Translations under genes and position numbers: made by a program | Virus record (IMG/VR): IMGVR_UViG_3300030107_008258 | Location: 1 to 64,000 of that record | Reading direction: 5' to 3' (one strand) | DNA length: 64,000 bases | From: a virus | Notes under the pieces: model-generated | Told to the model about the DNA's origin: nothing | The model's input: only the letters and a program-made list of their open reading frames with translations | The model's database searches: none | Shown: in pieces, positions 1 to 64,000 of the stretch | How the letters are laid out: each line of letters opens with the position of its first letter | How positions within the stretch are numbered: position 1 is the stretch's first letter

Positions 1-753
1 TTATTTTTTAACTAAAGGTTTAGGTGTTTTTACTTTCTTCACCTCGTACTTGCTTTTATCTTGCTCGTACAGTCTAGTTAAATTGTAAAACTCTTCGTAT
101 TCAGAGAAGGTGTCAAATATGTATGTCTGGCTAACTTCATCTCCTAGATCAAAGATGACATGCCAGTCATTTTCTTTATCACTTTTTTCAGCTCTCATTG
201 CAGCTTTGCGTAGGGCAGTAGCTTTGAAAGTTTTAACGGCATGCTGGTAAGAAATGCCATCTCTTCCTTGCTTACCGTACTCTCCGTGCTGATAGTGATC
301 TTGCACAAGTTCCCCTTTTGGGTCGATACCGAAAATTGTCCATTGGCCTTCTGTGTACTCAGAAGCTTTATAAACATTATTTCTGCCTTTAAAAGCATGA
401 GCAGGAGTATTTTCTCCAGCTACTATATTAACATAAATAGTTTTCTTTTCCTCTCTGGCTCTCTTAGCCGCTTCTTTTAAAGTCATGAAAAGATTTCTAT
501 TATAATAATTAAGTGATTGATAAAACGCTTTATTTGCGCCGGTTGTAGGGACAAATAAAGTTTTTTTAGTAATAATGTCGTTGATAGGGAAGTATTCTTT
601 TACTTCCGTCTCTTTCCACACTTCTTCGCGAGTGAGCACTCTTTCATCCAGTTCGGGGATGTACTCGTTAGCAAAAGAAACGAATGACCTATTTTCCGGA
701 GTCTGCGAAAAAACAGAAACGGAAACCAGTAGTGATAATATAAACGTTTTCAT
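1..753 (-). CDS. Putative secreted protein of unknown function
   Basis: I do not recognise the family. The start is taken at the ATG at 753, which overlaps the upstream stop as ATGA; an in-frame GTG at 762 is less likely. The first residues (MKTFILSLLVSVSVFSQ) form a clear signal peptide: a positive end, a hydrophobic core and a small-residue cleavage region. So the ~230-residue mature protein should be exported. It is hydrophilic, rich in Tyr, Lys and Glu, and ends in a Lys/Pro-rich tail (VKKVKTPKPLVKK). No membrane segment follows the signal. It is the last gene of an overlapping minus-strand series. Export by the host Sec system is inferred; a role in envelope modification or superinfection exclusion is only a guess. 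Confidence 0.6.
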   Translation of the reverse strand: MKTFILSLLVSVSVFSQTPENRSFVSFANEYIPELDERVLTREEVWKETEVKEYFPINDIITKKTLFVPTTGANKAFYQSLNYYNRNLFMTLKEAAKRAREEKKTIYVNIVAGENTPAHAFKGRNNVYKASEYTEGQWTIFGIDPKGELVQDHYQHGEYGKQGRDGISYQHAVKTFKATALRKAAMRAEKSDKENDWHVIFDLGDEVSQTYIFDTFSEYEEFYNLTRLYEQDKSKYEVKKVKTPKPLVKK

Positions 754-1247
754 TTCAAACACATTTTAGGGCCGTAGCCAAAGTCTCTTATATAATGATT
801 TTTTTTAAATTCTTCTACAGATTTTACCCAATACATTTCTATTCCTTCTTGATTACCTTCTTTGAAGTAACGACATAGGGCGACATGGGTAGCGTCTTTT
901 ATTTCTGCTAGTGAATTAACTTTGAGAATAGGATCTTTATATTTAGTAGTTTTAACGGAGATTTTACAACTCTTCCCTTCTTGGTTCCTACATAAGATAT
1001 CTGCCGAATGCTTATCTCCTTGAGAACGAGGAATAAAATCCATAAAACCTTTTACTTCTTCTGCCACGGCGTATTCTCCCGCTACTCCCATATAATGCCC
1101 CTCTAGACTCTTATCGTAAGCGCTACCATCTTTACGCCCCGAACACATCAAAGACTTCGTTTTTAAATGAGTCTTTCCTTCGGCTCGTGAGCGAGCAACA
1201 CTGTCAAGAAAAGCACGTTCATTAGAGTCGAAAAGTTTTACTTTCAT
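750..1247 (-). CDS. Putative PD-(D/E)XK-like nuclease or hypothetical phage protein
   Basis: 165 residues. The middle has the pattern of small phage proteins of the restriction-endonuclease-like fold: a helix with GVAGEYAVAEEV (E58), then an Asp in a strand (HSADILC, D83), then a strand ending in a lysine (CKISVKTTKY, K99). The acidic residue normally two places before the lysine is replaced by Ser97, so catalysis is uncertain. It overlaps both neighbours by 4 nt and is co-translated with the nucleotidyltransferase gene. The substrate is unknown. A DNA-binding or nicking role is family-based inference. Confidence 0.45.
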   Translation of the reverse strand: MKVKLFDSNERAFLDSVARSRAEGKTHLKTKSLMCSGRKDGSAYDKSLEGHYMGVAGEYAVAEEVKGFMDFIPRSQGDKHSADILCRNQEGKSCKISVKTTKYKDPILKVNSLAEIKDATHVALCRYFKEGNQEGIEMYWVKSVEEFKKNHYIRDFGYGPKMCLK

Positions 1248-1666
1248 TTTTTTAGCAACCAGCTACTACTTTGTATTTTGTCTCCCAAACCGTAAACAGG
1301 TTCGATGCCTATTTTTAAACATATTTCATGTTCGGGGGTATCCCCGCCTTCTATTCTGTCTCCGCCATTACAGAATAACATCTCCTCAAACTTAGGCTTA
1401 TAAGCCGCTCTTAGCCAAGTTAATGTTTCACAAACAGTATCATCTTCATCCACTGACTCAATAGCCACCTCAACGCCTTTAAGGGCTTGCATAATAGCGA
1501 TCCTTTCTTTCAGAGGCATGAAAGCTTTGCCTTTCTTACGTTCTAAAAACTGATCGTTATTGACTATTACAAAAAGGCTATCAGCCATTCCGCGAGCTTT
1601 TTGTAGGAGTTCAATATGACCCACATGGACAGGATCAAAACCGCCGCTAACTATTGCTAACTTCAT
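1244..1666 (-). CDS. Cytidylyltransferase-like nucleotidyltransferase (heptose-1-P adenylyltransferase or FAD synthetase type)
   Basis: 140 residues, the usual size for a single-domain HIGH-superfamily nucleotidyltransferase. The N-terminus has the nucleotide-binding GGFDPVHVGHIELL motif with HVGH as the catalytic HxGH. CNGGDR matches the second conserved motif, and SSSWLLKK at the C-terminus corresponds to the ISSTxx(R/K) region. Known family members couple a sugar or polyol phosphate with CTP or ATP; the C-terminal half of HldE makes ADP-heptose. A GT9 (heptosyltransferase) fold lies about 2 kb upstream in the same series, and a HddA-like kinase is at 20512. A heptose route is therefore plausible but not proven. 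Substrate specificity cannot be read from sequence. Confidence 0.75.
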   Translation of the reverse strand: MKLAIVSGGFDPVHVGHIELLQKARGMADSLFVIVNNDQFLERKKGKAFMPLKERIAIMQALKGVEVAIESVDEDDTVCETLTWLRAAYKPKFEEMLFCNGGDRIEGGDTPEHEICLKIGIEPVYGLGDKIQSSSWLLKK

Positions 1667-1895
1667 TTTTATATATATTATAATCGTTTTTTACTTTTTT
1701 TTGCCAAAGTAAATGACTGAGTTTTATAGCTTTTGAATCTCCTTCCTCCACTGCTGTTCGAAGCCCTATTTCCGCACATTTTATTTCAGAAAACCAAGGT
1801 TGATTAATTTTAGTCCGATTAATAATATCCTCCGCATAAGAGAGCCAATATTCTCTAGAGCCATATTTAACGTCTCTTTGTTGAACAGTAACCAT
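1647..1895 (-). CDS. Small hypothetical protein
   Basis: 82 residues, starting at ATG 1895 and overlapping the next gene by 20 nt. It is mostly helical by eye and rich in Lys, Glu, Trp and Tyr, with no signal peptide, membrane segment or recognisable motif. Position and overlap support it as a real translated gene between the cupin and the nucleotidyltransferase. Function unknown. Confidence 0.5.
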   Translation of the reverse strand: MVTVQQRDVKYGSREYWLSYAEDIINRTKINQPWFSEIKCAEIGLRTAVEEGDSKAIKLSHLLWQKKVKNDYNIYKNEVSNS

Positions 1896-1897
1896 TT

Positions 1898-2254
1898 TTA
1901 TCTCCAGACTCTATAACTATCACTATCTTCGTGAAAGGTACTTATTTCAATAAACTTTACCGGCCCTTTAAAAGCTTCAAGTTTGTGCGGAACAAGCCTT
2001 CCTATTTCAAAACTTTTTCCTTTTTCAAGGTAAATGGGAGTTGTCTCTGTTGTTTCCGTATCTAGAATATGGATACAAAGCGTTCCTTCAAGGATATAAA
2101 AAGACTCATGTTTTTTTGAATGAAAATGCATTGAAGAAGACTTACCTTCTTTAACGTAAAGAATTTTACCGCAATAATTTTCTTCTTTATTGTTTGCGAG
2201 CCATATTTCATGACCCCAGCTTTTCTCGACTTTTTTAGTAGCTAAAATACTCAA
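1898..2254 (-). CDS. Cupin protein, phosphomannose isomerase-like
   Basis: 118 residues forming one cupin barrel. SWGHEIWLA near the N-terminus resembles the KPWG(W/H)E lead-in of type II mannose-6-phosphate isomerase cupins. MHFHSKKHESFYILEGTL is cupin motif 1, with metal-binding His, His and Glu. GRLVPHKLEA is motif 2 with its His. The tail FIEISTFHEDSDSYRV also resembles the phosphomannose isomerase end. Known relatives isomerise or epimerise sugar phosphates; mannose-6-P isomerisation would feed the GDP-mannose pathway encoded by gmd at 18670. The protein could instead be a regulatory or sugar-binding cupin. Confidence 0.7.
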   Translation of the reverse strand: MSILATKKVEKSWGHEIWLANNKEENYCGKILYVKEGKSSSMHFHSKKHESFYILEGTLCIHILDTETTETTPIYLEKGKSFEIGRLVPHKLEAFKGPVKFIEISTFHEDSDSYRVWR

Positions 2255-2744
2255 AATTTAAATTTCCTTTAATTGGGATAAAAGCGTTTGGCCGCTTGGT
2301 GTTTCCTTTGTAATCGTTACAACTGTATTTTGTCCATGTTTTACGTGTATCATAATTTATTAAAAAATTACCTTCTTTATCACATACTTTAAAGCATAAG
2401 ACTTTCCTATCGTTAGGAAGATTGACAAAAATATAACCATATACATTGTATATACGACTTTGTTTTTGTAAAATATCAAGCTTTTCAGCAGTAATTAAAT
2501 AGCCTTTCTCTTTCAGTGCGTTTAAAGTACAAACCGTCTTTAGCTTTCTATTGAAATATGGGCGCGTTTTTATTTCAGCTATTCCAATTAACTCGTTACC
2601 TTTATGGATAAATACGTCAAACTTCTCTGCATCATAAGTTGTATGAACTACGCGAACACCGTACTCAGCTTCAATGAGCTTACCAGTCCGTTTTTCTTCA
2701 CCAATAAACTTTCTACCTTCAGTTGTATATCTATCTAATTCCAT
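2235..2744 (-). CDS. PD-(D/E)XK family nuclease
   Basis: 169 residues. The catalytic pattern is clear: D43 in EKFDVFIHKG, then a strand with E57-x-K59 (GIAEIKTRPY), with acidic residues in the preceding helix. Such proteins cleave or nick DNA with Mg2+; phage versions include Holliday resolvases and restriction-type enzymes. The C-terminal half (residues ~70-169) has no motif I recognise. It overlaps the cupin by 20 nt and is the first gene after two tandem pseudoknot RNA elements (2754-2936). The exact substrate is not determined. Confidence 0.65.
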   Translation of the reverse strand: MELDRYTTEGRKFIGEEKRTGKLIEAEYGVRVVHTTYDAEKFDVFIHKGNELIGIAEIKTRPYFNRKLKTVCTLNALKEKGYLITAEKLDILQKQSRIYNVYGYIFVNLPNDRKVLCFKVCDKEGNFLINYDTRKTWTKYSCNDYKGNTKRPNAFIPIKGNLNFEYFSY

Positions 2745-2753
2745 TTAAATACT

Positions 2754-2822
2754 GCGGGTTCTTTGGGAAGTCTTTAACTCAGAAAGGAGAACCCGCAAAC
2801 AACCCTCTTTTACTGTTAAAGT
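2754..2822 (-). ncRNA. Pseudoknot RNA element, copy 2 (long form)
   Basis: Two interleaved helices are visible. Helix A is CTTTAAC (2772-2778) with GTTAAAG (2815-2821). Helix B is GCGGGTTCT (2754-2762) with AGAACCCGC (2788-2796). Read on the minus strand the order is A5-B5-A3-B3, an H-type pseudoknot. The joiners carry the shared sequence AGTAAAAGAGGG before B5 and CCTTTCTGA before A3. Copies at 3699 and 52194 have the same layout with different but still complementary helix B bases. It lies downstream of copy 1 in the gap after the gene ending at 2926. Confidence 0.65.
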
Positions 2823-2877
2823 TTGACGTTTGCACTTCCTAGCCCTCAATAACGACGTCATACGTTTTTTTTACTAG

Positions 2878-2936
2878 GCTAGTTATTTGTTCTCTCTGCT
2901 AATCAGTGAGGATAATACCTCCCTTTTATTTAGCAG
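2878..2936 (-). ncRNA. Pseudoknot RNA element, copy 1 (short form)
   Basis: Helix A is CTGCTAA (2896-2902) with TTAGCAG (2930-2936), seven perfect pairs. On the minus strand the interior reads ATAAAAGGGAGG, a short spacer, then CCTCACTGA, matching the shared joiner sequences of the other copies. The stop codon of the gene at 2926-3648 lies inside the ATAAAAGGG joiner. A second helix is weak here (TTAT in the joiner with ATAA at 2883-2886), so the pseudoknot is less certain in this copy. Confidence 0.5.
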
Positions 2937-3648
2937 TTTTCTTCTGCATTCTCTCAATGATTTCGAACATTTTAAGACGCGGAATGTCTTTAATTGAATC
3001 CCATTCATCAGCCCCGTCAACTTTTTCAGTTACCATCTTAGCTTTAATATCGGTAAACTTAACCTTCTTTTCCTTCATTAGATTTTTTAAGAAAAGGTCT
3101 GGAGAAGCAGCGTTACTGCTAGGACTTGGAGTGGATATTTTCACGTTTTTAATTTCTTCTTTAGCTACAATGTTAATGCGTAAAAAATTACGAACAGCAC
3201 GACAAAAGGCTCGATTTTCTGCTATCGCTGCAAGATACATTTGACCAAAACTCTCAGTATTTTTAATTCCAGCATCGGCTATCCCCTCAAACAAGACTGA
3301 TTCTCCGTTTTCTGTTTCGTAATTTCCTATCCATGTTATTGAGCATGAAGCGCAGACATACTCTGGAGATGCTTCGTGAATTTTATAAGTTACTGAGTGG
3401 AAGCCTCTTACAGAAGCTAAATCCTTCAAGCCACCCAATAAAATAATTAGCTCATTATCTTCTAACTTGCTTATATCTGTTTCGTCAGTACGGTCTCTAT
3501 TAGCTACTAAAAACTCAGGCTTAATCATCTTGCGCCAATTAACAGTACCGTCCTCGTTAAAATGGTATGTTACCGTCTCGTCTTCAATCAATCCGTACTT
3601 GTTGCGGGTAAAAACGCGAGGTGGCTTGTTTATCTCTTTAGTTCCCAT
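2926..3648 (-). CDS. Putative single-strand annealing / recombination protein
   Basis: 240 residues; I have no firm family. Residues ~120-150 contain GIADAGIKNTESFGQMYLAAIAENRAFCRAVRNFLRI. The sub-pattern AxAExRAFCRAVRxFLxI resembles the helix of phage annealing proteins of the ERF/RecT/Rad52 type (AxxxTRAxxRAxRxxxGI). This is followed by a Ser/Pro linker (STPSPSSNAASP) and a helical C-terminal domain. CASC in the first half could bind metal or be fortuitous. It has its own near-consensus promoter at 3659-3687, with the -10 ending about 11 nt before ATG. It could instead be an unrelated early protein. Confidence 0.4.
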   Translation of the reverse strand: MGTKEINKPPRVFTRNKYGLIEDETVTYHFNEDGTVNWRKMIKPEFLVANRDRTDETDISKLEDNELIILLGGLKDLASVRGFHSVTYKIHEASPEYVCASCSITWIGNYETENGESVLFEGIADAGIKNTESFGQMYLAAIAENRAFCRAVRNFLRINIVAKEEIKNVKISTPSPSSNAASPDLFLKNLMKEKKVKFTDIKAKMVTEKVDGADEWDSIKDIPRLKMFEIIERMQKKTAK

Positions 3649-3658
3649 ATGAAATGTA

Positions 3659-3687
3659 ATCTTAAATTAGTCGGGGCGATGTGTCAA
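3659..3687 (-). promoter_or_regulatory. Sigma70-type promoter for the gene starting at 3648
   Basis: On the minus strand TTGACA (3687-3682) and TAAGAT (3664-3659) are separated by exactly 17 nt. Expected transcription start is about 3650-3653, only 2-5 nt before the ATG at 3648, so the mRNA would be essentially leaderless. Confidence 0.7.
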
Positions 3688-3698
3688 GAGGAAAATAT

Positions 3699-3766
3699 AC
3701 AGGTTCTTTGGCTTTACAGCTTATCAGTAAAGAGAACCTGTGAAACAACTCCCTTTTTATTTAAGC
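3699..3766 (-). ncRNA. Pseudoknot RNA element, copy 3 (long form)
   Basis: Helix B is ACAGGTTCT (3699-3707) with AGAACCTGT (3733-3741), nine perfect pairs. Helix A is GCTTA (3719-3723) with TAAGC (3762-3766). The helices interleave as in copies 2 and 6. Minus-strand joiners read AATAAAAAGGGAGTTGTTT and CTTTACTGA. It begins about 10 nt after the stop of the glycosyltransferase gene at 3776 and ends just before the promoter at 3659-3687. This places it as a 3' UTR element of the upstream operon. Confidence 0.65.
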
Positions 3767-3775
3767 AGTACTTTA

Positions 3776-4960
3776 TCAATTTTTCTCAAAAAACTGAAAA
3801 TGTTCTTCTTCTTCCCAAAAAAGTGGATCATCAATTATTTCATGAGGTTCGTGATCCATTGTAGGGCTTGCATGAATATTTCTCATTAGCGCGGCAGTAG
3901 AAGGATAAAATTTATTATTATAAATAATAAAATGTTTAGATTTATAGTAAAGATTATTTTTATCTTTTAGTTCAGAAAAATCTTCTTGGCACCTTTTTTT
4001 AATCGGTTGTATCATTCCATAATCAAAATATTCTAATTTTAAATCTTTTAAAAAGTCGCCATCTTTTCGTGTTCTTATTAAGTAGGTAATTGAGTTAGCC
4101 TGTACCCTTTTTATAAAATTGGGATCGTGGTCGTCCTCTACATAATAAATTAATTCAAGAATACGGCTACTATAGTTGTCTAAGATTTCATTACTTAATG
4201 GACGATTTGTTATTACCGAACAGGGGCAGCCTTGAAGTTGTTTTACTAAATTTTCTTCATTAAAATTTAAATCCATTCTTATAATCAAAGAACTTACTCC
4301 TATTTTTTGAGCATCAATAAGATGAGATAAACTAGATTCTATACGAGGATTATTGAAAGAAGCTCCAATTCTTAAAGTTTTGTATTCCGTAGAAAAGGTA
4401 TGTATACCTGCAAAACGAAGTATTTCCGCCGCCACGGTCTCAGGTTTAATTCTGTTTATAGACTTGGGATTTTCTGATGGTTGATAAGACGGCTTTTTTC
4501 CCGAAGGAGAGTCTTGTAAAATTTTTATATTATCATTAGAACTCCAATAGGGCTTGAATTGATCTATATAGCAATTATAAGGATAAAGAATAACGCTTTT
4601 TTTATCGTAAGCAGAAGCAATATGGGAAGTTTCATTATTGGAAGAAACATGAACTAAAGATTTTTTTATTACGTAAGCCTTGTGATTAAAGTTGCATTGG
4701 CCTAGGGCTAAATAGCATTTAGTGAGTGGGCGACAATTTTTGTCGCCTAATTGCACCATCTCAATTCCAGCTTCCTTTAATTTTGGGGCTATTAAGTCTA
4801 CCACAAGCTGCCAATGATCGTATGACATTGCCTGTGTGCCAAGAGGCGATGTGTCTATAGTAATGTATTTATCAATAGCTAAAGGAAAAAATTTTTCATA
4901 AAGATGAGGTTTGTCGATCTTTAAGTCGTTTTGCAAGGCATAAGATTCTAAAATGTGCAT
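3776..4960 (-). CDS. C-terminal part of a GT9 (heptosyltransferase-like) glycosyltransferase with an extra domain
   Basis: 394 residues. The first ~150 look like the C-terminal Rossmann half of a GT9 enzyme: HILESYALQ, a nucleotide-sugar binding segment VQLGDKNCRPL, then SLVHVSSNNETSHIASAYDKK and VILYPYNCY. The matching GT9 N-terminal half is at the end of the previous gene (4948-6870). Residues ~190-390 form another domain I do not recognise. Start is ATG 4960, preceded by AGGAGA at a good Shine-Dalgarno distance, so it is translated on its own and overlaps the previous gene by 13 nt in another frame. Transfer of a heptose-like sugar is family-based inference. The two halves probably act as a complex. 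Confidence 0.6.
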   Translation of the reverse strand: MHILESYALQNDLKIDKPHLYEKFFPLAIDKYITIDTSPLGTQAMSYDHWQLVVDLIAPKLKEAGIEMVQLGDKNCRPLTKCYLALGQCNFNHKAYVIKKSLVHVSSNNETSHIASAYDKKSVILYPYNCYIDQFKPYWSSNDNIKILQDSPSGKKPSYQPSENPKSINRIKPETVAAEILRFAGIHTFSTEYKTLRIGASFNNPRIESSLSHLIDAQKIGVSSLIIRMDLNFNEENLVKQLQGCPCSVITNRPLSNEILDNYSSRILELIYYVEDDHDPNFIKRVQANSITYLIRTRKDGDFLKDLKLEYFDYGMIQPIKKRCQEDFSELKDKNNLYYKSKHFIIYNNKFYPSTAALMRNIHASPTMDHEPHEIIDDPLFWEEEEHFQFFEKN

Positions 4961-6870
4961 AAATTTCTCCTATCTATTACGTCTTTGCAGTTGTGTACAT
5001 AATTACTCAAACGTTGAGTAGCGATATAAGGATTAAAAATTATTTCAAATATCCCATTATCATCTCCCATTCCCTCAAGAGAAAGGGCATTGTCAAATTG
5101 AGGATTATAAGGGATGACCTTATGGACGTTCTCGTCAGACTCTACGATGGAAAAGTATTCAGGTTTTGTTACAATATATAAATTATAATCTGGGTATTTA
5201 TCTTTTAAAGATTTAAATAAAGCTGTAGAAAGAAATACATCCACCGCAGAATCGGGCATTACATAGGCGAGTCTTTTCCCTGCGTCATCTTCGTCGACTA
5301 AATCACTTATTTTTACAGGGAAAAATTTAGCATTGTGGTCTCTCGCAACTTTTCTAAAATAATCTTCAATTTGAGCACGGGGGATTTTACTCTCTAAAGA
5401 AGTCATCCAATTTTTATAACCATCATCATTAACGTGATTTTCAGTATTGAGTATATTCTTATAAAGAGCTAGTACCCACTCCGAATCGTTTTCTATGGGA
5501 GGAACGTATGCGTCTGGGTAATTTCTTTTTTGCTTATTAGCATCTTGATCTGAAAAATCGTAATTAGTTGAAGGAGTGCTATCTATAAATTCCTCGAATT
5601 TTTTACCAATAACCTCAACTGAAAAATTATCAATGGCCCACTGCCTCGAAACTTTCCCTTGCTCCTCCCTTTCCTCTTTCGACATATTATAAACCATATC
5701 TATACTAGTAGATATAGAAAAAGGGCAAGTGGATGCTTTTCGGAACTCAGTTTGATGCTCCCTATATTCAGTCCAATCTAGGGGAATAGACCCAGATCCT
5801 TCTTCGCAACTTTCCTCGCCGCAACTATAATTAGTGACTAAAGTTATAAGTTCTGTTAATTTTGCTTCTTGAATCGGAATTTCTTGCCCCCCACTAGTAA
5901 AAGGATGGCAATAGACATCCATCAAATTGTAAACTTCATTAAGTTGTTCTTCTGTAATCCCAAGTCCGACATTAGGAGTAACTTGAGCTTTTTCACTTTT
6001 ACATAATCCACAATTCTGATTTTCTCCATTGTACGGTTTTATTTCGTAGCCATTGCATTTTTTACAAACATGCGTAGTTAGAATTTCAGAATGATCAACT
6101 CCATACTCTTTGGCTAATGAATGAATATTCCACCCTTCTTTCCAAAAAGTATGAAAAAGTAAATATGTTTTCTTTTTAGGCTTTTCCTGCTCCTTCCATT
6201 TTGCGTACCCCTCTAATAAATTAGGGACAGATTTTCGGAGCTGATTCCTAAATACAAACCCAACTATAAAAGCATCGTCTTCTATATTATTGTCTCTTCT
6301 TAATTTAAGACGTTCCTTATCTTCTAGTCGATAAAAATATTTAGTTTCAATGCATCCATGCATTGTTTTAATATGATTGTGGCCCATTTTATTTAGAGCC
6401 TTTGCCGCAAAAGAACTCCAAATCCAATAATTTTTAATTTTAGGAGCGTTTTTAATAGCGGAAGGTAAAATAGGAAGAGAATCTAAAGTTGTCCAAATAA
6501 CAGAATTTATTTTATTAAACCACGGTTTGTCTACAGCAAACTCCGTCCCCCATATGTCTTGAACGCCAAAATAAAAGTCTGGCTTTTCTTCCCGTATGAC
6601 CTTATCTACTAGATACCCGCCATAACTTGCAATTCGAGCCTGCCCGGGATCTTGACTAACGCGGTGACGTTCATGTTCGTCGTCAGGAAGAGTTCCTATG
6701 GATTTCCATGGAGTCCGTTGCAATAAAGGCTCGGAATAAGAACTCCCGCAGCAATACTGAACTATTTCATATTTTTTAGTTTTATAGAGATAAGATAAGA
6801 GGGCTTTAGCATTTCTGCCAAAGCCCGTCTTAGCTAAACTCGAATCAGTTTGAAATAAAAGCTTCTTCAT
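4948..6870 (-). CDS. Two-domain glycosyltransferase: GT4-like with zinc-ribbon insert plus GT9 N-terminal half
   Basis: 640 residues from ATG 6870, which overlaps the previous stop as TAATG; an in-frame TTG at 6876 is less likely. Residues 1-440 look like a GT-B glycosyltransferase: TGFGRNAKALLSYL at the N-terminus, and HPFTSGGQEIPIQEAKL as the donor-binding loop with its acidic residues. A zinc-ribbon insert lies near 269-290 (CKKCNG and CGLC pairs). After a linker, residues ~525-640 (RLAYVMPDSAVDVFLSTALF onwards) match the N-terminal half of GT9 heptosyltransferases, and the rest of that fold is the next gene. Sugar and acceptor are unknown. The neighbouring nucleotidyltransferase and cupin suggest a shared pathway. 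Confidence 0.65.
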   Translation of the reverse strand: MKKLLFQTDSSLAKTGFGRNAKALLSYLYKTKKYEIVQYCCGSSYSEPLLQRTPWKSIGTLPDDEHERHRVSQDPGQARIASYGGYLVDKVIREEKPDFYFGVQDIWGTEFAVDKPWFNKINSVIWTTLDSLPILPSAIKNAPKIKNYWIWSSFAAKALNKMGHNHIKTMHGCIETKYFYRLEDKERLKLRRDNNIEDDAFIVGFVFRNQLRKSVPNLLEGYAKWKEQEKPKKKTYLLFHTFWKEGWNIHSLAKEYGVDHSEILTTHVCKKCNGYEIKPYNGENQNCGLCKSEKAQVTPNVGLGITEEQLNEVYNLMDVYCHPFTSGGQEIPIQEAKLTELITLVTNYSCGEESCEEGSGSIPLDWTEYREHQTEFRKASTCPFSISTSIDMVYNMSKEEREEQGKVSRQWAIDNFSVEVIGKKFEEFIDSTPSTNYDFSDQDANKQKRNYPDAYVPPIENDSEWVLALYKNILNTENHVNDDGYKNWMTSLESKIPRAQIEDYFRKVARDHNAKFFPVKISDLVDEDDAGKRLAYVMPDSAVDVFLSTALFKSLKDKYPDYNLYIVTKPEYFSIVESDENVHKVIPYNPQFDNALSLEGMGDDNGIFEIIFNPYIATQRLSNYVHNCKDVIDRRNLCTF

Positions 6871-7433
6871 TACCAAGGAATACCATCGTCTTCTGTGGTA
6901 TTATCTTGGGTAGGAGTCGTATTTTCAACTTTTTCCTGAGTCTTTCTACGGTTATCAGAATTATTGTTACTAAATTGATTTTCTTCAATACTGTCCATAA
7001 AATAATTATTTAAGACGGTAAGAGCATATTCTTTTAGCATACGGCCTTCTGCAAAATTAAACCCAATAATAAAAGATTTTTTAACATTTTCTTCTGAATT
7101 GTTTTGATTCAAAGAGAAGCTGTACCCTACTTGGTTTCCTTCTCGTAAGTAAGGAGAAAACTTGAAAGTAGTATTCCTTTCCTTCGTGCCGTGGAAATTA
7201 CCGAATTCTCCGTTAGTTTCAATGGCGTGAACTAGTCCAGCCAGTTCAGTGACGCTGAATTTAGAAGAAGCTTTCTTTTCGGGGCCAGAGCCTTTAAAAG
7301 TTCCTGTTTTGCTTTGGTTATTCCAAGATGCCTGTCTCACAAAATTAACCCAAAGAGCCTTATCTTTTTTATTGTAAGAAAAAGAGCAGGCGGAACCGGT
7401 ATTTTTTGCATTAGGCTTATAGAACTGTAACAT
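6870..7433 (-). CDS. Candidate ssDNA-binding protein with acidic SSB-type tail
   Basis: 187 residues. The N-terminal ~125 residues have the feel of a PC4/Whirly or OB-type ssDNA-binding domain: many aromatics and Lys, LWVNFVRQASWN, KFSVTELAGLVHAIE, GFNFAEGRMLKEYALTVLNNYF. The last ~55 residues are a disordered Asn/Gln/Glu-rich linker ending in DDGIPW. That end mimics the DDDIPF tip with which bacterial SSB recruits partner proteins. It sits directly upstream of glycosyltransferase genes but immediately downstream of the polymerase operon. It has a promoter at 7495-7523, a ~60-nt leader and an AAAGGA ribosome-binding site. The function is inferred from composition and tail. Confidence 0.55.
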   Translation of the reverse strand: MLQFYKPNAKNTGSACSFSYNKKDKALWVNFVRQASWNNQSKTGTFKGSGPEKKASSKFSVTELAGLVHAIETNGEFGNFHGTKERNTTFKFSPYLREGNQVGYSFSLNQNNSEENVKKSFIIGFNFAEGRMLKEYALTVLNNYFMDSIEENQFSNNNSDNRRKTQEKVENTTPTQDNTTEDDGIPW

Positions 7434-7494
7434 ATCTTATTTCCTTTCTTTTGTTTAGTGGTTATGTATTATGGAGATTCCTCTCAGTGCTTGT

Positions 7495-7523
7495 AGTATT
7501 ATGGTTTTCGGTGGTAGAGTCAA
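7495..7523 (-). promoter_or_regulatory. Sigma70-type promoter for the ssDNA-binding protein operon
   Basis: TTGACT (7523-7518) and AATACT (7500-7495), spacer 17, on the minus strand. A 16-nt reading gives TAATAC. Unlike most promoters here it leaves a leader of about 55 nt with AAAGGA before ATG 7433 and a small GAGA/TCTC hairpin. Confidence 0.55.
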
Positions 7524-10147
7524 GCTTTTTTTATTTCGCTTAACTTCATATAAATTTTTTGATCTTGAACCTTGATTAAGTCGGCAAAAATGGTATCTCC
7601 ATCTTTTCGCATCCCTTTAACAATAACAATATTTCCTTTACTGGGGAGATTTCCTCCATTGGTATCACGGCAAATCTGAATATTATCTTTATGCTTATTA
7701 GTAAACATCATGACAGTGCATAAGCTAGACTCATCTTTGACTTGAATTTTAAGATAAGGGGTGCCCTTTTTGCTTTTTTTGGTTCCAAAACTGTCTTCCA
7801 CAGTTCCGATAAAATTAACACTAGACCGCTCGGCCTTGTCCAATGACTCTTCAACAGTTTCCAAGTGAGAATAATCCTTATGAACTTCTTTTAGTTTTTT
7901 ACCATGCGTATAACCCAGCAGTGCATTTTCGTAATACCAATTAGCAAAATCTTCATTAGCTTTATTTTTATTATAAATTTCCCTATAAGGAAGAAAGTGT
8001 TTTTTAATTGTACCGTATCGTGAATCTTTTATGATAGGTTTACCTTTTTCGTCCTTTAATTCTTCGTTCATTATTTTTACCACCTCTCTCAAATCGTAAG
8101 ACTTTCGAGAACCTACTTCAAATGCGCAGGTCTTTTCCTTGGCGGTTAAAAGATTCCATAGTTGAGCTTCTGCTACCATGTAGCTACGGGGCTTATTGAA
8201 TGTTCCGTCAAGTGCTCCAGCCTGTATGAGGGCAGATAAGATTCCTACTCCAATACCAGCTTCGTTTGCTCCTTGGAAAACTTCAAATTTATTAGAGTAT
8301 TGATCTTTAAAGGACTGAAGCTTTTCTATCGACTTTTCCGCGATTCCTTTAATAGACGTTAATCCAAACCGTAAGTTGTCGCCTTCAATAGAAAAATCCA
8401 TTGCAGACTTCATTAAATGTGGACCCAAAAGCTTAATATTAAACTTGGGTAGTTCTCGAGCTATTTTAGAAATTTCTGTCATTGGGTCTGGCTCGTAGCG
8501 CGTCATTTGTAATAACGCTAAAAAGAACTCTTGCGGATATTTAAATTTTAAAAATGTAGTTATCGCGGCTAAAGAAGCGTAGGATATTGAATGAGATTTA
8601 TTAAAAGAATAATTTGCTGAGTCTTCTAATACTTGCCATAAGATATCTCCAATCTCTTTTTCTAAATTATTTTCTTTAACTTTATCTTTAATCTTCTTTT
8701 TCCACTTCTTGACTTCATTAACTTTTTTCTTGCCTACTATACGACGAAGAATTTCCGCTTCATCAAGGGTAAAGCCAATCTTGTGAGCCATTTTCATCAT
8801 TTGCTCTTGATAAAGACATACGCCTCCTGTGCTTTTTAGTATGTCGTCAAAAAAAGGATGTATAGCTTCGTAAACATCATTATTTGTATAACTTGCAAAC
8901 TGGTCAACAAAAGCTAAAGCGCCGGGACGCGCTAACGCTAATACAGCACTGAGCTCTTCAAGATTTTTAGGTTTAACTTTGCGGCATACTTCATAGTTCG
9001 CATCGGCTTCAATCTGAAACAATCCATGGCGCTGTTTAAGGTCAAAAAGATTTTGATAAATAAAAGGGTCATCCAAGTCTACTTCATCGGGCTTTAATTC
9101 TATTCCTTTTGTCTTTTTTAAAATTTTACAGCAAGCATCAACTACTGATGCAGTTCTAAGCCCAAGCACATCTAGTTTCACGTTAGATATAGAAGACCAA
9201 TCCATATCGAATGACGAAACAGGCTCTTTGCTTGAGTCAAGCTCGCAAGGGCAACTCTCTACTAGCTTGTTATGGGAGAGTAATATAGCCGAAGGATGCA
9301 CTCCTTTATTTTTGACGAGCCCTCTAAGTTTGAGGGCGATTTTATAAACTTTAGGATTCTTATCACACCATTCAGCAAATTTAGGAACTTCGTCATAGGC
9401 TTCAGTTATGTCTTTTACTTTTCCGAAAACCTTAGGTATCAGCGCAGTGACTCCACTCATCTCCACCTCCTCCTTACCACCAAAAACTTTACCACATTCT
9501 TTCATAACAAGTTTACCGCTCAGTGTATTAAGGGTAAGTATTTTTGAAGTATTGCCGCTAAACTCCTCTTTTAAATATTTAAGAACCTCTTGCCGTCGAT
9601 AATAACAAACGTCAACGTCAACGTCACACATCAAAGAACCGTCTAAATAAGTTACCCCATCTACAACTTTCTTTTTTGCACGAGCTCTAGAAACAAATCT
9701 TTCGAAGAATAAATCATACTTTACTGGATCTATTTGAGTAATTTGCAAAAGGTATAAAACCATACTCCCTGCGGCTGACCCTCTCCCTAAACCAAGAGGA
9801 ATATCGTTTTCCCTACAATAAGAAACTACCTTCCAAACTAGAAGTATATATTCTGTAAAATCTAACTCTTGTAAAATTTCAAGCTCGTACTTTACTCTTT
9901 TGATATAGGTTTCTTTATTTTTATGCTCATTTAATTTTAACTCGGCAAATCTTTTTAAACAGATTTCTCTTAAAAAATCATAAGTATTAATATCGGAGTG
10001 AAGACCTAATCTTTTAATGTACCTCTCCTCGATGTGAAACTTTGGAAGCCTTACTCCATGGAGGGAGAGGTTCAAGTTGTGAAAACGGCTAGAAAAGCTA
10101 TTCTCCTCTTTTTTTTCTTTTTCTTTTAGGTTTTTTGATGTTTTCAT
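7520..10147 (-). CDS. dnaE: DNA polymerase III alpha subunit, catalytic part lacking the PHP domain
   Basis: 875 residues, shorter than the ~1,160 of bacterial DnaE because the PHP domain is encoded separately at 11034. The palm shows the C-family motifs GLGRGSAAGS (119-128), then CDVDVDV with catalytic D175 and D177, and VKLDVLGLRT with the third Asp, D326. The thumb/fingers region HPFFDDIL and GVCLYQEQMM is present, then a helix-hairpin-helix region (~590-650). An OB domain (~765-865) with VNFIGTVEDSF closes the protein. It copies the phage genome. Start ATG 10147 has GGAAGGGG upstream and overlaps the previous gene by 50 nt. Proofreading is supplied by the DnaQ-like gene at 10376. Confidence 0.93.
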   Translation of the reverse strand: MKTSKNLKEKEKKEENSFSSRFHNLNLSLHGVRLPKFHIEERYIKRLGLHSDINTYDFLREICLKRFAELKLNEHKNKETYIKRVKYELEILQELDFTEYILLVWKVVSYCRENDIPLGLGRGSAAGSMVLYLLQITQIDPVKYDLFFERFVSRARAKKKVVDGVTYLDGSLMCDVDVDVCYYRRQEVLKYLKEEFSGNTSKILTLNTLSGKLVMKECGKVFGGKEEVEMSGVTALIPKVFGKVKDITEAYDEVPKFAEWCDKNPKVYKIALKLRGLVKNKGVHPSAILLSHNKLVESCPCELDSSKEPVSSFDMDWSSISNVKLDVLGLRTASVVDACCKILKKTKGIELKPDEVDLDDPFIYQNLFDLKQRHGLFQIEADANYEVCRKVKPKNLEELSAVLALARPGALAFVDQFASYTNNDVYEAIHPFFDDILKSTGGVCLYQEQMMKMAHKIGFTLDEAEILRRIVGKKKVNEVKKWKKKIKDKVKENNLEKEIGDILWQVLEDSANYSFNKSHSISYASLAAITTFLKFKYPQEFFLALLQMTRYEPDPMTEISKIARELPKFNIKLLGPHLMKSAMDFSIEGDNLRFGLTSIKGIAEKSIEKLQSFKDQYSNKFEVFQGANEAGIGVGILSALIQAGALDGTFNKPRSYMVAEAQLWNLLTAKEKTCAFEVGSRKSYDLREVVKIMNEELKDEKGKPIIKDSRYGTIKKHFLPYREIYNKNKANEDFANWYYENALLGYTHGKKLKEVHKDYSHLETVEESLDKAERSSVNFIGTVEDSFGTKKSKKGTPYLKIQVKDESSLCTVMMFTNKHKDNIQICRDTNGGNLPSKGNIVIVKGMRKDGDTIFADLIKVQDQKIYMKLSEIKKA

Positions 10148-10346
10148 TTTTCCCCTTCCTCTCTTTTAATATATTTTTAATTTCTTTTAAAGAAGCGTCG
10201 AAGGTGTCTTCCGCTTCAGTATTGATGTTAAAAAATACATCCACTTTATTTTCTGACTTACCTTCACGCATGGTAATGACAAGATAATCAAGTCTTTCTT
10301 CATCCAACTTTTCTACTAAATCATAAACAAAATCTAAACTAGGCAT
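10098..10346 (-). CDS. Small hypothetical protein with basic tail, between exonuclease and polymerase
   Basis: 82 residues. The N-terminal ~60 residues form an acidic alpha/beta pattern (DEERLDYLVITMREGK, VDVFFNINTEAEDTFD). The last 20 are almost all Lys, Arg and Glu (KKPKRKRKKRGE), suggesting contact with nucleic acid or a partner. It overlaps the polymerase start by 50 nt and so is co-translated with it. Function unknown; a replisome accessory role is inferred from position only. Confidence 0.5.
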   Translation of the reverse strand: MPSLDFVYDLVEKLDEERLDYLVITMREGKSENKVDVFFNINTEAEDTFDASLKEIKNILKERKGKNENIKKPKRKRKKRGE

Positions 10347-10375
10347 TTATAAATTATAGATGCCTAATTAAATAT

Positions 10376-11041
10376 TTAAAAATCTATTTGATATTTTAAT
10401 TTTTCCCAAACTTTAAAATTTAACTCTAAATCCACTAAGGCATCGTGCAATTTTTTATAATCATGCTCAATATTGTTAGATTTCCCCAGCGCTCCTAAAG
10501 ATGTTTTCATGCCCTTTTTTCTAACGTTTAGCATTTTAATCTGAAAATCCAAAATGCTAGCTTCATTGGGCTTGTAAGGGTAATCTAACACAACAGACCT
10601 TGCAATGGAGAGCGTATCTAAAACTTTATAAGGAAGATGATCGTAAGGTTTTTTATATTTTTTATACCAATTTCTTAATAAAAAAATGTCAAATCCTAAA
10701 ATGTTATGACCCACTAGATAATCACATTCCTCTACCTGTTTATAAATAATTTCAAACCCTTCCTCTTCTGGGATACATTTTTGACGAAAACGAGTTTCTG
10801 AATATCCAGTTATATCGCGAGCTCCTTTCCCTATTTTAAGATCAGTATCCCATTTAAGATACAAATCATTACGGGATAGTTCGTTACTACAAATTTTTCC
10901 TTTTTCGTTCTTGGACGTTTCTATTAATATAGTCGCCACTTGCCATGGCAAATTAAGAGAATCGTGAAGGGCTAAATTAAAAGTTTCAAAATCCAAAAAA
11001 AGAAATTTCTTCTCTTGGAATCTTATTAAATGACTATCCAT
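10376..11041 (-). CDS. DnaQ-like 3'-5' exonuclease (proofreading)
   Basis: 221 residues, the usual size of a DEDDh exonuclease domain. The acidic residues are visible in order: D17 and E19 (FLFLDFETF), D118 (GHNILGFDIFLL), H199 and D204 (LHDALVDLEL). It should remove misincorporated bases for the split polymerase III alpha. It lies between the PHP gene and the polymerase gene, overlapping the PHP gene by 8 nt. This operon order, PHP-exonuclease-polymerase, suggests the three assemble as one enzyme. Confidence 0.85.
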   Translation of the reverse strand: MDSHLIRFQEKKFLFLDFETFNLALHDSLNLPWQVATILIETSKNEKGKICSNELSRNDLYLKWDTDLKIGKGARDITGYSETRFRQKCIPEEEGFEIIYKQVEECDYLVGHNILGFDIFLLRNWYKKYKKPYDHLPYKVLDTLSIARSVVLDYPYKPNEASILDFQIKMLNVRKKGMKTSLGALGKSNNIEHDYKKLHDALVDLELNFKVWEKLKYQIDF

Positions 11042-11798
11042 TTACGACCTCCGAATAACTTTCGTAACAAAACTCGTTTGAACACATTCCGTCAAAATTT
11101 GGTTTTTCCACCGACGTTCTTTTATTAATACATCTAAAAGTAAGGTAGGCGTCAAAATCTTTGCGGCTTTTGTAATAAATGCTTTTAGCAAGAAGCGTCT
11201 CGTATTTATCCCCGCAAAATTCTTTTATGGAAGAAGCCATGTCTTTATCTATAAGTGTGTCGTTATCTTCAATAAAAAAAACAGGATTAGTAAATGAAAA
11301 GTCAGGAATGCATTGGGAATCAGTATATTTATTATTGTAAAGAAAAGAATCGTAAAAAGGAATCGCCAGCATAAGGTCTTTAGTCCAGTAACTTTTTAAA
11401 GTTTTGAAATCCAAACGAGGCTCGTAATAGAAACCTTCTTGAGCGGCGAGTGTCCAGATTTTTATCAACTGTTTATAACCTTTGGCGTTTTTGACAAAAA
11501 TTATATTTTTAAAAGAGTTTTTTCTACCTTCTTCACTTTTTTCTGAATAATCGGGACAAAAAGTTAAGCGAATTCCAAATATTAATTTCTTATTTAAGTC
11601 TTTCGCGTGAGTATAAGCCTCTAGGAATCCAGCCATTGTATCTTCAACCAAAAAAATATCTTTTATTCCGGCTTCGTTAGCAATATCGAAAATCGAATCA
11701 GAGCTCCCATCAGTGGAAGATTCATCAGGCATATCCAAAGTAAGAATGGAGCGCCCAAGGCTGTAATGGCTTTTAAAAAGCGGTATTACCTCTTGCAT
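11034..11798 (-). CDS. DNA polymerase III alpha, stand-alone PHP-like domain
   Basis: 254 residues. The start IPLFKSHYSLGRSILTL aligns with the N-terminus of DnaE (the HxHSDYSxLDG region). IKDIFLVEDTMAGFLEAYTHAKDL then KLIFGIRLTF matches the LALTDxxxMxGxxxFYxxAxxxGIKPIIGxE stretch of the PHP domain. The metal-binding His and Asp residues are mostly lost, as in proteobacterial alpha subunits, so the role is probably structural. In ordinary bacteria this domain is fused to the polymerase now encoded at 7520. A near-perfect promoter (11807-11835) precedes it. Confidence 0.8.
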   Translation of the reverse strand: MQEVIPLFKSHYSLGRSILTLDMPDESSTDGSSDSIFDIANEAGIKDIFLVEDTMAGFLEAYTHAKDLNKKLIFGIRLTFCPDYSEKSEEGRKNSFKNIIFVKNAKGYKQLIKIWTLAAQEGFYYEPRLDFKTLKSYWTKDLMLAIPFYDSFLYNNKYTDSQCIPDFSFTNPVFFIEDNDTLIDKDMASSIKEFCGDKYETLLAKSIYYKSRKDFDAYLTFRCINKRTSVEKPNFDGMCSNEFCYESYSEVVNG

Positions 11799-11806
11799 AA
11801 GAAATG

Positions 11807-11835
11807 ATTGTAGTAGCCTTAGGCAAACATGTCAA
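11807..11835 (-). promoter_or_regulatory. Sigma70-type promoter for the polymerase operon
   Basis: TTGACA (11835-11830), a 17-nt spacer and TACAAT (11812-11807) on the minus strand. It lies at the 3' end of the preceding nuclease gene. The expected start is 11798-11801, at or next to the ATG at 11798, so the transcript should be leaderless. Confidence 0.75.
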
Positions 11836-12814
11836 GTATGTTATCTTGACTCATCCCTTTGTGGCGGGGGCATCCTTCGTATTGTTTCTTTTTAATCTCC
11901 TGCCCCTCCTTGAGCTTATTTTTAAGATCTCTTCTTTTTAGGGACTTGTGAATCTCGTTCCCTTCTTTATCTACAATTACGAAATAGGGGTAGGGATCAA
12001 TATATGGACATCTCCACTTTCCTATTTTACACATCCATGAATTTTTCTTAGTATCGTATGCGTAATTTGTGGTGGCTGTTTCCTCCGTGAAGTTGTTTAT
12101 TATTTGGAAGGAATGAGCTAGGTAATATTCTAACCCCCGAAGTTGATCTTTATTAAATTGAAGTTGCTGTAATGGGCTGCGAGGATGCCTTAAAAACTGA
12201 AATTCTACAGTAGGTTCATAACCCTCCCACTCTTTTTGAGCGGCTAAAGTATAAACCATAGCTTGCACGTTTGAGTGCAATTCTTCGCCGCGAAATTTAT
12301 ATTTACTACTTTTATAATCTACAATTTTAATTTTTTTACCCTTTTTATAAAGGATAGGTTTATCAATAAAACCTCTTATTTTATATTCGGGGTCTTTACT
12401 TTCTAGTAAGAACTCATGCTCCGGCTTATCTACTTTACCTCCCCATCCAAAAAAGTCACAATTTAAACCAACAACGATCATATCGTCTACTAACTCAGTG
12501 TTTTCTTCGTTAGTCATAGGTAAGTCAAAGCTGTTTTCCATTTGGATCAAATGTTTCATGACCATACGGTAGACGGCTTTACTCGCCCTTATAGTGCCTT
12601 CTTTAAAAATTTTATTAAAATGTTTTTTATGCTTCTTTTTAACCAGCATCTCGAACACTAAATGACATACGGTTCCTCGAAGGGCTCCTTCGTTTTGTTT
12701 TTGGGGGAGCTTTAGGTGGTAATTGCACCAATAAGACCAAGAACAAGTCTCGAGAGTTTTTAGCCTAGAGGCCGAGAGTATTTTTTCTTTTACATCTTTA
12801 GCTGTTTTTTCCAT
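11819..12814 (-). CDS. RecB/Cas4-like PD-(D/E)XK nuclease
   Basis: 331 residues with the PDDEXK_1 (RecB/AddB/Cas4) arrangement: LSASRLKTLETCSWSYWC at the start, GTVCHLVFE with H51, RGFIDKP with D151, KIVDYKSSK with D166 and K168, then the Gln motif (QAMVYTLAA, Q184). Cysteines C24, C262, C269 and C315 are spaced like the four ligands of an iron-sulfur cluster in Cas4 and AddB. Relatives are DNA exonucleases used in recombination and end processing. It overlaps the primase gene by 25 nt, placing it in the replication operon. Confidence 0.85.
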   Translation of the reverse strand: MEKTAKDVKEKILSASRLKTLETCSWSYWCNYHLKLPQKQNEGALRGTVCHLVFEMLVKKKHKKHFNKIFKEGTIRASKAVYRMVMKHLIQMENSFDLPMTNEENTELVDDMIVVGLNCDFFGWGGKVDKPEHEFLLESKDPEYKIRGFIDKPILYKKGKKIKIVDYKSSKYKFRGEELHSNVQAMVYTLAAQKEWEGYEPTVEFQFLRHPRSPLQQLQFNKDQLRGLEYYLAHSFQIINNFTEETATTNYAYDTKKNSWMCKIGKWRCPYIDPYPYFVIVDKEGNEIHKSLKRRDLKNKLKEGQEIKKKQYEGCPRHKGMSQDNILDMFA

Positions 12815-13689
12815 GTTACTATTTCGGAGGTATTCATACAGCCAAAGTCGTTTTTTGGCGGAAGATTGACCTGAAGTTGCTGGTCATCAAAGTAGTTTAG
12901 AAGATCTTTTTTTATGGTTTCTGAGGCATTGTTTCCTGCCCCATTAACGTCATCATTATTAAGGCTAATGCTAATTTTTTCCAGATTTAATGAGATTAAA
13001 ATTTGTTTTATCTTTGAAGAGGCGGTTAATCCGAAAAGAACTAATGTATTGCGAATTCCCGCTTCCCACAAAGAAAGCATATCGCCTATGCTCTCAATCA
13101 AAAAAACACTTTTTTGTTTTTTAATATAAGAATAATTATATTTAAAGGGGTAAATCCAAAGGCTTTTTTCACCCAGTAGTTTCCACTTCATAGGGCTTTG
13201 ATCGTAAAGGTCTCTCCCTGCAGCTCCTATTAACCTATCCATTTTATCAAACACGGGAAATACGTATCTATCTTTAAGCTTTCCATCTTCCATTATGCCG
13301 CTTTGAAAGGTTTTTAAAGTTTCTGAGGATACTCCTCTATCGTTCCAATACTTATAATTAGGAATAATACGATTTAAATTTTCTTTATTGAATATTTTTT
13401 GAGATTTTAATTTTTCCTTTACTCTTTTTACATCACTAAAATCAAATTTATTTTTTATGAAATCTTTAGCCTCATTTATATCCTTTAAGTTTAAGGTTAT
13501 TTTAACTAATTCTTCTAAATTTCCATATTTACTTGTTTTGAAATCAAACCAAAGACCGTTACTTTTTTTAATGCATAGTACGTTAGGGTTATCAGAATCC
13601 CTATAAAGAGGCTTTGCCCTGTATTCGTTGCCGCAGTCTCGAAGAGTATATCCTATTTCAGTGAGGATATCTTTTATTTCGTCACTCAT
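12790..13689 (-). CDS. DnaG-like primase with TOPRIM domain
   Basis: 299 residues. The TOPRIM domain is in the second half: SVFLIESIGDMLSLWEAG with E199 and D203, LVLFGLTAS, and ISLNNDDVNG with D246 and D247. RYVFPVFDKMDRLIGAAGR is the RNA polymerase-like segment before it. The N-terminal zinc-finger region is recognisable by layout (AKPLYRDSDNPNVLCI, GLWFDF) but lacks the CHC2 cysteines, so metal binding is probably lost. It should make RNA primers with the helicase, whose gene overlaps it by 4 nt. It is shorter than bacterial DnaG because the helicase-binding domain is missing. Confidence 0.85.
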   Translation of the reverse strand: MSDEIKDILTEIGYTLRDCGNEYRAKPLYRDSDNPNVLCIKKSNGLWFDFKTSKYGNLEELVKITLNLKDINEAKDFIKNKFDFSDVKRVKEKLKSQKIFNKENLNRIIPNYKYWNDRGVSSETLKTFQSGIMEDGKLKDRYVFPVFDKMDRLIGAAGRDLYDQSPMKWKLLGEKSLWIYPFKYNYSYIKKQKSVFLIESIGDMLSLWEAGIRNTLVLFGLTASSKIKQILISLNLEKISISLNNDDVNGAGNNASETIKKDLLNYFDDQQLQVNLPPKNDFGCMNTSEIVTWKKQLKM

Positions 13690-15191
13690 AGTAAAAAGTC
13701 GTCAGAATCCCCATCGTCTTGTTGAACGTTAAAAGACTGTTCTTCGTGTGCTATAATATCCACTAAGGAACCTTCCTCACTTACTTTAAAATTCTCGACC
13801 CTAAAATTGATAAAATTATTTACAAATTTCTCGCTAGTGGATTCTCTTCCATTAACGCTTTCTGTGACTCTTCTCCTCATTAAATCTTGATGCCCTGCGG
13901 CGTCTCTCCCTTGAAAACGGGTTTTAAGAGGAATTAGTTTGTGAGTGCCAAACCTTTCGCCGTCTAACGCTATTTCATCTAACGTCTTTCTTCTGAAAAT
14001 AGCTACAAAAGTAGCGAACCATTGGAGTCGATCAGAAAGGGATATAGCAGAGCTATCGTCTACGAGGCTACTAGAATTACGGTTAAAGCTTTCTCCTTGC
14101 CTATTCATCTGCATGGCGGTGATTAAAGGCGCGTTAACTTCCTCCGAAACTCTTTTGAGCTTATCTATCTTTTCGCCAATAGCTTGATGTTCCGCCCAGT
14201 TCTTGTCTACCCGTTCTCCAGTTAGTTTTACGTAATCGTAAGCAATTACGCACTTCTTTCCCCTTCCAACATGCTTCATGTGCCAGCGACGTATAAGAGC
14301 GCATATCTCATCTACATTTTTATTACGCACATGATAATGAAAATATTGATGCTTTTTAATTTCATTAAAATAGCCTCTTACTTTTTTTGTCATCTCCGCA
14401 TTATTTCGCCACTTTCCTGTTTCTAAATACCAGAGGGGAACCCCAGTATTAGCCGCAGCCATCCGAAACTGAATTTCCTCAGTAGTCATTTCTGTGTCCA
14501 AGACTAAAACAGGAACGTTATTTTTAATAGCTGCTCCAAGGCATAAATCATTTATGAAAGTAGTTTTTCCCTGCGCAGGACGAGACACTATCGCGTAAAC
14601 ATTACCGTCTCTTAAGCCTCCATAAAGACGATTAAATTCACCGTAAGTAGTAGAAAGACCAGTATCGTCAGTAGGATTATTTCCCCTTTCTTCAATTTTG
14701 AATTCTATTTCGTCAAAAACGTTTTCAGGACTATCGTCAAAACTATAGCTTGAGACTTTTTCGCTATAGATAGAATCGCATTTAGAAATTATTTCTTCTA
14801 GGTTGTCGTTTGAGCAAGACTTTGTGTGGTTTTTTATTTGCTCCGCGGTTTCAAAAAGCTCCCTGCGAATCCTGACTTTAACCAACTCTTTACACGCTTC
14901 TATTACAGCTTCTCGGGTGATTGGAGTATAACAAAGAGAGTTTATATATTCATAGATTTCTATATCATCTTTAGAAGCAATACCTAGATTTAAAATTTTA
15001 TTAGCTACTAAAACTTTATCTATCTTTTCTCCAGCAAGTGCCGAGTCTCTTACTACGCAAAATATAGTTTGATGAACGTCATGATAAAAATCTCCTGCGG
15101 TAATAAAAGAATCAATTTCTGATATAACGTCAGGATGCCTCAGGAGTCCAGAGAGTACATGCCTCTCCACCTGATTAGAAAATATGGGCAT
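13686..15191 (-). CDS. dnaB: Replicative DNA helicase, DnaB-like
   Basis: 501 residues with the two DnaB domains. The N-terminal helical domain begins VERHVLSGLLRHPDVISEI and includes DFYHDVHQTIF. The RecA-like ATPase domain has Walker A SRPAQGKT (203-210), Walker B VIAYDYVKL, and the arginine-rich region near KTRFQGRD. It unwinds DNA ahead of the phage polymerase. The C-terminus ends in a very acidic QQDDGDSDDFLL tail, similar to SSB tips. Overlap with the primase gene (4 nt) supports a shared primosome. Confidence 0.92.
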   Translation of the reverse strand: MPIFSNQVERHVLSGLLRHPDVISEIDSFITAGDFYHDVHQTIFCVVRDSALAGEKIDKVLVANKILNLGIASKDDIEIYEYINSLCYTPITREAVIEACKELVKVRIRRELFETAEQIKNHTKSCSNDNLEEIISKCDSIYSEKVSSYSFDDSPENVFDEIEFKIEERGNNPTDDTGLSTTYGEFNRLYGGLRDGNVYAIVSRPAQGKTTFINDLCLGAAIKNNVPVLVLDTEMTTEEIQFRMAAANTGVPLWYLETGKWRNNAEMTKKVRGYFNEIKKHQYFHYHVRNKNVDEICALIRRWHMKHVGRGKKCVIAYDYVKLTGERVDKNWAEHQAIGEKIDKLKRVSEEVNAPLITAMQMNRQGESFNRNSSSLVDDSSAISLSDRLQWFATFVAIFRRKTLDEIALDGERFGTHKLIPLKTRFQGRDAAGHQDLMRRRVTESVNGRESTSEKFVNNFINFRVENFKVSEEGSLVDIIAHEEQSFNVQQDDGDSDDFLL

Positions 15192-15195
15192 TTAT

Positions 15196-16455
15196 CTATT
15201 TATAAAAACGGTCTACTTTAAAGAAATAATCAAAAAGATTATCTGGAGCCTGCAAGCCCCCAATCGCTGTATATACAGCTAAACCCTTCTTAGCGCCAGC
15301 ATAAATTCCCCGATGAACGGTGGAGTTAGACCCCATCATGCGGCTAAGTTGTTCAAAACCGTGCTCAAGGCTGGATTGAGGTATGTTATCCAAAGATTCT
15401 TTATCACCTATAATGACACAAGCCGCAACGTTTCCTGTCGCCGCATCAACACCGGCAAGAATATTCTTGCGTAGGTTGTCTCTGACAGCATAAGAAATTC
15501 CAGTATCAGTAATATCTTTGATTGGCGTAGCGCCAAACATTATTATACCTGACGAAAATATTGTATCTAAATCCGCTTTGTCGAAAGTTGTATATGCTGA
15601 CTCCTTCGCCGAAATTTTGTTAAAAAGATGAAAGATAGAACAAATACTATTGTTAGCTGTACCCCAAAACTGGTTGACAGTTAATTTAGGATAAAGCTGT
15701 TTAATTTTTTCATTATCTAGTATAACTAAAGGTGACACTACTCCAGCTTTTTGGAGATCGACAACTTTAGTAACAGTCTTTTTGGAGTTTTCTTGAACTT
15801 TGATGCCTTCTCCACGAGTAGGTAAGGCAAGTATGCATCCTACTTTAGCATCTGTGTCTTTAGTCTCCTTGCCAAGAGATTGATTAAGATCATGGCATAT
15901 TTCCAAAACACGAGACACCCCTCCTGCTCCGGTTCCTCCACCAGCCCCAGCACAAACCAAAACTCTTTCGTAGCCTGTACCGAAAGTCTTTTTTAAGAAG
16001 TCGAGAATGTCTTCGTAGCGAGTTCTAAAAACTTCGTCCGCAGCGTCTGGATTTTTACCTGCTCCACCGTCACCGATTAAAAGTTTATTTTCATCCGGTA
16101 TTTTAATAAGGGATAAATCTTGTTGAGCGGTATTTATTACTCCTACTCGACGATAACCTAAATTCCAAAATGATTCTGCGAGACGCGAACCTCCCTGACC
16201 TACTCCAACAATAGCAAAATTAAAAGCTGCATCGTCAAAATTATCTTTTACCCCGTCTTCAACAGGCTCGTCATCTGGTAATGGAATATCGGGAAGGTCA
16301 ATCCCTAGATCCTCTACTTCAGAAGAAGGTTGAGTTTCTTCTGCCGGAGCAGACGCTAACGGATCGGTGGGGGGCGTATCGGGGGCCTCTCCGGCGGTTA
16401 GAGAAGGAGGCGTTCCTTCTTCGGGATAATAATCATTTATGCTTGTATCACTCAT
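15196..16455 (-). CDS. FtsZ/tubulin-family GTPase
   Basis: 419 residues from ATG 16455, which overlaps the previous stop; an upstream codon at 16488 would lie deep in that gene. Residues 1-75 are acidic and Pro-rich, probably disordered. The GTPase core follows: FAIVGVGQGGSRLAESFW (T1 region), GDGGAGKN (T3), GAGGGTGAGG at 170-179 (the tubulin signature). FDKADLDTIFSSGIIMFG at ~291 corresponds to the FtsZ T7 loop with its catalytic acidic residues (D292, D295). It looks closer to FtsZ/CetZ than to PhuZ of jumbo phages. It could form filaments that position phage DNA, as PhuZ and TubZ do, or interfere with host division. It lies between the helicase and recombinase genes. Confidence 0.85.
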   Translation of the reverse strand: MSDTSINDYYPEEGTPPSLTAGEAPDTPPTDPLASAPAEETQPSSEVEDLGIDLPDIPLPDDEPVEDGVKDNFDDAAFNFAIVGVGQGGSRLAESFWNLGYRRVGVINTAQQDLSLIKIPDENKLLIGDGGAGKNPDAADEVFRTRYEDILDFLKKTFGTGYERVLVCAGAGGGTGAGGVSRVLEICHDLNQSLGKETKDTDAKVGCILALPTRGEGIKVQENSKKTVTKVVDLQKAGVVSPLVILDNEKIKQLYPKLTVNQFWGTANNSICSIFHLFNKISAKESAYTTFDKADLDTIFSSGIIMFGATPIKDITDTGISYAVRDNLRKNILAGVDAATGNVAACVIIGDKESLDNIPQSSLEHGFEQLSRMMGSNSTVHRGIYAGAKKGLAVYTAIGGLQAPDNLFDYFFKVDRFYK

Positions 16456-16720
16456 CTTCTTCAAATCCTTCTTCGTCTTCTGGCGCAAAAGCTTGATCTA
16501 AGTTTTTAGAAAAACTAGAAGAATTCATTTGCTCCATTGCGTCAGACCAATGGCTGACTAGATATTGCAAAGACATCGCATTTCTTTCGTCTTCAGCTTT
16601 AGAATATACTTGTGGATTACCGTTTTCATCAAAATTGAAAAGCATAAAGCCTCCACATGACCATTCGCTTAATTGGTCTAAAATGCTATCTGGTATCCTA
16701 TTTGTCTCCTTAATAATCAT
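16448..16720 (-). CDS. Small acidic hypothetical protein upstream of the FtsZ-like gene
   Basis: 90 residues, with a very acidic end (APEDEEGFEEDE). There is no clear motif; residues 20-60 may be a small alpha/beta unit (GGFMLFNFDENGNPQVYS). It overlaps the GTPase start by 8 nt, so the two are translationally coupled and the product may be its partner or regulator. It has no resemblance to the helix-turn-helix of TubR. Function unknown. Confidence 0.5.
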   Translation of the reverse strand: MIIKETNRIPDSILDQLSEWSCGGFMLFNFDENGNPQVYSKAEDERNAMSLQYLVSHWSDAMEQMNSSSFSKNLDQAFAPEDEEGFEEDE

Positions 16721-16738
16721 ATTTATTATTACACTATT

Positions 16739-17155
16739 TTATATCGAAACCTCAAATTTATCCAAAATGTACTTTTTGGACAAAGAGGCTAAATCATCTT
16801 CAAATATCTCCAAAATTTTAAAATTATTGTTTTCTAGCCAAACCATTTTATCATGATCCCGAGTTATTGACCTCAAATAATTAGCTCGAGAGTTATTATG
16901 AAAAAACTTATTAAACTTTTCGTGTTGCTGCCCTTGAGATTCTACTGCTATTCTTTTGGTCATATTTATAAGATCGACTTTCATTCTCGTTCCGTAAACA
17001 GGGAACTCTTCGTAGCAAATTTGTCCATACCAATAAGTTTTAAAAAATTGCTTAACTTCAAATTGAAAGTTAGACCTGCATTCTTCATCCCATTTTACTC
17101 TATATTTAGCAACGCTTTTGTTTACTAATTTTCCTCGAATGTCGTAAAGCTTCAC
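16739..17155 (-). CDS. VSR/DUF559-like PD-(D/E)XK endonuclease
   Basis: 138 residues. The pattern YEEFPVYGTRMKVDLINMTKRI then VESQGQQHEKFNKF is typical of the restriction-like endonucleases of the VSR/DUF559 type: Glu at 49-50, D61, E72, and a Gln (Q74) where many have Lys, followed by a His (H77). A later Arg-Asp-Lys helix (RSITRDHDKMVWL) and NNFKILEIFEDD complete the fold. It is probably a DNA nicking or structure-specific nuclease. It overlaps the recombinase gene by 4 nt, which fits a role in recombination or repair. Confidence 0.65.
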   Translation of the reverse strand: MKLYDIRGKLVNKSVAKYRVKWDEECRSNFQFEVKQFFKTYWYGQICYEEFPVYGTRMKVDLINMTKRIAVESQGQQHEKFNKFFHNNSRANYLRSITRDHDKMVWLENNNFKILEIFEDDLASLSKKYILDKFEVSI

Positions 17156-18240
17156 TTTATAGTTAAGGCATTCCTAAACTTGTTAAATAAAAAAGCAGTA
17201 ACCTCAGGGTTCTTCTCAAGATATTTTACAAAGTTATCTTTCCCTTGGTGCTTTGGCTCCATTTCAATTTTATTAGTTTTTAATTCTTCTATTACTGAAT
17301 CGTCTACAATTATCCAAGCTCCTTTACTATCAATCATCTCCCATTGGCTCATGAAACCGTAGACTTCATATTCTACCCACACACTTTTGCCTCCAATTCT
17401 ACCATACTTGATAGGATACTTAACTGTTTCTCCGGTTCTCTCGTTAGCGCTTTTTCGAAAAGTAACTTTACATAGATGGCCCTCGGGTTTATCTGCTTTA
17501 GCTGGAATTAAATCTCCTCCATACCTTGGTTGGAATTCAAGAATCCAGTCTGAATAATGCAGTAATGCATTTCCGCCAGAAGCGTTAGTAAGTTTAGGAT
17601 CAGTTTTTTCGTATTGATTAACGCTAACCTTGCTTCTAACCTGAGAAATCATAAAGCAGATATGACCTTTCGTCGAAAGGCCTAAAGCCATTTTCTTTAA
17701 AAAGGTAGAGCTTAGAACAGAGCCTCCCGCTACTTTATCTGGATCGTCAAAACCTTTCTCAAGGTCTTTTTTAGGAACCATTGCGTCCATAGAGTCGATA
17801 ATGAAGAAATACCTACAGTCGGTAGGATTATTCATAATTAACTCCCTCATTAATTGAAGAACGCTCTCAAAAATATTACTTTTATACACAAACCATTTTT
17901 CTGAAGAAGTGTCCACTCCTGATCGTTCTATCATTTCAGGAGAAAGCCTACCTTCTGATTTTATATAAATCACCATACTATTTTCAACGCTCTGTTGAAA
18001 ATTACGAGCAAAAGAAAGTGCGCAGGAAGTTTTTCCTCCCTCTGAAACTCCGGATGCTCGTATTATCCCCGGGCGAATCCCTCCTGACATTTCATTGTCC
18101 AAAAGAAGACTTCCGCTTGAGACAATGTAATGGGGCTCTTTCTCAAAGTTAAAATGCTCATCCTTGTGGTCTTTAAGGTAGCTTTGAATCTGGTCGGTAG
18201 GGGTAAATGAATCAGTTATTGTTTTCTTTTTTGCTGCCAT
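17152..18240 (-). CDS. RecA-like recombinase
   Basis: 362 residues. Core motifs: Walker A GVSEGGKT at 64-71, Walker B YFFIIDSMDAMVP, a Gln at the end of the next strand (ICFMISQVRSK), and the DNA-binding L2 region TNASGGNALLHYSDWILEF. The family exchanges DNA strands and supports recombination-dependent replication. The N-terminal domain is short and the C-terminal domain (~270-362) has extra Lys-rich sequence. It sits between the small nuclease gene (4-nt overlap) and a hypothetical gene (29-nt overlap). It could also be called UvsX-like; the conserved core is too general to choose. Confidence 0.88.
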   Translation of the reverse strand: MAAKKKTITDSFTPTDQIQSYLKDHKDEHFNFEKEPHYIVSSGSLLLDNEMSGGIRPGIIRASGVSEGGKTSCALSFARNFQQSVENSMVIYIKSEGRLSPEMIERSGVDTSSEKWFVYKSNIFESVLQLMRELIMNNPTDCRYFFIIDSMDAMVPKKDLEKGFDDPDKVAGGSVLSSTFLKKMALGLSTKGHICFMISQVRSKVSVNQYEKTDPKLTNASGGNALLHYSDWILEFQPRYGGDLIPAKADKPEGHLCKVTFRKSANERTGETVKYPIKYGRIGGKSVWVEYEVYGFMSQWEMIDSKGAWIIVDDSVIEELKTNKIEMEPKHQGKDNFVKYLEKNPEVTAFLFNKFRNALTIK

Positions 18241-18598
18241 ATTTAATGAAATCTTTTACTGTTCGGATTTTTTTAGGAATACGTTTGTCCTCTTGTTGTT
18301 TAACGTCTGCTAAATCATATTTCCTTGGGGGCTTTAAGTCAAGACAAAATTTAGCATACTCTATTTTTAAATAAGCTTCGCCTTGCTCCCCAATAAAAAA
18401 AGATAAACTATCCATGGCAAACTTCAGAGGTAGCGCTTCCCAAAAAGGACGCAAAGGGTACTTTTCAATTAATTGTTTAGTAAATTTCATTTCTTTGGCC
18501 ACTACACCTTTATTTTTCCAAATAATATTAGCATTATTTAAAAATTTATTAATAATGAACTGGTTTAAGGTTTGCCGCCGTTTCCTTTTAGCCGCCAT
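18212..18598 (-). CDS. Hypothetical basic protein, first gene of the recA operon
   Basis: 128 residues from ATG 18598, chosen because the promoter at 18606-18634 would start transcription right there. An in-frame codon at 18634 is upstream of that site. Very basic N-terminus (MAAKRKRRQTLNQF), helical throughout, with no recognisable motif. It overlaps the recA-like gene by 29 nt. A role in recombination or replication is inferred only from the operon. Confidence 0.5.
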   Translation of the reverse strand: MAAKRKRRQTLNQFIINKFLNNANIIWKNKGVVAKEMKFTKQLIEKYPLRPFWEALPLKFAMDSLSFFIGEQGEAYLKIEYAKFCLDLKPPRKYDLADVKQQEDKRIPKKIRTVKDFIKYGSKKENNN

Positions 18599-18605
18599 GA
18601 AATAT

Positions 18606-18634
18606 AGAATAGGAAACAGGGGGAGGAAAGTCAA
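18606..18634 (-). promoter_or_regulatory. Sigma70-type promoter for the recA-helicase operon
   Basis: TTGACT (18634-18629), a 17-nt spacer and TATTCT (18611-18606) on the minus strand; expected start 18597-18600, at the ATG 18598. The sequence TTGACTTTCCTCCCC is shared exactly with the promoter at 40820, suggesting the same regulator or a duplicated promoter. Confidence 0.65.
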
Positions 18635-18669
18635 GTCTAGTATTTTTGAAAAACTTGAAAGGAGGGGGC

Positions 18670-19722
18670 TCAGGGGGAAAAAGCTCGTTTTTTCTCTATT
18701 TCAAGGTCCTTCTCCACCATTCTTTTCACTAAATCGTTAAAAGAATACTTAGGTTTCCATCCTAACTCTTGACGGATAGGATTAGAGTCTCCATAAAGTA
18801 AATCTACCTCTGCTGGACGATAAAACTCTTCGTTTATTTCGGCTAAAATTTTATTTTCTTGAAAAATTCTAAATTTTTCATTTAATCCTTCACCGCTCCA
18901 TAAACCAGCGATCCCTGCTTCTTGAAAAGCTAGCGACACAAATTCTTTGACACTATGAGTTTCATTGCTAGACAGCACATATTCTTTCGGCTCCTCTTGG
19001 TTAAGCATTAGCCAAACTGCTCTTACGAAATCTTCAGAGTCCGACCAGTCCCTCTTGGCATTTACGTTACCAAGCTGAAGTGGCCGGAACTCCTTACCTT
19101 GGTCGATTGCCGCCTTGATAGCAGCAACTCCCTTAGTAATTTTTCTTGTTACGAATTCCTCTCCTCTCCTTATTCCTTCGTGATTAAAAAGAATACTATG
19201 AACCGCAAAAAGATTGTAAGATTCCCGATAAACTTTTACAAGGTGGCGGGATGCAGCTTTAGAAGCTCCGTAGGGGCTTCGTGGCTTAATTGGGTGATTA
19301 ATGTCCTGTGGGCTGTAATCAACATTTCCTAACTCCTCGGAGCTTCCGGCGCTATAAAATCGACAATCAGACTTGAATTTTCTAATCGCTTCCAAACATC
19401 GAATTACTCCTAATGTGTTGACATCGAAAACCTGAAGCGGCATGTCCCAGCTGCAACCTACAAAAGAATTAGCGCCAAAATTAATGAAGTAATCTGGCTT
19501 AATTTCTTTTACTAATTTATCAATGGAAATGTCATCCGTTAAATCTCCATAGACTAATTTAAAATTGGGATGGTTTTCAAATTCTTTTACGTTACCTTTG
19601 TTTACGTTAGAAGTTCGACGCATCATACCGTAAATTTTTATATCCTCTTGAAGAGATAAAAGGTATTCGGCCATATTCGCACCGTCTTGACCCAGTATGC
19701 CTGTTATAATTACATTTTTCAT
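18670..19722 (-). CDS. gmd: GDP-mannose 4,6-dehydratase
   Basis: 350 residues, normal family length. It is an extended short-chain dehydrogenase with NAD(P)-binding GILGQDGANMAEYLL, catalytic YSAGSSEELG and PYGASKAA (the Tyr and Lys of YxxxK), LFNHEGIRRGEEFVTRKIT, and LGNVNAKRDWSDSEDFVRA. FYRPAEVDLLYGD is the Gmd substrate motif. It converts GDP-mannose to GDP-4-keto-6-deoxymannose, the branch point for GDP-fucose, colitose, perosamine and related sugars. The downstream genes at 23727, 24661 and 30898 fit that branch. It is the last gene of the 20-kb operon. Confidence 0.93.
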   Translation of the reverse strand: MKNVIITGILGQDGANMAEYLLSLQEDIKIYGMMRRTSNVNKGNVKEFENHPNFKLVYGDLTDDISIDKLVKEIKPDYFINFGANSFVGCSWDMPLQVFDVNTLGVIRCLEAIRKFKSDCRFYSAGSSEELGNVDYSPQDINHPIKPRSPYGASKAASRHLVKVYRESYNLFAVHSILFNHEGIRRGEEFVTRKITKGVAAIKAAIDQGKEFRPLQLGNVNAKRDWSDSEDFVRAVWLMLNQEEPKEYVLSSNETHSVKEFVSLAFQEAGIAGLWSGEGLNEKFRIFQENKILAEINEEFYRPAEVDLLYGDSNPIRQELGWKPKYSFNDLVKRMVEKDLEIEKKRAFSP

Positions 19723-20510
19723 TTGTGCTTAGAGTTATTTTTATAATAAAATTCACTTTTTAGAGACGCCATTATTAAAACATCGCATTCACTTGTTCCA
19801 ACAATGTCATGAGTCTTCTTAATAAGATTTAAAATCTCACTATATTTTGAGTCTTCTTTACGATAATGAAGTTCTAGCAAAATAAATTTAAAAATAGAAA
19901 GATCTTTATCTATTAAGAAATCGTATTCAGCACCCTCTATATCGCACTTTAATAATTCTATGGGGTCTTGACACTTTTCACAATAATATTTTTCCCTTAT
20001 TTGGTCATAGGTAATTGTGGGTACATGAGCTACGAGATTTTTTTCTACATGGTTGTCCGATAGGTATATACTGCAGTCTCCGGGGCAATTATTTAAATGG
20101 TTATAGATGGGAACCTTAATTCCTTCAGTTCCATGACACGCTTTATTTTCAAAAACACAACTTTGGTATAAATTATAATTGTAAGTTCCATCGATAGGGT
20201 TGGGGAGGTCTGTCTTTTTTTCGTCCTTAAGGAATTTCCGGAACTTTCGTTCTTTTTGCTGCTCAGCGATATTGTACTCAGATACGTTTTGTAGTGCGTG
20301 TTTAGAAAAGGAAAGGTTTAGAGGATTTGCTTCATAGCAAATGTATCTATCAAATCGTGCATTAAAAACAGTAGGAAAACCTCCAACACAACTTCCGCAA
20401 TCTATAACGGTGCCTCCCCTACAATTTACAGGAAGAATCCAAGAATCTTTTATTTCATCGCATACCTCATTAAACCATTTACAGTAAAACTCTATTTGCT
20501 CGGCTTTCAT
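19719..20510 (-). CDS. FkbM-family methyltransferase
   Basis: 263 residues. The SAM-binding fold shows motif I VIDCGSCVGGFPTVF, YEANPLNL (motif II acidic), then LKCDIEGAEYDFL (motif IV) and FILLELHY. FkbM-type enzymes O-methylate sugars or other hydroxylated metabolites. The middle section (~85-165) carries cysteines (CHGTEG, NCPGDC, CEKCQD) not found in most relatives, which may bind metal. It overlaps gmd by 4 nt. Methylating a deoxysugar or surface glycan is the likely role; the acceptor is unknown. Confidence 0.75.
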   Translation of the reverse strand: MKAEQIEFYCKWFNEVCDEIKDSWILPVNCRGGTVIDCGSCVGGFPTVFNARFDRYICYEANPLNLSFSKHALQNVSEYNIAEQQKERKFRKFLKDEKKTDLPNPIDGTYNYNLYQSCVFENKACHGTEGIKVPIYNHLNNCPGDCSIYLSDNHVEKNLVAHVPTITYDQIREKYYCEKCQDPIELLKCDIEGAEYDFLIDKDLSIFKFILLELHYRKEDSKYSEILNLIKKTHDIVGTSECDVLIMASLKSEFYYKNNSKHK

Positions 20511-20511
20511 T

Positions 20512-21468
20512 TTAATTTTTAAAAATACAAGTAGTTCCTTCGATATCTAATTTAAAATTAAGCGCTCTACCGTTGAATTTTTTTTTAATTTTTTTATTAG
20601 TATCGGGGTCGGAAATACTCAAAAGAAACCCGCTCCCTCCTGCTCCAAGCAGCTTAACTGACTTGGACCCAAGGCTTCTAAGAGATGCTTCTATTGAGTC
20701 TATTTCTTCAGTGGAAATATGCGGAGAAATGTTTTTTTTCTCCAGCCATGAATCATTGATTAATGACATTATAGAATCCAGATCCTCCCTGCAAAAAAAG
20801 GAGTAAGCTTCCCGGGCGTATTTCAGAATGCGCGATTTATTTTGACTTTTATGTTTATGAGAATCTGCAGCCGCAGTCCCCTTCCTTTCGGACTTTACAT
20901 ATATTAAAGATATACAACTAAGAAAATAATCTTTAAATTCTTGTGTGAGAGGCAACGGCTTGACGTGAAAGTCTCCATTTTTAAATATCTCTATACTATT
21001 GAACCCTCCGTAAGAAGCTGCTATTTGATCCTGAATGCCGCCGCTTTCTTGAAGAATTTTTCTTTCAACATTTATAGCGCTTTGAGCTATTTGTTTTTTT
21101 GATAAAAAAGTCCCGTGTAGGTAATTTAATGCCGAAATAAGTGCGCAACAACACGAAGACGATCCGCCCAAACCAGTTCTCGCTGGAATGTCTGAAAAAA
21201 AATTAACGTCAAGAGTACGTTTGGAGACGTTATATTTTTTAATAGTTTCCCTTAGGAGAGGATTGGAAAGTTTATTTATGTCAGTTAAAACCTGACTAGA
21301 AATTGCGTGCTCTCCTGCTATTATCTCGGGCCTAAATCGGGCGGATATGTAATTATATTTATCTATGGTAGAGCTGATGATAAAAGATCCGTGACGGCTA
21401 TAAAAATCCTCGTAATCAGAAGAACCTCCAAAAAAACTAACTCTGCATGGAGACCTTACTATTACCAT
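20512..21468 (-). CDS. GHMP kinase, D-glycero-D-manno-heptose 7-phosphate kinase-like
   Basis: 318 residues. GHMP signatures: PCRVSFFGGSSDYEDF at the start, ATP-binding loop RTGLGGSSSCCCALISAL, GGIQDQIAASYGG, and the C-terminal motif VKLLGAGGSGFLLSI. The GGSSDYxxF start and GIQDQIAAxYGG are typical of HddA and related sugar kinases. These phosphorylate the anomeric or C1 position before nucleotide transfer. With the nucleotidyltransferase at 1244 it could feed a nucleotide-heptose pathway. A fucose-kinase-like specificity is an alternative. Confidence 0.78.
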   Translation of the reverse strand: MVIVRSPCRVSFFGGSSDYEDFYSRHGSFIISSTIDKYNYISARFRPEIIAGEHAISSQVLTDINKLSNPLLRETIKKYNVSKRTLDVNFFSDIPARTGLGGSSSCCCALISALNYLHGTFLSKKQIAQSAINVERKILQESGGIQDQIAASYGGFNSIEIFKNGDFHVKPLPLTQEFKDYFLSCISLIYVKSERKGTAAADSHKHKSQNKSRILKYAREAYSFFCREDLDSIMSLINDSWLEKKNISPHISTEEIDSIEASLRSLGSKSVKLLGAGGSGFLLSISDPDTNKKIKKKFNGRALNFKLDIEGTTCIFKN

Positions 21469-22484
21469 TATAAATTAGTATGAAGAGTATTTATATTCGG
21501 CACTATGCTATATGCTTTAATTAATTCTTTTATTCCTTCATCCAAGCTAAATTGAGGGCTCCATCCTGTTCCCTCTATCTTGTCGTTGCTAACGATATAA
21601 TTTCTCTTGTCAGGGTCCGAGGCGTAATCACTGGTCTTAATGTCAAACTCTGGGATGTAATTTTGAATTTTTCTACATAACTCTAATTTGGATAAATTAG
21701 CAGCAGAAAGACCGACATTATAAGCCTGCCCCAAAGGGTCAAAATATCTAATATCTCCCTCTATCGAGCCACCCATGTCGACAGAAGGGGCGCTCCGGTA
21801 AAAGTAAGAACATTTACCGTCGGGTGATGGAACGCCTATCATGTGCGTCATTGCGCTTACAACATCTCTAATGTGTATATAATTTCTTTTAAAATTATGT
21901 TCAAAAAGAACAATATACCTATCCGTAATAGCTTTTAATGTAAAATCATTTACGAGAAGGTCTTTTCTGAATCTGTAAGAAGTTCCGAACACGGTAGCTA
22001 ACCTAAGAGAAGTATGCCCCCTACTTAAAATATAATTTTCCGCTTCGCATTTAGTTTTGCCATAAACAGAAATTGGATTAAGCGGCGTTTCTTCAGTACA
22101 GATAGAATCACTTACTCCATAACCACTGTTTGTATTTGGGTAAATTATTCTTTGATCAGTGGAATTCTCAACAATAAATTTGACATGATCGCAGTTTACT
22201 TGTTGAGCCAACGAAGGGTTCTTATCACAAGCTGGAAATCCTACTATGGCCGCCAAAGGGAAAACAACGTTTACTTTATCTAATAAAGTTTTAAGAAGTT
22301 TCTGGTCTCGAACATCTCCGTAAACAAATTCAAATTTAGGAGAATGGCAAAATGCTATACAACTCTCCTGCTTGTATAACAAATTGTCTAAAACATAAAC
22401 TTTTTGCACGTAAGAACTCTCAAGGAGTTTTTCTGTTAGAACCGTGCCAATGTACCCCGCGCCGCCTGTTATTAGTACCTTCAT
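21468..22484 (-). CDS. NAD-dependent epimerase/dehydratase
   Basis: 338 residues, extended SDR family. NAD-binding GGAGYIGTVLTEKLL, YGDVRD, FPLAAIVGFPAC, then NTNSGYG with the Ser/Thr site and YGKTK with the catalytic Tyr and Lys. The stretch ~210-235 carries the substrate-binding RDVV region. It modifies a nucleotide sugar by epimerisation, dehydration or reduction; the specific sugar cannot be named. It overlaps the kinase gene by one base. Confidence 0.78.
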   Translation of the reverse strand: MKVLITGGAGYIGTVLTEKLLESSYVQKVYVLDNLLYKQESCIAFCHSPKFEFVYGDVRDQKLLKTLLDKVNVVFPLAAIVGFPACDKNPSLAQQVNCDHVKFIVENSTDQRIIYPNTNSGYGVSDSICTEETPLNPISVYGKTKCEAENYILSRGHTSLRLATVFGTSYRFRKDLLVNDFTLKAITDRYIVLFEHNFKRNYIHIRDVVSAMTHMIGVPSPDGKCSYFYRSAPSVDMGGSIEGDIRYFDPLGQAYNVGLSAANLSKLELCRKIQNYIPEFDIKTSDYASDPDKRNYIVSNDKIEGTGWSPQFSLDEGIKELIKAYSIVPNINTLHTNL

Positions 22485-22485
22485 T

Positions 22486-22794
22486 TTAAAATTTTATTTT
22501 TCCTCTTATTATATCAAAAAGCATCATCCAATCACAAATTTTTGCTTTAATTGGATGTTTAAAAGCTGCTGGAGTGTTCTTTTCAAAGAAAAAGTGACCC
22601 GACCAAGCGAAAGGGTAAACTACAAAAGGAGAAATTGTTAATAAAAATAAAAAATAAGAATTATAACTAAGGCCAAGGTAGGTTATCCCACAGATAAACA
22701 AAATAGTAAAAATCTGCCCAGCTACATGAAATCTTCTGCAAATTTTATTTTTATGCAGGGAAAGGTAATGAGTATAGTATTCTTTAAGAGTCAT
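22486..22794 (-). CDS. Mpo1-like (DUF962) membrane protein
   Basis: 102 residues. Two or three hydrophobic stretches (IFTILFICGITYLGL and YFLFLLTISPFVVYPFAW) indicate an integral membrane protein. The family pattern is visible: YYTHYLSLHKNKICRRFHVAG at the start, then AWSGHFFFEKNTPAAFKHP and ICDWMMLFD. These His residues match the conserved set of the yeast Mpo1/DUF962 family, an Fe-dependent dioxygenase of 2-hydroxy fatty acids. In a phage surface-sugar operon it may alter lipid or lipopolysaccharide, or anchor the pathway at the membrane. It overlaps the next gene by 11 nt. Confidence 0.75.
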   Translation of the reverse strand: MTLKEYYTHYLSLHKNKICRRFHVAGQIFTILFICGITYLGLSYNSYFLFLLTISPFVVYPFAWSGHFFFEKNTPAAFKHPIKAKICDWMMLFDIIRGKIKF

Positions 22795-23737
22795 TTTTTA
22801 AAATTAATTTTATCCCTTCCTCTAAAGAAGTTTTAGCTTCCCAATTTATAACTTCTTCTGCAGTGGTGCAGTCACAATATTGGCAAAGAATGTCGGGGTC
22901 GATGGGGTTGTCCTTTATTTTTAACTCTATCTCAGGGTTGACGCAATTTTTAATAATCTGCGCTAAATCATAAATAGTTACAGGCTTTGGATAGCCTATG
23001 TTTAAAGGGTCTATGTAATCATTAGCGTCTAAAGCTTCTATCATTTTTAAGGTAGCTTCAACAGCGTCATCAATATAACAAAAAGCCCTTTTTTCCTGAC
23101 CCTCCGTCAATATAGTATATTCTATATCTGGATACTTTTTAGCTCTATCTATCAATACTGGAATTATTGAACCATTAGCTAAATCAGTAGATTGTCTTGG
23201 CCCATATATACCGTTATACCTAGCTATGGCGTACTTAAACTTTCCCTTGCAATAAGAAAGATATTTCTCGGAGCTTAGTTTATTCCAACCGTAAGAAAGG
23301 CTTGGGTCCGCCGGGTAAGCGTCTTCCTCTTTTAAGGGGTTAGCGTTAAGATTTGCCTGTAGAGATTTGGGATAAACATGAGAGCTACTAGCATAAAATA
23401 TTTTTTTTATGCCATAATCTTCAACAGCTTTAAAAACCCTATGGTCTATTTGGGTATTTTTAACTAGGACTTGAAGAGCATTGTCTTGGTAGAAATGATA
23501 GCTTCCAACAGAAGAGGCTAAATGTATTACTATGTCAACCCCTTTGAATATTCGACAATCAAAATCGGTGGACGATAAATCTCGATTAACGGTATGAGCT
23601 TTAGAGTTTAAATATTTCCCTCTTGAAAAATTATCTACAGCAATTACTTCATTATTGCCACAAAAGTAATCGAGTAGATGAGAGCCTATAAACCCCGCTG
23701 CGCCTGTTATTAGTATCTTCTTATTTTTAATATTCAC
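22784..23737 (-). CDS. NAD-dependent epimerase/dehydratase, GDP-sugar epimerase-like
   Basis: 317 residues, extended SDR. GAAGFIGSHLLDYF binds NAD; YASSSHVYP and SYGWNKLSSEKY give the catalytic Ser and YxxxK-like pair; ARYNGIYGPRQ and KRAFCYIDDAVEATLKM are typical of epimerases and dehydratases. It resembles GDP-mannose 3,5-epimerase and UDP-glucose epimerase relatives, so an epimerisation step on a GDP-linked sugar is a fair guess. It overlaps the fcl-like gene by 11 nt. Confidence 0.75.
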   Translation of the reverse strand: MNIKNKKILITGAAGFIGSHLLDYFCGNNEVIAVDNFSRGKYLNSKAHTVNRDLSSTDFDCRIFKGVDIVIHLASSVGSYHFYQDNALQVLVKNTQIDHRVFKAVEDYGIKKIFYASSSHVYPKSLQANLNANPLKEEDAYPADPSLSYGWNKLSSEKYLSYCKGKFKYAIARYNGIYGPRQSTDLANGSIIPVLIDRAKKYPDIEYTILTEGQEKRAFCYIDDAVEATLKMIEALDANDYIDPLNIGYPKPVTIYDLAQIIKNCVNPEIELKIKDNPIDPDILCQYCDCTTAEEVINWEAKTSLEEGIKLILKNDS

Positions 23738-24650
23738 TCTTGTACCAATCTACTGTCTTCTTCACTCCTTCAAGCAAGGAGGTCGAAGGAACCTCTCCAA
23801 TATCTTTGTAGAACTCAGACATATCATAATACCTTCTATTTTGACCATCTGGCCTAGAGCTATCCCACACTACTTTACCGTCAAAACCAGTTGCAGTAGA
23901 TATGGCTTCAATAAGCTGCTTAATAGTAGTCTCAACTCCTGTTCCTAAATTATAAGGACCGCGCAAATCTTTAACTTCACAGCATTGCAAGATAGCTTTA
24001 CACACATCTTCCACGTAAATAAACTCTCGTGAAGCCTTACCGGTCCCCCAAATTACTACTTCTTCTTTAGCTTCTATAAATTTTCTAACAAGAGCTGGTA
24101 CTACGTGAGATGTTTCGAGGTCAAAGTTGTCGTAAGGCCCATAAAGGTTTGCCGGAATTAGCATGGTAGAATCAAAACCATACTGATCTCTATAAGCCCA
24201 TGATTGAGTAATGAGATTTTTCTTGGCCATTGAATAGCCATAAGAGTTTTTATCAGGAAAGCCATTCCAAAAATCACACTCTTTAAATGGTATTGCTACA
24301 TCTGGATAACCGCATCCTGCCGCCAATCCGACAAACTTTTCCACATTATTCACATAGGCGCTATGAAGAGTATTAATTCCGGCGAGAGCGTTTTGGTAGA
24401 AAAAGTCTCCTAGTCTTGAATTATTTGCTGCTATCCCTCCGACAAGCCCGGCAAGGTGAATGACAATATCAATTTTATTAGAAGCAAAAAAAACTGAAGT
24501 CTCTTCTTGGTTTACTAGGTCTAACTCTTTTCTAGTTGGAGTGATAAGATCACAATCCAAATTTTTAATTAAAGGAAGAAGGTTTCGTCCTACAAAACCA
24601 TGGGCTCCTGTTACCAACACTTTTTTATTATTCCAGTATTCTTTATTCAT
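23727..24650 (-). CDS. fcl: GDP-L-fucose synthase or GDP-L-colitose synthase (Fcl/ColC-like)
   Basis: 307 residues, normal for Fcl. VLVTGAHGFVGRNLLP, RKELDLVNQE, IHLAGLVGGIAANN, GYSMAKKNL (YxxxK), NLYGPYDNFDLETSHVVPA, then IWGTGKASREFIYVED are near-diagnostic of the GDP-4-keto-6-deoxymannose 3,5-epimerase/4-reductase family. With gmd it would make GDP-L-fucose. ColC of the colitose pathway is a close relative acting on the 3-deoxy intermediate, and a ColD-like gene lies immediately upstream. The fucosyltransferase at 30898 favours fucose; ColD favours colitose; both may be made. Confidence 0.85.
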   Translation of the reverse strand: MNKEYWNNKKVLVTGAHGFVGRNLLPLIKNLDCDLITPTRKELDLVNQEETSVFFASNKIDIVIHLAGLVGGIAANNSRLGDFFYQNALAGINTLHSAYVNNVEKFVGLAAGCGYPDVAIPFKECDFWNGFPDKNSYGYSMAKKNLITQSWAYRDQYGFDSTMLIPANLYGPYDNFDLETSHVVPALVRKFIEAKEEVVIWGTGKASREFIYVEDVCKAILQCCEVKDLRGPYNLGTGVETTIKQLIEAISTATGFDGKVVWDSSRPDGQNRRYYDMSEFYKDIGEVPSTSLLEGVKKTVDWYKSEY

Positions 24651-24660
24651 TATATATATT

Positions 24661-25794
24661 TTATTTTACGCAAAGGGATAAGCTTTCTTTAAGAGCCTTA
24701 CAAATTCTATTTATATCTTCTTCGGTTAAATATTGATGACATCCAATGTGAAGACCATTGTCGCCCACCCATTCAGCTTCAGGAAAATCTCCTAATTTAT
24801 AACCCATATCAGAAAAAGCTAAGTGTTGCGTAGGTATACAGCCAAAATTCCTTTTCCAGTGAATTTTGTATTTATCCATAATGGTTCGAACTATTTTAAT
24901 GTCACTTTCTTTTTTACAAGTAACACTAAAACCATGGGGGCAATTAACATTACCGTCATCTTCTTCAGAAAACCAAGCTACGTTTTCAAATCCGGTACAA
25001 GCATTATGGAATATTTTTAATATTTCTCTTCTTTTATTAAAAGTATCCCAAAATGAAGATATTCCCTCAAGGCCAACTGAAGCCTCCATGTCATTCATTT
25101 TAGAGTTTATGCCTACTCGAGGATGGTCAAAAAATATAGAATTAAACAGTCTTCCGTGAGACCTCGTAGAAGAAAGAACATCAGCGGTGAAACTATCATT
25201 AGTAGAGACCATACCTCCTTCTCCACAAGAAACAATATGAGCTACATAATAACTGTAAACTGACATGTCTCCCCAGTGGCCAATATATTCACCTTTGTAT
25301 TTAGCGCCATGAGCTTCACAAGCATCTTCAATAACAATTAGATTGTGTTTTTTTGCGAGATCGCAAATAGCTTTCATTTCTGCGGGTCTCCCCATTGTGT
25401 GCACCACCATTATCGCTCTTGTCTTGTTCGTTATGGCTTCCTCTATTTTAGACTCATCTATGTTGAGGGTTTCTTTTTTTATATCTACAAATTTTGGTAC
25501 AAAGCCAGCAGCTCTTACAGCGTTAGAGGTAGCTATAAATGAAAGTGCTGGAACAATTATTTCATCTCCCCTTTTAGCTTTCTGAAGATCATATAGGGCT
25601 AGGCATGCATTTATACATGCATCCGTTCCGGAACTCATGGCTACATTTTCTTTGAATCCAAAAAGCTTACCCCACTCTTTCTCAAACTGTTTTACTTTTG
25701 GTCCATTAGAGGCCCAATTTGCATCACAAACATCCATGAGATTCTGCCGAGCAATTTCTCCTATCTTAAGTTCTCCAAATTCTATCCTTTTCAT
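24661..25794 (-). CDS. PLP-dependent 3-dehydratase of the ColD type (catalytic His)
   Basis: 377 residues from ATG 25794; an upstream in-frame codon at 25803 lies inside the previous gene. DegT/DnrJ/EryC1 fold: SSGTDACINACLAL, EIIVPALSFIATSNAV, IEDACEAHGA with the PLP-pairing Asp. At the site where aminotransferases hold the PLP Lys the sequence is YVAHIVSCGEGG, with H186. This Lys-to-His change marks ColD (His188) and E1 3-dehydratases, which remove the C3 hydroxyl instead of transferring an amine. Predicted substrate is GDP-4-keto-6-deoxymannose made by Gmd. Next step: Fcl/ColC-like gene at 23727, or the ThDP enzyme upstream. Confidence 0.85.
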   Translation of the reverse strand: MKRIEFGELKIGEIARQNLMDVCDANWASNGPKVKQFEKEWGKLFGFKENVAMSSGTDACINACLALYDLQKAKRGDEIIVPALSFIATSNAVRAAGFVPKFVDIKKETLNIDESKIEEAITNKTRAIMVVHTMGRPAEMKAICDLAKKHNLIVIEDACEAHGAKYKGEYIGHWGDMSVYSYYVAHIVSCGEGGMVSTNDSFTADVLSSTRSHGRLFNSIFFDHPRVGINSKMNDMEASVGLEGISSFWDTFNKRREILKIFHNACTGFENVAWFSEEDDGNVNCPHGFSVTCKKESDIKIVRTIMDKYKIHWKRNFGCIPTQHLAFSDMGYKLGDFPEAEWVGDNGLHIGCHQYLTEEDINRICKALKESLSLCVK

Positions 25795-25796
25795 AA

Positions 25797-26324
25797 CTAA
25801 CAAAAATCTCCATGTTCTATTATTAACGTTGAAACCCCATCTTCTCTATCAAGCGCTTTTTTATAAGCCGGAAAAACTTCTTCTGCATGAATTAACTCTA
25901 CGACATTTATAGAGTCGCACATATTTTTGAAAGCTTGCGTATAATTAGCTTTATGTTGGTGCCCCGGATCGAGAGGGTATTGTGATCCTACTACTGTTTT
26001 AGTAATTACTTTGGGTTTAGATTCCCCATCTGACATTAACGACCATTTATCTAAATGGTTTATCAATTGATTAGCCGCTAAGATAGCAAAGTTCATGCGA
26101 GGGTATAGAGATATAGGTATTTGCCCTCTTAATGCTAATCCTATACAAAATCCAGCTTGAAAGTCTTCTGCTACCGGCAGTTCAAGAAGTTTTTCACTGG
26201 GAAATTTACTTACCTGATGAGTGATTGCGGTTCCTTTGCAAGCGACAGCTTGACCAACAAAAATAGTCTCGGGATGATTACCTAAGTAATCCATTCCTTT
26301 ATATACTTCTTCTTTATAATTCAT
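25797..26324 (-). CDS. ThDP-dependent enzyme, beta (pyrimidine-binding) subunit
   Basis: 175 residues resembling the first half of 2-oxoacid dehydrogenase E1-beta or the Pyr domain of transketolases. TIFVGQAVACKGTAIT, then LPVAEDFQAGFCIGLALRG with the Glu that activates the cofactor aminopyrimidine, FAILAANQLINHLDKW, and GHQHKANYTQAFKNM. The usual C-terminal E1-beta domain is missing. It pairs with the alpha-like gene at 26326 and the ColD-like dehydratase at 24661. In yersiniose synthesis a ThDP enzyme adds a two-carbon branch to a 3,6-dideoxy-4-keto sugar. A similar branching step is an inference here. Confidence 0.72.
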   Translation of the reverse strand: MNYKEEVYKGMDYLGNHPETIFVGQAVACKGTAITHQVSKFPSEKLLELPVAEDFQAGFCIGLALRGQIPISLYPRMNFAILAANQLINHLDKWSLMSDGESKPKVITKTVVGSQYPLDPGHQHKANYTQAFKNMCDSINVVELIHAEEVFPAYKKALDREDGVSTLIIEHGDFC

Positions 26325-26325
26325 T

Positions 26326-26964
26326 TTAAAACTCTACGAATACCCCGGTCCCGGAATGAGGATAGGTAGTCTCGTAACTATAGTATATTATTTTGAAATT
26401 TTTACATGTGGCACTAAGCTCTTTATAAATCTGATACCATTTTTCCGTGCTTCCTTTCCAAGTTTCTTTCGTGTCCGTGCCTACTGACTTGTTATTATCT
26501 TCAATAACCCATGTAATAGGCAAATCATGATTTAAGGAGTATTTTATTGATTCGCTAGTAATACCTGTAAGAAAGCTCATGTCCCCTATAAAACAATATA
26601 CTCTATTATTTGTAAATGTGTATCGAGATTTTTTAAGATTCCAAGCCGTTCCCACCGCAATTGGACATGTTCCTGACACTATGGCGGAGCTGTAAAAATT
26701 ATGCTTCGGAAAATGAAGAGTAATAGATTTTCCAGCGAGGATCTTTTCTTTAATTTCTTGGCGAGGAATACCTTTTAGCAACGCGTGTAAATGACTGGCC
26801 CACGTAGAGAAAACGTAATCTTCTTTCTTAATGTTGTTATCTTGAAATATCGATATAAGTTGTTTTTCATTATTATTTCTTAAATGTACCGGAGCCTTAA
26901 TTATCCCAGACTCATAAATATCTGCTATTTCTTTTTCAAAATTTATTAAATCGTCTACTGTCAT
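26326..26964 (-). CDS. ThDP-dependent enzyme, alpha (diphosphate-binding) subunit
   Basis: 212 residues with the ThDP motif: GDMSFLTGITSESIKYSLNHD then VIEDNN, the GDG-(~28)-NN signature with Met in the third place. HFPKHNFYSSAIVSGTCPIAVGTAWNL resembles E1-alpha and transketolase N-terminal chains. It overlaps the radical SAM gene by 4 nt and precedes the beta-type subunit with a one-base gap, so the two form one heteromeric enzyme. The donor keto acid and acceptor are unknown; see the beta subunit for the branched-sugar hypothesis. Confidence 0.72.
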   Translation of the reverse strand: MTVDDLINFEKEIADIYESGIIKAPVHLRNNNEKQLISIFQDNNIKKEDYVFSTWASHLHALLKGIPRQEIKEKILAGKSITLHFPKHNFYSSAIVSGTCPIAVGTAWNLKKSRYTFTNNRVYCFIGDMSFLTGITSESIKYSLNHDLPITWVIEDNNKSVGTDTKETWKGSTEKWYQIYKELSATCKNFKIIYYSYETTYPHSGTGVFVEF

Positions 26965-28451
26965 TGTAATATCTTTCTTTTTAAGCGGATATTGTTCATA
27001 CTTTTAATATTTTCAATTGCCTTTTCACCAAATTTATTTTGTATCATATTTAAAAACCTAGGATTTTCAAACAATACTCTAAATGAATAATCTCGAAACT
27101 CTAGTACTTCTTTGGATTCTAAATTATATGTTTTACTAGGTATATGATCGTATGACAGGAACCCGTATTCTGAGTAATTTTCAGGTGTGTCCCATCCTTC
27201 TTTCTTGGCTTTTAAATATAAAGGGCTACCCGGCAGAGAGGTGGCAGAATAAATATTTGAATTCTCAGCATTTAACTCTAACGCTAAGTTAAGAGTCTCT
27301 TGCATTGTATCCCAATTGTCGTGACCTAGCCCAACAATGTAATTTGCACAAACATTAATACCTGCATTTTGAATCATTTTGAAAACATCGCGAATATTAA
27401 TGTCTTCGAATCTACCTTTTGTTATTTCCCTTCGTATTTCTTGATTTCCGGATTCAACCCCTAAAGCCAACCAATTAACTCCAGCTTTTTTTAATTTTTC
27501 AAGATATCTTGGTTTAACGGTATCTATTCGAGTATATGCCCAAATATTAAATTCGTATCCTCTTTCAATTATTAAATCACATAAAACCTCAAAGTGTTTT
27601 GGTTTTAATACCCACATTTCATCAGCAATTTTAATCTGTTTAACGCCTTGTTCAGCCAAATAATCTAATTGCTTGATTGTGAAGTAGGGGTCCCAATATC
27701 TAAATTTACTGAACGAAGAAGATGTTTTATGCGGGTCATTATCGTCTCTATTTATAATATTTATCATGCAGAATTCGCATTTATAGATACAACCCAGTGA
27801 GGTATATATGCTAGCGAATGGGCTTCTGTCCTCGTCAATATAATTAGCATGCCAACTACTTGTACGATATTTATCTAAAGAGGGCATTAAATCATAAGCA
27901 ACACCCGGCATATCTTTTTCTAATCGACTCTGTGGAACAACTTTACCAGCAGGGTTTAGGATGATCTGACCAAAACTGTCCCTATAAGCAATACCATTTA
28001 TCTTTTTTAAATCATTATTAGTTAAATTAGAAGATAACAGATCTATTAAAGAATAGACGCCTTCATTCGTTAAAACAATATCTATTTCTGTATGTTTTTC
28101 TAATGTAGATGTCGGTAATGCATTTACATGAGGCCCGACAAACGCAATTTTAGTTTCTGGTAATAATTCTCTTACTTCTTTTGCGGCTATTACAGCTCCA
28201 GTCATAGACGCTGTTGAAGCGTTAGGGTTTTGCCCGGTAACAACAAATAAAATTAACCTAGCACCACAGTTTTCTATATCTTTTATATTTGGCTCAATCT
28301 CCATATCGTGTATAGAGACACTTATACCTTTACATCTTACTGCATTCGCTAAAAGCCCTGCCCATATATTAGGTTCCTTAGCAGAAAAATTATCACTAAG
28401 TTTTTGATACAATTTTCGTGAAGCACTGGGAGCTATAATTAATACATCCAT
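26961..28451 (-). CDS. B12-binding-type radical SAM enzyme
   Basis: 496 residues. The N-terminal ~150 residues match a cobalamin-binding fold (LLANAVRCKGISVSIHDME, GARLILFVVTGQNPNAS, KIAFVGPHVNALP), although the DxHxxG cobalamin His motif is not obvious. The radical SAM core follows with CIYKCEFC, the Cx3Cx2C cluster site, then the TIM-barrel strands (IKIADEMWVL, FNIWAYTRID, WLALGVESGN, INVCANYIVGLG). Such enzymes methylate unactivated carbons or rearrange substrates. Lying upstream of ThDP, ColD and Fcl genes, it may C-methylate the sugar or an attached group. Substrate unknown. Confidence 0.8.
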   Translation of the reverse strand: MDVLIIAPSASRKLYQKLSDNFSAKEPNIWAGLLANAVRCKGISVSIHDMEIEPNIKDIENCGARLILFVVTGQNPNASTASMTGAVIAAKEVRELLPETKIAFVGPHVNALPTSTLEKHTEIDIVLTNEGVYSLIDLLSSNLTNNDLKKINGIAYRDSFGQIILNPAGKVVPQSRLEKDMPGVAYDLMPSLDKYRTSSWHANYIDEDRSPFASIYTSLGCIYKCEFCMINIINRDDNDPHKTSSSFSKFRYWDPYFTIKQLDYLAEQGVKQIKIADEMWVLKPKHFEVLCDLIIERGYEFNIWAYTRIDTVKPRYLEKLKKAGVNWLALGVESGNQEIRREITKGRFEDINIRDVFKMIQNAGINVCANYIVGLGHDNWDTMQETLNLALELNAENSNIYSATSLPGSPLYLKAKKEGWDTPENYSEYGFLSYDHIPSKTYNLESKEVLEFRDYSFRVLFENPRFLNMIQNKFGEKAIENIKSMNNIRLKRKILQ

Positions 28452-28482
28452 ATATTTAAATACTCTTTGGTTATTATAGCGC

Positions 28483-29448
28483 TTATGTTGAATTTATTCT
28501 TGAAATAAATTTTTCCGTCGTGTAGTTATTTACAACTTTGTTAAAGGCGTTATGAATAAATGGTTCATATGAGTCCCAATCTGACAAAATTTCATTTATT
28601 TTTCTAGGGAGGCTCTTCTCGTCATCATAATAGATAAAGTCTACGTTTGGTTCAAACCAGTTTTCTATAACGTTCCATGGATCTCGCCTTACTAACATCA
28701 AACATTTATTTGCCGCAGATTCTACAACTCTAGTTTTAAGTTGAGGCATTATCGCCGATCCTAATTCTGAAAAAGCTTCGTTCGACTCCCAGTTGTCGAG
28801 GGTTTTAACGTTCTCTACGTGCTCGGGTTGTAAAAAGAGTAAATTTACAATAATATTAATTTTTGTTTTTCTTATTAAAGACCACATTTGATCTCGAGGA
28901 ATATTCAAGCCAGTAATTAATCTATCATATCCTTGATCTCTCAAGCCCCAATGAGGCGACCCTAAGCTAAGAAAATTATATTTGTACTCAGGAGAGGATA
29001 TAGTAGATAATATTTTTTTATGAATATCGTTATGTACTCCTCCCCAGTAAAGTAGGTCGTAGTCTTTATTTTCTTTTTCATGAATTATTTTTTCTTCATT
29101 AACTGGATGACAGGCGAGTTGAAATCTTGCGTCTTTTTCTATTTTGTTAAGCCACGCGGCGGTATAGGGGCATGTAGTGTAAATTTTATCAAAAACTTTA
29201 TCAATATCTGCGCTTATTCTTGCGTAGCCCTTGTCTCCGTACCAAGCGCAAGGTTGTTCATAATTGAAAAAAACTTTTTTAGCATCTGTCTTAAAGGCTG
29301 GGTGAGTAGATTTAAAATGGGTGTCTGTTGTACAACCCATCCCGTGAAAAAAAATAGTGTCGCTGTCTGGCTCTGAAAAACGAGAATAATCGTAGTGACG
29401 TTCAAGGGAGTCGTTATAATGGCCGTTTAAGTTTTCAACTAATGTCAT
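28483..29448 (-). CDS. Glycosyltransferase, GT-B type
   Basis: 321 residues. The C-terminal half resembles the nucleotide-sugar-binding domain of GT-B enzymes: LKTRVVESAANKCLMLVRRDPWNVIENWFEP then a short acidic helix (DDEKSLPRKINEIL). The first half has FFHGMGCT and FNYEQPCAWYG strands. No signal peptide. It lies between the radical SAM gene and a double methyltransferase gene in the surface-sugar operon, consistent with transferring one of the sugars made there. Family number not assigned. Confidence 0.6.
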   Translation of the reverse strand: MTLVENLNGHYNDSLERHYDYSRFSEPDSDTIFFHGMGCTTDTHFKSTHPAFKTDAKKVFFNYEQPCAWYGDKGYARISADIDKVFDKIYTTCPYTAAWLNKIEKDARFQLACHPVNEEKIIHEKENKDYDLLYWGGVHNDIHKKILSTISSPEYKYNFLSLGSPHWGLRDQGYDRLITGLNIPRDQMWSLIRKTKINIIVNLLFLQPEHVENVKTLDNWESNEAFSELGSAIMPQLKTRVVESAANKCLMLVRRDPWNVIENWFEPNVDFIYYDDEKSLPRKINEILSDWDSYEPFIHNAFNKVVNNYTTEKFISRINST

Positions 29449-29452
29449 AAGG

Positions 29453-30898
29453 TTAAATTTTATTTTCTAAAACTATTAATGGTTGATACATCGTGGAATC
29501 ACCGTTGTTTATTTCCATGTCAAAAGAGGAGTCATTGAAGCCGTATTTATCTAAAGTCCTCCATCCCTCTATCATTTTAGGAAATCTTATCTTACCGTAA
29601 ACTCGATGCACGTTAAACCAAAGTGCGTCTTTACCTACCGGCAGAGCCAAAAACATAACTCCCTGCGGCTTTAAGATTTGTTTTATTTTCTTCATGGCTT
29701 CCAAATCTCCATTTGGATTAAGTGGATCACCATAACGACCTAAGCCATCGTGCTCGAAAGAGGAAATAGATAAACAAGCATCAAATTTGATATTTATTTT
29801 CTCATGTGGTTGAAAGTAGGAAATTTTTTCATGAAAAGATTTTCTTTTTGAATATTCTATTACTGAAACAGACTTGGCACCAAAAAACAAGCACATTATC
29901 TCATACCAAGGGTGAGCTGAACCCATCACGCAAACATCTTTATTTTTTATTGGATGCTCTTTAAAGGCTTCGTAAAGGTAAAAGTCAGTAGCTCCATAGT
30001 AATTATGTTGACCCATTGATATTCGCTGGAGTGAGTCTTCGCATACTTCTTTTGTATAATTTTTATCCATTGCCTCTTGGGCCTCGGAAGTAGAATCGTC
30101 TCGGTAAGAATACTTCACTGGGATACTGCCGCCCATAGAATAAGCATTAAGCATATCTTCAGGAATTTTATCTATTGGTTTCTGGTGTTTTTTTTCATCT
30201 CTGGCATAAATCATACCATAATTAATTCTTCTCTCAGGGACGATGTAATTGTTTAAAATTTTAATCAAAATATCTTTATTCAAATATTTCTTAGGCTGTT
30301 TTAAATAAGGATCGCCTTCTTCTGAATGTGTTAATTCTTCGGGCAAATTTGTCTCCTCAAAATAACCTATAATTCCAAACTCTTTATAACCTATATATTC
30401 TAATCTATTTAAAATGCCTATAAGACTTTCATAGTCCTCTTCAATCCATTCTAGGCAAATGTTCGGAACTGTTTTGCTTAATCCATTTACAACGGCTAAT
30501 TCATGCCCCTCTACATCTACTTTTATTAAGTCAGGTTCTCCATAATGTTCAATAAGCGAATCAAGTGTTGTTGTTTCAACTTTAATTGGGTTACTCCACA
30601 TCGCTGAGGAAGGCTGTAAAAATTTGCTACCTTTTGTAAATCTAGAGTTATTTATAAATTCTAAGGACGCTGTTGAGATTCCTGACTGTCTTTTTTCTAC
30701 GTAAAAATTAATCTCTTCTCCTCTTTTTTCAGAACAGGCTAAATTTAAAAGCTTTATTGAACGATGCCATTCCGGAGGGACAGAAGGTATTAAATTTGGA
30801 TTAGCTTCAACCGCGACCACTTCACAAGAAGGATACTTAAGTATACAAGCTCTTGAGAACTCTCCTACGTTAAATCCTATATCAAAAACTTTTTTCAT
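29453..30898 (-). CDS. FkbM methyltransferase fused to a DUF268-like domain
   Basis: 481 residues from ATG 30898, where TAATG joins it to the previous stop; a TTG at 30913 lies inside the previous gene. Residues 1-~175 are an FkbM methyltransferase (VFDIGFNVGEFSRACI, VEANPNL, LIKVDVEGHELAVVNGL). Residues ~300-480 resemble DUF268, itself methyltransferase-like: VCVMGSAHPWYE, KFDACLSISSFEHDGLGRYG, LEAMKKIKQILKPQGVMFLALP. Two linked activities could modify two positions of one glycan. DUF268 has no firm biochemical role known to me. Confidence 0.7.
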   Translation of the reverse strand: MKKVFDIGFNVGEFSRACILKYPSCEVVAVEANPNLIPSVPPEWHRSIKLLNLACSEKRGEEINFYVEKRQSGISTASLEFINNSRFTKGSKFLQPSSAMWSNPIKVETTTLDSLIEHYGEPDLIKVDVEGHELAVVNGLSKTVPNICLEWIEEDYESLIGILNRLEYIGYKEFGIIGYFEETNLPEELTHSEEGDPYLKQPKKYLNKDILIKILNNYIVPERRINYGMIYARDEKKHQKPIDKIPEDMLNAYSMGGSIPVKYSYRDDSTSEAQEAMDKNYTKEVCEDSLQRISMGQHNYYGATDFYLYEAFKEHPIKNKDVCVMGSAHPWYEIMCLFFGAKSVSVIEYSKRKSFHEKISYFQPHEKINIKFDACLSISSFEHDGLGRYGDPLNPNGDLEAMKKIKQILKPQGVMFLALPVGKDALWFNVHRVYGKIRFPKMIEGWRTLDKYGFNDSSFDMEINNGDSTMYQPLIVLENKI

Positions 30899-31755
30899 TA
30901 TAGTAAAATCCAATCTTTGGGGTAAAACATTTCGCGATGAGTATAATTTTTTATATCGGGATGGTATCTTAACGGAGCCACCCTTTTTGCATTAGAGTTT
31001 ATGTTTAAGTAGGCTGCCCACCATCCAAAACTACTCAAGTGCCCCAGTATATTATGATCACAACTTGAGATTAATTCAAAATCTTCCATAGTGGTTTTTT
31101 GAGAAGATATAGTATAATCTTCGGGACTCCATCCTTTAGATTCAAAAAAACTTTGGCACCATTTGACATCGTCTAAATTGTTATCACTGAACCTTTTGCC
31201 CCCAGTGAAAATAACATAGTGACAATCAGCGAACTCGCTTAAAGCCTTGTCTAAATAAGTTTCGTAACCTCCTCCTTTGTCATAGTGTGATATTAATGCA
31301 CCTTGAGAGGGGTCGGTACCGTCCGTGTTGTCTCCCCTCCTTAAATGGATGGATACTAGGTCTTTCTTGACTTTTGTTCTTATATCGTCTAGAAAAGTAG
31401 AGAGACGAGGCCCGCATTGTAGCTCTTTTTTTATAGAGTCTTCGAAATCTTTAAAATAAAAAGTACTTTGAAAAAACCCTCTTAAAAGAGTATCGTCGGG
31501 AATATCAAAAAAATTTTTATCTATCTTAAAGGGATCAAGTTCTTCATATAAAAAACGAGGAGATGACTCGCAACTCTCGAGGACATTAATGTTAAAATGT
31601 GGCAGCAGACATGGTTGACCGTGCCACTCATGAGAAGAAAGGCCGTCGACTACTAAATCTGTACCGCGATGCAAGGAGAGAGATCTGGCCGCAGCATATT
31701 GGAAAAGTTGATTACCTAATCTACCATAACTTCCTATATGGGGGAAAAATATCAT
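30898..31755 (-). CDS. Alpha-1,2-fucosyltransferase (GT11)
   Basis: 285 residues, normal for GT11. Signatures are YGRLGNQLFQYAAARSL at the start, VSIHLRRGD at ~137 (the HxRRGD donor motif) and LISSCDHNILGHLSSFGWWAAYLN near the C-terminus. GT11 enzymes move fucose, or occasionally colitose, from its GDP form to galactose-type residues. Its presence argues that Gmd and Fcl in this operon provide GDP-fucose or a close relative. It overlaps the aminotransferase-like gene upstream by 4 nt. Confidence 0.85.
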   Translation of the reverse strand: MIFFPHIGSYGRLGNQLFQYAAARSLSLHRGTDLVVDGLSSHEWHGQPCLLPHFNINVLESCESSPRFLYEELDPFKIDKNFFDIPDDTLLRGFFQSTFYFKDFEDSIKKELQCGPRLSTFLDDIRTKVKKDLVSIHLRRGDNTDGTDPSQGALISHYDKGGGYETYLDKALSEFADCHYVIFTGGKRFSDNNLDDVKWCQSFFESKGWSPEDYTISSQKTTMEDFELISSCDHNILGHLSSFGWWAAYLNINSNAKRVAPLRYHPDIKNYTHREMFYPKDWILL

Positions 31756-32354
31756 TTAAATAAGTTAAAAGTTCTTAAGTCTCTGTAAGGAGGATCTTCG
31801 ACTTGGTCTGGGGCGTGTTTAGGATAAGCCATAAGAAGCGTCAGCCCTCGGGCTGCTTGTTCGGGGGTCATATACATGTTCCACCCTCCATCTCCCAAAT
31901 CGTCATCTTGAAAAGGTACGCCTATTGTTCTTCCTTCGTACCTTAACTTCTTTATAGTTTCTACAGCTTTTTCATCATCTGTAAGTATCATTCCGCCCTT
32001 GCCTATTTTAAGCGGCTTCTTGTGGTGAAAAGATAAACACATATAAGAACCCGGTATATACATGCCTGAAGTTAACCTTTTTGCTGCATCGTAAATTGGA
32101 TGTGGTTTTAATTGGTAAATACCGCTCCATTCAATATCTTCGAATTCAACTCTAGCACCGGCCTGTAATATAGATTGAGGCGGTGATATATATGTACGAG
32201 AAGGTATTGTTACAGTAGAGCCTTGAACTTCGTAATACTTGCAGCAAAGAAAAATAGCGTCAGTGCAGCTGTCGCAAGCGATAGCATAAGGGGCACCGGT
32301 ATATTCAGCGATAGCTTCTTCAAACCATTGTACTATTTCGAAAGGATTTCTCAC
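31752..32354 (-). CDS. Half-length DegT/DnrJ/EryC1-like PLP protein
   Basis: 200 residues, about half the family length. The PLP fold is recognisable: YAIACDSCTDAIFLCC, VTIPSRTYISPPQSIL, YDAAKRL, and SFHHKKPLKIGKGGMILTDD with Lys residues around the Schiff-base position. The C-terminal small domain is missing, apart from a short tail. Short DegT-like proteins occur in marine phages, so this may be a functional minimal enzyme rather than a truncation. Likely sugar amino transfer; donor and sugar unknown. Confidence 0.7.
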   Translation of the reverse strand: MRNPFEIVQWFEEAIAEYTGAPYAIACDSCTDAIFLCCKYYEVQGSTVTIPSRTYISPPQSILQAGARVEFEDIEWSGIYQLKPHPIYDAAKRLTSGMYIPGSYMCLSFHHKKPLKIGKGGMILTDDEKAVETIKKLRYEGRTIGVPFQDDDLGDGGWNMYMTPEQAARGLTLLMAYPKHAPDQVEDPPYRDLRTFNLFK

Positions 32355-32734
32355 TTCTCTAATATGTAATATTTCTTACGGAACCCACAGATTTCAAACA
32401 GCCTCCTACTTGCTTCGTTATCAATTTTAACTTTAGCAAAAGCGTCTGGAAATTTCTTCATAAAGCCTTCTACCATAAACTTGCCGACGCCTTTTCTTTG
32501 ATGTGTTTTCTTTGTGGCTAGTCTTATATCGTTTTCAACATGACCTATAAAGCCTATCACTTCGCAACCATCAACACACACCAAATAATTAGAAAAATTT
32601 TTAAACATATAGGCGTGATGAGTTGCTGTTGGTATTATACTAGGGTCTCCAAAACCTTCACAGTTTTCGTTTCTAATTTCCAGTATAGCGTCCCAGTGAG
32701 ATCCCGGCAGGTTGCTGCATTCAATTAATTCCAT
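32351..32734 (-). CDS. GNAT-family N-acetyltransferase
   Basis: 127 residues, GNAT fold: YLVCVDGCEVIGFIGHVE, then the acetyl-CoA binding strand-loop RLATKKTHQRKGVGKFMVEGFMKK (Q/RxxGxG/A), KVKIDNEASRRLFEICGFRKK. It sits directly after the PLP protein (4-nt overlap), a common pairing in which an amino-sugar is made and then N-acetylated. Substrate is inferred from context. Confidence 0.8.
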   Translation of the reverse strand: MELIECSNLPGSHWDAILEIRNENCEGFGDPSIIPTATHHAYMFKNFSNYLVCVDGCEVIGFIGHVENDIRLATKKTHQRKGVGKFMVEGFMKKFPDAFAKVKIDNEASRRLFEICGFRKKYYILEK

Positions 32735-33534
32735 ACGTCTTCTTCGTGTAAAACTGGATGGTCAACATTACCCCAGTGAGCTAATAGATAAGTCCTACTA
32801 GATTTCCATCCTTCAAGTTGAAGAAGAGGACCTAATGAAGAGCCTATATCCATATATTGATTGTTGTCATGCTTTTTAAATAAATCATAACAAAGAAAGT
32901 TACTAAGGGTAGCAGCGGAAAAAAGAAATAAATGATTTTTAACATCGTTAGTCTCTATCCATGCGCTAATTTCTTTAGGGAGATCGAAATCGTTTACCAT
33001 GCAATTACTACCAACTGGAAAAAACTTTTTCACCTTAAAAGGTAACTTGTCTAATTTAGAATTTTCGTTAGCTACTAATACTATTTCTCTATTAGAAAAA
33101 ATAGGAAGTATTTCTTGGATAAATCGAGAATAATTGCCGTTTATCATCAGGTTACAAAAAGATAAATTTTCCCAATCATCAGGTCCGTATAACTCCGTGC
33201 AGAACTTCCACGACTCTCCTCCGTCTAAACTATTCTGACCCGGAATACCTTTTATATAGTTATGTTTTTTAAACTTGAAAGCTTCGATAAGTTTTTCGTA
33301 CTCCCTTTTATTGTTGGATGGAATAAAACTTTTCTGCTCTTCTGGCATGTAACTATTAACATAAACCTTTTGATCGCCATGTATATCTCCCTGTATAAAA
33401 TGGTCTTCTGCAAGGACAACTGTCTTATTACGCAGTATAGTAACTTCCCCGTCTGAAAAACGAGAAAATCCAAAAGGTACCTCATTAATAATTAAGTCTC
33501 GCAGCTTATTAAACTCGTCTCTATAACTCTTCAT
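32725..33534 (-). CDS. GT-D-like glycosyltransferase (DUF1792-type)
   Basis: 269 residues. GFSRFSDGEVTILR resembles the RFGDGE motif of GT-D-fold glycosyltransferases. VLVANENSKL and LFLFSAATLSNFLCYDLF then YMDIGSSLGP fit the later strands, including the usual acceptor-side loop. GT-D enzymes act on Ser-rich glycoproteins or surface glycans in known cases. The assignment rests mainly on the DGE motif. It overlaps the RmlB-like gene by 14 nt. Confidence 0.55.
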   Translation of the reverse strand: MKSYRDEFNKLRDLIINEVPFGFSRFSDGEVTILRNKTVVLAEDHFIQGDIHGDQKVYVNSYMPEEQKSFIPSNNKREYEKLIEAFKFKKHNYIKGIPGQNSLDGGESWKFCTELYGPDDWENLSFCNLMINGNYSRFIQEILPIFSNREIVLVANENSKLDKLPFKVKKFFPVGSNCMVNDFDLPKEISAWIETNDVKNHLFLFSAATLSNFLCYDLFKKHDNNQYMDIGSSLGPLLQLEGWKSSRTYLLAHWGNVDHPVLHEEDVWN

Positions 33535-34432
33535 TTATAAAATCTAAATTGAGCCCATAAAAATATTTAGGCTTCCACCCTGTAGCTTTAGTTATTTTAC
33601 CAGTGTCTACCGAATATCTAACATCTTGACCCCATCTATCCTCCACAAACTCGATATATTCTTCAGGATCACTATTAAATTTTTTTATTACCGCTTTGAC
33701 TACGTCTATATTTTTTATGTGATTATTAGCAGCAATGTTAAAACATTCATTTCTTACGCCTTTATTTATTATACTTAATATCCCATCGACATTATCTTTG
33801 ACGTAAGTCCAGTCTCTTATATATGAGCCGTCTCCATGAACTGGAATTTTTTCTCCATCTTTTAAACAGGAAATGCATTTAGCTATTAATTTCTCTTCAT
33901 ATTGTCGAGCGCCATAATTATTACCGCTACGAGTCATTACGTAATCAATACCATATGTGCGGTGGTAGGAATTAATTAACATTTCGGAACAAGCTTTAGT
34001 AGCAGAATAGGGGTTACTAGGACTCAGCTTGTCGACCTCTTTAAAAGAACCTTCATTAATATCTCCATAAACTTCATCAGTACTAATATGAAAAAATAAA
34101 GGCCTCTTATATTTAGGTTTTATTCTTACTAATTCTAAAAGATTATGTACTCCGTTTACATTAGATTCTATAAAAGGATTACAATCGGTAATAGAATTAT
34201 CAACATGACTTTCAGCGGCAAAATTAATTAAAATGTCACAAGTAGGTATATGTTTTATGGTAGCAATATTGCCTTGAGTCAAAGAGTAATTCGGGTGGTT
34301 ATCCCACGGTAAGCGAGCATGAGAAGCATACCCCATCTTATCTATATCGTAGACCCTCCAACCATCGCTAAGAGCAGCCTCTACAAAGTGACTGCCAATA
34401 AAACCTCTTCCTCCTGTAACGGTTAATTTCAT
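33521..34432 (-). CDS. dTDP-glucose 4,6-dehydratase-like (RmlB family)
   Basis: 303 residues. GGRGFIGSHFVEAAL binds NAD; NFAAESHVDNSI, STDEVYGDINEGSFKE and SPSNPYSATKA (YxxxK) are RmlB signatures, as is SGNNYGARQYEEKLI with GDGSYIRDWTYVKDNVDGI. Substrate is likely a nucleotide-glucose, forming a 4-keto-6-deoxy sugar that would suit the PLP protein and acetyltransferase next door. It overlaps the WecB gene by 4 nt. Confidence 0.85.
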   Translation of the reverse strand: MKLTVTGGRGFIGSHFVEAALSDGWRVYDIDKMGYASHARLPWDNHPNYSLTQGNIATIKHIPTCDILINFAAESHVDNSITDCNPFIESNVNGVHNLLELVRIKPKYKRPLFFHISTDEVYGDINEGSFKEVDKLSPSNPYSATKACSEMLINSYHRTYGIDYVMTRSGNNYGARQYEEKLIAKCISCLKDGEKIPVHGDGSYIRDWTYVKDNVDGILSIINKGVRNECFNIAANNHIKNIDVVKAVIKKFNSDPEEYIEFVEDRWGQDVRYSVDTGKITKATGWKPKYFYGLNLDFINEEL

Positions 34433-35433
34433 AAGAGCTGAAGAATTTTCTCTGCGGCTTTACCGTCACCAAAGGGGCAAGTGGATGAAGGTATATAGTC
34501 GTCTCTTACTTTCTTAAAAATCTCAGGTAGGTCTCCCACTTTTTTGCATAAATAATTAAAAGACTCGAGGGCTTCAGGCCTTTCTGTTGTTTCCCTGCAT
34601 ACTATAGCTTTCTTTTTAAGAAACGAAGCCTCTTCTTGTAGTCCTCCACTATCCGTAATTAAAAAACGGCACGCGCCTATCTTTTTAACAAATTCTTTAT
34701 GCGCAACAGGTGGTATGATGCGGACATTGCTAAACTCTTTATGTAAAGCACAATGGGAATTGGGGTTAGGATGAGATATAAAAACAAAATTTAAATCTTG
34801 ATTACTAAAAGCAATATCTTCTATTTGTTGGTACCAAAAAGCTATAGATTTATGATTTTCTCTCCGATGTAAGGTTATTAAAACATCATTATTATAACTA
34901 ACTGGAATATCTTTAAGGTGATCCAATACTGTATTACCTACTATATGAATTTCACCTTGAGCTATTTCTTTTAGTAGGTTCGTTTTATTTGATTTAGTGG
35001 CGCAAAGGTGTATGTCTGCAATTCTTGATATGCATTGTCTATAAACTTCCTCTGGGTAAGGGTGGCTTTTGTCGTAGGTTCTTAATCCTGCTTCTAAATG
35101 AATTACTTTTAATCCTTTGTTAAAAGCCGCTAAAGCGCAAGCAAAAGCTGAAGCTGTGTCGCCTTGAACTAGCACGTGAGTAAAACCGTCCTCTAAAACT
35201 TGATCTAAGGAATAAGACCCGGTTATGCTGGAAATGATAGAATTAAGACGACTAGGGGCGTTGTCATGCATTTCAAATGAGTAATCGGGTTTAACAGTCC
35301 CCTTGCCTATATCTTTGTGCTGGCCAGTAAATAGAGTTCGTATATTATGCCACTGTGATAACTCGTGAAGAATTATGGGCTCTATTTTAATATACTCTGG
35401 CCTAGTGCCATAACATATCAATATTTTTTTCAC
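34429..35433 (-). CDS. wecB: UDP-GlcNAc 2-epimerase-like
   Basis: 334 residues. CYGTRPEYIKIEPII at the start, VLVQGDTASAFACALAAFNKGLKVIHLEAGLR, HPYPEEVYRQCISRIADIHLCAT, ITLHRRENH, and LITDSGGLQEEASFLKKKAIVCRETTERPE are classical motifs of the GT-B-like 2-epimerase. It interconverts UDP-GlcNAc and UDP-ManNAc. It is close to full length. It provides a hexosamine branch in the operon, separate from the GDP-deoxyhexose genes. Confidence 0.88.
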   Translation of the reverse strand: MKKILICYGTRPEYIKIEPIILHELSQWHNIRTLFTGQHKDIGKGTVKPDYSFEMHDNAPSRLNSIISSITGSYSLDQVLEDGFTHVLVQGDTASAFACALAAFNKGLKVIHLEAGLRTYDKSHPYPEEVYRQCISRIADIHLCATKSNKTNLLKEIAQGEIHIVGNTVLDHLKDIPVSYNNDVLITLHRRENHKSIAFWYQQIEDIAFSNQDLNFVFISHPNPNSHCALHKEFSNVRIIPPVAHKEFVKKIGACRFLITDSGGLQEEASFLKKKAIVCRETTERPEALESFNYLCKKVGDLPEIFKKVRDDYIPSSTCPFGDGKAAEKILQLL

Positions 35434-36161
35434 GACTTTATTAACTTAAATCCTTTCTTAATGGTTGATTTTAAAGCGTCTCCAAAATGCGATCCGTGGT
35501 AATTAACAGATATCGCGTTTTTATCTACGCCGTATTGGTAAGCTAAAGTAGGATTAGATCCCCACATGTCTCTATCCTTTTCGGGGTGAGGTGGCACATA
35601 GGTATTGAGTCCTAAATGCTTTTGAATAGCGTAGGAGAAATACATATCTTCCCCGCATATTCTACTTTCAGGTATTGGGGCCTCCCTCCAGAAAGCTCCC
35701 AGCCATTCCCTTTTAAAGAACCAGCTGTGGCCTACTATATCTACTCTAGTTGTGACTTCGTTAGGGTTAGACCATCCCCACCTGTCATAGCTAATATAAT
35801 TTTCATCATTAAATATAACTCCAATAGTACCCAATAAACCTTCATTAGTTTTAATAGTTTCTAAGCAATTCTCTAACCACTTAGATCCGGGAATTGTATC
35901 ATCATCAAAAACGCAAACATATTCAGTAGTAGCGTTAAGAGCATATGCAAACCGAGCCCAAACTCCAAAATTTGCATTACTGGTAGTTACTACGCAATTA
36001 GATAATAAAGAATAATCAAAGGCTTCCTCACTATCTTTATTTTGCCAAAACATCACCATCTCAGGCTTTACGGTTTGGTTTTTTAAAGCTTCTACTTGAG
36101 CTTTTAAGGCGTGAGGGCGTTTGTATCCGTTTAAAATTACTGTTATTTTACCGTCTGACAT
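35430..36161 (-). CDS. GT2-family glycosyltransferase
   Basis: 243 residues of GT-A fold. ITVILNGYKRPHALKAQVEAL is the nucleotide-binding start; YVCVFDDDTIPGSKWLENCLE is the metal-binding DxD; ICGEDMYFSYAIQKH supplies the catalytic base (ED). Sugar and acceptor not determined. It overlaps both neighbours within the sugar operon. Confidence 0.78.
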   Translation of the reverse strand: MSDGKITVILNGYKRPHALKAQVEALKNQTVKPEMVMFWQNKDSEEAFDYSLLSNCVVTTSNANFGVWARFAYALNATTEYVCVFDDDTIPGSKWLENCLETIKTNEGLLGTIGVIFNDENYISYDRWGWSNPNEVTTRVDIVGHSWFFKREWLGAFWREAPIPESRICGEDMYFSYAIQKHLGLNTYVPPHPEKDRDMWGSNPTLAYQYGVDKNAISVNYHGSHFGDALKSTIKKGFKLIKS

Positions 36162-36996
36162 TTCTTATTAATTCTAAAAGATCTTCCTTTTTGTTTCTCA
36201 TGGTATTTATCAATTCTAAACCGTTTTCTTTATACCAAGGTTCATAAGAAGCTCCAATTAATTCATTAGTATAAACTTCAAGTCCCATCATCTTAGCTTC
36301 CAACACAAGCCTGCAGCATGTTTCCGGCGTAGATGGATGAAAAGCTAAAGAAGAATACATTGATAGAAACTTTAAAAAAGATTCGTAGTCCGGATCTTTA
36401 ATGGTATCAAAAGCTATATTGTTTTGTTTACAATATTCTTGAGATTGCTTAGTTCCTTTTTGTGGGTAGGGAGAGTTTACTACGGCACATTTGTCTAAGC
36501 TTCTTGAATTGTTACCTAACTTTTCTAATAGATTTAAATGCTGCTCTGACCATAAGTTTCCCGAAAAGTTGATAGTCTTCTTTGATTCTCCTATATTCCT
36601 ATCGTAAATATCTTTTTGAAATCCTGTCTGGCATACTATAGCCGCGGCCTTTTTGTGGAAATCAACATTAATTAGTTCGTTTTGTGGAACTATGAAATTA
36701 GGATATAAAGCTGGGTTTGTATGTTGAACAAACTTATAGTCGTGACAATATAAAATATATTTGCACTTGTCTTCTATAGTTTGACGTATGGAGGGGTCAA
36801 TTCCAAAAAAGTTAGATATTATAAAAAAAGAATCGAGGTTCTCTTGAATGAACCCCGGATACAGATAACGGCTTTTAATTTTTTGAACTTCGTAATGTTT
36901 ATTTAATGTTTTATAGATTTCTTCATCATTTAAAGCTGCGCCTCCTACAAAATCATCTATAAAAAAATCGCTAATTAATATAATTTTATCATTCAA
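36148..36996 (-). CDS. Glycosyltransferase, GT4-like
   Basis: 282 residues. Weak GT-B pattern: ISDFFIDDFVGGAALNDEEIY, KAAAIVCQTGFQKDIY, INFSGNLWSEQHL, then FHPSTPETCCRLVLEAKMMGLEVYTNELIGA, the conserved PExxGxxxxEAxxxG-type donor loop. Shorter than many GT4 enzymes. It overlaps the FmdB-like gene by 8 nt. Confidence 0.6.
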   Translation of the reverse strand: MNDKIILISDFFIDDFVGGAALNDEEIYKTLNKHYEVQKIKSRYLYPGFIQENLDSFFIISNFFGIDPSIRQTIEDKCKYILYCHDYKFVQHTNPALYPNFIVPQNELINVDFHKKAAAIVCQTGFQKDIYDRNIGESKKTINFSGNLWSEQHLNLLEKLGNNSRSLDKCAVVNSPYPQKGTKQSQEYCKQNNIAFDTIKDPDYESFLKFLSMYSSLAFHPSTPETCCRLVLEAKMMGLEVYTNELIGASYEPWYKENGLELINTMRNKKEDLLELIRNVRR

Positions 36997-37354
36997 TAGT
37001 AAAGTGTTTTGATGGCTTTATCCGACTGGGGTCTTGAGGATGTTTTGCTCCTTTTCTTTCTTTTGAGTAGTCTTCAAAAAACTTTTTCTTAACAGGGTCC
37101 TCTCCATATCGTGCTGCTCTTTTAGCAGAAGCTTCTGCGGATTGATCCCAGAGATCTCCGATAGTTCCTTTGGCTTTTTCGCGGAATTCTTGTTGAGAGT
37201 GGGGATCTATTTGAGTGTCTATAGAAGCGTTTGGAATCGTATATACGCGATTATAAGAGACTCCGTCTATTTCGTAAACGTGCTCTTCGTGAATACTTTG
37301 AAGAACAATAACTTGTTCTCCTGTCTCGGGGTGTTCGTAAATATATTCAGGCAT
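36989..37354 (-). CDS. Phage protein with FmdB-like N-terminus lacking cysteines
   Basis: 121 residues. The start MPEYIYEHPETGEQVIVLQS follows the MPTYEYxCxxCGxxFEVxQS pattern of FmdB zinc ribbons but the Cys pairs are replaced, so it keeps the small beta fold without zinc. The C-terminal ~60 residues are Lys/Arg-rich. Related proteins occur in large phages with no known role. It is embedded between glycosyltransferases in a strict overlap with both. Confidence 0.45.
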   Translation of the reverse strand: MPEYIYEHPETGEQVIVLQSIHEEHVYEIDGVSYNRVYTIPNASIDTQIDPHSQQEFREKAKGTIGDLWDQSAEASAKRAARYGEDPVKKKFFEDYSKERKGAKHPQDPSRIKPSKHFTIE

Positions 37355-38432
37355 TCATAACCTCCACAATTTTATCTACAGTATTGGAATAGGTAAAACT
37401 TTCTTGAAGTTTAATTCCTTCTTCGTTAATAGGGTTGGACTTATATTTTTCTACAGCTTTTTCGCAGCCTGCTATAAATTCCTCTTCGTCGAAGGTAAAT
37501 ATTTCACCTTGATTGAAAGGTCTTCCTTTGTTAAAGAAAATTCCATCTGCGGAATCTTCCTTACCATTCGGTTCAACTAGTACGCTATTTTTTTCCGTAG
37601 CCCAATCTTTATAAGCACTAGCGTTAAGAATAACCCCATGCTTTCCTAATGCGAGAGACTGAAACTCTGGTAAACCCCATCCTTCTGCGCCTGACATTCC
37701 GATACAAATGTTTCCTGAGTTAAGAAAATCGTTATAAAGGGAATTTTTTTGCATCATCCCTAAGAAATTTATGTTAAAATACTGTTTTCCTTCAAGTATT
37801 TGACTCAGTGATGCTTTAAAATCTTCCTCTTTCATGAAGGGGTTTGCAATAGCGCATTGCAAAACATAATCTTTATTATTGCCGTATTTTTTTACCCAAG
37901 CCTGAATAACCTCTTTATGATGTTTTCTTTTCTCTAGTTTGCCACATAAATTAAAAACTATTTTCCCTTCTAGGTATTTAGTATCTTTTATATGAAAATT
38001 ATGCTTATCAAAGCCAAGGGGGATGTAGTGGCAATTATTTATTCCGTGATTTTCTAGAACCTCTTTTGAGTAAGATGAACTTACTATTATATTTTTTTGG
38101 TTATTGGCTATGTTAACCTCATAAGAAGTGGGGTGATCTAATTCATAAAAAGTAAAAAGAGTTTGATCCTTCGCGTAAGATGTTAAGCTATCGTGGTTTA
38201 AGTGCCAGAGCTTAAAGATAGGAGTGTCTCGACTGTAAGATTCAAAAGATCGTTTAATCCCTTCTTGAATCCACTCGTTAAAGTCAGAAGAAATATCCTG
38301 ACTTGAAAGGTCAGATTGACCAATAGTAAATAAAGAAGGCTGCACGCCCCTCTCGTGAAATTCACGAAGAAGGGCAGTGCTAACCTGTCCAAAGCTTACC
38401 CCGTTAACGGGGAGATGTAACGCAAAGTCCAT
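37347..38432 (-). CDS. GT4-family glycosyltransferase
   Basis: 361 residues, GT-B fold. N-terminal NGVSFGQVSTALLREFH; the donor-binding half carries IVFNLCGKLEKRKHHKEVI, and CIGMSGAEGWGLPEFQSLALGKHGVILNASA is the GxEGxGLxxxEAxAxG loop. It lies directly after the DUF736-like gene, sharing one base with it, at the head of the 20-kb sugar operon. Confidence 0.78.
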   Translation of the reverse strand: MDFALHLPVNGVSFGQVSTALLREFHERGVQPSLFTIGQSDLSSQDISSDFNEWIQEGIKRSFESYSRDTPIFKLWHLNHDSLTSYAKDQTLFTFYELDHPTSYEVNIANNQKNIIVSSSYSKEVLENHGINNCHYIPLGFDKHNFHIKDTKYLEGKIVFNLCGKLEKRKHHKEVIQAWVKKYGNNKDYVLQCAIANPFMKEEDFKASLSQILEGKQYFNINFLGMMQKNSLYNDFLNSGNICIGMSGAEGWGLPEFQSLALGKHGVILNASAYKDWATEKNSVLVEPNGKEDSADGIFFNKGRPFNQGEIFTFDEEEFIAGCEKAVEKYKSNPINEEGIKLQESFTYSNTVDKIVEVMNA

Positions 38433-38734
38433 TAAAACAATGCGCCGTCATCAGAGGAAGTGGAAGCTTCAGCAGTTGGTGCTTCTGTCTTCTTTTCTCT
38501 TTCCTCTCTGGATTCGCTAAGGTAAATACGGAGATCGGGAGCGTTTTCGCTCTTTACGGTTCCGTCTTCGTTATACTTGGATTTATTCTTGAAAACAACA
38601 AGCTGCACTTTACCGCTTGCGCCTTTTACTTCAATGTGTCCAGTCATATATTGAGAGCCATTATTGCTCTTCTTCGCCCAAAGAGCGCCAAGTTCGCGCT
38701 CTTGCCAGTCGTTTTTCTTTTGTTCGTTCGACAT
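38432..38734 (-). CDS. DUF736-like protein with SSB-type acidic tip, first gene of the sugar operon
   Basis: 100 residues. ELGALWAKKSNNGSQYMTGHIE, KVQLVVFKNKSK and APDLRIYLSES match the small DUF736 beta-barrel, often found near plasmid and phage DNA functions. A disordered region follows, ending SSDDGALF, an acidic tip like that of SSB. It may bind ssDNA or partners. It starts directly after a promoter (38745-38772) with almost no leader. Why it heads the glycan operon is unclear. Confidence 0.6.
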   Translation of the reverse strand: MSNEQKKNDWQERELGALWAKKSNNGSQYMTGHIEVKGASGKVQLVVFKNKSKYNEDGTVKSENAPDLRIYLSESREEREKKTEAPTAEASTSSDDGALF

Positions 38735-38744
38735 AAGAGTCCTT

Positions 38745-38772
38745 AGATTATATGTTCAGAATGCGATGTCAA
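38745..38772 (-). promoter_or_regulatory. Sigma70-type promoter of the 20-kb sugar operon
   Basis: TTGACA (38772-38767), a 16-nt spacer and TAATCT (38750-38745) on the minus strand. Expected start about 38736-38739, 2-5 nt before ATG 38734. No other good promoter was noticed down to 18670, so this may drive most of the operon. Confidence 0.68.
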
Positions 38773-38781
38773 CATTTTTTT

Positions 38782-39384
38782 TTAAACATTGTCTAAAAAT
38801 TTTTCACTTTTTATTTTTTTGCGTAAAATCTTTATCCCTTTGTTGTGGAGGTTTATAGCGGTTTGAGTACTGATTTCAAGTTTAGATGCTACCTTGCACC
38901 AAGAAGGTTTTTTGTGTCGCCGAGAGTATCTCATTGCAAAAATTTTTTTTATGCGGGGGTCTTTTAGTTGGCTTAAAATATTTTCGATAAATTCAAAAAG
39001 TATATTTGAATTGTCTTTTTCTTCAGCCTCTTGAAGGTAGTCTAATACATCGTCTTCAGTAGCTACGAGACGGTCCTTAGTTTTTTTATTTAAAGTGTTA
39101 AGACAATGATATTTAGTCTGATTAGCTAGCCATGTAGAAAATTTTACATTTTTATCAACGCTAAAACTCTTTACGGAATTCCAAATAATTAAATTTTTTT
39201 CAGCAGCGGCTTCGTTTATATCGACATGGTGAGCAAAGAAGCTTTTAGAGTACTTTTTTAAAATTTTAAAATAAAGGCCGCTATGCCTATTACCTAATTC
39301 AATTAAGCTTTTTTCACAATTTTTATTTTTTATTCTTTCTATAAGATGATTATCACTTAAGAAAGACCATTGGATTTTTTCCAT
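38782..39384 (-). CDS. Phage RNA polymerase sigma factor (sigma70 family, short)
   Basis: 200 residues from ATG 39384, with AAAGG seven bases upstream; an upstream GTG at 39420 is less likely. Region 2: NLIIWNSVKSFSVDKNVKFSTWLANQTKYHCLN follows the sigma pattern KFDxxxxxxFSTWLxxxxxxxxxN. Region 4: RRHKKPSWCKVASKLEISTQTAINLHNKGIKILRKK is a helix-turn-helix of the sigma4 type. Region 3 is missing, as in ECF and sporulation-type factors. It should redirect host RNA polymerase to phage promoters, probably late ones. It shares an operon with the dNMP kinase. Confidence 0.8.
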   Translation of the reverse strand: MEKIQWSFLSDNHLIERIKNKNCEKSLIELGNRHSGLYFKILKKYSKSFFAHHVDINEAAAEKNLIIWNSVKSFSVDKNVKFSTWLANQTKYHCLNTLNKKTKDRLVATEDDVLDYLQEAEEKDNSNILFEFIENILSQLKDPRIKKIFAMRYSRRHKKPSWCKVASKLEISTQTAINLHNKGIKILRKKIKSEKFLDNV

Positions 39385-39800
39385 AAATTTACCTTTTTTG
39401 CAAAGTCTCCAAACGAGCACTCGCTATCTTGTTCCATATCAAAGATATAGCGATGATGGCTCTTAAACATACGAGGTAAAATTATAGAATATTCAACTAA
39501 ATCTTCAAAATTTTTTTCAAAAAAAATATTAGCGTCTCTAAATGGCTCTTCAGAAAGATTGTCAGATTTTAACCAAGTTTCTACCATGAAAGCAAAATTT
39601 ACGTCAAGATCAGAAGAAAAAAGGCGACTATCAAATCTGCAGATTTTTATTTCATAAGAAAAAATGGCTTCTAAATTATTAAAATTAAAATGAAGGAATG
39701 TTTTAACTGAAGTAGGATGGAGGTTAAGGGAAGCTCTATGACCGCAATAAGCTAAAAAAGGCTGGCAGCTTTTATCGATCAATGGCGAACCTTCAAACAT
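39357..39800 (-). CDS. Hypothetical protein between sigma factor and dNMP kinase
   Basis: 147 residues, rich in Phe, Ser and His, with no recognised motif. Overlaps the sigma gene by 28 nt and the kinase gene by 8 nt, so it is co-translated with both. Overlap with sigma raises the possibility of a partner or anti-sigma function, which I cannot support further. Confidence 0.5.
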   Translation of the reverse strand: MFEGSPLIDKSCQPFLAYCGHRASLNLHPTSVKTFLHFNFNNLEAIFSYEIKICRFDSRLFSSDLDVNFAFMVETWLKSDNLSEEPFRDANIFFEKNFEDLVEYSIILPRMFKSHHRYIFDMEQDSECSFGDFAKKVNLWKKSNGLS

Positions 39801-40386
39801 AAATATTTTTTACCCACTTTAATAAATTTCGACAATTAAGTATCTGTTTTTCTTCATCTGTTTCAGTGGGCCAGTTTAGTAGAAAATCTGAATCTAATTT
39901 CAATTTAGGATCGTTCCTTGACTCGGCTTCGTTAGCTGGCCTCATGAAAACTCTTTTATTATCGACTTCTTTGTACCGTGAAATATGAATTAATACCCCA
40001 TTAATCTCATTTTTTAACCAATAAACTTCATCTTTTTCATATTCATTAAATCTAATATCCGTAATAATATTTATTTTTTCGGGCGCCAATTCTTTATATA
40101 ATTCATTTACCCAATGCCTTCCGTTTGATAAGCTTCTTTTTATTTCTCCGTGCGCTACGAGCATTGGACGAATAATATCCTTTTCCTCCCGAGTACAATT
40201 AGACGAATCTATTCCATAAAGCTCACGGCTAGCTCCGCTTAATTCTTTTTTTAAATTATTTGCAATAGATAATTCCCTGTACGGTAATTCAAGTCTTTGC
40301 AATAATTTAATAATGATATTACATACCGTGTTTTTTCCACAACCAGCAACACCACTAATTCCAATATTCTTATATTTAAATTTCAT
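39793..40386 (-). CDS. Deoxynucleoside monophosphate kinase
   Basis: 197 residues. P-loop GVAGCGKNT at ~10, then NIITDIRFNEYEKDEVYWL with the Asp-Arg pair characteristic of phage dNMP kinases (T4 gp1 family), and late R/N-rich segment. It converts dNMPs to dNDPs, joining the dCMP deaminase, dUTPase and ribonucleotide reductase across the divergent region. It is the first gene of the minus operon transcribed from 40387-40854. Confidence 0.75.
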   Translation of the reverse strand: MKFKYKNIGISGVAGCGKNTVCNIIIKLLQRLELPYRELSIANNLKKELSGASRELYGIDSSNCTREEKDIIRPMLVAHGEIKRSLSNGRHWVNELYKELAPEKINIITDIRFNEYEKDEVYWLKNEINGVLIHISRYKEVDNKRVFMRPANEAESRNDPKLKLDSDFLLNWPTETDEEKQILNCRNLLKWVKNIYV

Positions 40387-40439
40387 TTAAATTCTATATA
40401 TTTAAATTAAATTAATTAAAATAAATATAATAAACTTTT

Positions 40440-40716
40440 CCCTAGAAAGTCGGAGTGAAACGAAGACTTTCCCCGTATCGGAGGCTATTCCGAACACCGG
40501 CAATCTTTCTTTTCCCTGAGATTACTCCCCGGTTAGCCTTTATGGGATACACGGTAGAACATATCCACTCTATATGACATCACCTTACCTACTGTCCCAA
40601 TGAAGCGCCTTTCTCACGCCAATTGGTTATCTCCGGTTGCAAGTCTTCACAGCATAGCCGGACGTTAGATTGCGGGGCCATCCACCTTTTAATGTCGTAG
40701 GATGACAATACGACCA
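40440..40716 (-). ncRNA. Candidate structured non-coding RNA or long 5' leader
   Basis: Read on the minus strand from the promoter at 40722-40750. Inverted repeats in order: GTCGTA/TACGAC (40694-40699, 40709-40714); TCCGG/CCGGA (40632-40636, 40658-40662); CCAAT/ATTGG (40597-40601, 40622-40626); a nested set GGCTA/TAGCC (40483-40487, 40534-40538), ACCGG/CCGGT (40496-40500, 40529-40533), AATCT/AGATT (40502-40506, 40519-40523); and a terminal GAAAGTC/GACTTTC (40445-40451, 40465-40471). It is richer in GC than its surroundings. It is not obviously tmRNA, RNase P RNA, tRNA or a group I intron. It may be a free RNA or a riboregulatory leader of the dNMP kinase-sigma operon. Confidence 0.5.
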
Positions 40717-40721
40717 GCAAT

Positions 40722-40750
40722 GTTTTACCCCGGTGGGGCCTGCTTGTCAA
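40722..40750 (-). promoter_or_regulatory. Sigma70-type promoter reading into the candidate RNA
   Basis: TTGACA (40750-40745), 17-nt spacer, TAAAAC (40727-40722) on the minus strand. The expected start, about 40715, falls at the first hairpin of the candidate RNA (40694-40714). Confidence 0.55.
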
Positions 40751-40819
40751 CTTTTTTTAAAGAAGATTTTTGAAAAAAAATAAACAATGATCTTTTTCGG
40801 GGAAAATTTGCTTTTTTTA

Positions 40820-40849
40820 TTGACTTTCCTCCCCTAAAACAAAATTATA
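40820..40849 (+). promoter_or_regulatory. Sigma70-type promoter of the dCMP deaminase operon
   Basis: TTGACT (40820-40825) with ATTATA (40844-40849) 18 nt on. The bases TTGACTTTCCTCCCC are identical to the promoter at 18606-18634. There is no ribosome-binding site, and ATG 40855 lies about where transcription should start. Confidence 0.55.
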
Positions 40850-40854
40850 AACGC

Positions 40855-41265
40855 ATGCGCCTTTCGTGGGAACAATACGCTTTAAACATTGCCTGCACTG
40901 TAGCTGAAAGAAGTGAAGATATTTATCAAAAAGTGGGCGCTTGCGCCTTAAATAAAAAAAATATGGTTATTGCAGTCGGCTATAACGGGTTAGCTTCCGG
41001 CAAGAAAGCTTCTCATAGATTCTTTCAAAATCGAAATCATCGTCGCCCTTTTATGATTCACGCCGAAGTCAACTGCTTAAGCCTTGTAAAGCGGGGGGAA
41101 GTTAAAATGCTTGCTTCTACCCTTCTGCCGTGTTCTTCTTGCGCTACAATGATAGCCGCCTATGGGGTTAAAAAGGTAATTTATAAAGAAATTTATAAAA
41201 GAGATAAAAGCGCATTAGAAATTTTTAAGTTTTACGGTATAGAATGTGTTCAATATGGAGATTAA
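40855..41265 (+). CDS. dCMP deaminase
   Basis: 136 residues. Zinc-dependent deaminase motifs: MIHAEVNCL (HAE, with the catalytic Glu) and LLPCSSCATMIAA (PCxxC). The N-terminus SWEQYALNIACTVAERSED and KVGACALNKK is typical of the phage and ComE-like enzymes. It converts dCMP to dUMP for dTTP synthesis. First plus-strand gene, apparently leaderless, overlapping the dUTPase by 11 nt. Confidence 0.88.
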   Translation: MRLSWEQYALNIACTVAERSEDIYQKVGACALNKKNMVIAVGYNGLASGKKASHRFFQNRNHRRPFMIHAEVNCLSLVKRGEVKMLASTLLPCSSCATMIAAYGVKKVIYKEIYKRDKSALEIFKFYGIECVQYGD

Positions 41266-41728
41266 ATACTCTAAGTTAAAAAATTCAGCTCAAACCCCCT
41301 TCCAAGCCAATAATTCAGATGCAGGTTACGATTTGTTTTCAACTGAATATTTAACTCTCGAGCCCTTCCAGAGAAAATTGGTTAGTACAGGAATAAATAT
41401 TGAAATTCCCCAAGGTTTTTATGGGAGAATTGCCCCAAGAAGCGGTTTAGCGTGTAAGAAAGGAATAGATGTAATGGCAGGAGTAATCGACTCCGGCTAT
41501 CGTGGCGAAATAAAAGTTTTGTTGATAAATTTAAATTTTGAAGGATATAATCTAACACCAAATGCTTTTGAAGCAGTGTTTGGATCGAGTAACAGAATAG
41601 AAATAAAACCGGGAGACAGAATAGCTCAATTAATAATTGAAAAATGCTATAACGTCGAATGGAAAGCAATGAAAACATTACAAACTTCCGAAAGAGGACA
41701 GGGCGGCTTTGGCAGCTCTGGAAAATAA
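41255..41728 (+). CDS. dut: dUTPase
   Basis: 157 residues from ATG 41255 (a GTG at 41246 is upstream). All five motifs are visible: NSDAGYDLFS, PRSGLACKKGID, GVIDSGYRGEIKV, PGDRIAQLII, and RGQGGFGSSG. It hydrolyses dUTP to dUMP, preventing uracil incorporation and supplying thymidylate synthesis. A ~20-residue segment between motifs 3 and 4 (NLNFEGYNLTPNAFEAVFGS) is longer than in the simplest forms. Overlap with the deaminase gene indicates coupled expression. Confidence 0.92.
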   Translation: MEIKYSKLKNSAQTPFQANNSDAGYDLFSTEYLTLEPFQRKLVSTGINIEIPQGFYGRIAPRSGLACKKGIDVMAGVIDSGYRGEIKVLLINLNFEGYNLTPNAFEAVFGSSNRIEIKPGDRIAQLIIEKCYNVEWKAMKTLQTSERGQGGFGSSGK

Positions 41729-41730
41729 TC

Positions 41731-41937
41731 ATGGGAAACTCAAATCAAGAAATTATTTCCTATAATTCTAAAATGATTGGGACCGAAGTTCGCGTAATAA
41801 AAAGCGGAGGATGGAACGGTAAAGTCGAAAGGGTTATTGATGAGGAATATTTTGAAGTATCTAAATTAGAAAACCCGCTCCAAATCGAAATTGTGTCTAT
41901 GTACGACATACGATCCCTATCACCCGAGACTTTGTGA
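41731..41937 (+). CDS. Small KOW/SH3-like hypothetical protein
   Basis: 68 residues from ATG 41731, just after the dUTPase stop. TEVRVIKSGGWNGKVERVIDEEYFEV has the look of a KOW-type SH3 barrel (VxVxxGxxxGxxGxVxxI). No other motif. Two RNA elements follow its stop. Confidence 0.45.
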   Translation: MGNSNQEIISYNSKMIGTEVRVIKSGGWNGKVERVIDEEYFEVSKLENPLQIEIVSMYDIRSLSPETL

Positions 41938-41954
41938 CACACCAGTCACCAAAA

Positions 41955-42013
41955 ACTAGACTCAATAAAAGAGGGTAAACCTTCCTTACTGAGAGTCTAG
42001 TACAACCAAAAGG
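41955..42013 (+). ncRNA. Pseudoknot RNA element, copy 4
   Basis: Helix A is ACTAGACTC (41955-41963) with GAGTCTAGT (41993-42001), nine perfect pairs. Joiners are AATAAAAGAGGG and CCTTACTGA. A short helix B, CCTT (41980-41983) with AAGG (42010-42013), interleaves with A. It starts 17 nt after the stop at 41937 and is followed directly by copy 5. Confidence 0.6.
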
Positions 42014-42017
42014 CTCG

Positions 42018-42079
42018 CTTTAGCCAATAAAATAGGGGGTTTTCTCTTCCTCACTAAGCTAAAGTCCTTTCAAAAGAGA
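42018..42079 (+). ncRNA. Pseudoknot RNA element, copy 5
   Basis: Helix A is CTTTAGC (42018-42024) with GCTAAAG (42058-42064). Joiners are AATAAAATAGGGGG and TCCTCACTAA (CTAA in place of CTGA). Helix B is TCTCT (42043-42047) with AGAGA (42075-42079). It is the tandem partner of copy 4 and lies just before the Hsp20 gene. Confidence 0.55.
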
Positions 42080-42108
42080 CATCATGGCACAGTCCCTGCT
42101 AAAAGGAC
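42064..42108 (+). promoter_or_regulatory. Hairpin that may hide the Hsp20 ribosome-binding site
   Basis: GTCCTTT (42064-42070) can pair with AAAGGAC (42102-42108), which contains the AAGGA preceding ATG 42112. The 5' arm touches helix A of copy 5, so the two structures could compete. A 16-codon reading frame (42084-42134) runs through the loop and into the hsp20 start. Confidence 0.4.
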
Positions 42109-42111
42109 GGT

Positions 42112-42468
42112 ATGTATTTACCAAATACTCTTAGCAGGGGCTTGCTTGATTTCGCAACGCCGTTATTCGATGAAATAGAGCGTACTTATAATCCGGCGTT
42201 TGCTGAGGAAGATGGAGATTACGTTTTTGAGGTAGAAATGCCCGGCTTTACAAAAGATGATGTAAAAGTCAATGTAGATGCGGCAGGGCACCTCAACCTA
42301 CAAGGAACCACAACAAGACGAGGAAAAGAGGTAAAGTTTGGACAAACTTACCATATTCCCGACAAAGCCGATCCGTCTACGGCGGATGCCTCTCTGAAAA
42401 ATGGGATTTTTAGGCTAATATTCAAAAAGAAAAATAAACACAAACCCAAAGAAATCAAAATTAAGTAA
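42112..42468 (+). CDS. Small heat shock protein Hsp20
   Basis: 118 residues of the alpha-crystallin family. DYVFEVEMPGFTKDDVKVNVDAAGHLNLQG is the start of the crystallin domain; FGQTYHIPDKADPSTADASLKNGIFRLIFKK contains the conserved A-x-xx-NGxL-type motif (SLKNGIFRL). It is short, with little N-terminal or C-terminal extension, like the Hsp20 of marine phages. It probably acts as a chaperone, perhaps for phage particle assembly. A terminator follows. Confidence 0.9.
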   Translation: MYLPNTLSRGLLDFATPLFDEIERTYNPAFAEEDGDYVFEVEMPGFTKDDVKVNVDAAGHLNLQGTTTRRGKEVKFGQTYHIPDKADPSTADASLKNGIFRLIFKKKNKHKPKEIKIK

Positions 42469-42480
42469 AGGGTTTTAAAG

Positions 42481-42505
42481 AACCGGGCTTCGGCCCGGTT
42501 TTTTT
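42481..42505 (+). terminator. Intrinsic terminator after hsp20
   Basis: AACCGGGC and GCCCGGTT around a TTCG loop (42481-42500), followed by a run of T. A textbook rho-independent terminator, 12 nt after the stop at 42468. Confidence 0.92.
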
Positions 42506-42519
42506 GTGTAATTATTAAT
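42506..42519 (+). promoter_or_regulatory. GTGTAA box before the gene at 42520
   Basis: GTGTAA lies 8 nt before ATG 42520, directly after the terminator. The same GTGTAA-8 nt-ATG spacing occurs at 48052 before ATG 48066. No good -35 was found. A candidate late promoter or leader motif. Confidence 0.3.
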
Positions 42520-42714
42520 ATGCCTCTCCCAGCGCCGAAAAAGGGTCAAGAAAAAAAAGATTTTATTAACTCTTGCATGGCAAGCCCCACCATGAACGAA
42601 GAATACTCGGACCCCAAACAACGTCTTGCAGTTTGTCATTCCCAGTACCGAAGATCCTCTAAGGCAACGACTTGGAATGAAATTGAATTTGACAACTACC
42701 TACTTTTAAAATAA
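42520..42714 (+). CDS. Small conserved phage protein with two Cys
   Basis: 64 residues. MPLPAPKKGQEKKDFINSCM and QRLAVCHSQYR follow the pattern PxxGexxxxFxxxCM...xxxRxAVCxxxw of a short protein seen near phage head or packaging genes. The two conserved Cys could bind metal. Function unknown. Confidence 0.55.
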   Translation: MPLPAPKKGQEKKDFINSCMASPTMNEEYSDPKQRLAVCHSQYRRSSKATTWNEIEFDNYLLLK

Positions 42715-42725
42715 GATTTTTTTAA

Positions 42726-42914
42726 ATGACTAATGATGTCATCTTAACTCAAGCCGCTCATGACCAATTAGTTAGTCTGATCGAACAATTAATTGAAGTT
42801 TCTATATGGCAAGACGCCGAAGCTAAAGCTAAAGATCCGATTGCAAATACCGGAGAAAGCTTCATGACTAATAAACTAAAATTAATTAGGGACACTTTGA
42901 AAAATGGATCTTGA
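42726..42914 (+). CDS. Small hypothetical protein
   Basis: 62 residues, helical. No motif. Overlaps the next coiled-coil gene by 11 nt. Function unknown. Confidence 0.4.
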   Translation: MTNDVILTQAAHDQLVSLIEQLIEVSIWQDAEAKAKDPIANTGESFMTNKLKLIRDTLKNGS

Positions 42915-43233
42915 TAAACTTTTAAAAAACTTACTGGCTCAAAAAAAAGAGTTAACGCATTCATTAGAGGTGTGTTGTAATAGCATTGGCTTTTGGGAAG
43001 AAAGGGCCGAGAAAATTTTTAAAAAAATGGACGAATTTGAAGAAGAAGCTCTTTTTTCTTCTGGAGAATCTCACGATAAAAAATTCAAAAAATTACAACG
43101 AGAATCGGGGAAAATTATGAAAAGGGTCGAATTTGAGAATAATCAGCTAGATTTGCTTGAGGCTCAAGTGTTAGACCTAGAAGAAAAAATAATAACAACG
43201 CTAGCTCGATATGCCAAAAAACAAAAAAAATAA
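42904..43233 (+). CDS. Small coiled-coil protein
   Basis: 109 residues. The sequence is dense in Lys, Glu and Leu with heptad-like spacing (LEAQVLDLEEKIITTLARYAKKQ) and a basic end, so mainly a coiled coil. Function unknown. Confidence 0.5.
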   Translation: MDLDKLLKNLLAQKKELTHSLEVCCNSIGFWEERAEKIFKKMDEFEEEALFSSGESHDKKFKKLQRESGKIMKRVEFENNQLDLLEAQVLDLEEKIITTLARYAKKQKK

Positions 43234-43378
43234 AAAATATTATTTAATCGAGTCAGTAAAAAGAAGGTGGTCATACGGAGCTTTTCCCCATTCCGAGGAA
43301 GGATTAAAAGAAGCAAAAAAATATTTATCTAACCTTCAGAAGAAAACAGATGAAAAATTGGAGATAGTTGAAAAATAA
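43211..43378 (+). CDS. Very small basic hypothetical protein
   Basis: 55 residues, beginning MPKNKKNKKYYLIESVKRRW. It overlaps the previous gene by 23 nt. Sequence YYLIESVKRRWSYGAFPHSEE then a helix is a plausible small alpha/beta fold. It stops just before the promoter at 43380. Function unknown. Confidence 0.5.
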   Translation: MPKNKKNKKYYLIESVKRRWSYGAFPHSEEGLKEAKKYLSNLQKKTDEKLEIVEK

Positions 43379-43379
43379 C

Positions 43380-43408
43380 TTGACGGGCCGCCCCGTTTAA
43401 ACTAAATT
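43380..43408 (+). promoter_or_regulatory. Sigma70-type promoter of the ribonucleotide reductase operon
   Basis: TTGACG (43380-43385), 17-nt spacer, TAAATT (43403-43408). Expected start about 43415, right at the following terminator-like hairpin. Confidence 0.6.
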
Positions 43409-43415
43409 AACTCAC

Positions 43416-43441
43416 ACACCCGCTTAGGGGTGTATTTTTTT
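43416..43441 (+). terminator. Intrinsic terminator hairpin in the nrdA leader
   Basis: ACACCC (43416-43421) and GGGTGT (43428-43433) around GCTTAG, followed by a T-run to 43441. It could end transcripts from upstream. A transcript from the promoter at 43380 would begin with this hairpin, so it may attenuate nrdA or protect the 5' end. Confidence 0.7.
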
Positions 43442-43447
43442 CTACAG

Positions 43448-45862
43448 ATGGAAATAAAAGTAAAAAAGAGAAACGGCAAATTAGAAGAATTTGATGTAGA
43501 GAAGATAAACAAGTGTGTTTATCGAGCTTGCGCAGACATTGACGGAAATAATGTATCTGCGAGCGAAGTAATACTCGATGCCCAATTACAACTTTACGAC
43601 AAGATTACTACTAAGGAGATAGACGAAGCTCTAATTTTATCCGCCCGAGCCAAAATAGAGAAAGAACCCAACTACAGCAATGTTGCCGCTGCTCTAGCAG
43701 TTAACGCTCTTTATAAAGAAGTATTTAGAGAAAGCGTAGATTCTGACACCTTTGACCTCCAATACAAAAAATCGTTTGTACAAGGAGTTAAAAAATTAGT
43801 AAAAAATGAAATCCTAAGCCCTAAGCTTTTAGACTATGACTTAAAAAAGCTTTCCGAAGCCATTGACCCCGAACGAGATAAAAAATTTAAATACTTAGGA
43901 TTACAAATTTTAATAGACAGATACTTTATCCGTATCAATAATAAAATTATTGAGTCTCCGCAGGCTTTCTGGATGAGGATCGCTATGGGGCTAGCTTTAA
44001 ATGAAGACGATAAAGAAGAAAGAGCCATTGAGTTCTATAACCTTTTTAGCAATCTGCTGTACACTCCTTCCACACCTACCTTATTTAATAGTGGCACTAC
44101 TCACTCTCAACTAAGTTCATGTTACTTAAATACATTTGATGACAGCATCGACGGAATCTTCGAAGGAGTCTGGCAAGAAGCCCGCAAAAGTAAGCATGCC
44201 GGAGGTCTTGGCTTTGATGTTACTAATTTTCGTGCTTCTGGGGCTTTTATCAAAGGCACAAACGGGATTTCTGGAGGTCTTGTGCCATGGCTCAAAATCC
44301 TCAATGACACACTCGTCGCAGTAAACCAAGGCGGCAAAAGACCCGGCGCGGGATGCGCTTACCTTGAGCCTTGGCATCTTGATTTTGAAGACTTTTTAAA
44401 TCTCCGGCGAAACACTGGTGACGAAAGGCTTCGTTGCCATGATATGAATACCGCTTCATGGATTCCTGACCTTTTCATGAAAAAAGTACAGGAAGATGCT
44501 GACTGGTATATGTTTTGCCCGTCTGACTGCCGTGAACTTCATGAAGCTTACGGAGAGGACTTTGAAGAGTCTTACGATTATTACCGCCAGAAAGCAGAAG
44601 AAGGCGAACTTAAAAATTTCCGTGTTGTTAAAGCTAAAGAACTCTGGAAGAAAATGCTTAAGGTCTTATTTGAAACTTCCCACCCTTGGGTGACATTTAA
44701 AGACCCCTCTAATATCCGATACAGCAACCAGCATCAAGGCACGGTTCATTCTAGTAACCTTTGCACTGAAATTCTTTTACATACGAAACCTTCCCAATAT
44801 AAAGATGGAGAAAAAATAGAAATAGGAGAAACAGCAGTATGTAATTTAGGAAGCGTAAATTTAAAAAACCATCTTGGCGACAATGGGTTAAATAAAGATC
44901 TTCTAGCTTCGACTATTAAAACTGCCATCCGGCTTTTGGATAATGTAATTGATTTGAATTTTTATCCAACTAAAGAAGCAGAGAACGCTAACATGCAGCA
45001 TCGTCCGATTGGGCTCGGTATGATGGCTACCCATGATATTCTACAGATTCTCGATATCCAATACGATTCAGATAAAGCTGTAAAATTTATAGACGAACTG
45101 ACAGAATTCTTTTCTTATAACGCAATCCTCTCCTCCAGCGAGCTAGCTAAAGAAAGGGGTAGTTATAAAACTTACTCTGGCTCTCTCTGGGAAAAGGGTC
45201 ATCTTCCTATTGACACTTATAACACTCTCTTAGATTTTAGAAAAAAATCACCCAAGACCCCCGTGCGGGGAAAACTCGATTGGAAAAAAGTAAGGGAGCA
45301 TATATCTAAATACGGAATGCGTAATAGCAACACTATGGCGATAGCTCCCACCGCTACTATTGGCTATATTAACGGGGTAGAACAAAGCATCGAACCAAAC
45401 TTTTCGGTAATGTTTGTTTACGAATGTAAGAGTGGAAACTTTTATGTCGTTAACGAACAGTTTGTGAATGACATGAAAAAAGAGGGAGTGTGGAGTCCTA
45501 ATTTTGCTGAAGCTGTAAAAGAGGTCGATGGAGATGTGATGCTTTTAGATATTCCAAAACATCTTCAAGAAAAATACAAGACTGCTTTTGACCGGGATAT
45601 GTTTAAGTTAATTGAATGCAACGCTGCTCGACAAAAATGGATCGATCAAGGCATATCTTTTAACTTATACAATAAAGGAACTAGTTTAAAATACTTAAAT
45701 GATATTTATATGGCTGCATGGGAGGCCGGGCTTAAGACTACTTATTATCTACGCAATCGGGGCGCATCTAAAGTAGAAAAATCCACTAAAAAAGAATTCA
45801 CTGAAGAAGAACAGATAGCTTGCTCTATCGCAAACCCAGAATCGTGTGAGGCTTGTCAGTAA
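43448..45862 (+). CDS. nrdA: Ribonucleotide reductase class I, large subunit
   Basis: 804 residues from ATG 43448 (a GTG at 43430 lies in the hairpin). ATP-cone at the start (VKKRNGKLEEFDVEKIN). Catalytic motifs: LSSCYLNTF, NLCTEI (the Asn-Cys-Glu active site), MAPTATIGYIN-like APTATIGYINGVEQSIEP, and TTYYLRNRGA with the paired Tyr of the radical pathway. The C-terminus ends CEACQ, the redox-active pair. It makes deoxyribonucleotides for phage DNA together with the small subunit at 46625. A glycosyltransferase gene lies between the two. Confidence 0.95.
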   Translation: MEIKVKKRNGKLEEFDVEKINKCVYRACADIDGNNVSASEVILDAQLQLYDKITTKEIDEALILSARAKIEKEPNYSNVAAALAVNALYKEVFRESVDSDTFDLQYKKSFVQGVKKLVKNEILSPKLLDYDLKKLSEAIDPERDKKFKYLGLQILIDRYFIRINNKIIESPQAFWMRIAMGLALNEDDKEERAIEFYNLFSNLLYTPSTPTLFNSGTTHSQLSSCYLNTFDDSIDGIFEGVWQEARKSKHAGGLGFDVTNFRASGAFIKGTNGISGGLVPWLKILNDTLVAVNQGGKRPGAGCAYLEPWHLDFEDFLNLRRNTGDERLRCHDMNTASWIPDLFMKKVQEDADWYMFCPSDCRELHEAYGEDFEESYDYYRQKAEEGELKNFRVVKAKELWKKMLKVLFETSHPWVTFKDPSNIRYSNQHQGTVHSSNLCTEILLHTKPSQYKDGEKIEIGETAVCNLGSVNLKNHLGDNGLNKDLLASTIKTAIRLLDNVIDLNFYPTKEAENANMQHRPIGLGMMATHDILQILDIQYDSDKAVKFIDELTEFFSYNAILSSSELAKERGSYKTYSGSLWEKGHLPIDTYNTLLDFRKKSPKTPVRGKLDWKKVREHISKYGMRNSNTMAIAPTATIGYINGVEQSIEPNFSVMFVYECKSGNFYVVNEQFVNDMKKEGVWSPNFAEAVKEVDGDVMLLDIPKHLQEKYKTAFDRDMFKLIECNAARQKWIDQGISFNLYNKGTSLKYLNDIYMAAWEAGLKTTYYLRNRGASKVEKSTKKEFTEEEQIACSIANPESCEACQ

Positions 45863-46620
45863 TGGACTATGATAAAATTAATATATTCTATCCTGTAATT
45901 GGATTTACAGGAATGGTTCACTCTGAATATATGATGAGTACCATTAACCTCATGTCCTTGTGTCGTCAAAAAAATATAAAAATTGGATTGAGATCTATAT
46001 GGTTTGAAAGTTTAATTAGTCGAGCAAGAAATGCCTCAGTTGCCTTCATGCTAAACAAAGACTATACTCACTTACTCTTTATTGATACTGATATGAATTT
46101 CGCCGCGCCTGATGTCTTAAAACTGATCGATGCGGATGAAGACGTTACAGTAGGGGTTTACCCTAAAAAATACTTTAACGGGCAAAAAGTTGAAGCTATG
46201 GGGTCCACAGGTAAGTTTCCTGAACACTGGAGGCATTTAGCTACTGATTTTTCAACTGAAATAAAACCAGAAATGGCATTAAAAGCAAAAGACGATCCAA
46301 TAATTGAAGCCGAATATGCCGCTACTGGCTTTATGCTTATAAAACGCGAATGTATAGAAAAAATAATTGCTGCTAAACCTGAAATAAAATACACTAACGA
46401 TATTGATGGCTATATGGAAGCGGGAGATAATTTTTACGACATCTTTCAATGCAAAGTAAACCCTAATACTAAAAAATACGAGAGCGAAGATTATGGTTTC
46501 TGTAAGTTATGGCGATCCCTAGGAGGCAAAATAAATGTTGTAACAGACATTAGTCTTGGCCATCGAGGTTTTAACACTTATATGGGCAATTTAAAATTTC
46601 AAATGAATTATTTTGGTTAG
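45862..46620 (+). CDS. GT-A glycosyltransferase-like protein between nrdA and nrdB
   Basis: 252 residues from ATG 45862, overlapping the nrdA stop (TAATG). FYPVIGFTGMVHSEYM at the start, then THLLFIDTDMNFAAPDVLKLI with a DxD metal motif, EYAATGFMLIKRECIE and ESEDYGFCKLWRSLGG. Phage homologues are common in this fold. It lacks a signal peptide. Possible role in glycosylating phage DNA bases or virion parts; acceptor unknown. Position inside the reductase operon raises a nucleotide link. Confidence 0.72.
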   Translation: MDYDKINIFYPVIGFTGMVHSEYMMSTINLMSLCRQKNIKIGLRSIWFESLISRARNASVAFMLNKDYTHLLFIDTDMNFAAPDVLKLIDADEDVTVGVYPKKYFNGQKVEAMGSTGKFPEHWRHLATDFSTEIKPEMALKAKDDPIIEAEYAATGFMLIKRECIEKIIAAKPEIKYTNDIDGYMEAGDNFYDIFQCKVNPNTKKYESEDYGFCKLWRSLGGKINVVTDISLGHRGFNTYMGNLKFQMNYFG

Positions 46621-46624
46621 TACG

Positions 46625-47641
46625 ATGAGCGATTCAAAAACAGGACAAATACTAGGAAAAGATATAGCGGGTGTAAATTGCATACTACCGCATAAACACA
46701 AGACTGCGTGGGATTTATTTTTAAAAGGCTGCGCTAATAACTGGATGCCCACTGAAATATCCATGGCTGAAGACATTAAGCAATGGAAAAATGGAGAAAT
46801 AACAGATGATGAAAAACTTTTGGTCAAACGTTCACTCGGCTTTTTTGCTGGGAGTGAATCTCTTGTTGGTAACAATCTTTTGCTTAGTGGGTTTCGGTAT
46901 ATTACTGACGCTGAGTGTCGTCAGTATATTTTACGACAAGCGTTCGAGGAAAGCCTTCATAATCTTACTATTGTTTATGTTTGTGATTCTTTGGGTCTTA
47001 AAATAGATGAAGTTTACCGCGCTTACGAAAACATCCCCTCTATTAAAGCTAAAGATGATTTCCTTATGGAAATTACTACAGACTTAAGTAGGCCAGACTT
47101 TAACGCTCACACTCAAGAGGGTAAAAAAGAAATTTTAAGAAATTTTATTACTTACTGGATTGTATGCGAAGGAATATTTTTCTTTAGCGGCTTTGCGATG
47201 CTTTTAGCTTTGGGGAGGCAAAATAAAATGCAAGGCATAGCTGACCAAATAAAATACACCCTCCGCGATGAAAGTTCCCATATTCAATTTGGGACTTATG
47301 CTATTAATCAGATTATAGAACAAAATCCTAAAATATGGAATAAAGCGTTTCAGCAGGAAGTAACAGAACATGTACAGAAAGCTGTACAACTAGAGATAGC
47401 TTACGCCAAGGATGTGTTACCGCGAGGTATTTTAGGCCTTAATGCAGATATGTTTGTCGATTATATGCATTATATTGGCAACCGGCGTTTAGAGGGCATT
47501 GGCTTAGAATATCGCTTTCCTAGCGATAAAAACCCCTTCCCTTGGCTGGGAGAAGTAGTTGACGTTCAAGCTATGGGCAACTTCTTTGAACGTAGAGTTA
47601 GGGAATATCAACAATCGGGTTCCCTTGAAGACGACTTTTAA
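46625..47641 (+). CDS. nrdB: Ribonucleotide reductase small subunit, class Ic type (Tyr-free)
   Basis: 338 residues from ATG 46625 (TTG at 46613 lies in the previous gene). Metal ligands are E78 (AGSESLVGNN), E109 and H112 (EESLHNLTI), E182 (CEGIFFFSG), E216 and H219 (RDESSHIQ). The residue where a Tyr radical normally sits is I116. Subtracting 11 from the known Chlamydia trachomatis R2 numbers (E89, E120, H123, F127, E193, E227, H230) gives exactly these seven positions. This points to class Ic, which uses a Mn/Fe cofactor. The C-terminal tail (SGSLEDDF) is for binding the large subunit. Confidence 0.93.
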   Translation: MSDSKTGQILGKDIAGVNCILPHKHKTAWDLFLKGCANNWMPTEISMAEDIKQWKNGEITDDEKLLVKRSLGFFAGSESLVGNNLLLSGFRYITDAECRQYILRQAFEESLHNLTIVYVCDSLGLKIDEVYRAYENIPSIKAKDDFLMEITTDLSRPDFNAHTQEGKKEILRNFITYWIVCEGIFFFSGFAMLLALGRQNKMQGIADQIKYTLRDESSHIQFGTYAINQIIEQNPKIWNKAFQQEVTEHVQKAVQLEIAYAKDVLPRGILGLNADMFVDYMHYIGNRRLEGIGLEYRFPSDKNPFPWLGEVVDVQAMGNFFERRVREYQQSGSLEDDF

Positions 47642-47662
47642 TGTAACAGTTTATGAACAACA

Positions 47663-47857
47663 ATGTCACGATTTAAATTCTCCACTGAGTCTTTCATGTT
47701 GGGCCAAATTTCTTGCGAAATGATCGCCTTGTCCCAGCACCTAAATCAAAATAACGGGGAAAAGCTTAATGGGGAATTAGTCGAACTTGACAAAATAATA
47801 AACCGAGTTAATAGAGTGAAAGAGATAATGCTTAGAAAGGATAAAGAAAATGCCTAA
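47663..47857 (+). CDS. Small hypothetical protein
   Basis: 64 residues, helical. No motif seen. Overlaps the next gene by 8 nt. Function unknown. Confidence 0.4.
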   Translation: MSRFKFSTESFMLGQISCEMIALSQHLNQNNGEKLNGELVELDKIINRVNRVKEIMLRKDKENA

Positions 47858-48047
47858 TGTATCTGAATTTGAAAGAAATAAGCCGCGAGAAACTTACTCG
47901 GCTATTATAAAAGTTAAAGAAAAGTATGAGACTTTACTTAGGGAGACTGTGATTATGGAGGATACAGATGCGGTTAGGGTAGAGATGGCAAGAGTTTTCT
48001 TAAGGGACTTAAAAGAAATTTTTCAAAAATTCAAATCTGGCAACTAA
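47850..48047 (+). CDS. Small hypothetical protein
   Basis: 65 residues, all helical with many charged residues. No motif. Overlaps the previous gene and ends just before the GTGTAA/ACAATAT repeat. Function unknown. Confidence 0.4.
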   Translation: MPNVSEFERNKPRETYSAIIKVKEKYETLLRETVIMEDTDAVRVEMARVFLRDLKEIFQKFKSGN

Positions 48048-48065
48048 TATTGTGTAACAATATAC
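48047..48065 (+). promoter_or_regulatory. Palindromic GTGTAA box before the DUF2589 gene
   Basis: ATATTGT and ACAATAT (48047-48053, 48057-48063) form a perfect 7-bp inverted repeat around GTA. GTGTAA (48052-48057) is 8 nt before ATG 48066, the same spacing as at 42506. Possible operator or late promoter. Confidence 0.35.
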
Positions 48066-48686
48066 ATGGCTAGTATAGCAGATCAATTCAAAGGGCTCCC
48101 AATTGGGACACTCATCGCGGAACCGTTGCTTGGAGCAGCGAAAGCACAGGGCCAATTAGCCCACACAACGGAAAACTTTATCAAAGATATCGGGCTAGAA
48201 GACGATGGGAATGGAAACCTTAAGGCTCGAACAGTAGAGTTCGATTACGATGCACCTATCGAATCAAAAGACGCAAATGGAGCTATTACAACAAAAATTG
48301 AAAACAGAAAACTTAAAGTCCCATTGCTTTCAGTTATACAAACCCCAAATCTAGGGGTAAAAAAAGCTACCGTAGACTTCGATATGGAAGTCAAGTCTAG
48401 CACTCAAGACACTAGCTCTGTAAACACCCAGACCGACCTTAGCGTTAAATATGATAATTGGTGGTCACCTGTAAAAGTAGATCTAAAGGCTTCAGTATCT
48501 ACTAAAAGTGAAAATATTAGGAAAACTGATAATTCCGCAAAATATACCGTTCATGTAGAAGCTCGTGACGACGGGGCTCCAGAAGGCTTAATGAAAGTTC
48601 TTGACATTCTCGGGGCAGCTATTCAACCTGTTCCTGCTGGTGGAGGCGGCGGAGGCTCCTCATCTGGCGGCAGTGGTAGTAATTAA
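48066..48686 (+). CDS. DUF2589 domain protein
   Basis: 206 residues. IGTLIAEPLLGAAKAQGQLAHTTENFIKDIGL is the DUF2589 N-terminal helix-rich motif; VPLLSVIQTPNLGVKKATVDFDMEV follows as beta strands. The C-terminus is a Gly/Ser linker (AGGGGGGSSSGGSGSN). DUF2589 proteins come in paired bacterial operons and their role is unknown. The next gene shares the same beta region. Possibly a self-assembling or virion-associated protein. Confidence 0.7.
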   Translation: MASIADQFKGLPIGTLIAEPLLGAAKAQGQLAHTTENFIKDIGLEDDGNGNLKARTVEFDYDAPIESKDANGAITTKIENRKLKVPLLSVIQTPNLGVKKATVDFDMEVKSSTQDTSSVNTQTDLSVKYDNWWSPVKVDLKASVSTKSENIRKTDNSAKYTVHVEARDDGAPEGLMKVLDILGAAIQPVPAGGGGGGSSSGGSGSN

Positions 48687-49162
48687 TGGCTGACGACAAA
48701 TTACCTTATTCAAAATCTGGATCATTTAAAGGTGCTCCTGCGCTAAAAACGTTCGATCACCTGATCCAATGTCTCTATAATTCTGTAGTTTATGCTCAAC
48801 GGTATGTAGAAACCGAGCATTTAAAACGAGTTATAGGGACGTATTTTGATGAATATGGACGACCCATTACAAAAAAAGTCGTCCTTCCCACGACTGAAGG
48901 AGACCAAGAGGTAGAGATACCGTTAATGACCCTAGCTGGTCATAACCACCTTAAAATAGACACTTTAGAAATGGAATTTGATGTAGATTTAGGCCAGTTT
49001 GAGAATGAAGACAACCACAAAAAGCGCCGAATGATCGCCATGATTGGACGCAAGGACCCTAAAAATACTTTAGCGAAAGTCAAGCTTACTATAAAAAATG
49101 GCGACACCCCTGAAGGACTCGCAAGAATAAACGATAAAATTGTAAAAACTATCCCCACTTAA
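48686..49162 (+). CDS. DUF2589-related partner protein
   Basis: 158 residues. EVEIPLMTLAGHNHLKIDTLEMEFDVDL matches the second half of the preceding DUF2589 protein (VPLLSVIQTPNLGVKKATVDFDMEV), but the N-terminal AEPLL helix is absent and replaced by an unrelated helical region. It ends TPEGLARINDKI, similar to PEGLMKVLDIL before it. One-base overlap with the preceding gene supports a paired function, unknown. Confidence 0.6.
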   Translation: MADDKLPYSKSGSFKGAPALKTFDHLIQCLYNSVVYAQRYVETEHLKRVIGTYFDEYGRPITKKVVLPTTEGDQEVEIPLMTLAGHNHLKIDTLEMEFDVDLGQFENEDNHKKRRMIAMIGRKDPKNTLAKVKLTIKNGDTPEGLARINDKIVKTIPT

Positions 49163-49174
49163 TATAATATAGTC
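49163..49174 (+). promoter_or_regulatory. TATAAT -10 element before the gene at 49175
   Basis: TATAAT at 49163-49168, with TTGTAA 17 nt upstream (49140-49145). Expected start is at about 49174-49177, on ATG 49175, so leaderless. Confidence 0.45.
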
Positions 49175-49411
49175 ATGGCAAGTGGTTACTTAAGATTAAT
49201 GCTCGATTCGGCCCGTCGTTGTGCCGCAGCTACCCAAGACGCGGCAGAAGATGCGCGAAAAGCAGCGCAAGAAGCTCAAAATGAAGCTCAGGAAATTGAC
49301 CAAATGGCTCAAGACGCAGCCAGTAAAGCTGTAGAAGCTGGGGAAAGAGTTAAAGTCCTTGAAGCTAAAATGCTAAAACACGACAACATGGCCCAAGAAG
49401 CGAGCAATTAA
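49175..49411 (+). CDS. Ala-rich coiled-coil protein
   Basis: 78 residues. Ala, Gln, Glu, Asp and Lys in a heptad-like order (AAQEAQNEAQEIDQMAQDAA), one long amphipathic coiled coil, not membrane-spanning. Third gene of the DUF2589 group. Function unknown; a structural spacer is possible. Confidence 0.55.
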   Translation: MASGYLRLMLDSARRCAAATQDAAEDARKAAQEAQNEAQEIDQMAQDAASKAVEAGERVKVLEAKMLKHDNMAQEASN

Positions 49412-49827
49412 TGCAGGAATCACTAAATAAAACTTGGTTCATCGACATCGATGGAACTATCGTAAAGCATTGGGGTAACGAACAGTTGGATGAAGCTATA
49501 GAGGAAAAAGGCCAATTTAGTCATCTATCTGAGGAGCCAATAAAAGAAAGCGTAGAATTTCTTAATTCAATACCTCCGTCTGACACTATAGTTTTAACGA
49601 CGGCTAGAGATAGTAAGCACGAAGACCACACTCTCAGAATGCTCCAACATTACAATATTCGTTATGATAGAATAATGTTTGATTTAAGATCCGGGCCACG
49701 TTATTTAGTGAACGATATCAAACCTATTGGATTAGTAAATAATTCAAAACCCTTAGATACTGCCTTCGCTTTAAATGTTGAAAGAAACCAAGGAATAAAA
49801 AAGCCATGGGAATGTTTGATGACATAA
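49411..49827 (+). CDS. HAD-superfamily phosphatase-like
   Basis: 138 residues. FIDIDGTIVKHWG is HAD motif I (DxDGT), VLTTARDSK is motif II (Thr), and LVNDIKPIG resembles the end of the core. Likely a phosphohydrolase of sugar, nucleotide or lipid phosphates; small size suggests no cap domain. Overlaps the next gene by 22 nt. Confidence 0.72.
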   Translation: MQESLNKTWFIDIDGTIVKHWGNEQLDEAIEEKGQFSHLSEEPIKESVEFLNSIPPSDTIVLTTARDSKHEDHTLRMLQHYNIRYDRIMFDLRSGPRYLVNDIKPIGLVNNSKPLDTAFALNVERNQGIKKPWECLMT

Positions 49828-50390
49828 TTGTACCTAAGGCTTATTTAAAAGGCTTACTTACAAGAGAACAAGAGAAGCTTTTAAAAGTTTCTAGTCGCTA
49901 CGGTAGATCAATCAGGGGCGTCGAATTTCAAACTAAGTGTTTAGAAAAGGCACTTGCTCAATACAAAATCTATAAACAAACACTTTTCATCAATGATAAG
50001 TCTCTGTGGAATTGTGAAGCGCCAGATACAGAACAAAGAACCGAAGATACCGCTAAAAAATACCCTTACGAGAAAGGTCGCTGGGGTAAAGTGGATCATA
50101 ATGGTAGCGTAAACTTTTATACCTCTATAAAAGACAAGGATGAAAATATATGGTGGGTTGAGTTTTCCTTTATCTTCAGAAACGGGGTTATAGACAAAAA
50201 AGAATTAATTAAATTTGAAGTAGAAGAGACCGCCGAAGAAGCAGAAGAACGAGAGAAAGCTTGGGAGGAAAAAGCTAAAGAAAGAAAACTTTTTGAAAAA
50301 ACTTTTAAATATAGATTTTACAGTAGGTTATTAAGGTTTTTATCCCGTTTGCATCATTGGGCCGCAAATAAAACAGTATCTCCAAAATAA
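49806..50390 (+). CDS. Hypothetical phage protein
   Basis: 194 residues. Begins MGMFDDIIVP, a start common in phage hypothetical proteins. The first ~130 residues include FYTSIKDKDENIWWVEFSFIFRNG as beta strands. A highly charged helix (EETAEEAEEREKAWEEKAKE) and a basic amphipathic end follow. No function inferred. Confidence 0.5.
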   Translation: MGMFDDIIVPKAYLKGLLTREQEKLLKVSSRYGRSIRGVEFQTKCLEKALAQYKIYKQTLFINDKSLWNCEAPDTEQRTEDTAKKYPYEKGRWGKVDHNGSVNFYTSIKDKDENIWWVEFSFIFRNGVIDKKELIKFEVEETAEEAEEREKAWEEKAKERKLFEKTFKYRFYSRLLRFLSRLHHWAANKTVSPK

Positions 50391-50394
50391 ATGA

Positions 50395-50670
50395 ATGAAG
50401 CACGGTTTTACTTTATTGGAACTTTTACTAGCCATTACTGTAATCATGCTGCTTATTTCTCTATCCTTGCAAGCTTACGCAAATTCACAGCGTCAAGCTA
50501 GAATCGCTGCGTGTAAAGTATATAGGAAGCAAATAGAAACCTTTCACGAAATGCCAGAATATGACTTGCCAACCATATCGGACTCCGATATTAAGCTTTT
50601 AGTAGAGACATATAATCAATGTTACAAGTGCCATACTACCGCAAGAATCCCTTACTATTACGCCGAATAA
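50395..50670 (+). CDS. Prepilin-like protein (type IV pilin N-terminus)
   Basis: 91 residues from ATG 50395 (ATG 50391 is out of frame). MKHGFTLLELLLAITVIMLLISLSLQAY is a type IV prepilin leader: cleavage after Gly by the host prepilin peptidase, a methylatable Phe, Glu at +5 and a hydrophobic stem. The remainder is short with Cys residues (AACKVYRKQ, NQCYKCHTT) that could form disulfides. It fits a minor pseudopilin. The GspC/PilP-like gene follows at once. Use of the host secretion or pilus apparatus by a phage gene is unusual. Confidence 0.8.
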   Translation: MKHGFTLLELLLAITVIMLLISLSLQAYANSQRQARIAACKVYRKQIETFHEMPEYDLPTISDSDIKLLVETYNQCYKCHTTARIPYYYAE

Positions 50671-50671
50671 A

Positions 50672-51352
50672 ATGAAAAAATTAATCTTAATATTTATCGC
50701 AAGTTCTGTACTAGGCCAAAACAACTCTTACCAAGTCATTACCGAACGTAACGCTTTTGGGTTAGCGGAGGAAAACACAGTCAAAATTGAGCTTCCTCCA
50801 GTAGTGCTTAAGTCTCCCGTTAAACTTCATCTTACAGGTATTATGAAGTACCAAGGGCTAACCAACATCTTTCTTTATTCTAAAGATCTCCCTAAAAGAT
50901 TTCTTACCCTAAACCATAAAAAACCAGTTGATAGCGGGATAGAGCTCTTAAGCGTGAAAGGATCTCGAGTTAAAATAATGAATAATGGAGTAACTGAAAA
51001 TTTATCATTTGAAACCCATAAATTACCGACGGTAATGGGTCCTGCGCCCGTTTTTAATCGCCCAACTGTGATAAAAAAGGATTCAAAAGATGATAAAAAT
51101 AAAAATAAAGAAAAAAAATCTGCCCCAGCCCCTCGCCCTTCCGTAGTTAAGGTTCCTTCTCGTCAGCCCAAGATAGACCCTCGTATTCTTCAAAAAAGTT
51201 TAGAGTACATAGATAGGATAGACGATAAAGAAAAGAGAGAATATATTCTCAAAAGACTAGAGGGACTTCAAGAGGGACGAAGCAGCTTAAATAGAAAAAT
51301 TGACACTAATGAAAGACGTCGTCAATACGATGAGCGACGCAGGGATAAATGA
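50672..51352 (+). CDS. Secreted GspC/PilP-like protein
   Basis: 226 residues. Signal peptide MKKLILIFIASSVLGQ. ERNAFGLAEENTVKIELPP and VKLHLTGIMKYQGLTNIFLYSK then GIELLSVKGSRVKIMNNGVTENLSF follow the HR/PilP pattern RNPFGL...LxLxGI...A...LxxIxxxxVxxxxxGxxxxLxL. The rest is a Lys/Pro-rich linker and a charged helical tail. It likely sits in the periplasm with the prepilin upstream. The ORF starts one base after the prepilin ends. Confidence 0.6.
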   Translation: MKKLILIFIASSVLGQNNSYQVITERNAFGLAEENTVKIELPPVVLKSPVKLHLTGIMKYQGLTNIFLYSKDLPKRFLTLNHKKPVDSGIELLSVKGSRVKIMNNGVTENLSFETHKLPTVMGPAPVFNRPTVIKKDSKDDKNKNKEKKSAPAPRPSVVKVPSRQPKIDPRILQKSLEYIDRIDDKEKREYILKRLEGLQEGRSSLNRKIDTNERRRQYDERRRDK

Positions 51353-51996
51353 AGCATGATTTATTTGTTACTGATCTGTGGGAATTTGATTTTCCTTACC
51401 ATTCCCAATTTAAGCGTCAGGTTCTAGACTTTGTGTCCTCCCCCAAAGCTCAACAACATATAACCGCTCATTCAGCGGAATCGCAAAACTTAAGTAACCC
51501 TTCTCTTAACTCTTACGGTGGAGACGAACTTTGTTTTGATGAAGATAAAAATCTCCATTCTTTTTTTAATATTCAAATCAAAAAACTCCTTGTTCAAATC
51601 GAAAAAGAACATGACTGGGACACTGGAGAGTGGAGTCAAATCGATCCTTGGTTAAATGTAAACCAAAAAGGTAATTTTAACCCTCCTCATGTACACCCGG
51701 GCAATAACTATTCCGGGTGTTATTACATTGACTTTCCCGAAAATTCCGGTTTTATCCACTTTCTTGACCCTCGCGCCCAACATCGATTAGCGTCGCCTAA
51801 CCCCAAGAGTAAAGAAGGGGAAAATTGGTATTTTTCATCCAATAAATACGATTCTAGTCTTTTTACTTATCCGGTCAAAGAAGGTAAAGTAATCATATTT
51901 CCTTCGTGGCTAATGCATTACGTTGACCCTAATCCGACTGATTCTTTACGTATCTCTATTGCATTTAACGTTAAGTATATTCAATATGAAAATTAA
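51349..51996 (+). CDS. 2-oxoglutarate/Fe(II) oxygenase-like
   Basis: 215 residues, matching a family common in marine phages. PPHVHPGNNYSGCYYIDFPENSG carries the first iron-binding region, FPSWLMHYVDPN the distal His and LRISIAFNV the 2OG-binding Arg. These enzymes hydroxylate proteins, nucleic acids or small molecules; the phage substrate is not known. Overlaps the previous gene by 4 nt. Confidence 0.8.
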   Translation: MKHDLFVTDLWEFDFPYHSQFKRQVLDFVSSPKAQQHITAHSAESQNLSNPSLNSYGGDELCFDEDKNLHSFFNIQIKKLLVQIEKEHDWDTGEWSQIDPWLNVNQKGNFNPPHVHPGNNYSGCYYIDFPENSGFIHFLDPRAQHRLASPNPKSKEGENWYFSSNKYDSSLFTYPVKEGKVIIFPSWLMHYVDPNPTDSLRISIAFNVKYIQYEN

Positions 51997-52198
51997 AAAT
52001 GAAAAATTAATAGAATTTGTTAACTTAGTTAATGAATGTTGCGACGTTATGGATGACAATTATGTTTCAAAATGGCTTCATCTCCCCAACCCTGATTTAA
52101 ACATGGAAATGCCTATTGACATTTTTAATAATGAAGGCACTGAAAGACTATATAGGCTTTTATATTTTATAGAAATTGGCGAAGCAGACCTGAACTGA
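51986..52198 (+). CDS. Small protein with MbcA/Xre-type C-terminal domain
   Basis: 70 residues from ATG 51986, the last gene of the plus run. VSKWLHLPNPDLNMEMPIDIFNNEGTERLYRLLYFIEIGE resembles the toxin-binding domain DUF2384 of MbcA/ParS antitoxins (WLxxPNPxLxGxxPxDxL...VxxxLxxIExG). No partner toxin is next to it. It might be a standalone regulator or an antitoxin against a host toxin. Confidence 0.5.
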   Translation: MKIKNEKLIEFVNLVNECCDVMDDNYVSKWLHLPNPDLNMEMPIDIFNNEGTERLYRLLYFIEIGEADLN

Positions 52199-52263
52199 CA
52201 AAGTAAAAGGAGGTTGTTTTTCGGTTTCTCCTCTCTGATTGTTAGTACCACCAAAGAAGCCGA
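52194..52263 (+). ncRNA. Pseudoknot RNA element, copy 6 (long form)
   Basis: Helix A is ACTGACAA (52194-52201) with TTGTTAGT (52239-52246), paired with one G-U. Helix B is TCGGTTTCT (52221-52229) with AGAAGCCGA (52255-52263), paired with one T-G. The helices interleave as in copies 2 and 3. The single G-U pairs show base pairing in RNA sense. Joiners are AGTAAAAGGAGGTTGTTT and CCTCTCTGA. The preceding gene's stop codon lies in helix A; the region ends before a convergent gene. Confidence 0.65.
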
Positions 52264-52265
52264 TT

Positions 52266-55200
52266 TTATAATTCTGGAGCGCTACTTACAACAGCCGTTG
52301 TCCCATCCGGAAACCTAGTTCTAGTTACTAAATAAACTACCCCACCAACAGTTTCTCTCTGCGTAAAGTTTCCTACCCTCGTAGAACTTTGCAAGTAGTC
52401 TCCTTCATCTGTGATATTAAATTCAACCACAGAAGCATCTAATATTACTTCAAATTTACCCGGCGAGTCATTACTTCCTCCCGACAATATCAAATTAGCG
52501 CTTCCTCGCGCTTCTATTCCTTCTGTGGGAACAGTAGCGGTTATTTTGTTATCTGAATTAATAGTAAAACTAGATTCTAAATAAGGGCCATTAGGGATCT
52601 GAAAAAATACTCCACTGACAGCAGTGAATCCTTCGCCTGTAACCTCTACAGAAGAACCCGTCACTCCACGGGTCGGACCAAACCCAGTAGCATTAACACG
52701 AGTCCCTTGAATTATGTAATTATCTGGAAAAAAGTTCGCTTGAGTCGCTAAAAATTCTTCTGAAGTTGAGCCTAAAAAATCATTAGTAAAGGTTCTAATA
52801 TTTTCCGTGTTAAAATTTTTAGAGTCCCACGGATTAAGCACAAAAAGTCTCCCTGTCCCTATAAAGCCGCTATCCAGCTGAAAGCTAAATTTATTATAAA
52901 ATAAATTATGAGAATCCACTGCTCCGTACCCTGTTGTATTTCCGCTTATTGGATAAAAATAAACTTCAGCTGTGTTATTTTTGTTTCCAGTTCCTGTTAT
53001 GCCTACCGCAAATTGACCTGAAGTAAAATTATAATTTGTGGAATAAGAATTTAACCCACTAACAGCAACACTCGTTCCTGACGCAACCGTATTTGAAGAA
53101 TTAAAACCCGTTACACCTGTAACCATAGCAAGAGGATTGTATCCGCTTTTGTAAAAAATTGAAGCGTTCGTATTTCCTCTTCCTGAAACTTGAATATTTC
53201 CCTCCGTAATACCCGTAGGTAAGTCAACTGTGATAGAATGCTCCCCTAAAGAAGTAACTGAATTGGTTAGATTCTGTGCAGTAATATATCCCCCTGTTGG
53301 ATAAGGAAAATTTACATTCAACCCTGTAAGATTTTGACCACTTACTGTAACTGTTTGCCCCATCCCCGCATAATTACTAAAGCCTGTAATATCAGTCACG
53401 TTAATACTAAAAGGAGTAACGCTTTTCCTATTTTTAAAATCTCTTGTTTCAAATATACCGCTTCCGCTATTAATCCCTCTAGGAACAGTAAAAGAAGCTT
53501 CATAAGGGTTCTTAAGATTAAACTGATTTACCGAAATCGTACCTCCGTCTCCCGAAAATAAAACCCCTGTTACTAAATTAATCCTTTCTCCAGTTATAGA
53601 TATAATATCTCCTCCTTTAAAAACTTGGTCCTCGTTAAAGGGAGGGTTTATATTTCCATTGCCCAAATAAAAACCACTAATAGAAGGTTTAGGCGCGCTT
53701 ACTCCCAATACTCCAGTACTGTCAATCGCCCCTCCACTTGTTTCCACATTAATATAGTCACTAACAATATTATTCGGAATAACCATTTCGATCCCAGTTG
53801 TCGAACTTTGGTTAAAATCATCAACTATATAGCTTCCCACTTTCAATCCACTAGGTTTTACGGTTTCGAAATATCCCGACAAAGTAATCGTATCGCCAAA
53901 CTCTCCACTTGCAGGAGAAAACCCGCTAAATATAGGCGCAGCTTTTACCCCTAAAACTCCGGTAAACAAGTCCACACCTCGTCGATTACGAGCTCTAATC
54001 TTGTATTTGTCTTCATTATTGAAGCTATTGGGATAATAGAAAACTACTTGCGTATTGTTCCCCCTATAACCACTTACCTCTATATCTCCTCTAAAATTGA
54101 CTGGAGCCACATTATTATTATGTAGAGTCAGGGAAGTCCCTGAGTGTAAACGGCTCCCATAAATGCAGCCAGTTGAACCCGGTAGAAATCCCGAACATGG
54201 ATGAATTACATCAATTTCAGGCATACCAATGTATCTAAATTGTGCGGTATCAGATCCAAACTTTCCAGATATAGAAACTGTATAGTCGTACCCTGTGGCT
54301 GGTGTTTCGCTACCGGCTATCTCTGGCACTTCAAACTGTACAATCTCTCCAGCTACTACTTGTGTTGGGGTAACGGAACTATCTGTCCCTACGTTCCCAA
54401 AATCAGTACCAGTAATTGCATAAAGATTAGTTCCCATTAACGTCACTATATCCCCTTTTATTCCGGATATGGGAGAAACACCTGTGATGCTAGGGGCGCC
54501 AATACCCGGTGTAAATTTTATTTCTGAAGGGTAAGTATTAGGGTAGCTTTTGGTAAAAACGCTAACCTCCTGCTCACTTATAAAATAATCGTTCCCCAGA
54601 GTATTTCCTTCACCCAAATTACCGGAAACATGAATATTCATACCCGTAGGTACTTTTACCTTTAAAACTCTATCATTTACTAGTTTTGCGTTTCCTGTCT
54701 GACCGCCTATTGAAACTAAATATTTATAATCTGCTGTTGGATCAGGTAAGTAAGTGTCAGAGCCCGAATAAAGAATATCATCGGTAAAATTTTCTCCCGA
54801 TATATCCATAATCTGCCCTACTTCTACATTATTTTTAACTCCCGTGACTAAAGCTAGAGGCTGAAAAGAAATTGAGGCCGGAGCGCTATACTTAATTCCG
54901 CTTTTTAGGGTTAAAACAGGAGAACCGGTTAGATTACCAGTTGGAACTTCTACCTGTATACCGGTAGAACTAGGACCGTCTAAAGCTGAGTTACCCCAAT
55001 AACCAGTTAACGCTATATTATTAATGCTTACCCCCACCACTCCCGATAAAGATAAGCCTTCAATAGTTAGTGTTTCTCCCGAAACTAATTGTCCCGAACT
55101 TAATCCAGTAACTTCAGGGATAGGTACAAATTCATTAACAGTAATCCCACTAGATTCACTAGTGCTTCCATTTAATCCGGTTCTTAATGAAGAAACTACT

Positions 55201-55625
55201 GATACACCATGGTATTCCGCATTTTCGGGCACCTTTACATGTATTTCAGAATCCGATACGGTATTAAAAAATCCGGTTGCTGACCCAAATTTTATATCTG
55301 TAATTTGATGAAAATTTTCTCCCGTTAAAGTTAGAAATTCTCCAGCCTCTCCACTTACGTCCTCCGGAAGGAGTCCACTCACCACTACTTGACTCGAAGA
55401 ATCTAATACTACTTGTCCTGTAGTTATGTTTAATACTTCCGCTCCCCCTTCAAAGGATATAAGATTAGTATAAGCTGCCGCAGGTACCACCCCGCTTATG
55501 CCCGTCGTACCTAAAAAAGATATTTCCTCTACTACTTCTTCTCCAAAAAAGACTCGGTCTACAAAATTGAGGTTGGAGCCGCTTAAGCTAAAAAGTTTCT
55601 TAGGATAAAATGTAGGTCTTGGCAT
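52266..55625 (-). CDS. Large IPT/TIG-repeat protein (virion adhesin or tail fibre)
   Basis: 1,119 residues made of many ~80-90-residue Ig-like repeats. Repeats of the form PxxGxxGDxVTLxGxxL...VxFG...Ixx(V)P recur throughout, for example GVSPISGIKGDIVTLMGTNL, GFSPASGEFGDTITLSGYFE and TGASGxx-type SSTRVG endings. This is the IPT/TIG fold of receptor-binding and adhesin proteins. No signal peptide, so it is intracellular before virion assembly. It is the distal gene of the minus cassette beside the tail tip, and a receptor-binding or decorating role is likely. Repeat-array length could vary between phages. Confidence 0.75.
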   Translation of the reverse strand: MPRPTFYPKKLFSLSGSNLNFVDRVFFGEEVVEEISFLGTTGISGVVPAAAYTNLISFEGGAEVLNITTGQVVLDSSSQVVVSGLLPEDVSGEAGEFLTLTGENFHQITDIKFGSATGFFNTVSDSEIHVKVPENAEYHGVSVVSSLRTGLNGSTSESSGITVNEFVPIPEVTGLSSGQLVSGETLTIEGLSLSGVVGVSINNIALTGYWGNSALDGPSSTGIQVEVPTGNLTGSPVLTLKSGIKYSAPASISFQPLALVTGVKNNVEVGQIMDISGENFTDDILYSGSDTYLPDPTADYKYLVSIGGQTGNAKLVNDRVLKVKVPTGMNIHVSGNLGEGNTLGNDYFISEQEVSVFTKSYPNTYPSEIKFTPGIGAPSITGVSPISGIKGDIVTLMGTNLYAITGTDFGNVGTDSSVTPTQVVAGEIVQFEVPEIAGSETPATGYDYTVSISGKFGSDTAQFRYIGMPEIDVIHPCSGFLPGSTGCIYGSRLHSGTSLTLHNNNVAPVNFRGDIEVSGYRGNNTQVVFYYPNSFNNEDKYKIRARNRRGVDLFTGVLGVKAAPIFSGFSPASGEFGDTITLSGYFETVKPSGLKVGSYIVDDFNQSSTTGIEMVIPNNIVSDYINVETSGGAIDSTGVLGVSAPKPSISGFYLGNGNINPPFNEDQVFKGGDIISITGERINLVTGVLFSGDGGTISVNQFNLKNPYEASFTVPRGINSGSGIFETRDFKNRKSVTPFSINVTDITGFSNYAGMGQTVTVSGQNLTGLNVNFPYPTGGYITAQNLTNSVTSLGEHSITVDLPTGITEGNIQVSGRGNTNASIFYKSGYNPLAMVTGVTGFNSSNTVASGTSVAVSGLNSYSTNYNFTSGQFAVGITGTGNKNNTAEVYFYPISGNTTGYGAVDSHNLFYNKFSFQLDSGFIGTGRLFVLNPWDSKNFNTENIRTFTNDFLGSTSEEFLATQANFFPDNYIIQGTRVNATGFGPTRGVTGSSVEVTGEGFTAVSGVFFQIPNGPYLESSFTINSDNKITATVPTEGIEARGSANLILSGGSNDSPGKFEVILDASVVEFNITDEGDYLQSSTRVGNFTQRETVGGVVYLVTRTRFPDGTTAVVSSAPEL

Positions 55626-55641
55626 ATGTTTAATTTTACTC

Positions 55642-56514
55642 CTATCCAGATGGCGGTATATCTGATCCCGTTGATCCTATTCCTACTGCTTCCGATACTG
55701 TGCCAGCAGATATAGTATCAATAAAGATGGAAGAACCTTCTGTTGAATTTTGCACGATTGTAATGCTTTGTTTAATGTAGTCTCCTACAGCCGAAGCTAA
55801 AGACCGCTGTTGGATCAACCCCGAACAGGTAAAATTTTCTATATTAGTGTTTGAATAATTTTTTAAATTTAATGAAATTTTAGCTTCTGTCCCAGAAACA
55901 GGAAGATAACCGGTAGGATTATCTATTTCAAAATTAACATTTACTGTTTTAGCGCCAAAACTCACATTACTAGGCTTAGTTTCATTCATGAGATAAACCG
56001 GGGTCACATCGCAAGAATAATTATACGTCCCTCCTATAAAATTTTCTACTTCTCCCGAGGCAAGATCTCCTACTACGGAAGCGTTTTTAAGATTTAAAAT
56101 TTGAGTATCTTCAGGGGCTTTTTCCTGTCCCGACACGAATTCCCCTTCTAATTGATCAAAAAATTGTACGTTAGCAGAAGCTACGGCCGGAGCATTAGGG
56201 CCAAAATTAACAGAATAAGATGTTAAATATCCACTATCAAAATTTAATCCTCCAAAATTACCTGATATTACTGTTGTCTCAACATCTTTTTCTCCCTGAC
56301 CAGTAATAAAACTTTTAAAATAATCTCTTCCAGTTAAATAGTAATTAAAACTTAGTTGCCCTCCTATTCCGTTTGAAGGAGCGTACGTGTTAGTGTTACG
56401 CTGAGTGATTAAATAAGAAGGTTGTAAATTGGCGTTTAATGCCAATGAGGCATTGGAGGCTAATATCTCATTTCCATTGATTTGTAATTTAGCGTTATCA
56501 GCAGTATAAAGCAC
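55642..56514 (-). CDS. Tail-tube-like virion protein, paralogue 1
   Basis: 290 residues. Pattern shared with the next two genes: an N-terminal strand KLQINGNEILASNASLALN, a turn QPSYLI, GGQLSFNYYLTGRDYFKSF, then YLTSYSVNFGPNAPAVASANVQFF, resembling the sheet of tail-tube monomers. The second half repeats the layout (YNYSCDVTPVYLMNET). It ends IGSTGSDIPPSG. Minor tail or tube-associated protein. Confidence 0.55.
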   Translation of the reverse strand: MLYTADNAKLQINGNEILASNASLALNANLQPSYLITQRNTNTYAPSNGIGGQLSFNYYLTGRDYFKSFITGQGEKDVETTVISGNFGGLNFDSGYLTSYSVNFGPNAPAVASANVQFFDQLEGEFVSGQEKAPEDTQILNLKNASVVGDLASGEVENFIGGTYNYSCDVTPVYLMNETKPSNVSFGAKTVNVNFEIDNPTGYLPVSGTEAKISLNLKNYSNTNIENFTCSGLIQQRSLASAVGDYIKQSITIVQNSTEGSSIFIDTISAGTVSEAVGIGSTGSDIPPSG

Positions 56515-56515
56515 A

Positions 56516-57424
56516 TTAATAAGCAGCGGTTAAAGTTTTTTGAGTCCTTACTATATCATCTAGGCCTACCGACATCGAACTGTTAATAGACTTAGCTCCT
56601 GACATCCCCACTTGCATGGTCTTCGTGGCGTTTAATCCCTTCAGTGTTATAATAGCATCTTGAGCATTTTCACCACTAAAAGGAAGGTCAGGATTAAATA
56701 AATCTTCCGTAACGTTGACCGACTCTGAAGCGGTTGTATAGTAGGTACAGGTAGGAAATTCCTGCCCTATTTTATAAACTGGATTATGATTAAACGAAAT
56801 GGAATAATCAGCTCCGTATACGGTACCAGTTTGGGGATTATCTGCGCCTCCAATAGGATTTCCTCTCCCAATAATCGTCTGAAAAGGAGTACCTATATCA
56901 GTAAACCTACCATGAGCTATTCCCGTGGCCAGCTTTCCCGTAGCCGCATATGGCGCATAATTAGAACTTTTTAAAAATCCCTCGACTGGAGCATTTGACC
57001 CACTACCAAAAAAAGTAAATGAAGCACTTGAGCTCGAAACCGAATTGCTGGCCACGTTAAAGCTATAAGAATTTAAAAACCCAGTACCAGTAACTCCGGC
57101 AAACTCTATCCTAACTCCGCTAGCCAGAGAATTGATGGAATTCTTAATGCCGCTTGCAAGGTAATTCACAATATTTCCTTTCTGACTCGCATGAACTCCC
57201 GTTATAGTAGTTAAAAAATTAAACGATACATCCCCAGCTCTTGCCGCTGTTGGAAATTGCCCAAGGGAACCTTTCGTGCCAATACTATAAAGAGGAGCTT
57301 GTGAAGAGTTGAATGATATACTGCAATCTGAAGCCAGTAGCACTTCGCTCAAAGCGTTCACTCCTTGCGTAGGATTAACCGTGAGCCTTACCGCCGTCTT
57401 ATCGTAAAATACATTCTGTGCCAT
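56516..57424 (-). CDS. Tail-tube-like virion protein, paralogue 2
   Basis: 302 residues. SISFNSSQAPLYSIGTKG near residue 36 and YSISFNHNPVYKIGQE near 207 show an internal duplication. SFNFLTTITGV and GFLNSYSFNVASNSVSSSSASFTFF match paralogue 1 and 3. Begins 26 nt after the stop of paralogue 3's gene with GTGTAA in the leader. Probably the same structural role. Confidence 0.55.
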   Translation of the reverse strand: MAQNVFYDKTAVRLTVNPTQGVNALSEVLLASDCSISFNSSQAPLYSIGTKGSLGQFPTAARAGDVSFNFLTTITGVHASQKGNIVNYLASGIKNSINSLASGVRIEFAGVTGTGFLNSYSFNVASNSVSSSSASFTFFGSGSNAPVEGFLKSSNYAPYAATGKLATGIAHGRFTDIGTPFQTIIGRGNPIGGADNPQTGTVYGADYSISFNHNPVYKIGQEFPTCTYYTTASESVNVTEDLFNPDLPFSGENAQDAIITLKGLNATKTMQVGMSGAKSINSSMSVGLDDIVRTQKTLTAAY

Positions 57425-57430
57425 ATCCTT

Positions 57431-57449
57431 GAAGTTTATTACACTCTTT
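57431..57449 (-). promoter_or_regulatory. GTGTAA leader box before paralogue 2
   Basis: On the minus strand AAAAAGAGTGTAATAAA, then CAAGGAT before ATG 57424. The same AAAAAGAGTGTAA lies before ATG 58298. Could be a promoter, processing site or shared ancestry of the paralogue leaders. Confidence 0.35.
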
Positions 57450-58298
57450 TTATCTTAAAATGAAAGATCTCAGACTAAAATCAATACCCGCGTCAGAATC
57501 TACCCCCCCACGAAAAGATTCTGACGTTAAAAGCATATCCTTAAAAGAGTATGTTAATAATGTAGTATTTGAATTGTTTTTTTTCAAAGTTATTACAGTA
57601 TCTTGAAAAACAGTCTGATCTGGAACAAATCTCATGTTTTTAATTTCGTAATCATCTGGTTGAAGGGAAAAATTCACGCTAACTTCTATAGGGGTTCCGG
57701 CAATTACTCCAGTTGGGGTATCTATCCCTAAAGCATATAAAGGAACCCTTGGAGTAGCGATATTAACGTCAAAATTTAATACTCTATTTGTCTTAAAAGT
57801 ATCTAAATTAATTTCCATTGAACTAAAACTAGTTACTTGTGGAGTTTGACTTAAAACAGGGCTAGTTGGCTCCCAAGCGTCGAATAAGCCTGTTCCAAAA
57901 TTGCCATATATCAAAGAACTCATGGAAGTTTGAGGAATTTGGCCTATTCCACAAGAAATAGAATATGTTTGCATATATCCCTCCGTAAATTGAAAACTTT
58001 TGTCTCCGTGATTTACTGTTCCACTAAATGGCATATCACCTGTGAAACCCTGCAAAGGATCCCGAGAGGGAAAGTGATAGTCAGAAGTAGCACTTTCAGG
58101 TAAAAGCTCAACTAAAAGAGTGTTTACGTCCAGAGTAGCTTGTTGTGGTCCTTGAGTGGTGTAACGTATTTCATTTAAACCTAAATTTTTAACTAATTGG
58201 GCAGTTGATTGATAATTGGCCGAAATAGACTGGATTCCCTGTATTCCAGTGCCATTGATCGTTAGCTTTTCAGCTTCCCTTGTTATTCTTCCTAACAT
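57450..58298 (-). CDS. Tail-tube-like virion protein, paralogue 3
   Basis: 282 residues, first gene of the minus cassette. KLTINGTGIQGIQSISANY at the start; YMQTYSISCGIGQIPQTSMSSLIYGNF and VPLYALGID fit the common plan of the set. Highly diverged, so the homology to 1 and 2 is a structural-pattern judgement. It faces the tail M gene across a divergent promoter. Confidence 0.5.
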   Translation of the reverse strand: MLGRITREAEKLTINGTGIQGIQSISANYQSTAQLVKNLGLNEIRYTTQGPQQATLDVNTLLVELLPESATSDYHFPSRDPLQGFTGDMPFSGTVNHGDKSFQFTEGYMQTYSISCGIGQIPQTSMSSLIYGNFGTGLFDAWEPTSPVLSQTPQVTSFSSMEINLDTFKTNRVLNFDVNIATPRVPLYALGIDTPTGVIAGTPIEVSVNFSLQPDDYEIKNMRFVPDQTVFQDTVITLKKNNSNTTLLTYSFKDMLLTSESFRGGVDSDAGIDFSLRSFILR

Positions 58299-58363
58299 TA
58301 CCTTATCTTTATTTTACACTCTTTTTTAAGTGTAATATAATAAATATAAAGGTTTAAGGTAAA
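58299..58363. promoter_or_regulatory. Divergent promoter between the reversed cassette and tail genes
   Basis: TTACACT (58314-58320) and AGTGTAA (58329-58335) form an inverted repeat, so each direction has a GTGTAA. On the plus strand TTTACA (58313-58318), 17 nt and TATAAT (58336-58341) form a good sigma70 promoter with a ~16-nt leader containing AAGG. On the minus strand GTGTAAAATAAA precedes the gene at 58298. Confidence 0.6.
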
Positions 58364-58930
58364 ATGGCTAGCAGTATATATGATATTCCGCGTTATAACG
58401 CGGCGAAGGCTTACTCAAAAAACGATATTGTCTTCATAAGTAGCAATGTGGGAGGGTCAGGAGTCCCCCGATCCCTTAAATATTATTACGCTTTAAAAGC
58501 TCTAGCTGGAGGAGAAACTTCTGATCCAGCGACAGACACGACGGAATGGGGAGGCTATACTACCGTCAAAAAGAAGAAAGTTCCTTACTTACTCTGGACC
58601 CCTTCGTATAATTTAAACACAAGCCATAACCCTCGCTCCAATACTTTAGTTTTTGGAAATGGTTATGAACAAAGAATGCCTGACGGAATACATACAAGTC
58701 TTATTAAATTAGATGTTTCTTTTGATATGAGAAGCGAATCTGAGACACGAGCTATTTTACATTTTTTAAAAACCAGACGCAGTACTGAAAGTTTTATCAT
58801 TAAAAACTTACCTCCCATTTACGCAGACGCAGGCTATAAAAAACTTTTTATATGTCCGACATTTAGCTCATCTTTTACTTTTCATAATAATTATACAGTA
58901 AAAGCTACTTTTGTTGAAACTAATCATTAA
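58364..58930 (+). CDS. Minor tail protein, lambda gpM-like, with a carbohydrate-binding-like N-terminal module
   Basis: 188 residues. Residues ~85-188 match lambda gpM: FGNGYEQRMPDGIHTSLIKLDVSF, LHFLKTRRSTESFIIKN. Residues 1-~65 (PRYNAAKAYSKNDIVFI, YYYALKALAGGETSDPATDTTEW) look like a CBM5/12-type module with its aromatic-rich YxxxYxxxDxVxxxxxYYxAxxxxxxxPxxxxxxW pattern. It is the first gene in the tail-tip set M-L-K-I-J. Confidence 0.75.
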   Translation: MASSIYDIPRYNAAKAYSKNDIVFISSNVGGSGVPRSLKYYYALKALAGGETSDPATDTTEWGGYTTVKKKKVPYLLWTPSYNLNTSHNPRSNTLVFGNGYEQRMPDGIHTSLIKLDVSFDMRSESETRAILHFLKTRRSTESFIIKNLPPIYADAGYKKLFICPTFSSSFTFHNNYTVKATFVETNH

Positions 58931-58932
58931 AA

Positions 58933-60195
58933 ATGCCCGAACCAAATCCCAAAATACCCTTTAACGACGAGACGAGAGCTCAGTCTTCTATTAAATCGCT
59001 AAACTATGAGCTTACTAACCTGACTCCTAGCGCGCTGATTACTTTTTTTGAGATAGATATAAATAAGCTACTAGAAACTAAAGGTTTAAATTTACAAGAG
59101 CAAGCTAAACAAGTTAATTTTGGCGGCAATGTTAATGATGGAATCCTGCGTTTTCACAATAATATCAAAGTTTTTAATTCTTATCTTATCTGGCGCGGGC
59201 AAACCTATTATCCCGCCCCTATTGCTGCAGAAGGATTCGAGTCGAGTTCAAAAGGAGTTCTTCCCCAACCTACCCTCACTATAGCTAGTCAAACAGAAGA
59301 CGGAATGGATCAACTCGCGCTTCTTAAGCATGAAATAAGAAAATTTGGAGATATTATAGGGTCTAAAGTTACACGAAGAAGAACGTTTGCTAAATATTTA
59401 GATAAAAGGAACTTTTTGGGAGGGTCTGCCGCCTCTACCAAAGCGTCTTCAATCCTTCCTCAAGGTTTTGAACCTGATCCGTACGCAGAGCTTCCCACTG
59501 ATGTTTATTTTATAGAAAGAAAACAGACGGAAAATAAAACAGTCTTAACTTATCAACTAGCTTCTGTTTTAGATATGGAAGGAACTAAAATTCCCAAGAG
59601 AGTAATAGTAGCAGATAAATGCGTTTGGCAATACAGGGGTATAGGTTGCTGGTATCAAAACGGAGAATTTGGAGTAAATGGCAATGGCGTTGAAACTAAA
59701 ACATATGATGACGTAAACTCAAAAACCGGGAAATCCACTTTCCCTCCCCTTTTAAAAAAAGCTGAAATTCCTTACTTGGGAGAAGAGTCTAATAGTGAAA
59801 AGACCCTTGGCCTTCCAAATAAGGCTGTTCCTGTAGCTACAGATAAAGATGAAAAAATAAGCGATATATTAGATATTTCTAACTTAAATGATCGATCAGA
59901 ATGGAAGGAAAGTCTTGAATACTCTCGTGGGGATTTTGTTTATATTTTAAAAGATCAAATAAAATATTACTTTGTATGTAAAATTGATGAAGGTACCAAA
60001 ATCACGGGAACAGATGCGATCCCTCCCAACTCTGATTACTGGATAGCAGATCAGTGTTCAAAATCATTAACGGGATGCCGGATGAGATGGGGAACCTCGA
60101 AAGGATCTGTGATTGATACCAACTGTGCTATAAAGAAAGGCCAGCTTCCCTTTGGAGGTTTTCCAGCCGCTAAAAAGATGTCACGATTAGGATAA
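58933..60195 (+). CDS. Minor tail protein, lambda gpL-like, with an inserted carbohydrate-binding-like module
   Basis: 420 residues, longer than lambda gpL (~230). The N-terminal half matches gpL (LITFFEIDINKL, FHNNIKVFNSYLIWRGQTYYP). The four cysteines expected for the gpL [4Fe-4S] cluster appear as two pairs, C230/C239 (DKCVWQYRGIGC) and C375/C382 (DQCSKSLTGC), with ~135 residues between. Residues ~320-372 in that gap (RSEWKESLEYSRGDFVYIL, YYFVCK, PPNSDYW) resemble another CBM5/12-like module. It forms part of the tail tip. Confidence 0.75.
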   Translation: MPEPNPKIPFNDETRAQSSIKSLNYELTNLTPSALITFFEIDINKLLETKGLNLQEQAKQVNFGGNVNDGILRFHNNIKVFNSYLIWRGQTYYPAPIAAEGFESSSKGVLPQPTLTIASQTEDGMDQLALLKHEIRKFGDIIGSKVTRRRTFAKYLDKRNFLGGSAASTKASSILPQGFEPDPYAELPTDVYFIERKQTENKTVLTYQLASVLDMEGTKIPKRVIVADKCVWQYRGIGCWYQNGEFGVNGNGVETKTYDDVNSKTGKSTFPPLLKKAEIPYLGEESNSEKTLGLPNKAVPVATDKDEKISDILDISNLNDRSEWKESLEYSRGDFVYILKDQIKYYFVCKIDEGTKITGTDAIPPNSDYWIADQCSKSLTGCRMRWGTSKGSVIDTNCAIKKGQLPFGGFPAAKKMSRLG

Positions 60196-60932
60196 TGCTT
60201 ACTACTAATATAAAAAAAGCGATAAAGACTCATGCGTTATCCTCAACGCCCAAAGAGTGTTGTGGAATTTTATACGAGAAGTCCGGAGCTACCCTTGCTC
60301 ATGAATGTATGAATGTTTCTGAAGAGCCAGAAAAACATTTTTCAATTCGTCCTCGTGATTACTTAACGGCTTCAAAAAAAGGATCAGTTAAAGCAGTATA
60401 TCATTCTCATGTTTCAGATAATAATAAGTTTTCTCCCAATGACATGATCAATAGCAGGGCTCATCAAGTCCCTTTTGTATTATACAGTATTGGAAAAGAT
60501 TGCTTTTCTACTTTTGACCCTCGTAAAAACAAAACCTTTCTTTATGATCGGACGTTTAAAATAGGAGAAACAGATTGTTATACCGTAGTAAAAGAATATT
60601 ATAAAGATTTAGGTATAGAAATTAACGGGAGAAATGACCTAGGAAACGATTGGCATAAAAAAGATCCTTCTCTTATACAGAAACTTTTTGAGCTTAATAA
60701 AAACAATCCAGATTTACCCATTATTGAATTGGGCGCTACAACCCAACTCCAAAAACATGACGTAATAGTATTTGAATTTATTAAGGGTCGAGGACCAAAC
60801 CATGTAGCTGTTTATCTAGATGATGGAAATATTCTTCATCATCCTCGTAATAAATATCTTTCTATTGAACCTTTAAGTAATACCTACAAAAAAACTATTT
60901 GTAAAATATATAGACATGAGCAACTTAGCTAA
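60195..60932 (+). CDS. Tail tip protein, lambda gpK-like (JAB plus NlpC/P60)
   Basis: 245 residues. N-terminal JAB/MPN domain: TPKECCGILYEK and the zinc motif YHSHVSDNNKFSPNDM (HxH...D). C-terminal NlpC/P60 domain: ETDCYTVVKEYYKDLGI with the catalytic Cys, and GRGPNHVAVYLDDGNILHH with its His. gpK of lambda has the same two domains and helps build the tip, perhaps cleaving peptidoglycan at infection. It overlaps the gpL gene by one base. Confidence 0.85.
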   Translation: MLTTNIKKAIKTHALSSTPKECCGILYEKSGATLAHECMNVSEEPEKHFSIRPRDYLTASKKGSVKAVYHSHVSDNNKFSPNDMINSRAHQVPFVLYSIGKDCFSTFDPRKNKTFLYDRTFKIGETDCYTVVKEYYKDLGIEINGRNDLGNDWHKKDPSLIQKLFELNKNNPDLPIIELGATTQLQKHDVIVFEFIKGRGPNHVAVYLDDGNILHHPRNKYLSIEPLSNTYKKTICKIYRHEQLS

Positions 60933-61722
60933 CATTAAGATACATGGCATCTTAGCCGAACAGCTCGGAAGATCCGAATGGAAACTTTCAGTTAAAAGCA
61001 TTGGAGACGCCGTTCGGGGGATACAATGCAATAGTAAAAAATTGTACCAACAACTGTTAGAAAATGATAAAAAAAATATAAGGTATAGGATTCTAATAAA
61101 TGAAAAAGACTTCGCAATGGAAGAAGGAAAAGATCCTGATTCTTTTGAAGATTTGGCTAATTCAGAGTTGGCCCTTCAACACCAAAATATAAAAAGTATA
61201 GATATCGTCCCCGTCATAGAAGGGTCTGACGTTATGGACATTTTTACAGTTATTCTTGGAGCGGCTTTAATATTTGCGGGAGGCGTGGGCCTTGGTTTAT
61301 TTGGCGCACCTGCATGGACTTCGGGAGCCTTTGCAGCAATGGGAGCAGGAGGATGGAGCGCGGCCTTTTCTGGCGCTTTAATGCTTGGGGGTATAGGGTT
61401 AATGGCCGCTGGCATTACCAACCTCATGACCTCCATGCCTAAATTTGGAGATTTTAGAGAAATAGAAGGCGGCGGAAGCCGTTCCTATCTTTTTAATGGT
61501 CCGGAAAATACAGTTAGAGAAGGCGGTCCGGTTTTCGTAGGATATGGAAGACTTCTTATTGGTAGTCATGTTATTCAAGCGGCCACGGATACTGTGGATG
61601 CAGATGCACAGGTGACACCTAAAGATACATGGGGTGAAACAAAATATGGATTGCTTTATAATATACCAAACGCAGGAGGACTTCTTGCTGCTCGTGTAAA
61701 AGATTGGAGTAAAGGCGACTAA
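60916..61722 (+). CDS. Tail assembly protein, lambda gpI-like
   Basis: 268 residues. IKIHGILAEQLGRSEWKLSVKSIGDAVRGIQCNSKKL is the gpI start. Residues ~110-170 are Gly/Ala-rich and hydrophobic (GAALIFAGGVGLGLFGAPAW), the membrane-like stretch typical of gpI. FGDFREIEGGGSRSYLFNGPENTVREGGPVFVGYGRLLIGS follows. It assists tail-tip assembly. It overlaps gpK and gpJ genes. Confidence 0.8.
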   Translation: MSNLANIKIHGILAEQLGRSEWKLSVKSIGDAVRGIQCNSKKLYQQLLENDKKNIRYRILINEKDFAMEEGKDPDSFEDLANSELALQHQNIKSIDIVPVIEGSDVMDIFTVILGAALIFAGGVGLGLFGAPAWTSGAFAAMGAGGWSAAFSGALMLGGIGLMAAGITNLMTSMPKFGDFREIEGGGSRSYLFNGPENTVREGGPVFVGYGRLLIGSHVIQAATDTVDADAQVTPKDTWGETKYGLLYNIPNAGGLLAARVKDWSKGD

Positions 61723-64000
61723 TGGGTAAGAAAAAACAAAAACAAGCTCGACCAATTGTTACAGATGTTTCTGCGGTTAAAAATGCAGCCGGAGAATATG
61801 TAGTTTCTCGTTCCTATGCGGAAGTAGTGGATTTACTTAGTGAAGGTGTTATAGATGGATTAACTTCAGGAAATTATAAATATGAAGGAAAAGAAAACGC
61901 GACAGGATACAACACTCAAACATTTACTCAATACCAAGCTACTGGATCTAATCTTCAAAATAAAGATAGTTTAGGATTTCTTCAATCTATTTATTGGAAC
62001 GAAATTCCTGTAGTTGACAAGGATGGATTTTATAATTTTCCATCTATAAATCTTCAAAAAGTAGATGGAGATCCCCAAGGGGCTATCCCTAAATTAAATA
62101 CGGAAATGAATATGTATGCAGGCGTTACCTCCAGCGACTTGCTAGACCTAACACTTAATCGGTCAATAGGTGAACGACTTTATGGCCCAGAGATACAAGG
62201 AGGAGATGCTGCGCCCACTTCGGAGAAAGTTGCTCAATTGAAACCCGGGGTTAAAATAGATAAATACGCAAAAACCTACATGATATTAAATCGTGAGATA
62301 CAAAAAATTCTTGTTCATGTTAAGGTTTCGGCTTTATTTGAAAATCTCCAAGCTGGCCCCAAGACCTATAAGAAATCTAAGTATCTTAATGCTTGTAATT
62401 CAGCTTCCTCAGGTTACGGAGATACGAAAGCTCGAACTGTTACATACAATATATATTATCGTCCTATTTTTGATCCCCGATTCAAGCCCTCAGACAGTAC
62501 GGGTACTGTAAAGGCTGCTGGAGATGTGCAATGGTCATCTCCTATAGTTGAATCAGTAGAAGGTAAAGTTGACCAACCTTACGTAAGGGCAACTACAGTA
62601 GATCTTGACCAGTTTGATTACTCTGACTTGGACGGTTTCGAAGGGTGGGAAATAAGAATAGTGAGATTAACCCCAGAGCCCCTTACTTCATTTTACAAAG
62701 CAGTAACTTTTGTAGACTCTATAGTAGAAGTATATGGTACCAAACTTAGGTACCCTTACTCGGCTATGGTATATTCACAATTTGATGCACGATCATTTAG
62801 TAGAATTCCCAGTCGAGCTTACGACACCCGTTTAATTAAAGTTAAAATTCCCAACAATTATAATCCCTATCTAAAATGTTATGGGAAAAGTACTGAATCG
62901 GAGAGCGCTGTTGTACAGGGAGTAAGCACAGGAGCAAGAACTAATTCAAGCTTTTTAAATGACGTCTGGTCAAAAACAGTCGTGACCGCTAATCACGAGT
63001 CAGAATGGGATGGAGGCTTTGCAGAAAACACAGACGGGAGCCCAAGAAAAGTATGGACTGATAATCCCGCATGGTGTTTTTACGATTTGATGACCAATCC
63101 TCGGTACGGCCTTGGAGAGTATATAGACGAAACACAAATTGACAAATGGGCTCTTTATGAAATTGGCCAGTATTGTGACGAACTCGTTCCAGATACTTAT
63201 GGAGGACTTGAACCACGTTTTACTATTAATTATTTGATCACTTCTCGCGAAGAGGCTTTTAAAGTTTTAAACGATCTTACTTCAATTTTTCGAGGAATAG
63301 CTTATTATGCGCAGGGAAGTATTTTTGCAGTTCAAGATAAGTTAAGAGATGCAATTTATCAGTTTAATAACTCAAATGTACTTCAAGGCAATTTTACCTA
63401 TTCAAGCTCCTCGAAAAAAGCTCGCCACAGCGTAGCTATTGTTAGGTATAATGATAAAAGAAATTTCTTCCAGCCCGCTATAGAGTATTTGGAAGACGAC
63501 GAATCTGTAAGAAGGTACGGTATTAGAGAAATAGAAACTACAGCTCTAGGCGCTACCAGTCGCGGGCAAGCTCGAAGATTTGCTAAATGGGTTTTACAAT
63601 CAGAGGCTCTCGAGACAGAGACTGTATCTTTCGGGGTAGGAAACGATGGAGCTTACCTAAGGCCCGGAGATGTTATACAAGTTTACGATAACTTTAGAAG
63701 CCCATTAAAATATAGCGGACGCACTAACGCGATCATAAGTGGAGTCGCGGCTAACGTAAGCAGTACTGACGGAGTCGCAGCGCAAAACGGAAATGCCTAT
63801 TCTGCTTCCTCAAATTTTAATACTGTTACTATTGATCAAGCTTTAAATTTTTCCGCTGATAAAAAATATAAGTTTTCTCTCTTAACCCCTACCTACAATA
63901 CTAACACGGGAGAAGCTGAGGAGATAAGAAGATCTCAACTTCAATCCTTAACCTTCAGCGGAGCTCACACCAACGTTATAACTGGAGCTTATCGTTCAGA
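61722..64000 (+). CDS. Central tail-tip / host-specificity protein, lambda gpJ-like (partial)
   Basis: Starts at ATG 61722 and is still open at the window end (759 codons seen). GVIDGLTSGNYKYEGKENATGY and EVVDLLSEG are the gpJ N-terminus; NPAWCFYDLMTNPRYGLGEYIDE and DKWALYEIGQYCDELVP followed by INYLITSREEAFKVLNDLTSIFRGIAYYAQGSIFAVQDK are standard gpJ motifs. ETVSFGVGNDGAYLRPGDVIQVYD continues it. It contacts the receptor; the C-terminal part carrying specificity is outside. Confidence 0.9.
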   Translation, partial: MGKKKQKQARPIVTDVSAVKNAAGEYVVSRSYAEVVDLLSEGVIDGLTSGNYKYEGKENATGYNTQTFTQYQATGSNLQNKDSLGFLQSIYWNEIPVVDKDGFYNFPSINLQKVDGDPQGAIPKLNTEMNMYAGVTSSDLLDLTLNRSIGERLYGPEIQGGDAAPTSEKVAQLKPGVKIDKYAKTYMILNREIQKILVHVKVSALFENLQAGPKTYKKSKYLNACNSASSGYGDTKARTVTYNIYYRPIFDPRFKPSDSTGTVKAAGDVQWSSPIVESVEGKVDQPYVRATTVDLDQFDYSDLDGFEGWEIRIVRLTPEPLTSFYKAVTFVDSIVEVYGTKLRYPYSAMVYSQFDARSFSRIPSRAYDTRLIKVKIPNNYNPYLKCYGKSTESESAVVQGVSTGARTNSSFLNDVWSKTVVTANHESEWDGGFAENTDGSPRKVWTDNPAWCFYDLMTNPRYGLGEYIDETQIDKWALYEIGQYCDELVPDTYGGLEPRFTINYLITSREEAFKVLNDLTSIFRGIAYYAQGSIFAVQDKLRDAIYQFNNSNVLQGNFTYSSSSKKARHSVAIVRYNDKRNFFQPAIEYLEDDESVRRYGIREIETTALGATSRGQARRFAKWVLQSEALETETVSFGVGNDGAYLRPGDVIQVYDNFRSPLKYSGRTNAIISGVAANVSSTDGVAAQNGNAYSASSNFNTVTIDQALNFSADKKYKFSLLTPTYNTNTGEAEEIRRSQLQSLTFSGAHTNVITGAYRS

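What the first reader, a model, noticed from the sequence alone, without database searches (positions are those of the whole stretch)
23727..28451. Possible branched 3,6-dideoxysugar pathway: Gmd, ColD-type dehydratase, two-subunit ThDP enzyme and radical SAM enzyme
The PLP enzyme at 24661 has His at the Lys position (H186; ColD His188), so it should make a 3-deoxy-4-keto GDP-sugar. Next to it lie alpha and beta halves of a ThDP enzyme and a B12-type radical SAM enzyme. In yersiniose synthesis a ThDP enzyme adds a two-carbon branch to a similar keto sugar. A phage-encoded branched or methylated deoxysugar would be new to my knowledge.
Basis: inference. Interest (0 to 1): 0.75.

Follow-up and report, generated by a model that had tools for sequence, protein, structure and literature searches.

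The report
Phage cassette for C4-branched deoxy-heptose
A phage carries, in one compact operon, a sugar-making gene set that is also found in many bacteria and other phages, and that most likely builds an unusual seven-carbon surface sugar with one hydroxyl removed and a two-carbon branch added, a combination for which I found no published pathway.

Summary
The PLP enzyme has His at the Lys position (H186; it aligns with ColD H188), and a two-subunit E1-type ThDP enzyme and a radical SAM enzyme lie next to it. The gene at 23727 is Fcl-like, not Gmd; Gmd lies at 18670-19722. The same cassette recurs in SAR11, Nitrospira, Verrucomicrobia and many phages. In 88 non-redundant ThDP loci with long flanks, a His-type (3-dehydratase) DegT lies within 9 kb in 81, a Cj1427-like SDR in 69, the radical SAM enzyme in 65 and HddA in 55. 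In 78 control phage sugar islands without ThDP the counts are 25, 0, 0 and 1. The operon SDR at 21468 is 48% identical to the chain I identify as Cj1427, the GDP-heptose 4-dehydrogenase. Best reading: GDP-heptose is oxidised at C4, deoxygenated at C3 and given a C2 branch from pyruvate at C4. The radical SAM step is unresolved (closest fold AprD4).

The parts
26961..28451 (-). radical SAM enzyme, 496 aa, with B12-binding-like N-terminal domain; closest fold AprD4 (1,2-diol dehydratase), then class B methylases
   Evidence: present in 65 of 88 ThDP loci and 0 of 78 controls
26326..26964 (-). TdpA (name used here): PP half of an E1-type ThDP enzyme, 212 aa; GDM...EDNN ThDP/Mg motif, invariant His27 and His58
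25797..26324 (-). TdpB (name used here): Pyr half of the ThDP enzyme, 175 aa; invariant Glu53 and His124; lacks the C-terminal domain of E1-beta
24661..25803 (-). DegT-family 3-dehydratase, Lys replaced by His (H186 from the internal ATG, H189 of the TTG ORF); no E1-type 4-Cys motif
23727..24650 (-). Fcl-like (GDP-fucose-synthase-like) SDR; keeps YxxxK and Cys109, Ser107->Ala, His179->Tyr; not Gmd
21468..22484 (-). Cj1427-like SDR, probable GDP-heptose 4-dehydrogenase; 48% identity over 301 residues of the 6vo6 chain
20512..21468 (-). HddA-like GHMP sugar kinase (heptose-7-phosphate 1-kinase family)
22784..23737 (-). further SDR of the operon, epimerase/reductase type, role not assigned
18670..19722 (-). 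Gmd-like NDP-sugar 4,6-dehydratase (350 bits against gmd cut-off 415); substrate GDP-mannose or GDP-heptose not decided

Best explanation
The operon 18670-28451 encodes most of a nucleotide-sugar pathway whose core is shared with many bacteria and phages. [quoted passage not shown] the Cj1427-like SDR oxidises C4; the His-type DegT enzyme removes the C3 hydroxyl, as ColD and the C. jejuni C3-dehydratase do; the E1-type ThDP pair decarboxylates pyruvate (donor inferred) and adds the two-carbon unit to the C4 ketone, giving a C4-branched 3-deoxy-heptose of nine carbons. The radical SAM enzyme and the Fcl-like and other SDRs then tailor the product. The AprD4-like fold, and the presence of the cassette in SAR11 genomes without detected B12 genes, favour a cobalamin-free diol dehydration over C-methylation. 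In the phage the sugar would be put on host surface glycan, for example to block superinfection. Shown here: gene identities, key residues, operon packing, conserved co-occurrence. Inferred: every reaction, the pyruvate donor, the C4 position and the role in infection.
For: H186 column, and one well-supported His-DegT clade holding window, E1-like and ColD sequences (92 rows, SH-aLRT 99). 119 of 119 DegTs within three genes of the ThDP pair are His, against 31 His / 10 Lys in phage islands without it and 14 Lys / 3 His elsewhere in the same bacterial genomes (one look-alike locus explained). Cj1427-like SDR: PDB 6vo6 at 3e-94, 319 bits, next hit 82 bits. Bacterial cassettes add HddC-like and HddA-like genes. 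Heptose markers in 80 of 88 loci, DegT-His in 81 of 88. Precedents: E1-type pairs add C2 branches to keto sugars (PMC12247030, PMC4425429, PMC4753412); Cj1427 plus a C3-dehydratase gave GDP-3-deoxy-4-keto-heptose in vitro (PMC10680097).
Against: Six long-flank loci have the ThDP pair and heptose genes but no His-DegT found within 9 kb. In the cultured cyanophages S-SM2 and P-TIM68 a fused ThDP protein lies with HldE-like genes and a gene annotated as phosphoheptose isomerase but without DegT, radical SAM or HddA, so the wider family may do something else with heptoses. Seven loci have His-DegT but no heptose marker. The window also has a Gmd-like 4,6-dehydratase, which would compete with the 4-dehydrogenase. 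No NTP_transferase was found in the phage record, so GDP-heptose must come from the host. The ThDP subunits are much shorter than Pau11/Pau12 (212/175 vs 325/345 aa). No activity was measured.
Confidence: 0.5

Rival explanations
1. One reading: Gmd makes GDP-4-keto-6-deoxymannose, the DegT enzyme makes the 3,6-dideoxy-4-keto hexose, and the ThDP pair adds a C2 branch, giving a yersiniose-like GDP sugar.
For: A Gmd-like gene lies in the same operon (18670-19722). Some ThDP loci pair the enzyme with RmlB or Gmd and an E1-like His-DegT and no heptose gene (L012, L013, L173).
Against: The window carries the Cj1427-like SDR and the HddA-like kinase in the same operon. These are common partners and all but absent from control islands. 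Gmd-like 4,6-dehydratases of C. jejuni act on GDP-heptose (PMC10440746).
Confidence: 0.17
2. The ThDP pair acts early, as a small transketolase-like or DXP-synthase-like enzyme that builds a heptulose or other keto-sugar phosphate for GmhA/HldE/HddA; the 3-dehydratase is an independent later step.
For: Fused or paired relatives lie with HldE-like genes and an annotated or profile-detected phosphoheptose isomerase, without DegT, in S-SM2, P-TIM68, L011 and L020. Heptose markers accompany 80 of 88 loci.
Against: Profiles and fold match PDH E1 alpha/beta (1e-15, 2e-12), with DXS and transketolase only at 1e-5 to 1e-3. GmhA is usually absent from the cassette (16 of 88). Every adjacent DegT is a 3-dehydratase type, which this rival does not predict.
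Confidence: 0.18
3. The radical SAM enzyme and ThDP pair modify another position of the 3-deoxy heptose without forming a C4 tertiary alcohol; for example radical diol dehydration makes an aldehyde on the C6-C7 side chain and the C2 unit is added there.
For: AprD4, a sugar 1,2-diol dehydratase, is the closest fold to the radical SAM enzyme; the heptose side chain carries a 1,2-diol; the radical SAM enzyme is specific to ThDP loci (65 of 88 vs 0 of 78).
Against: 23 of 88 ThDP loci lack this radical SAM enzyme, most of them keeping the 3-dehydratase, so the ThDP step does not seem to depend on it. Foldseek scores of AprD4 and class B methylases are close.
Confidence: 0.1
4. The ThDP pair is an ordinary 2-oxoacid dehydrogenase E1 of central metabolism.
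For: Closest families are PDH E1 alpha and beta.
Against: Scores are far below equivalog cut-offs (67 vs 394 bits); subunits are about half-size without the E1-beta C-terminal domain; genes are locked into sugar operons in phages and bacteria.
Confidence: 0.02

Closest known systems
AviB1/AviB2, Pau11/Pau12, KbDH-alpha/beta (alphaKADH2 C2-branching enzymes of antibiotic sugars; PMC12247030, PMC4425429)
   Same: E1-type alpha/beta ThDP pair next to deoxysugar genes; proposed or shown to add a C2 unit from pyruvate to a keto sugar
   Different: Known cases are in antibiotic clusters with subunits of about 325-345 aa; here about half-size subunits, coupled to a 3-dehydratase and GDP-heptose genes, in sugar islands of bacteria and phages
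Yersiniose pathway (YerE with E1-type 3-dehydratase)
   Same: C3-dehydration, then ThDP branching at a 4-ketone, for a surface polysaccharide
   Different: YerE is a single TPP-dependent flavoprotein of the decarboxylase superfamily and the sugar is a CDP-hexose (PMC4753412, PMC12247030); here an E1-type pair and probably GDP-heptose
C. jejuni GDP-heptose pathways (HddA, HddC, Cj1427; C3-dehydratase of HS:5; PMC10440746, PMC10680097)
   Same: Same activation genes, Cj1427-like 4-dehydrogenase, ColD-type C3-dehydratase
   Different: No ThDP or radical SAM enzyme named in those pathways; GDP-3-deoxy-4-keto-heptose was made in vitro by mixing enzymes of different serotypes
ColD / colitose pathway
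   Same: His-for-Lys DegT enzyme, no Fe-S Cys motif, with Gmd and Fcl relatives nearby
   Different: No ThDP enzyme; the window DegT is in a separate early sub-clade and its closest PDB hits are Lys-type aminotransferases
AprD4 radical SAM diol dehydratase (apramycin)
   Same: Top Foldseek match (E 2.5e-22, TM 0.70), B12-like N-domain, acts on a sugar
   Different: 19% identity; not in the NCBIfam AprD4 family (53 vs cut-off 500 bits)

Membership tests
NDP-sugar 3-dehydratases (ColD, E1, SpnQ) | catalytic Lys replaced by His (PMC8987622) | tested here: met
   H186/H189 aligned with ColD H188
NDP-sugar 3-dehydratases (ColD, E1, SpnQ) | groups with known 3-dehydratases rather than Lys-type aminotransferases | tested here: met
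   One His clade of 92 rows with ColD, SH-aLRT 99, short-search tree
NDP-sugar 3-dehydratases, E1/SpnQ sub-type | four-Cys [2Fe-2S] motif | tested here: not met
   Loose 4-Cys pattern absent; so ColD-type turnover expected
NDP-sugar 3-dehydratases (ColD, E1, SpnQ) | removal of C3-OH from a 4-keto sugar | not testable with these tools
   needs enzyme assay
E1-type ThDP pair (alphaKADH2) | homology to E1 alpha and E1 beta with ThDP motif and catalytic Glu | tested here: met
E1-type ThDP pair (alphaKADH2) | full-size subunits like Pau11/Pau12 (325/345 aa) | tested here: not met
   212 and 175 aa; sizes of Pau11/12 from PMC4425429
AviB1/AviB2 C2-branching enzymes | groups with AviB1/AviB2 in a tree; adds C2 to a ketone | not tested
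   sequences not at hand; activity needs assay
YerE-like branching enzymes | single-chain ThDP flavoprotein of the decarboxylase superfamily | tested here: not met
   two separate E1-type halves
Gmd (for 23727-24650) | GDP-mannose 4,6-dehydratase family | tested here: not met
   best family is Fcl, NF047922
Fcl / GDP-fucose synthase (for 23727-24650) | Ser107, Cys109, Tyr136, Lys140, His179 of the E. coli enzyme | tested here: not met
   Cys, Tyr and Lys kept; Ser107->Ala, His179->Tyr; 252 bits vs cut-off 500
Cj1427 GDP-heptose 4-dehydrogenase (for 21468-22484) | full-length close relation to Cj1427, apart from other SDRs | tested here: met
   6vo6 319 bits vs next 82; 48% over 301 residues. 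That 6vo6 is Cj1427 is from memory
HddA heptose-7-phosphate kinase (for 20512-21468) | NCBIfam equivalog NF049969 | tested here: inconclusive
   best family but 110 bits vs cut-off 600
Radical SAM | CxxxCxxC cluster motif | tested here: met
   C221, C225, C228 invariant in 36 sequences
Cobalamin-dependent (class B) radical SAM methylase | cobalamin binding | tested here: inconclusive
   B12-binding domain 31.6 vs 32.1 bits; AprD4 and class B folds both match; SAR11 carriers lack MetH B12 and cobalamin adenosyltransferase matches
AprD4 diol dehydratase | NCBIfam NF033070 equivalog | tested here: not met
   53 vs cut-off 500 bits; fold similarity only

The most novel reading that the evidence does not exclude
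A widespread, undescribed surface-sugar pathway, shared by SAR11, Nitrospira, Verrucomicrobia, other bacteria and phages, in which GDP-heptose is oxidised at C4, deoxygenated at C3, given a C2 branch by a minimal E1-type ThDP enzyme, and further altered by a cobalamin-free radical SAM diol dehydratase, giving a new class of branched nine-carbon sugars that phages can install on their hosts.
Probability: 0.35. Interest if true: 0.82.

Novelty: new variant of a known kind. Interest (0 to 1): 0.62.

Why it matters
It turns a list of unlabelled genes into a three-enzyme in vitro test with a defined mass shift.

Tried and rejected
Looking for IMG/VR annotation by name failed. Promoter and terminator scans gave no more sites than shuffles. 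No tRNA in the window. phmmer of single TdpA against the PDB gave nothing; only the profile reached E1-alpha. The first gene-neighbour count used longest non-overlapping ORFs and missed genes in GC-rich loci; it was redone with six-frame profiles. I first suspected an independent Lys-to-His change in the window DegT because its best PDB hits are Lys-type enzymes; the tree put it inside the His clade. A pure transketolase reading was kept as a rival but disfavoured by profile scores. An apparent ThDP gene beside Lys-type DegTs in a SAR11 genome (L304) proved to be an ordinary 324-aa E1-alpha. Below-cut-off NrdJ hits in SAR11 were read as class I RNR from the sequence of one of them. The paper on the Cj1427 structure is not in the library. 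Paper searches for a pathway combining heptose, ThDP and radical SAM found none; the library lacks most subscription journals.
Full report
What is there. The window is part of a 144,418-base virus record with a phage DNA polymerase, replicative helicase, ribonucleotide reductase and tail protein and a terminase match at 118 kb. On the minus strand, 28451 down to 18670 is a run of eleven genes with gaps between -11 and +10 nt: radical SAM, TdpA, TdpB, DegT, Fcl-like, an SDR, an Mpo1-like protein, a Cj1427-like SDR, an HddA-like kinase, an FkbM-type methyltransferase and a Gmd-like dehydratase.

The PLP enzyme. It is a full-length DegT protein. At the PLP-lysine column it has His: residue 189 from the TTG start or 186 from the internal ATG. 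ColD fixes the column, because its wild-type chain reads SHHIAT while two other deposited chains read SNHIAT and SKHIAT (I read these as H188 mutants, in line with PMC8987622). The loss of Lys for His is the published mark of 3-dehydratases (PMC8987622). A four-Cys pattern of the E1 type is absent. In a 124-row tree all His rows but one long-branched bacterial row form one clade with ColD (SH-aLRT 99); the window row lies in an early sub-clade of eight.

The ThDP pair. TdpA matches E1_dh and PDH E1-alpha, TdpB matches only the Pyr domain. Profiles of the families reach PDH E1 alpha (1.4e-15) and beta (1.7e-12) with DXS and transketolase far behind. The TdpA model (pLDDT 93.6) matches PDH E1-alpha best. 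The ThDP/Mg motif region, His27 and His58 of TdpA and Glu53 and His124 of TdpB are invariant or nearly so. E1-type pairs are the known C2-branching enzymes of antibiotic sugars (alphaKADH2: AviB1/B2, Pau11/12, KbDH; PMC12247030, PMC4425429, PMC4753412). YerE is of another type.

The first gene. Ser107 and His179 of E. coli Fcl are Ala and Tyr here, shared with the 57% identical copy in L018. It may be a reductase without epimerase activity, for example for the branch ketone (inference).

Neighbourhoods. Relatives of TdpA/TdpB were taken from viral and bacterial collections without regard to other genes. In 176 loci, DegT, radical SAM, SDR and HddA families recur. Of 156 DegTs, 147 have His and 9 Lys; within three genes of the ThDP pair it is 119 to 0 (these counts include near-identical contigs and the window itself). 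With six-frame profiles, long flanks and removal of near-identical copies, 88 loci remain: His-DegT 81, Cj1427-like 69, radical SAM 65, HddA 55, any heptose marker 80.

Controls. Phage sugar islands chosen by Gmd or RmlB and lacking ThDP gave 31 His and 10 Lys DegTs, so His is common in phage islands. The difference from 119:0 is still large (Fisher p 5e-7, on non-independent rows). In 78 such islands of at least 14 kb there were no radical SAM relatives, no Cj1427-like SDR and one HddA. In eight bacterial genomes, full-length DegTs away from the cassette were 14 Lys and 3 His, those in it 6 of 6 His.

The substrate. The SDR at 21468-22484 matches 6vo6/6vo8 at 319 bits, next 82. I identify 6vo6 as Cj1427 from memory; PMC10680097 cites the structural paper on Cj1427, the C. 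jejuni GDP-heptose 4-dehydrogenase, and the library does not hold that paper. The window protein is 48% identical over 301 residues. Bacterial cassettes add an NTP transferase whose best family is HddC in one of two tested (second best in the other) and an HddA-like kinase. Cj1427 and a C3-dehydratase together made GDP-3-deoxy-4-keto-heptose in vitro (PMC10680097), which is the expected substrate for C4 branching here.

The radical SAM enzyme. The model (pLDDT 92.9) matches AprD4 best, then OxsB, MgmA and TsrM. Ten SAR11 genomes with the cassette show no MetH B12 domain and no cobalamin adenosyltransferase, and the one RNR sequence read looks class I, so a cobalamin-free reaction is likelier. 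This rests on partial genomes and is suggestive only.

Exceptions. Six long-flank loci have heptose genes and ThDP but no His-DegT within 9 kb; seven have His-DegT but no heptose marker. S-SM2 and P-TIM68 carry a fused ThDP protein with HldE-like genes and an annotated phosphoheptose isomerase, and no DegT. These keep the early-step rival alive.

Verdict. The combination is new as far as the held literature shows, built from known enzyme kinds.

Noticed in passing
window 31752-32354: A 200-aa half-length DegT-like protein; conserved at 61-72% identity at the same relative place in other phage islands (L002, L016, L101).
   Followed up: no
window 22486-22794: Mpo1-like (2-hydroxy fatty acid dioxygenase family) protein inside the sugar operon; 15 phage loci carry a relative near the cassette.
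   Followed up: no
window 29453-30898: Fusion of an FkbM-type methyltransferase with a DUF268 domain; in L018 the two halves are separate genes.
   Followed up: no
L177-L299 (control islands): His-type DegT homologues outnumber Lys-type (31 to 10) in phage sugar islands without a ThDP pair, in several sub-types, so 3-deoxysugar chemistry may be common in such phages.
   Followed up: partly
L330 8980-10188, L331 8968-10191: Cultured cyanophages S-SM2 and P-TIM68 have TdpA and TdpB fused in one protein, beside a zinc alcohol dehydrogenase and HldE-like genes and without a 3-dehydratase.
   Followed up: partly
L011 8862-9986, L020 6780-7811: A different, shorter, apparently radical SAM protein lies with the ThDP pair, HldE-like and GmhA-like genes.
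   Followed up: no
window 52266-55625: 1119-aa minus-strand ORF without any PHROG match.
   Followed up: no
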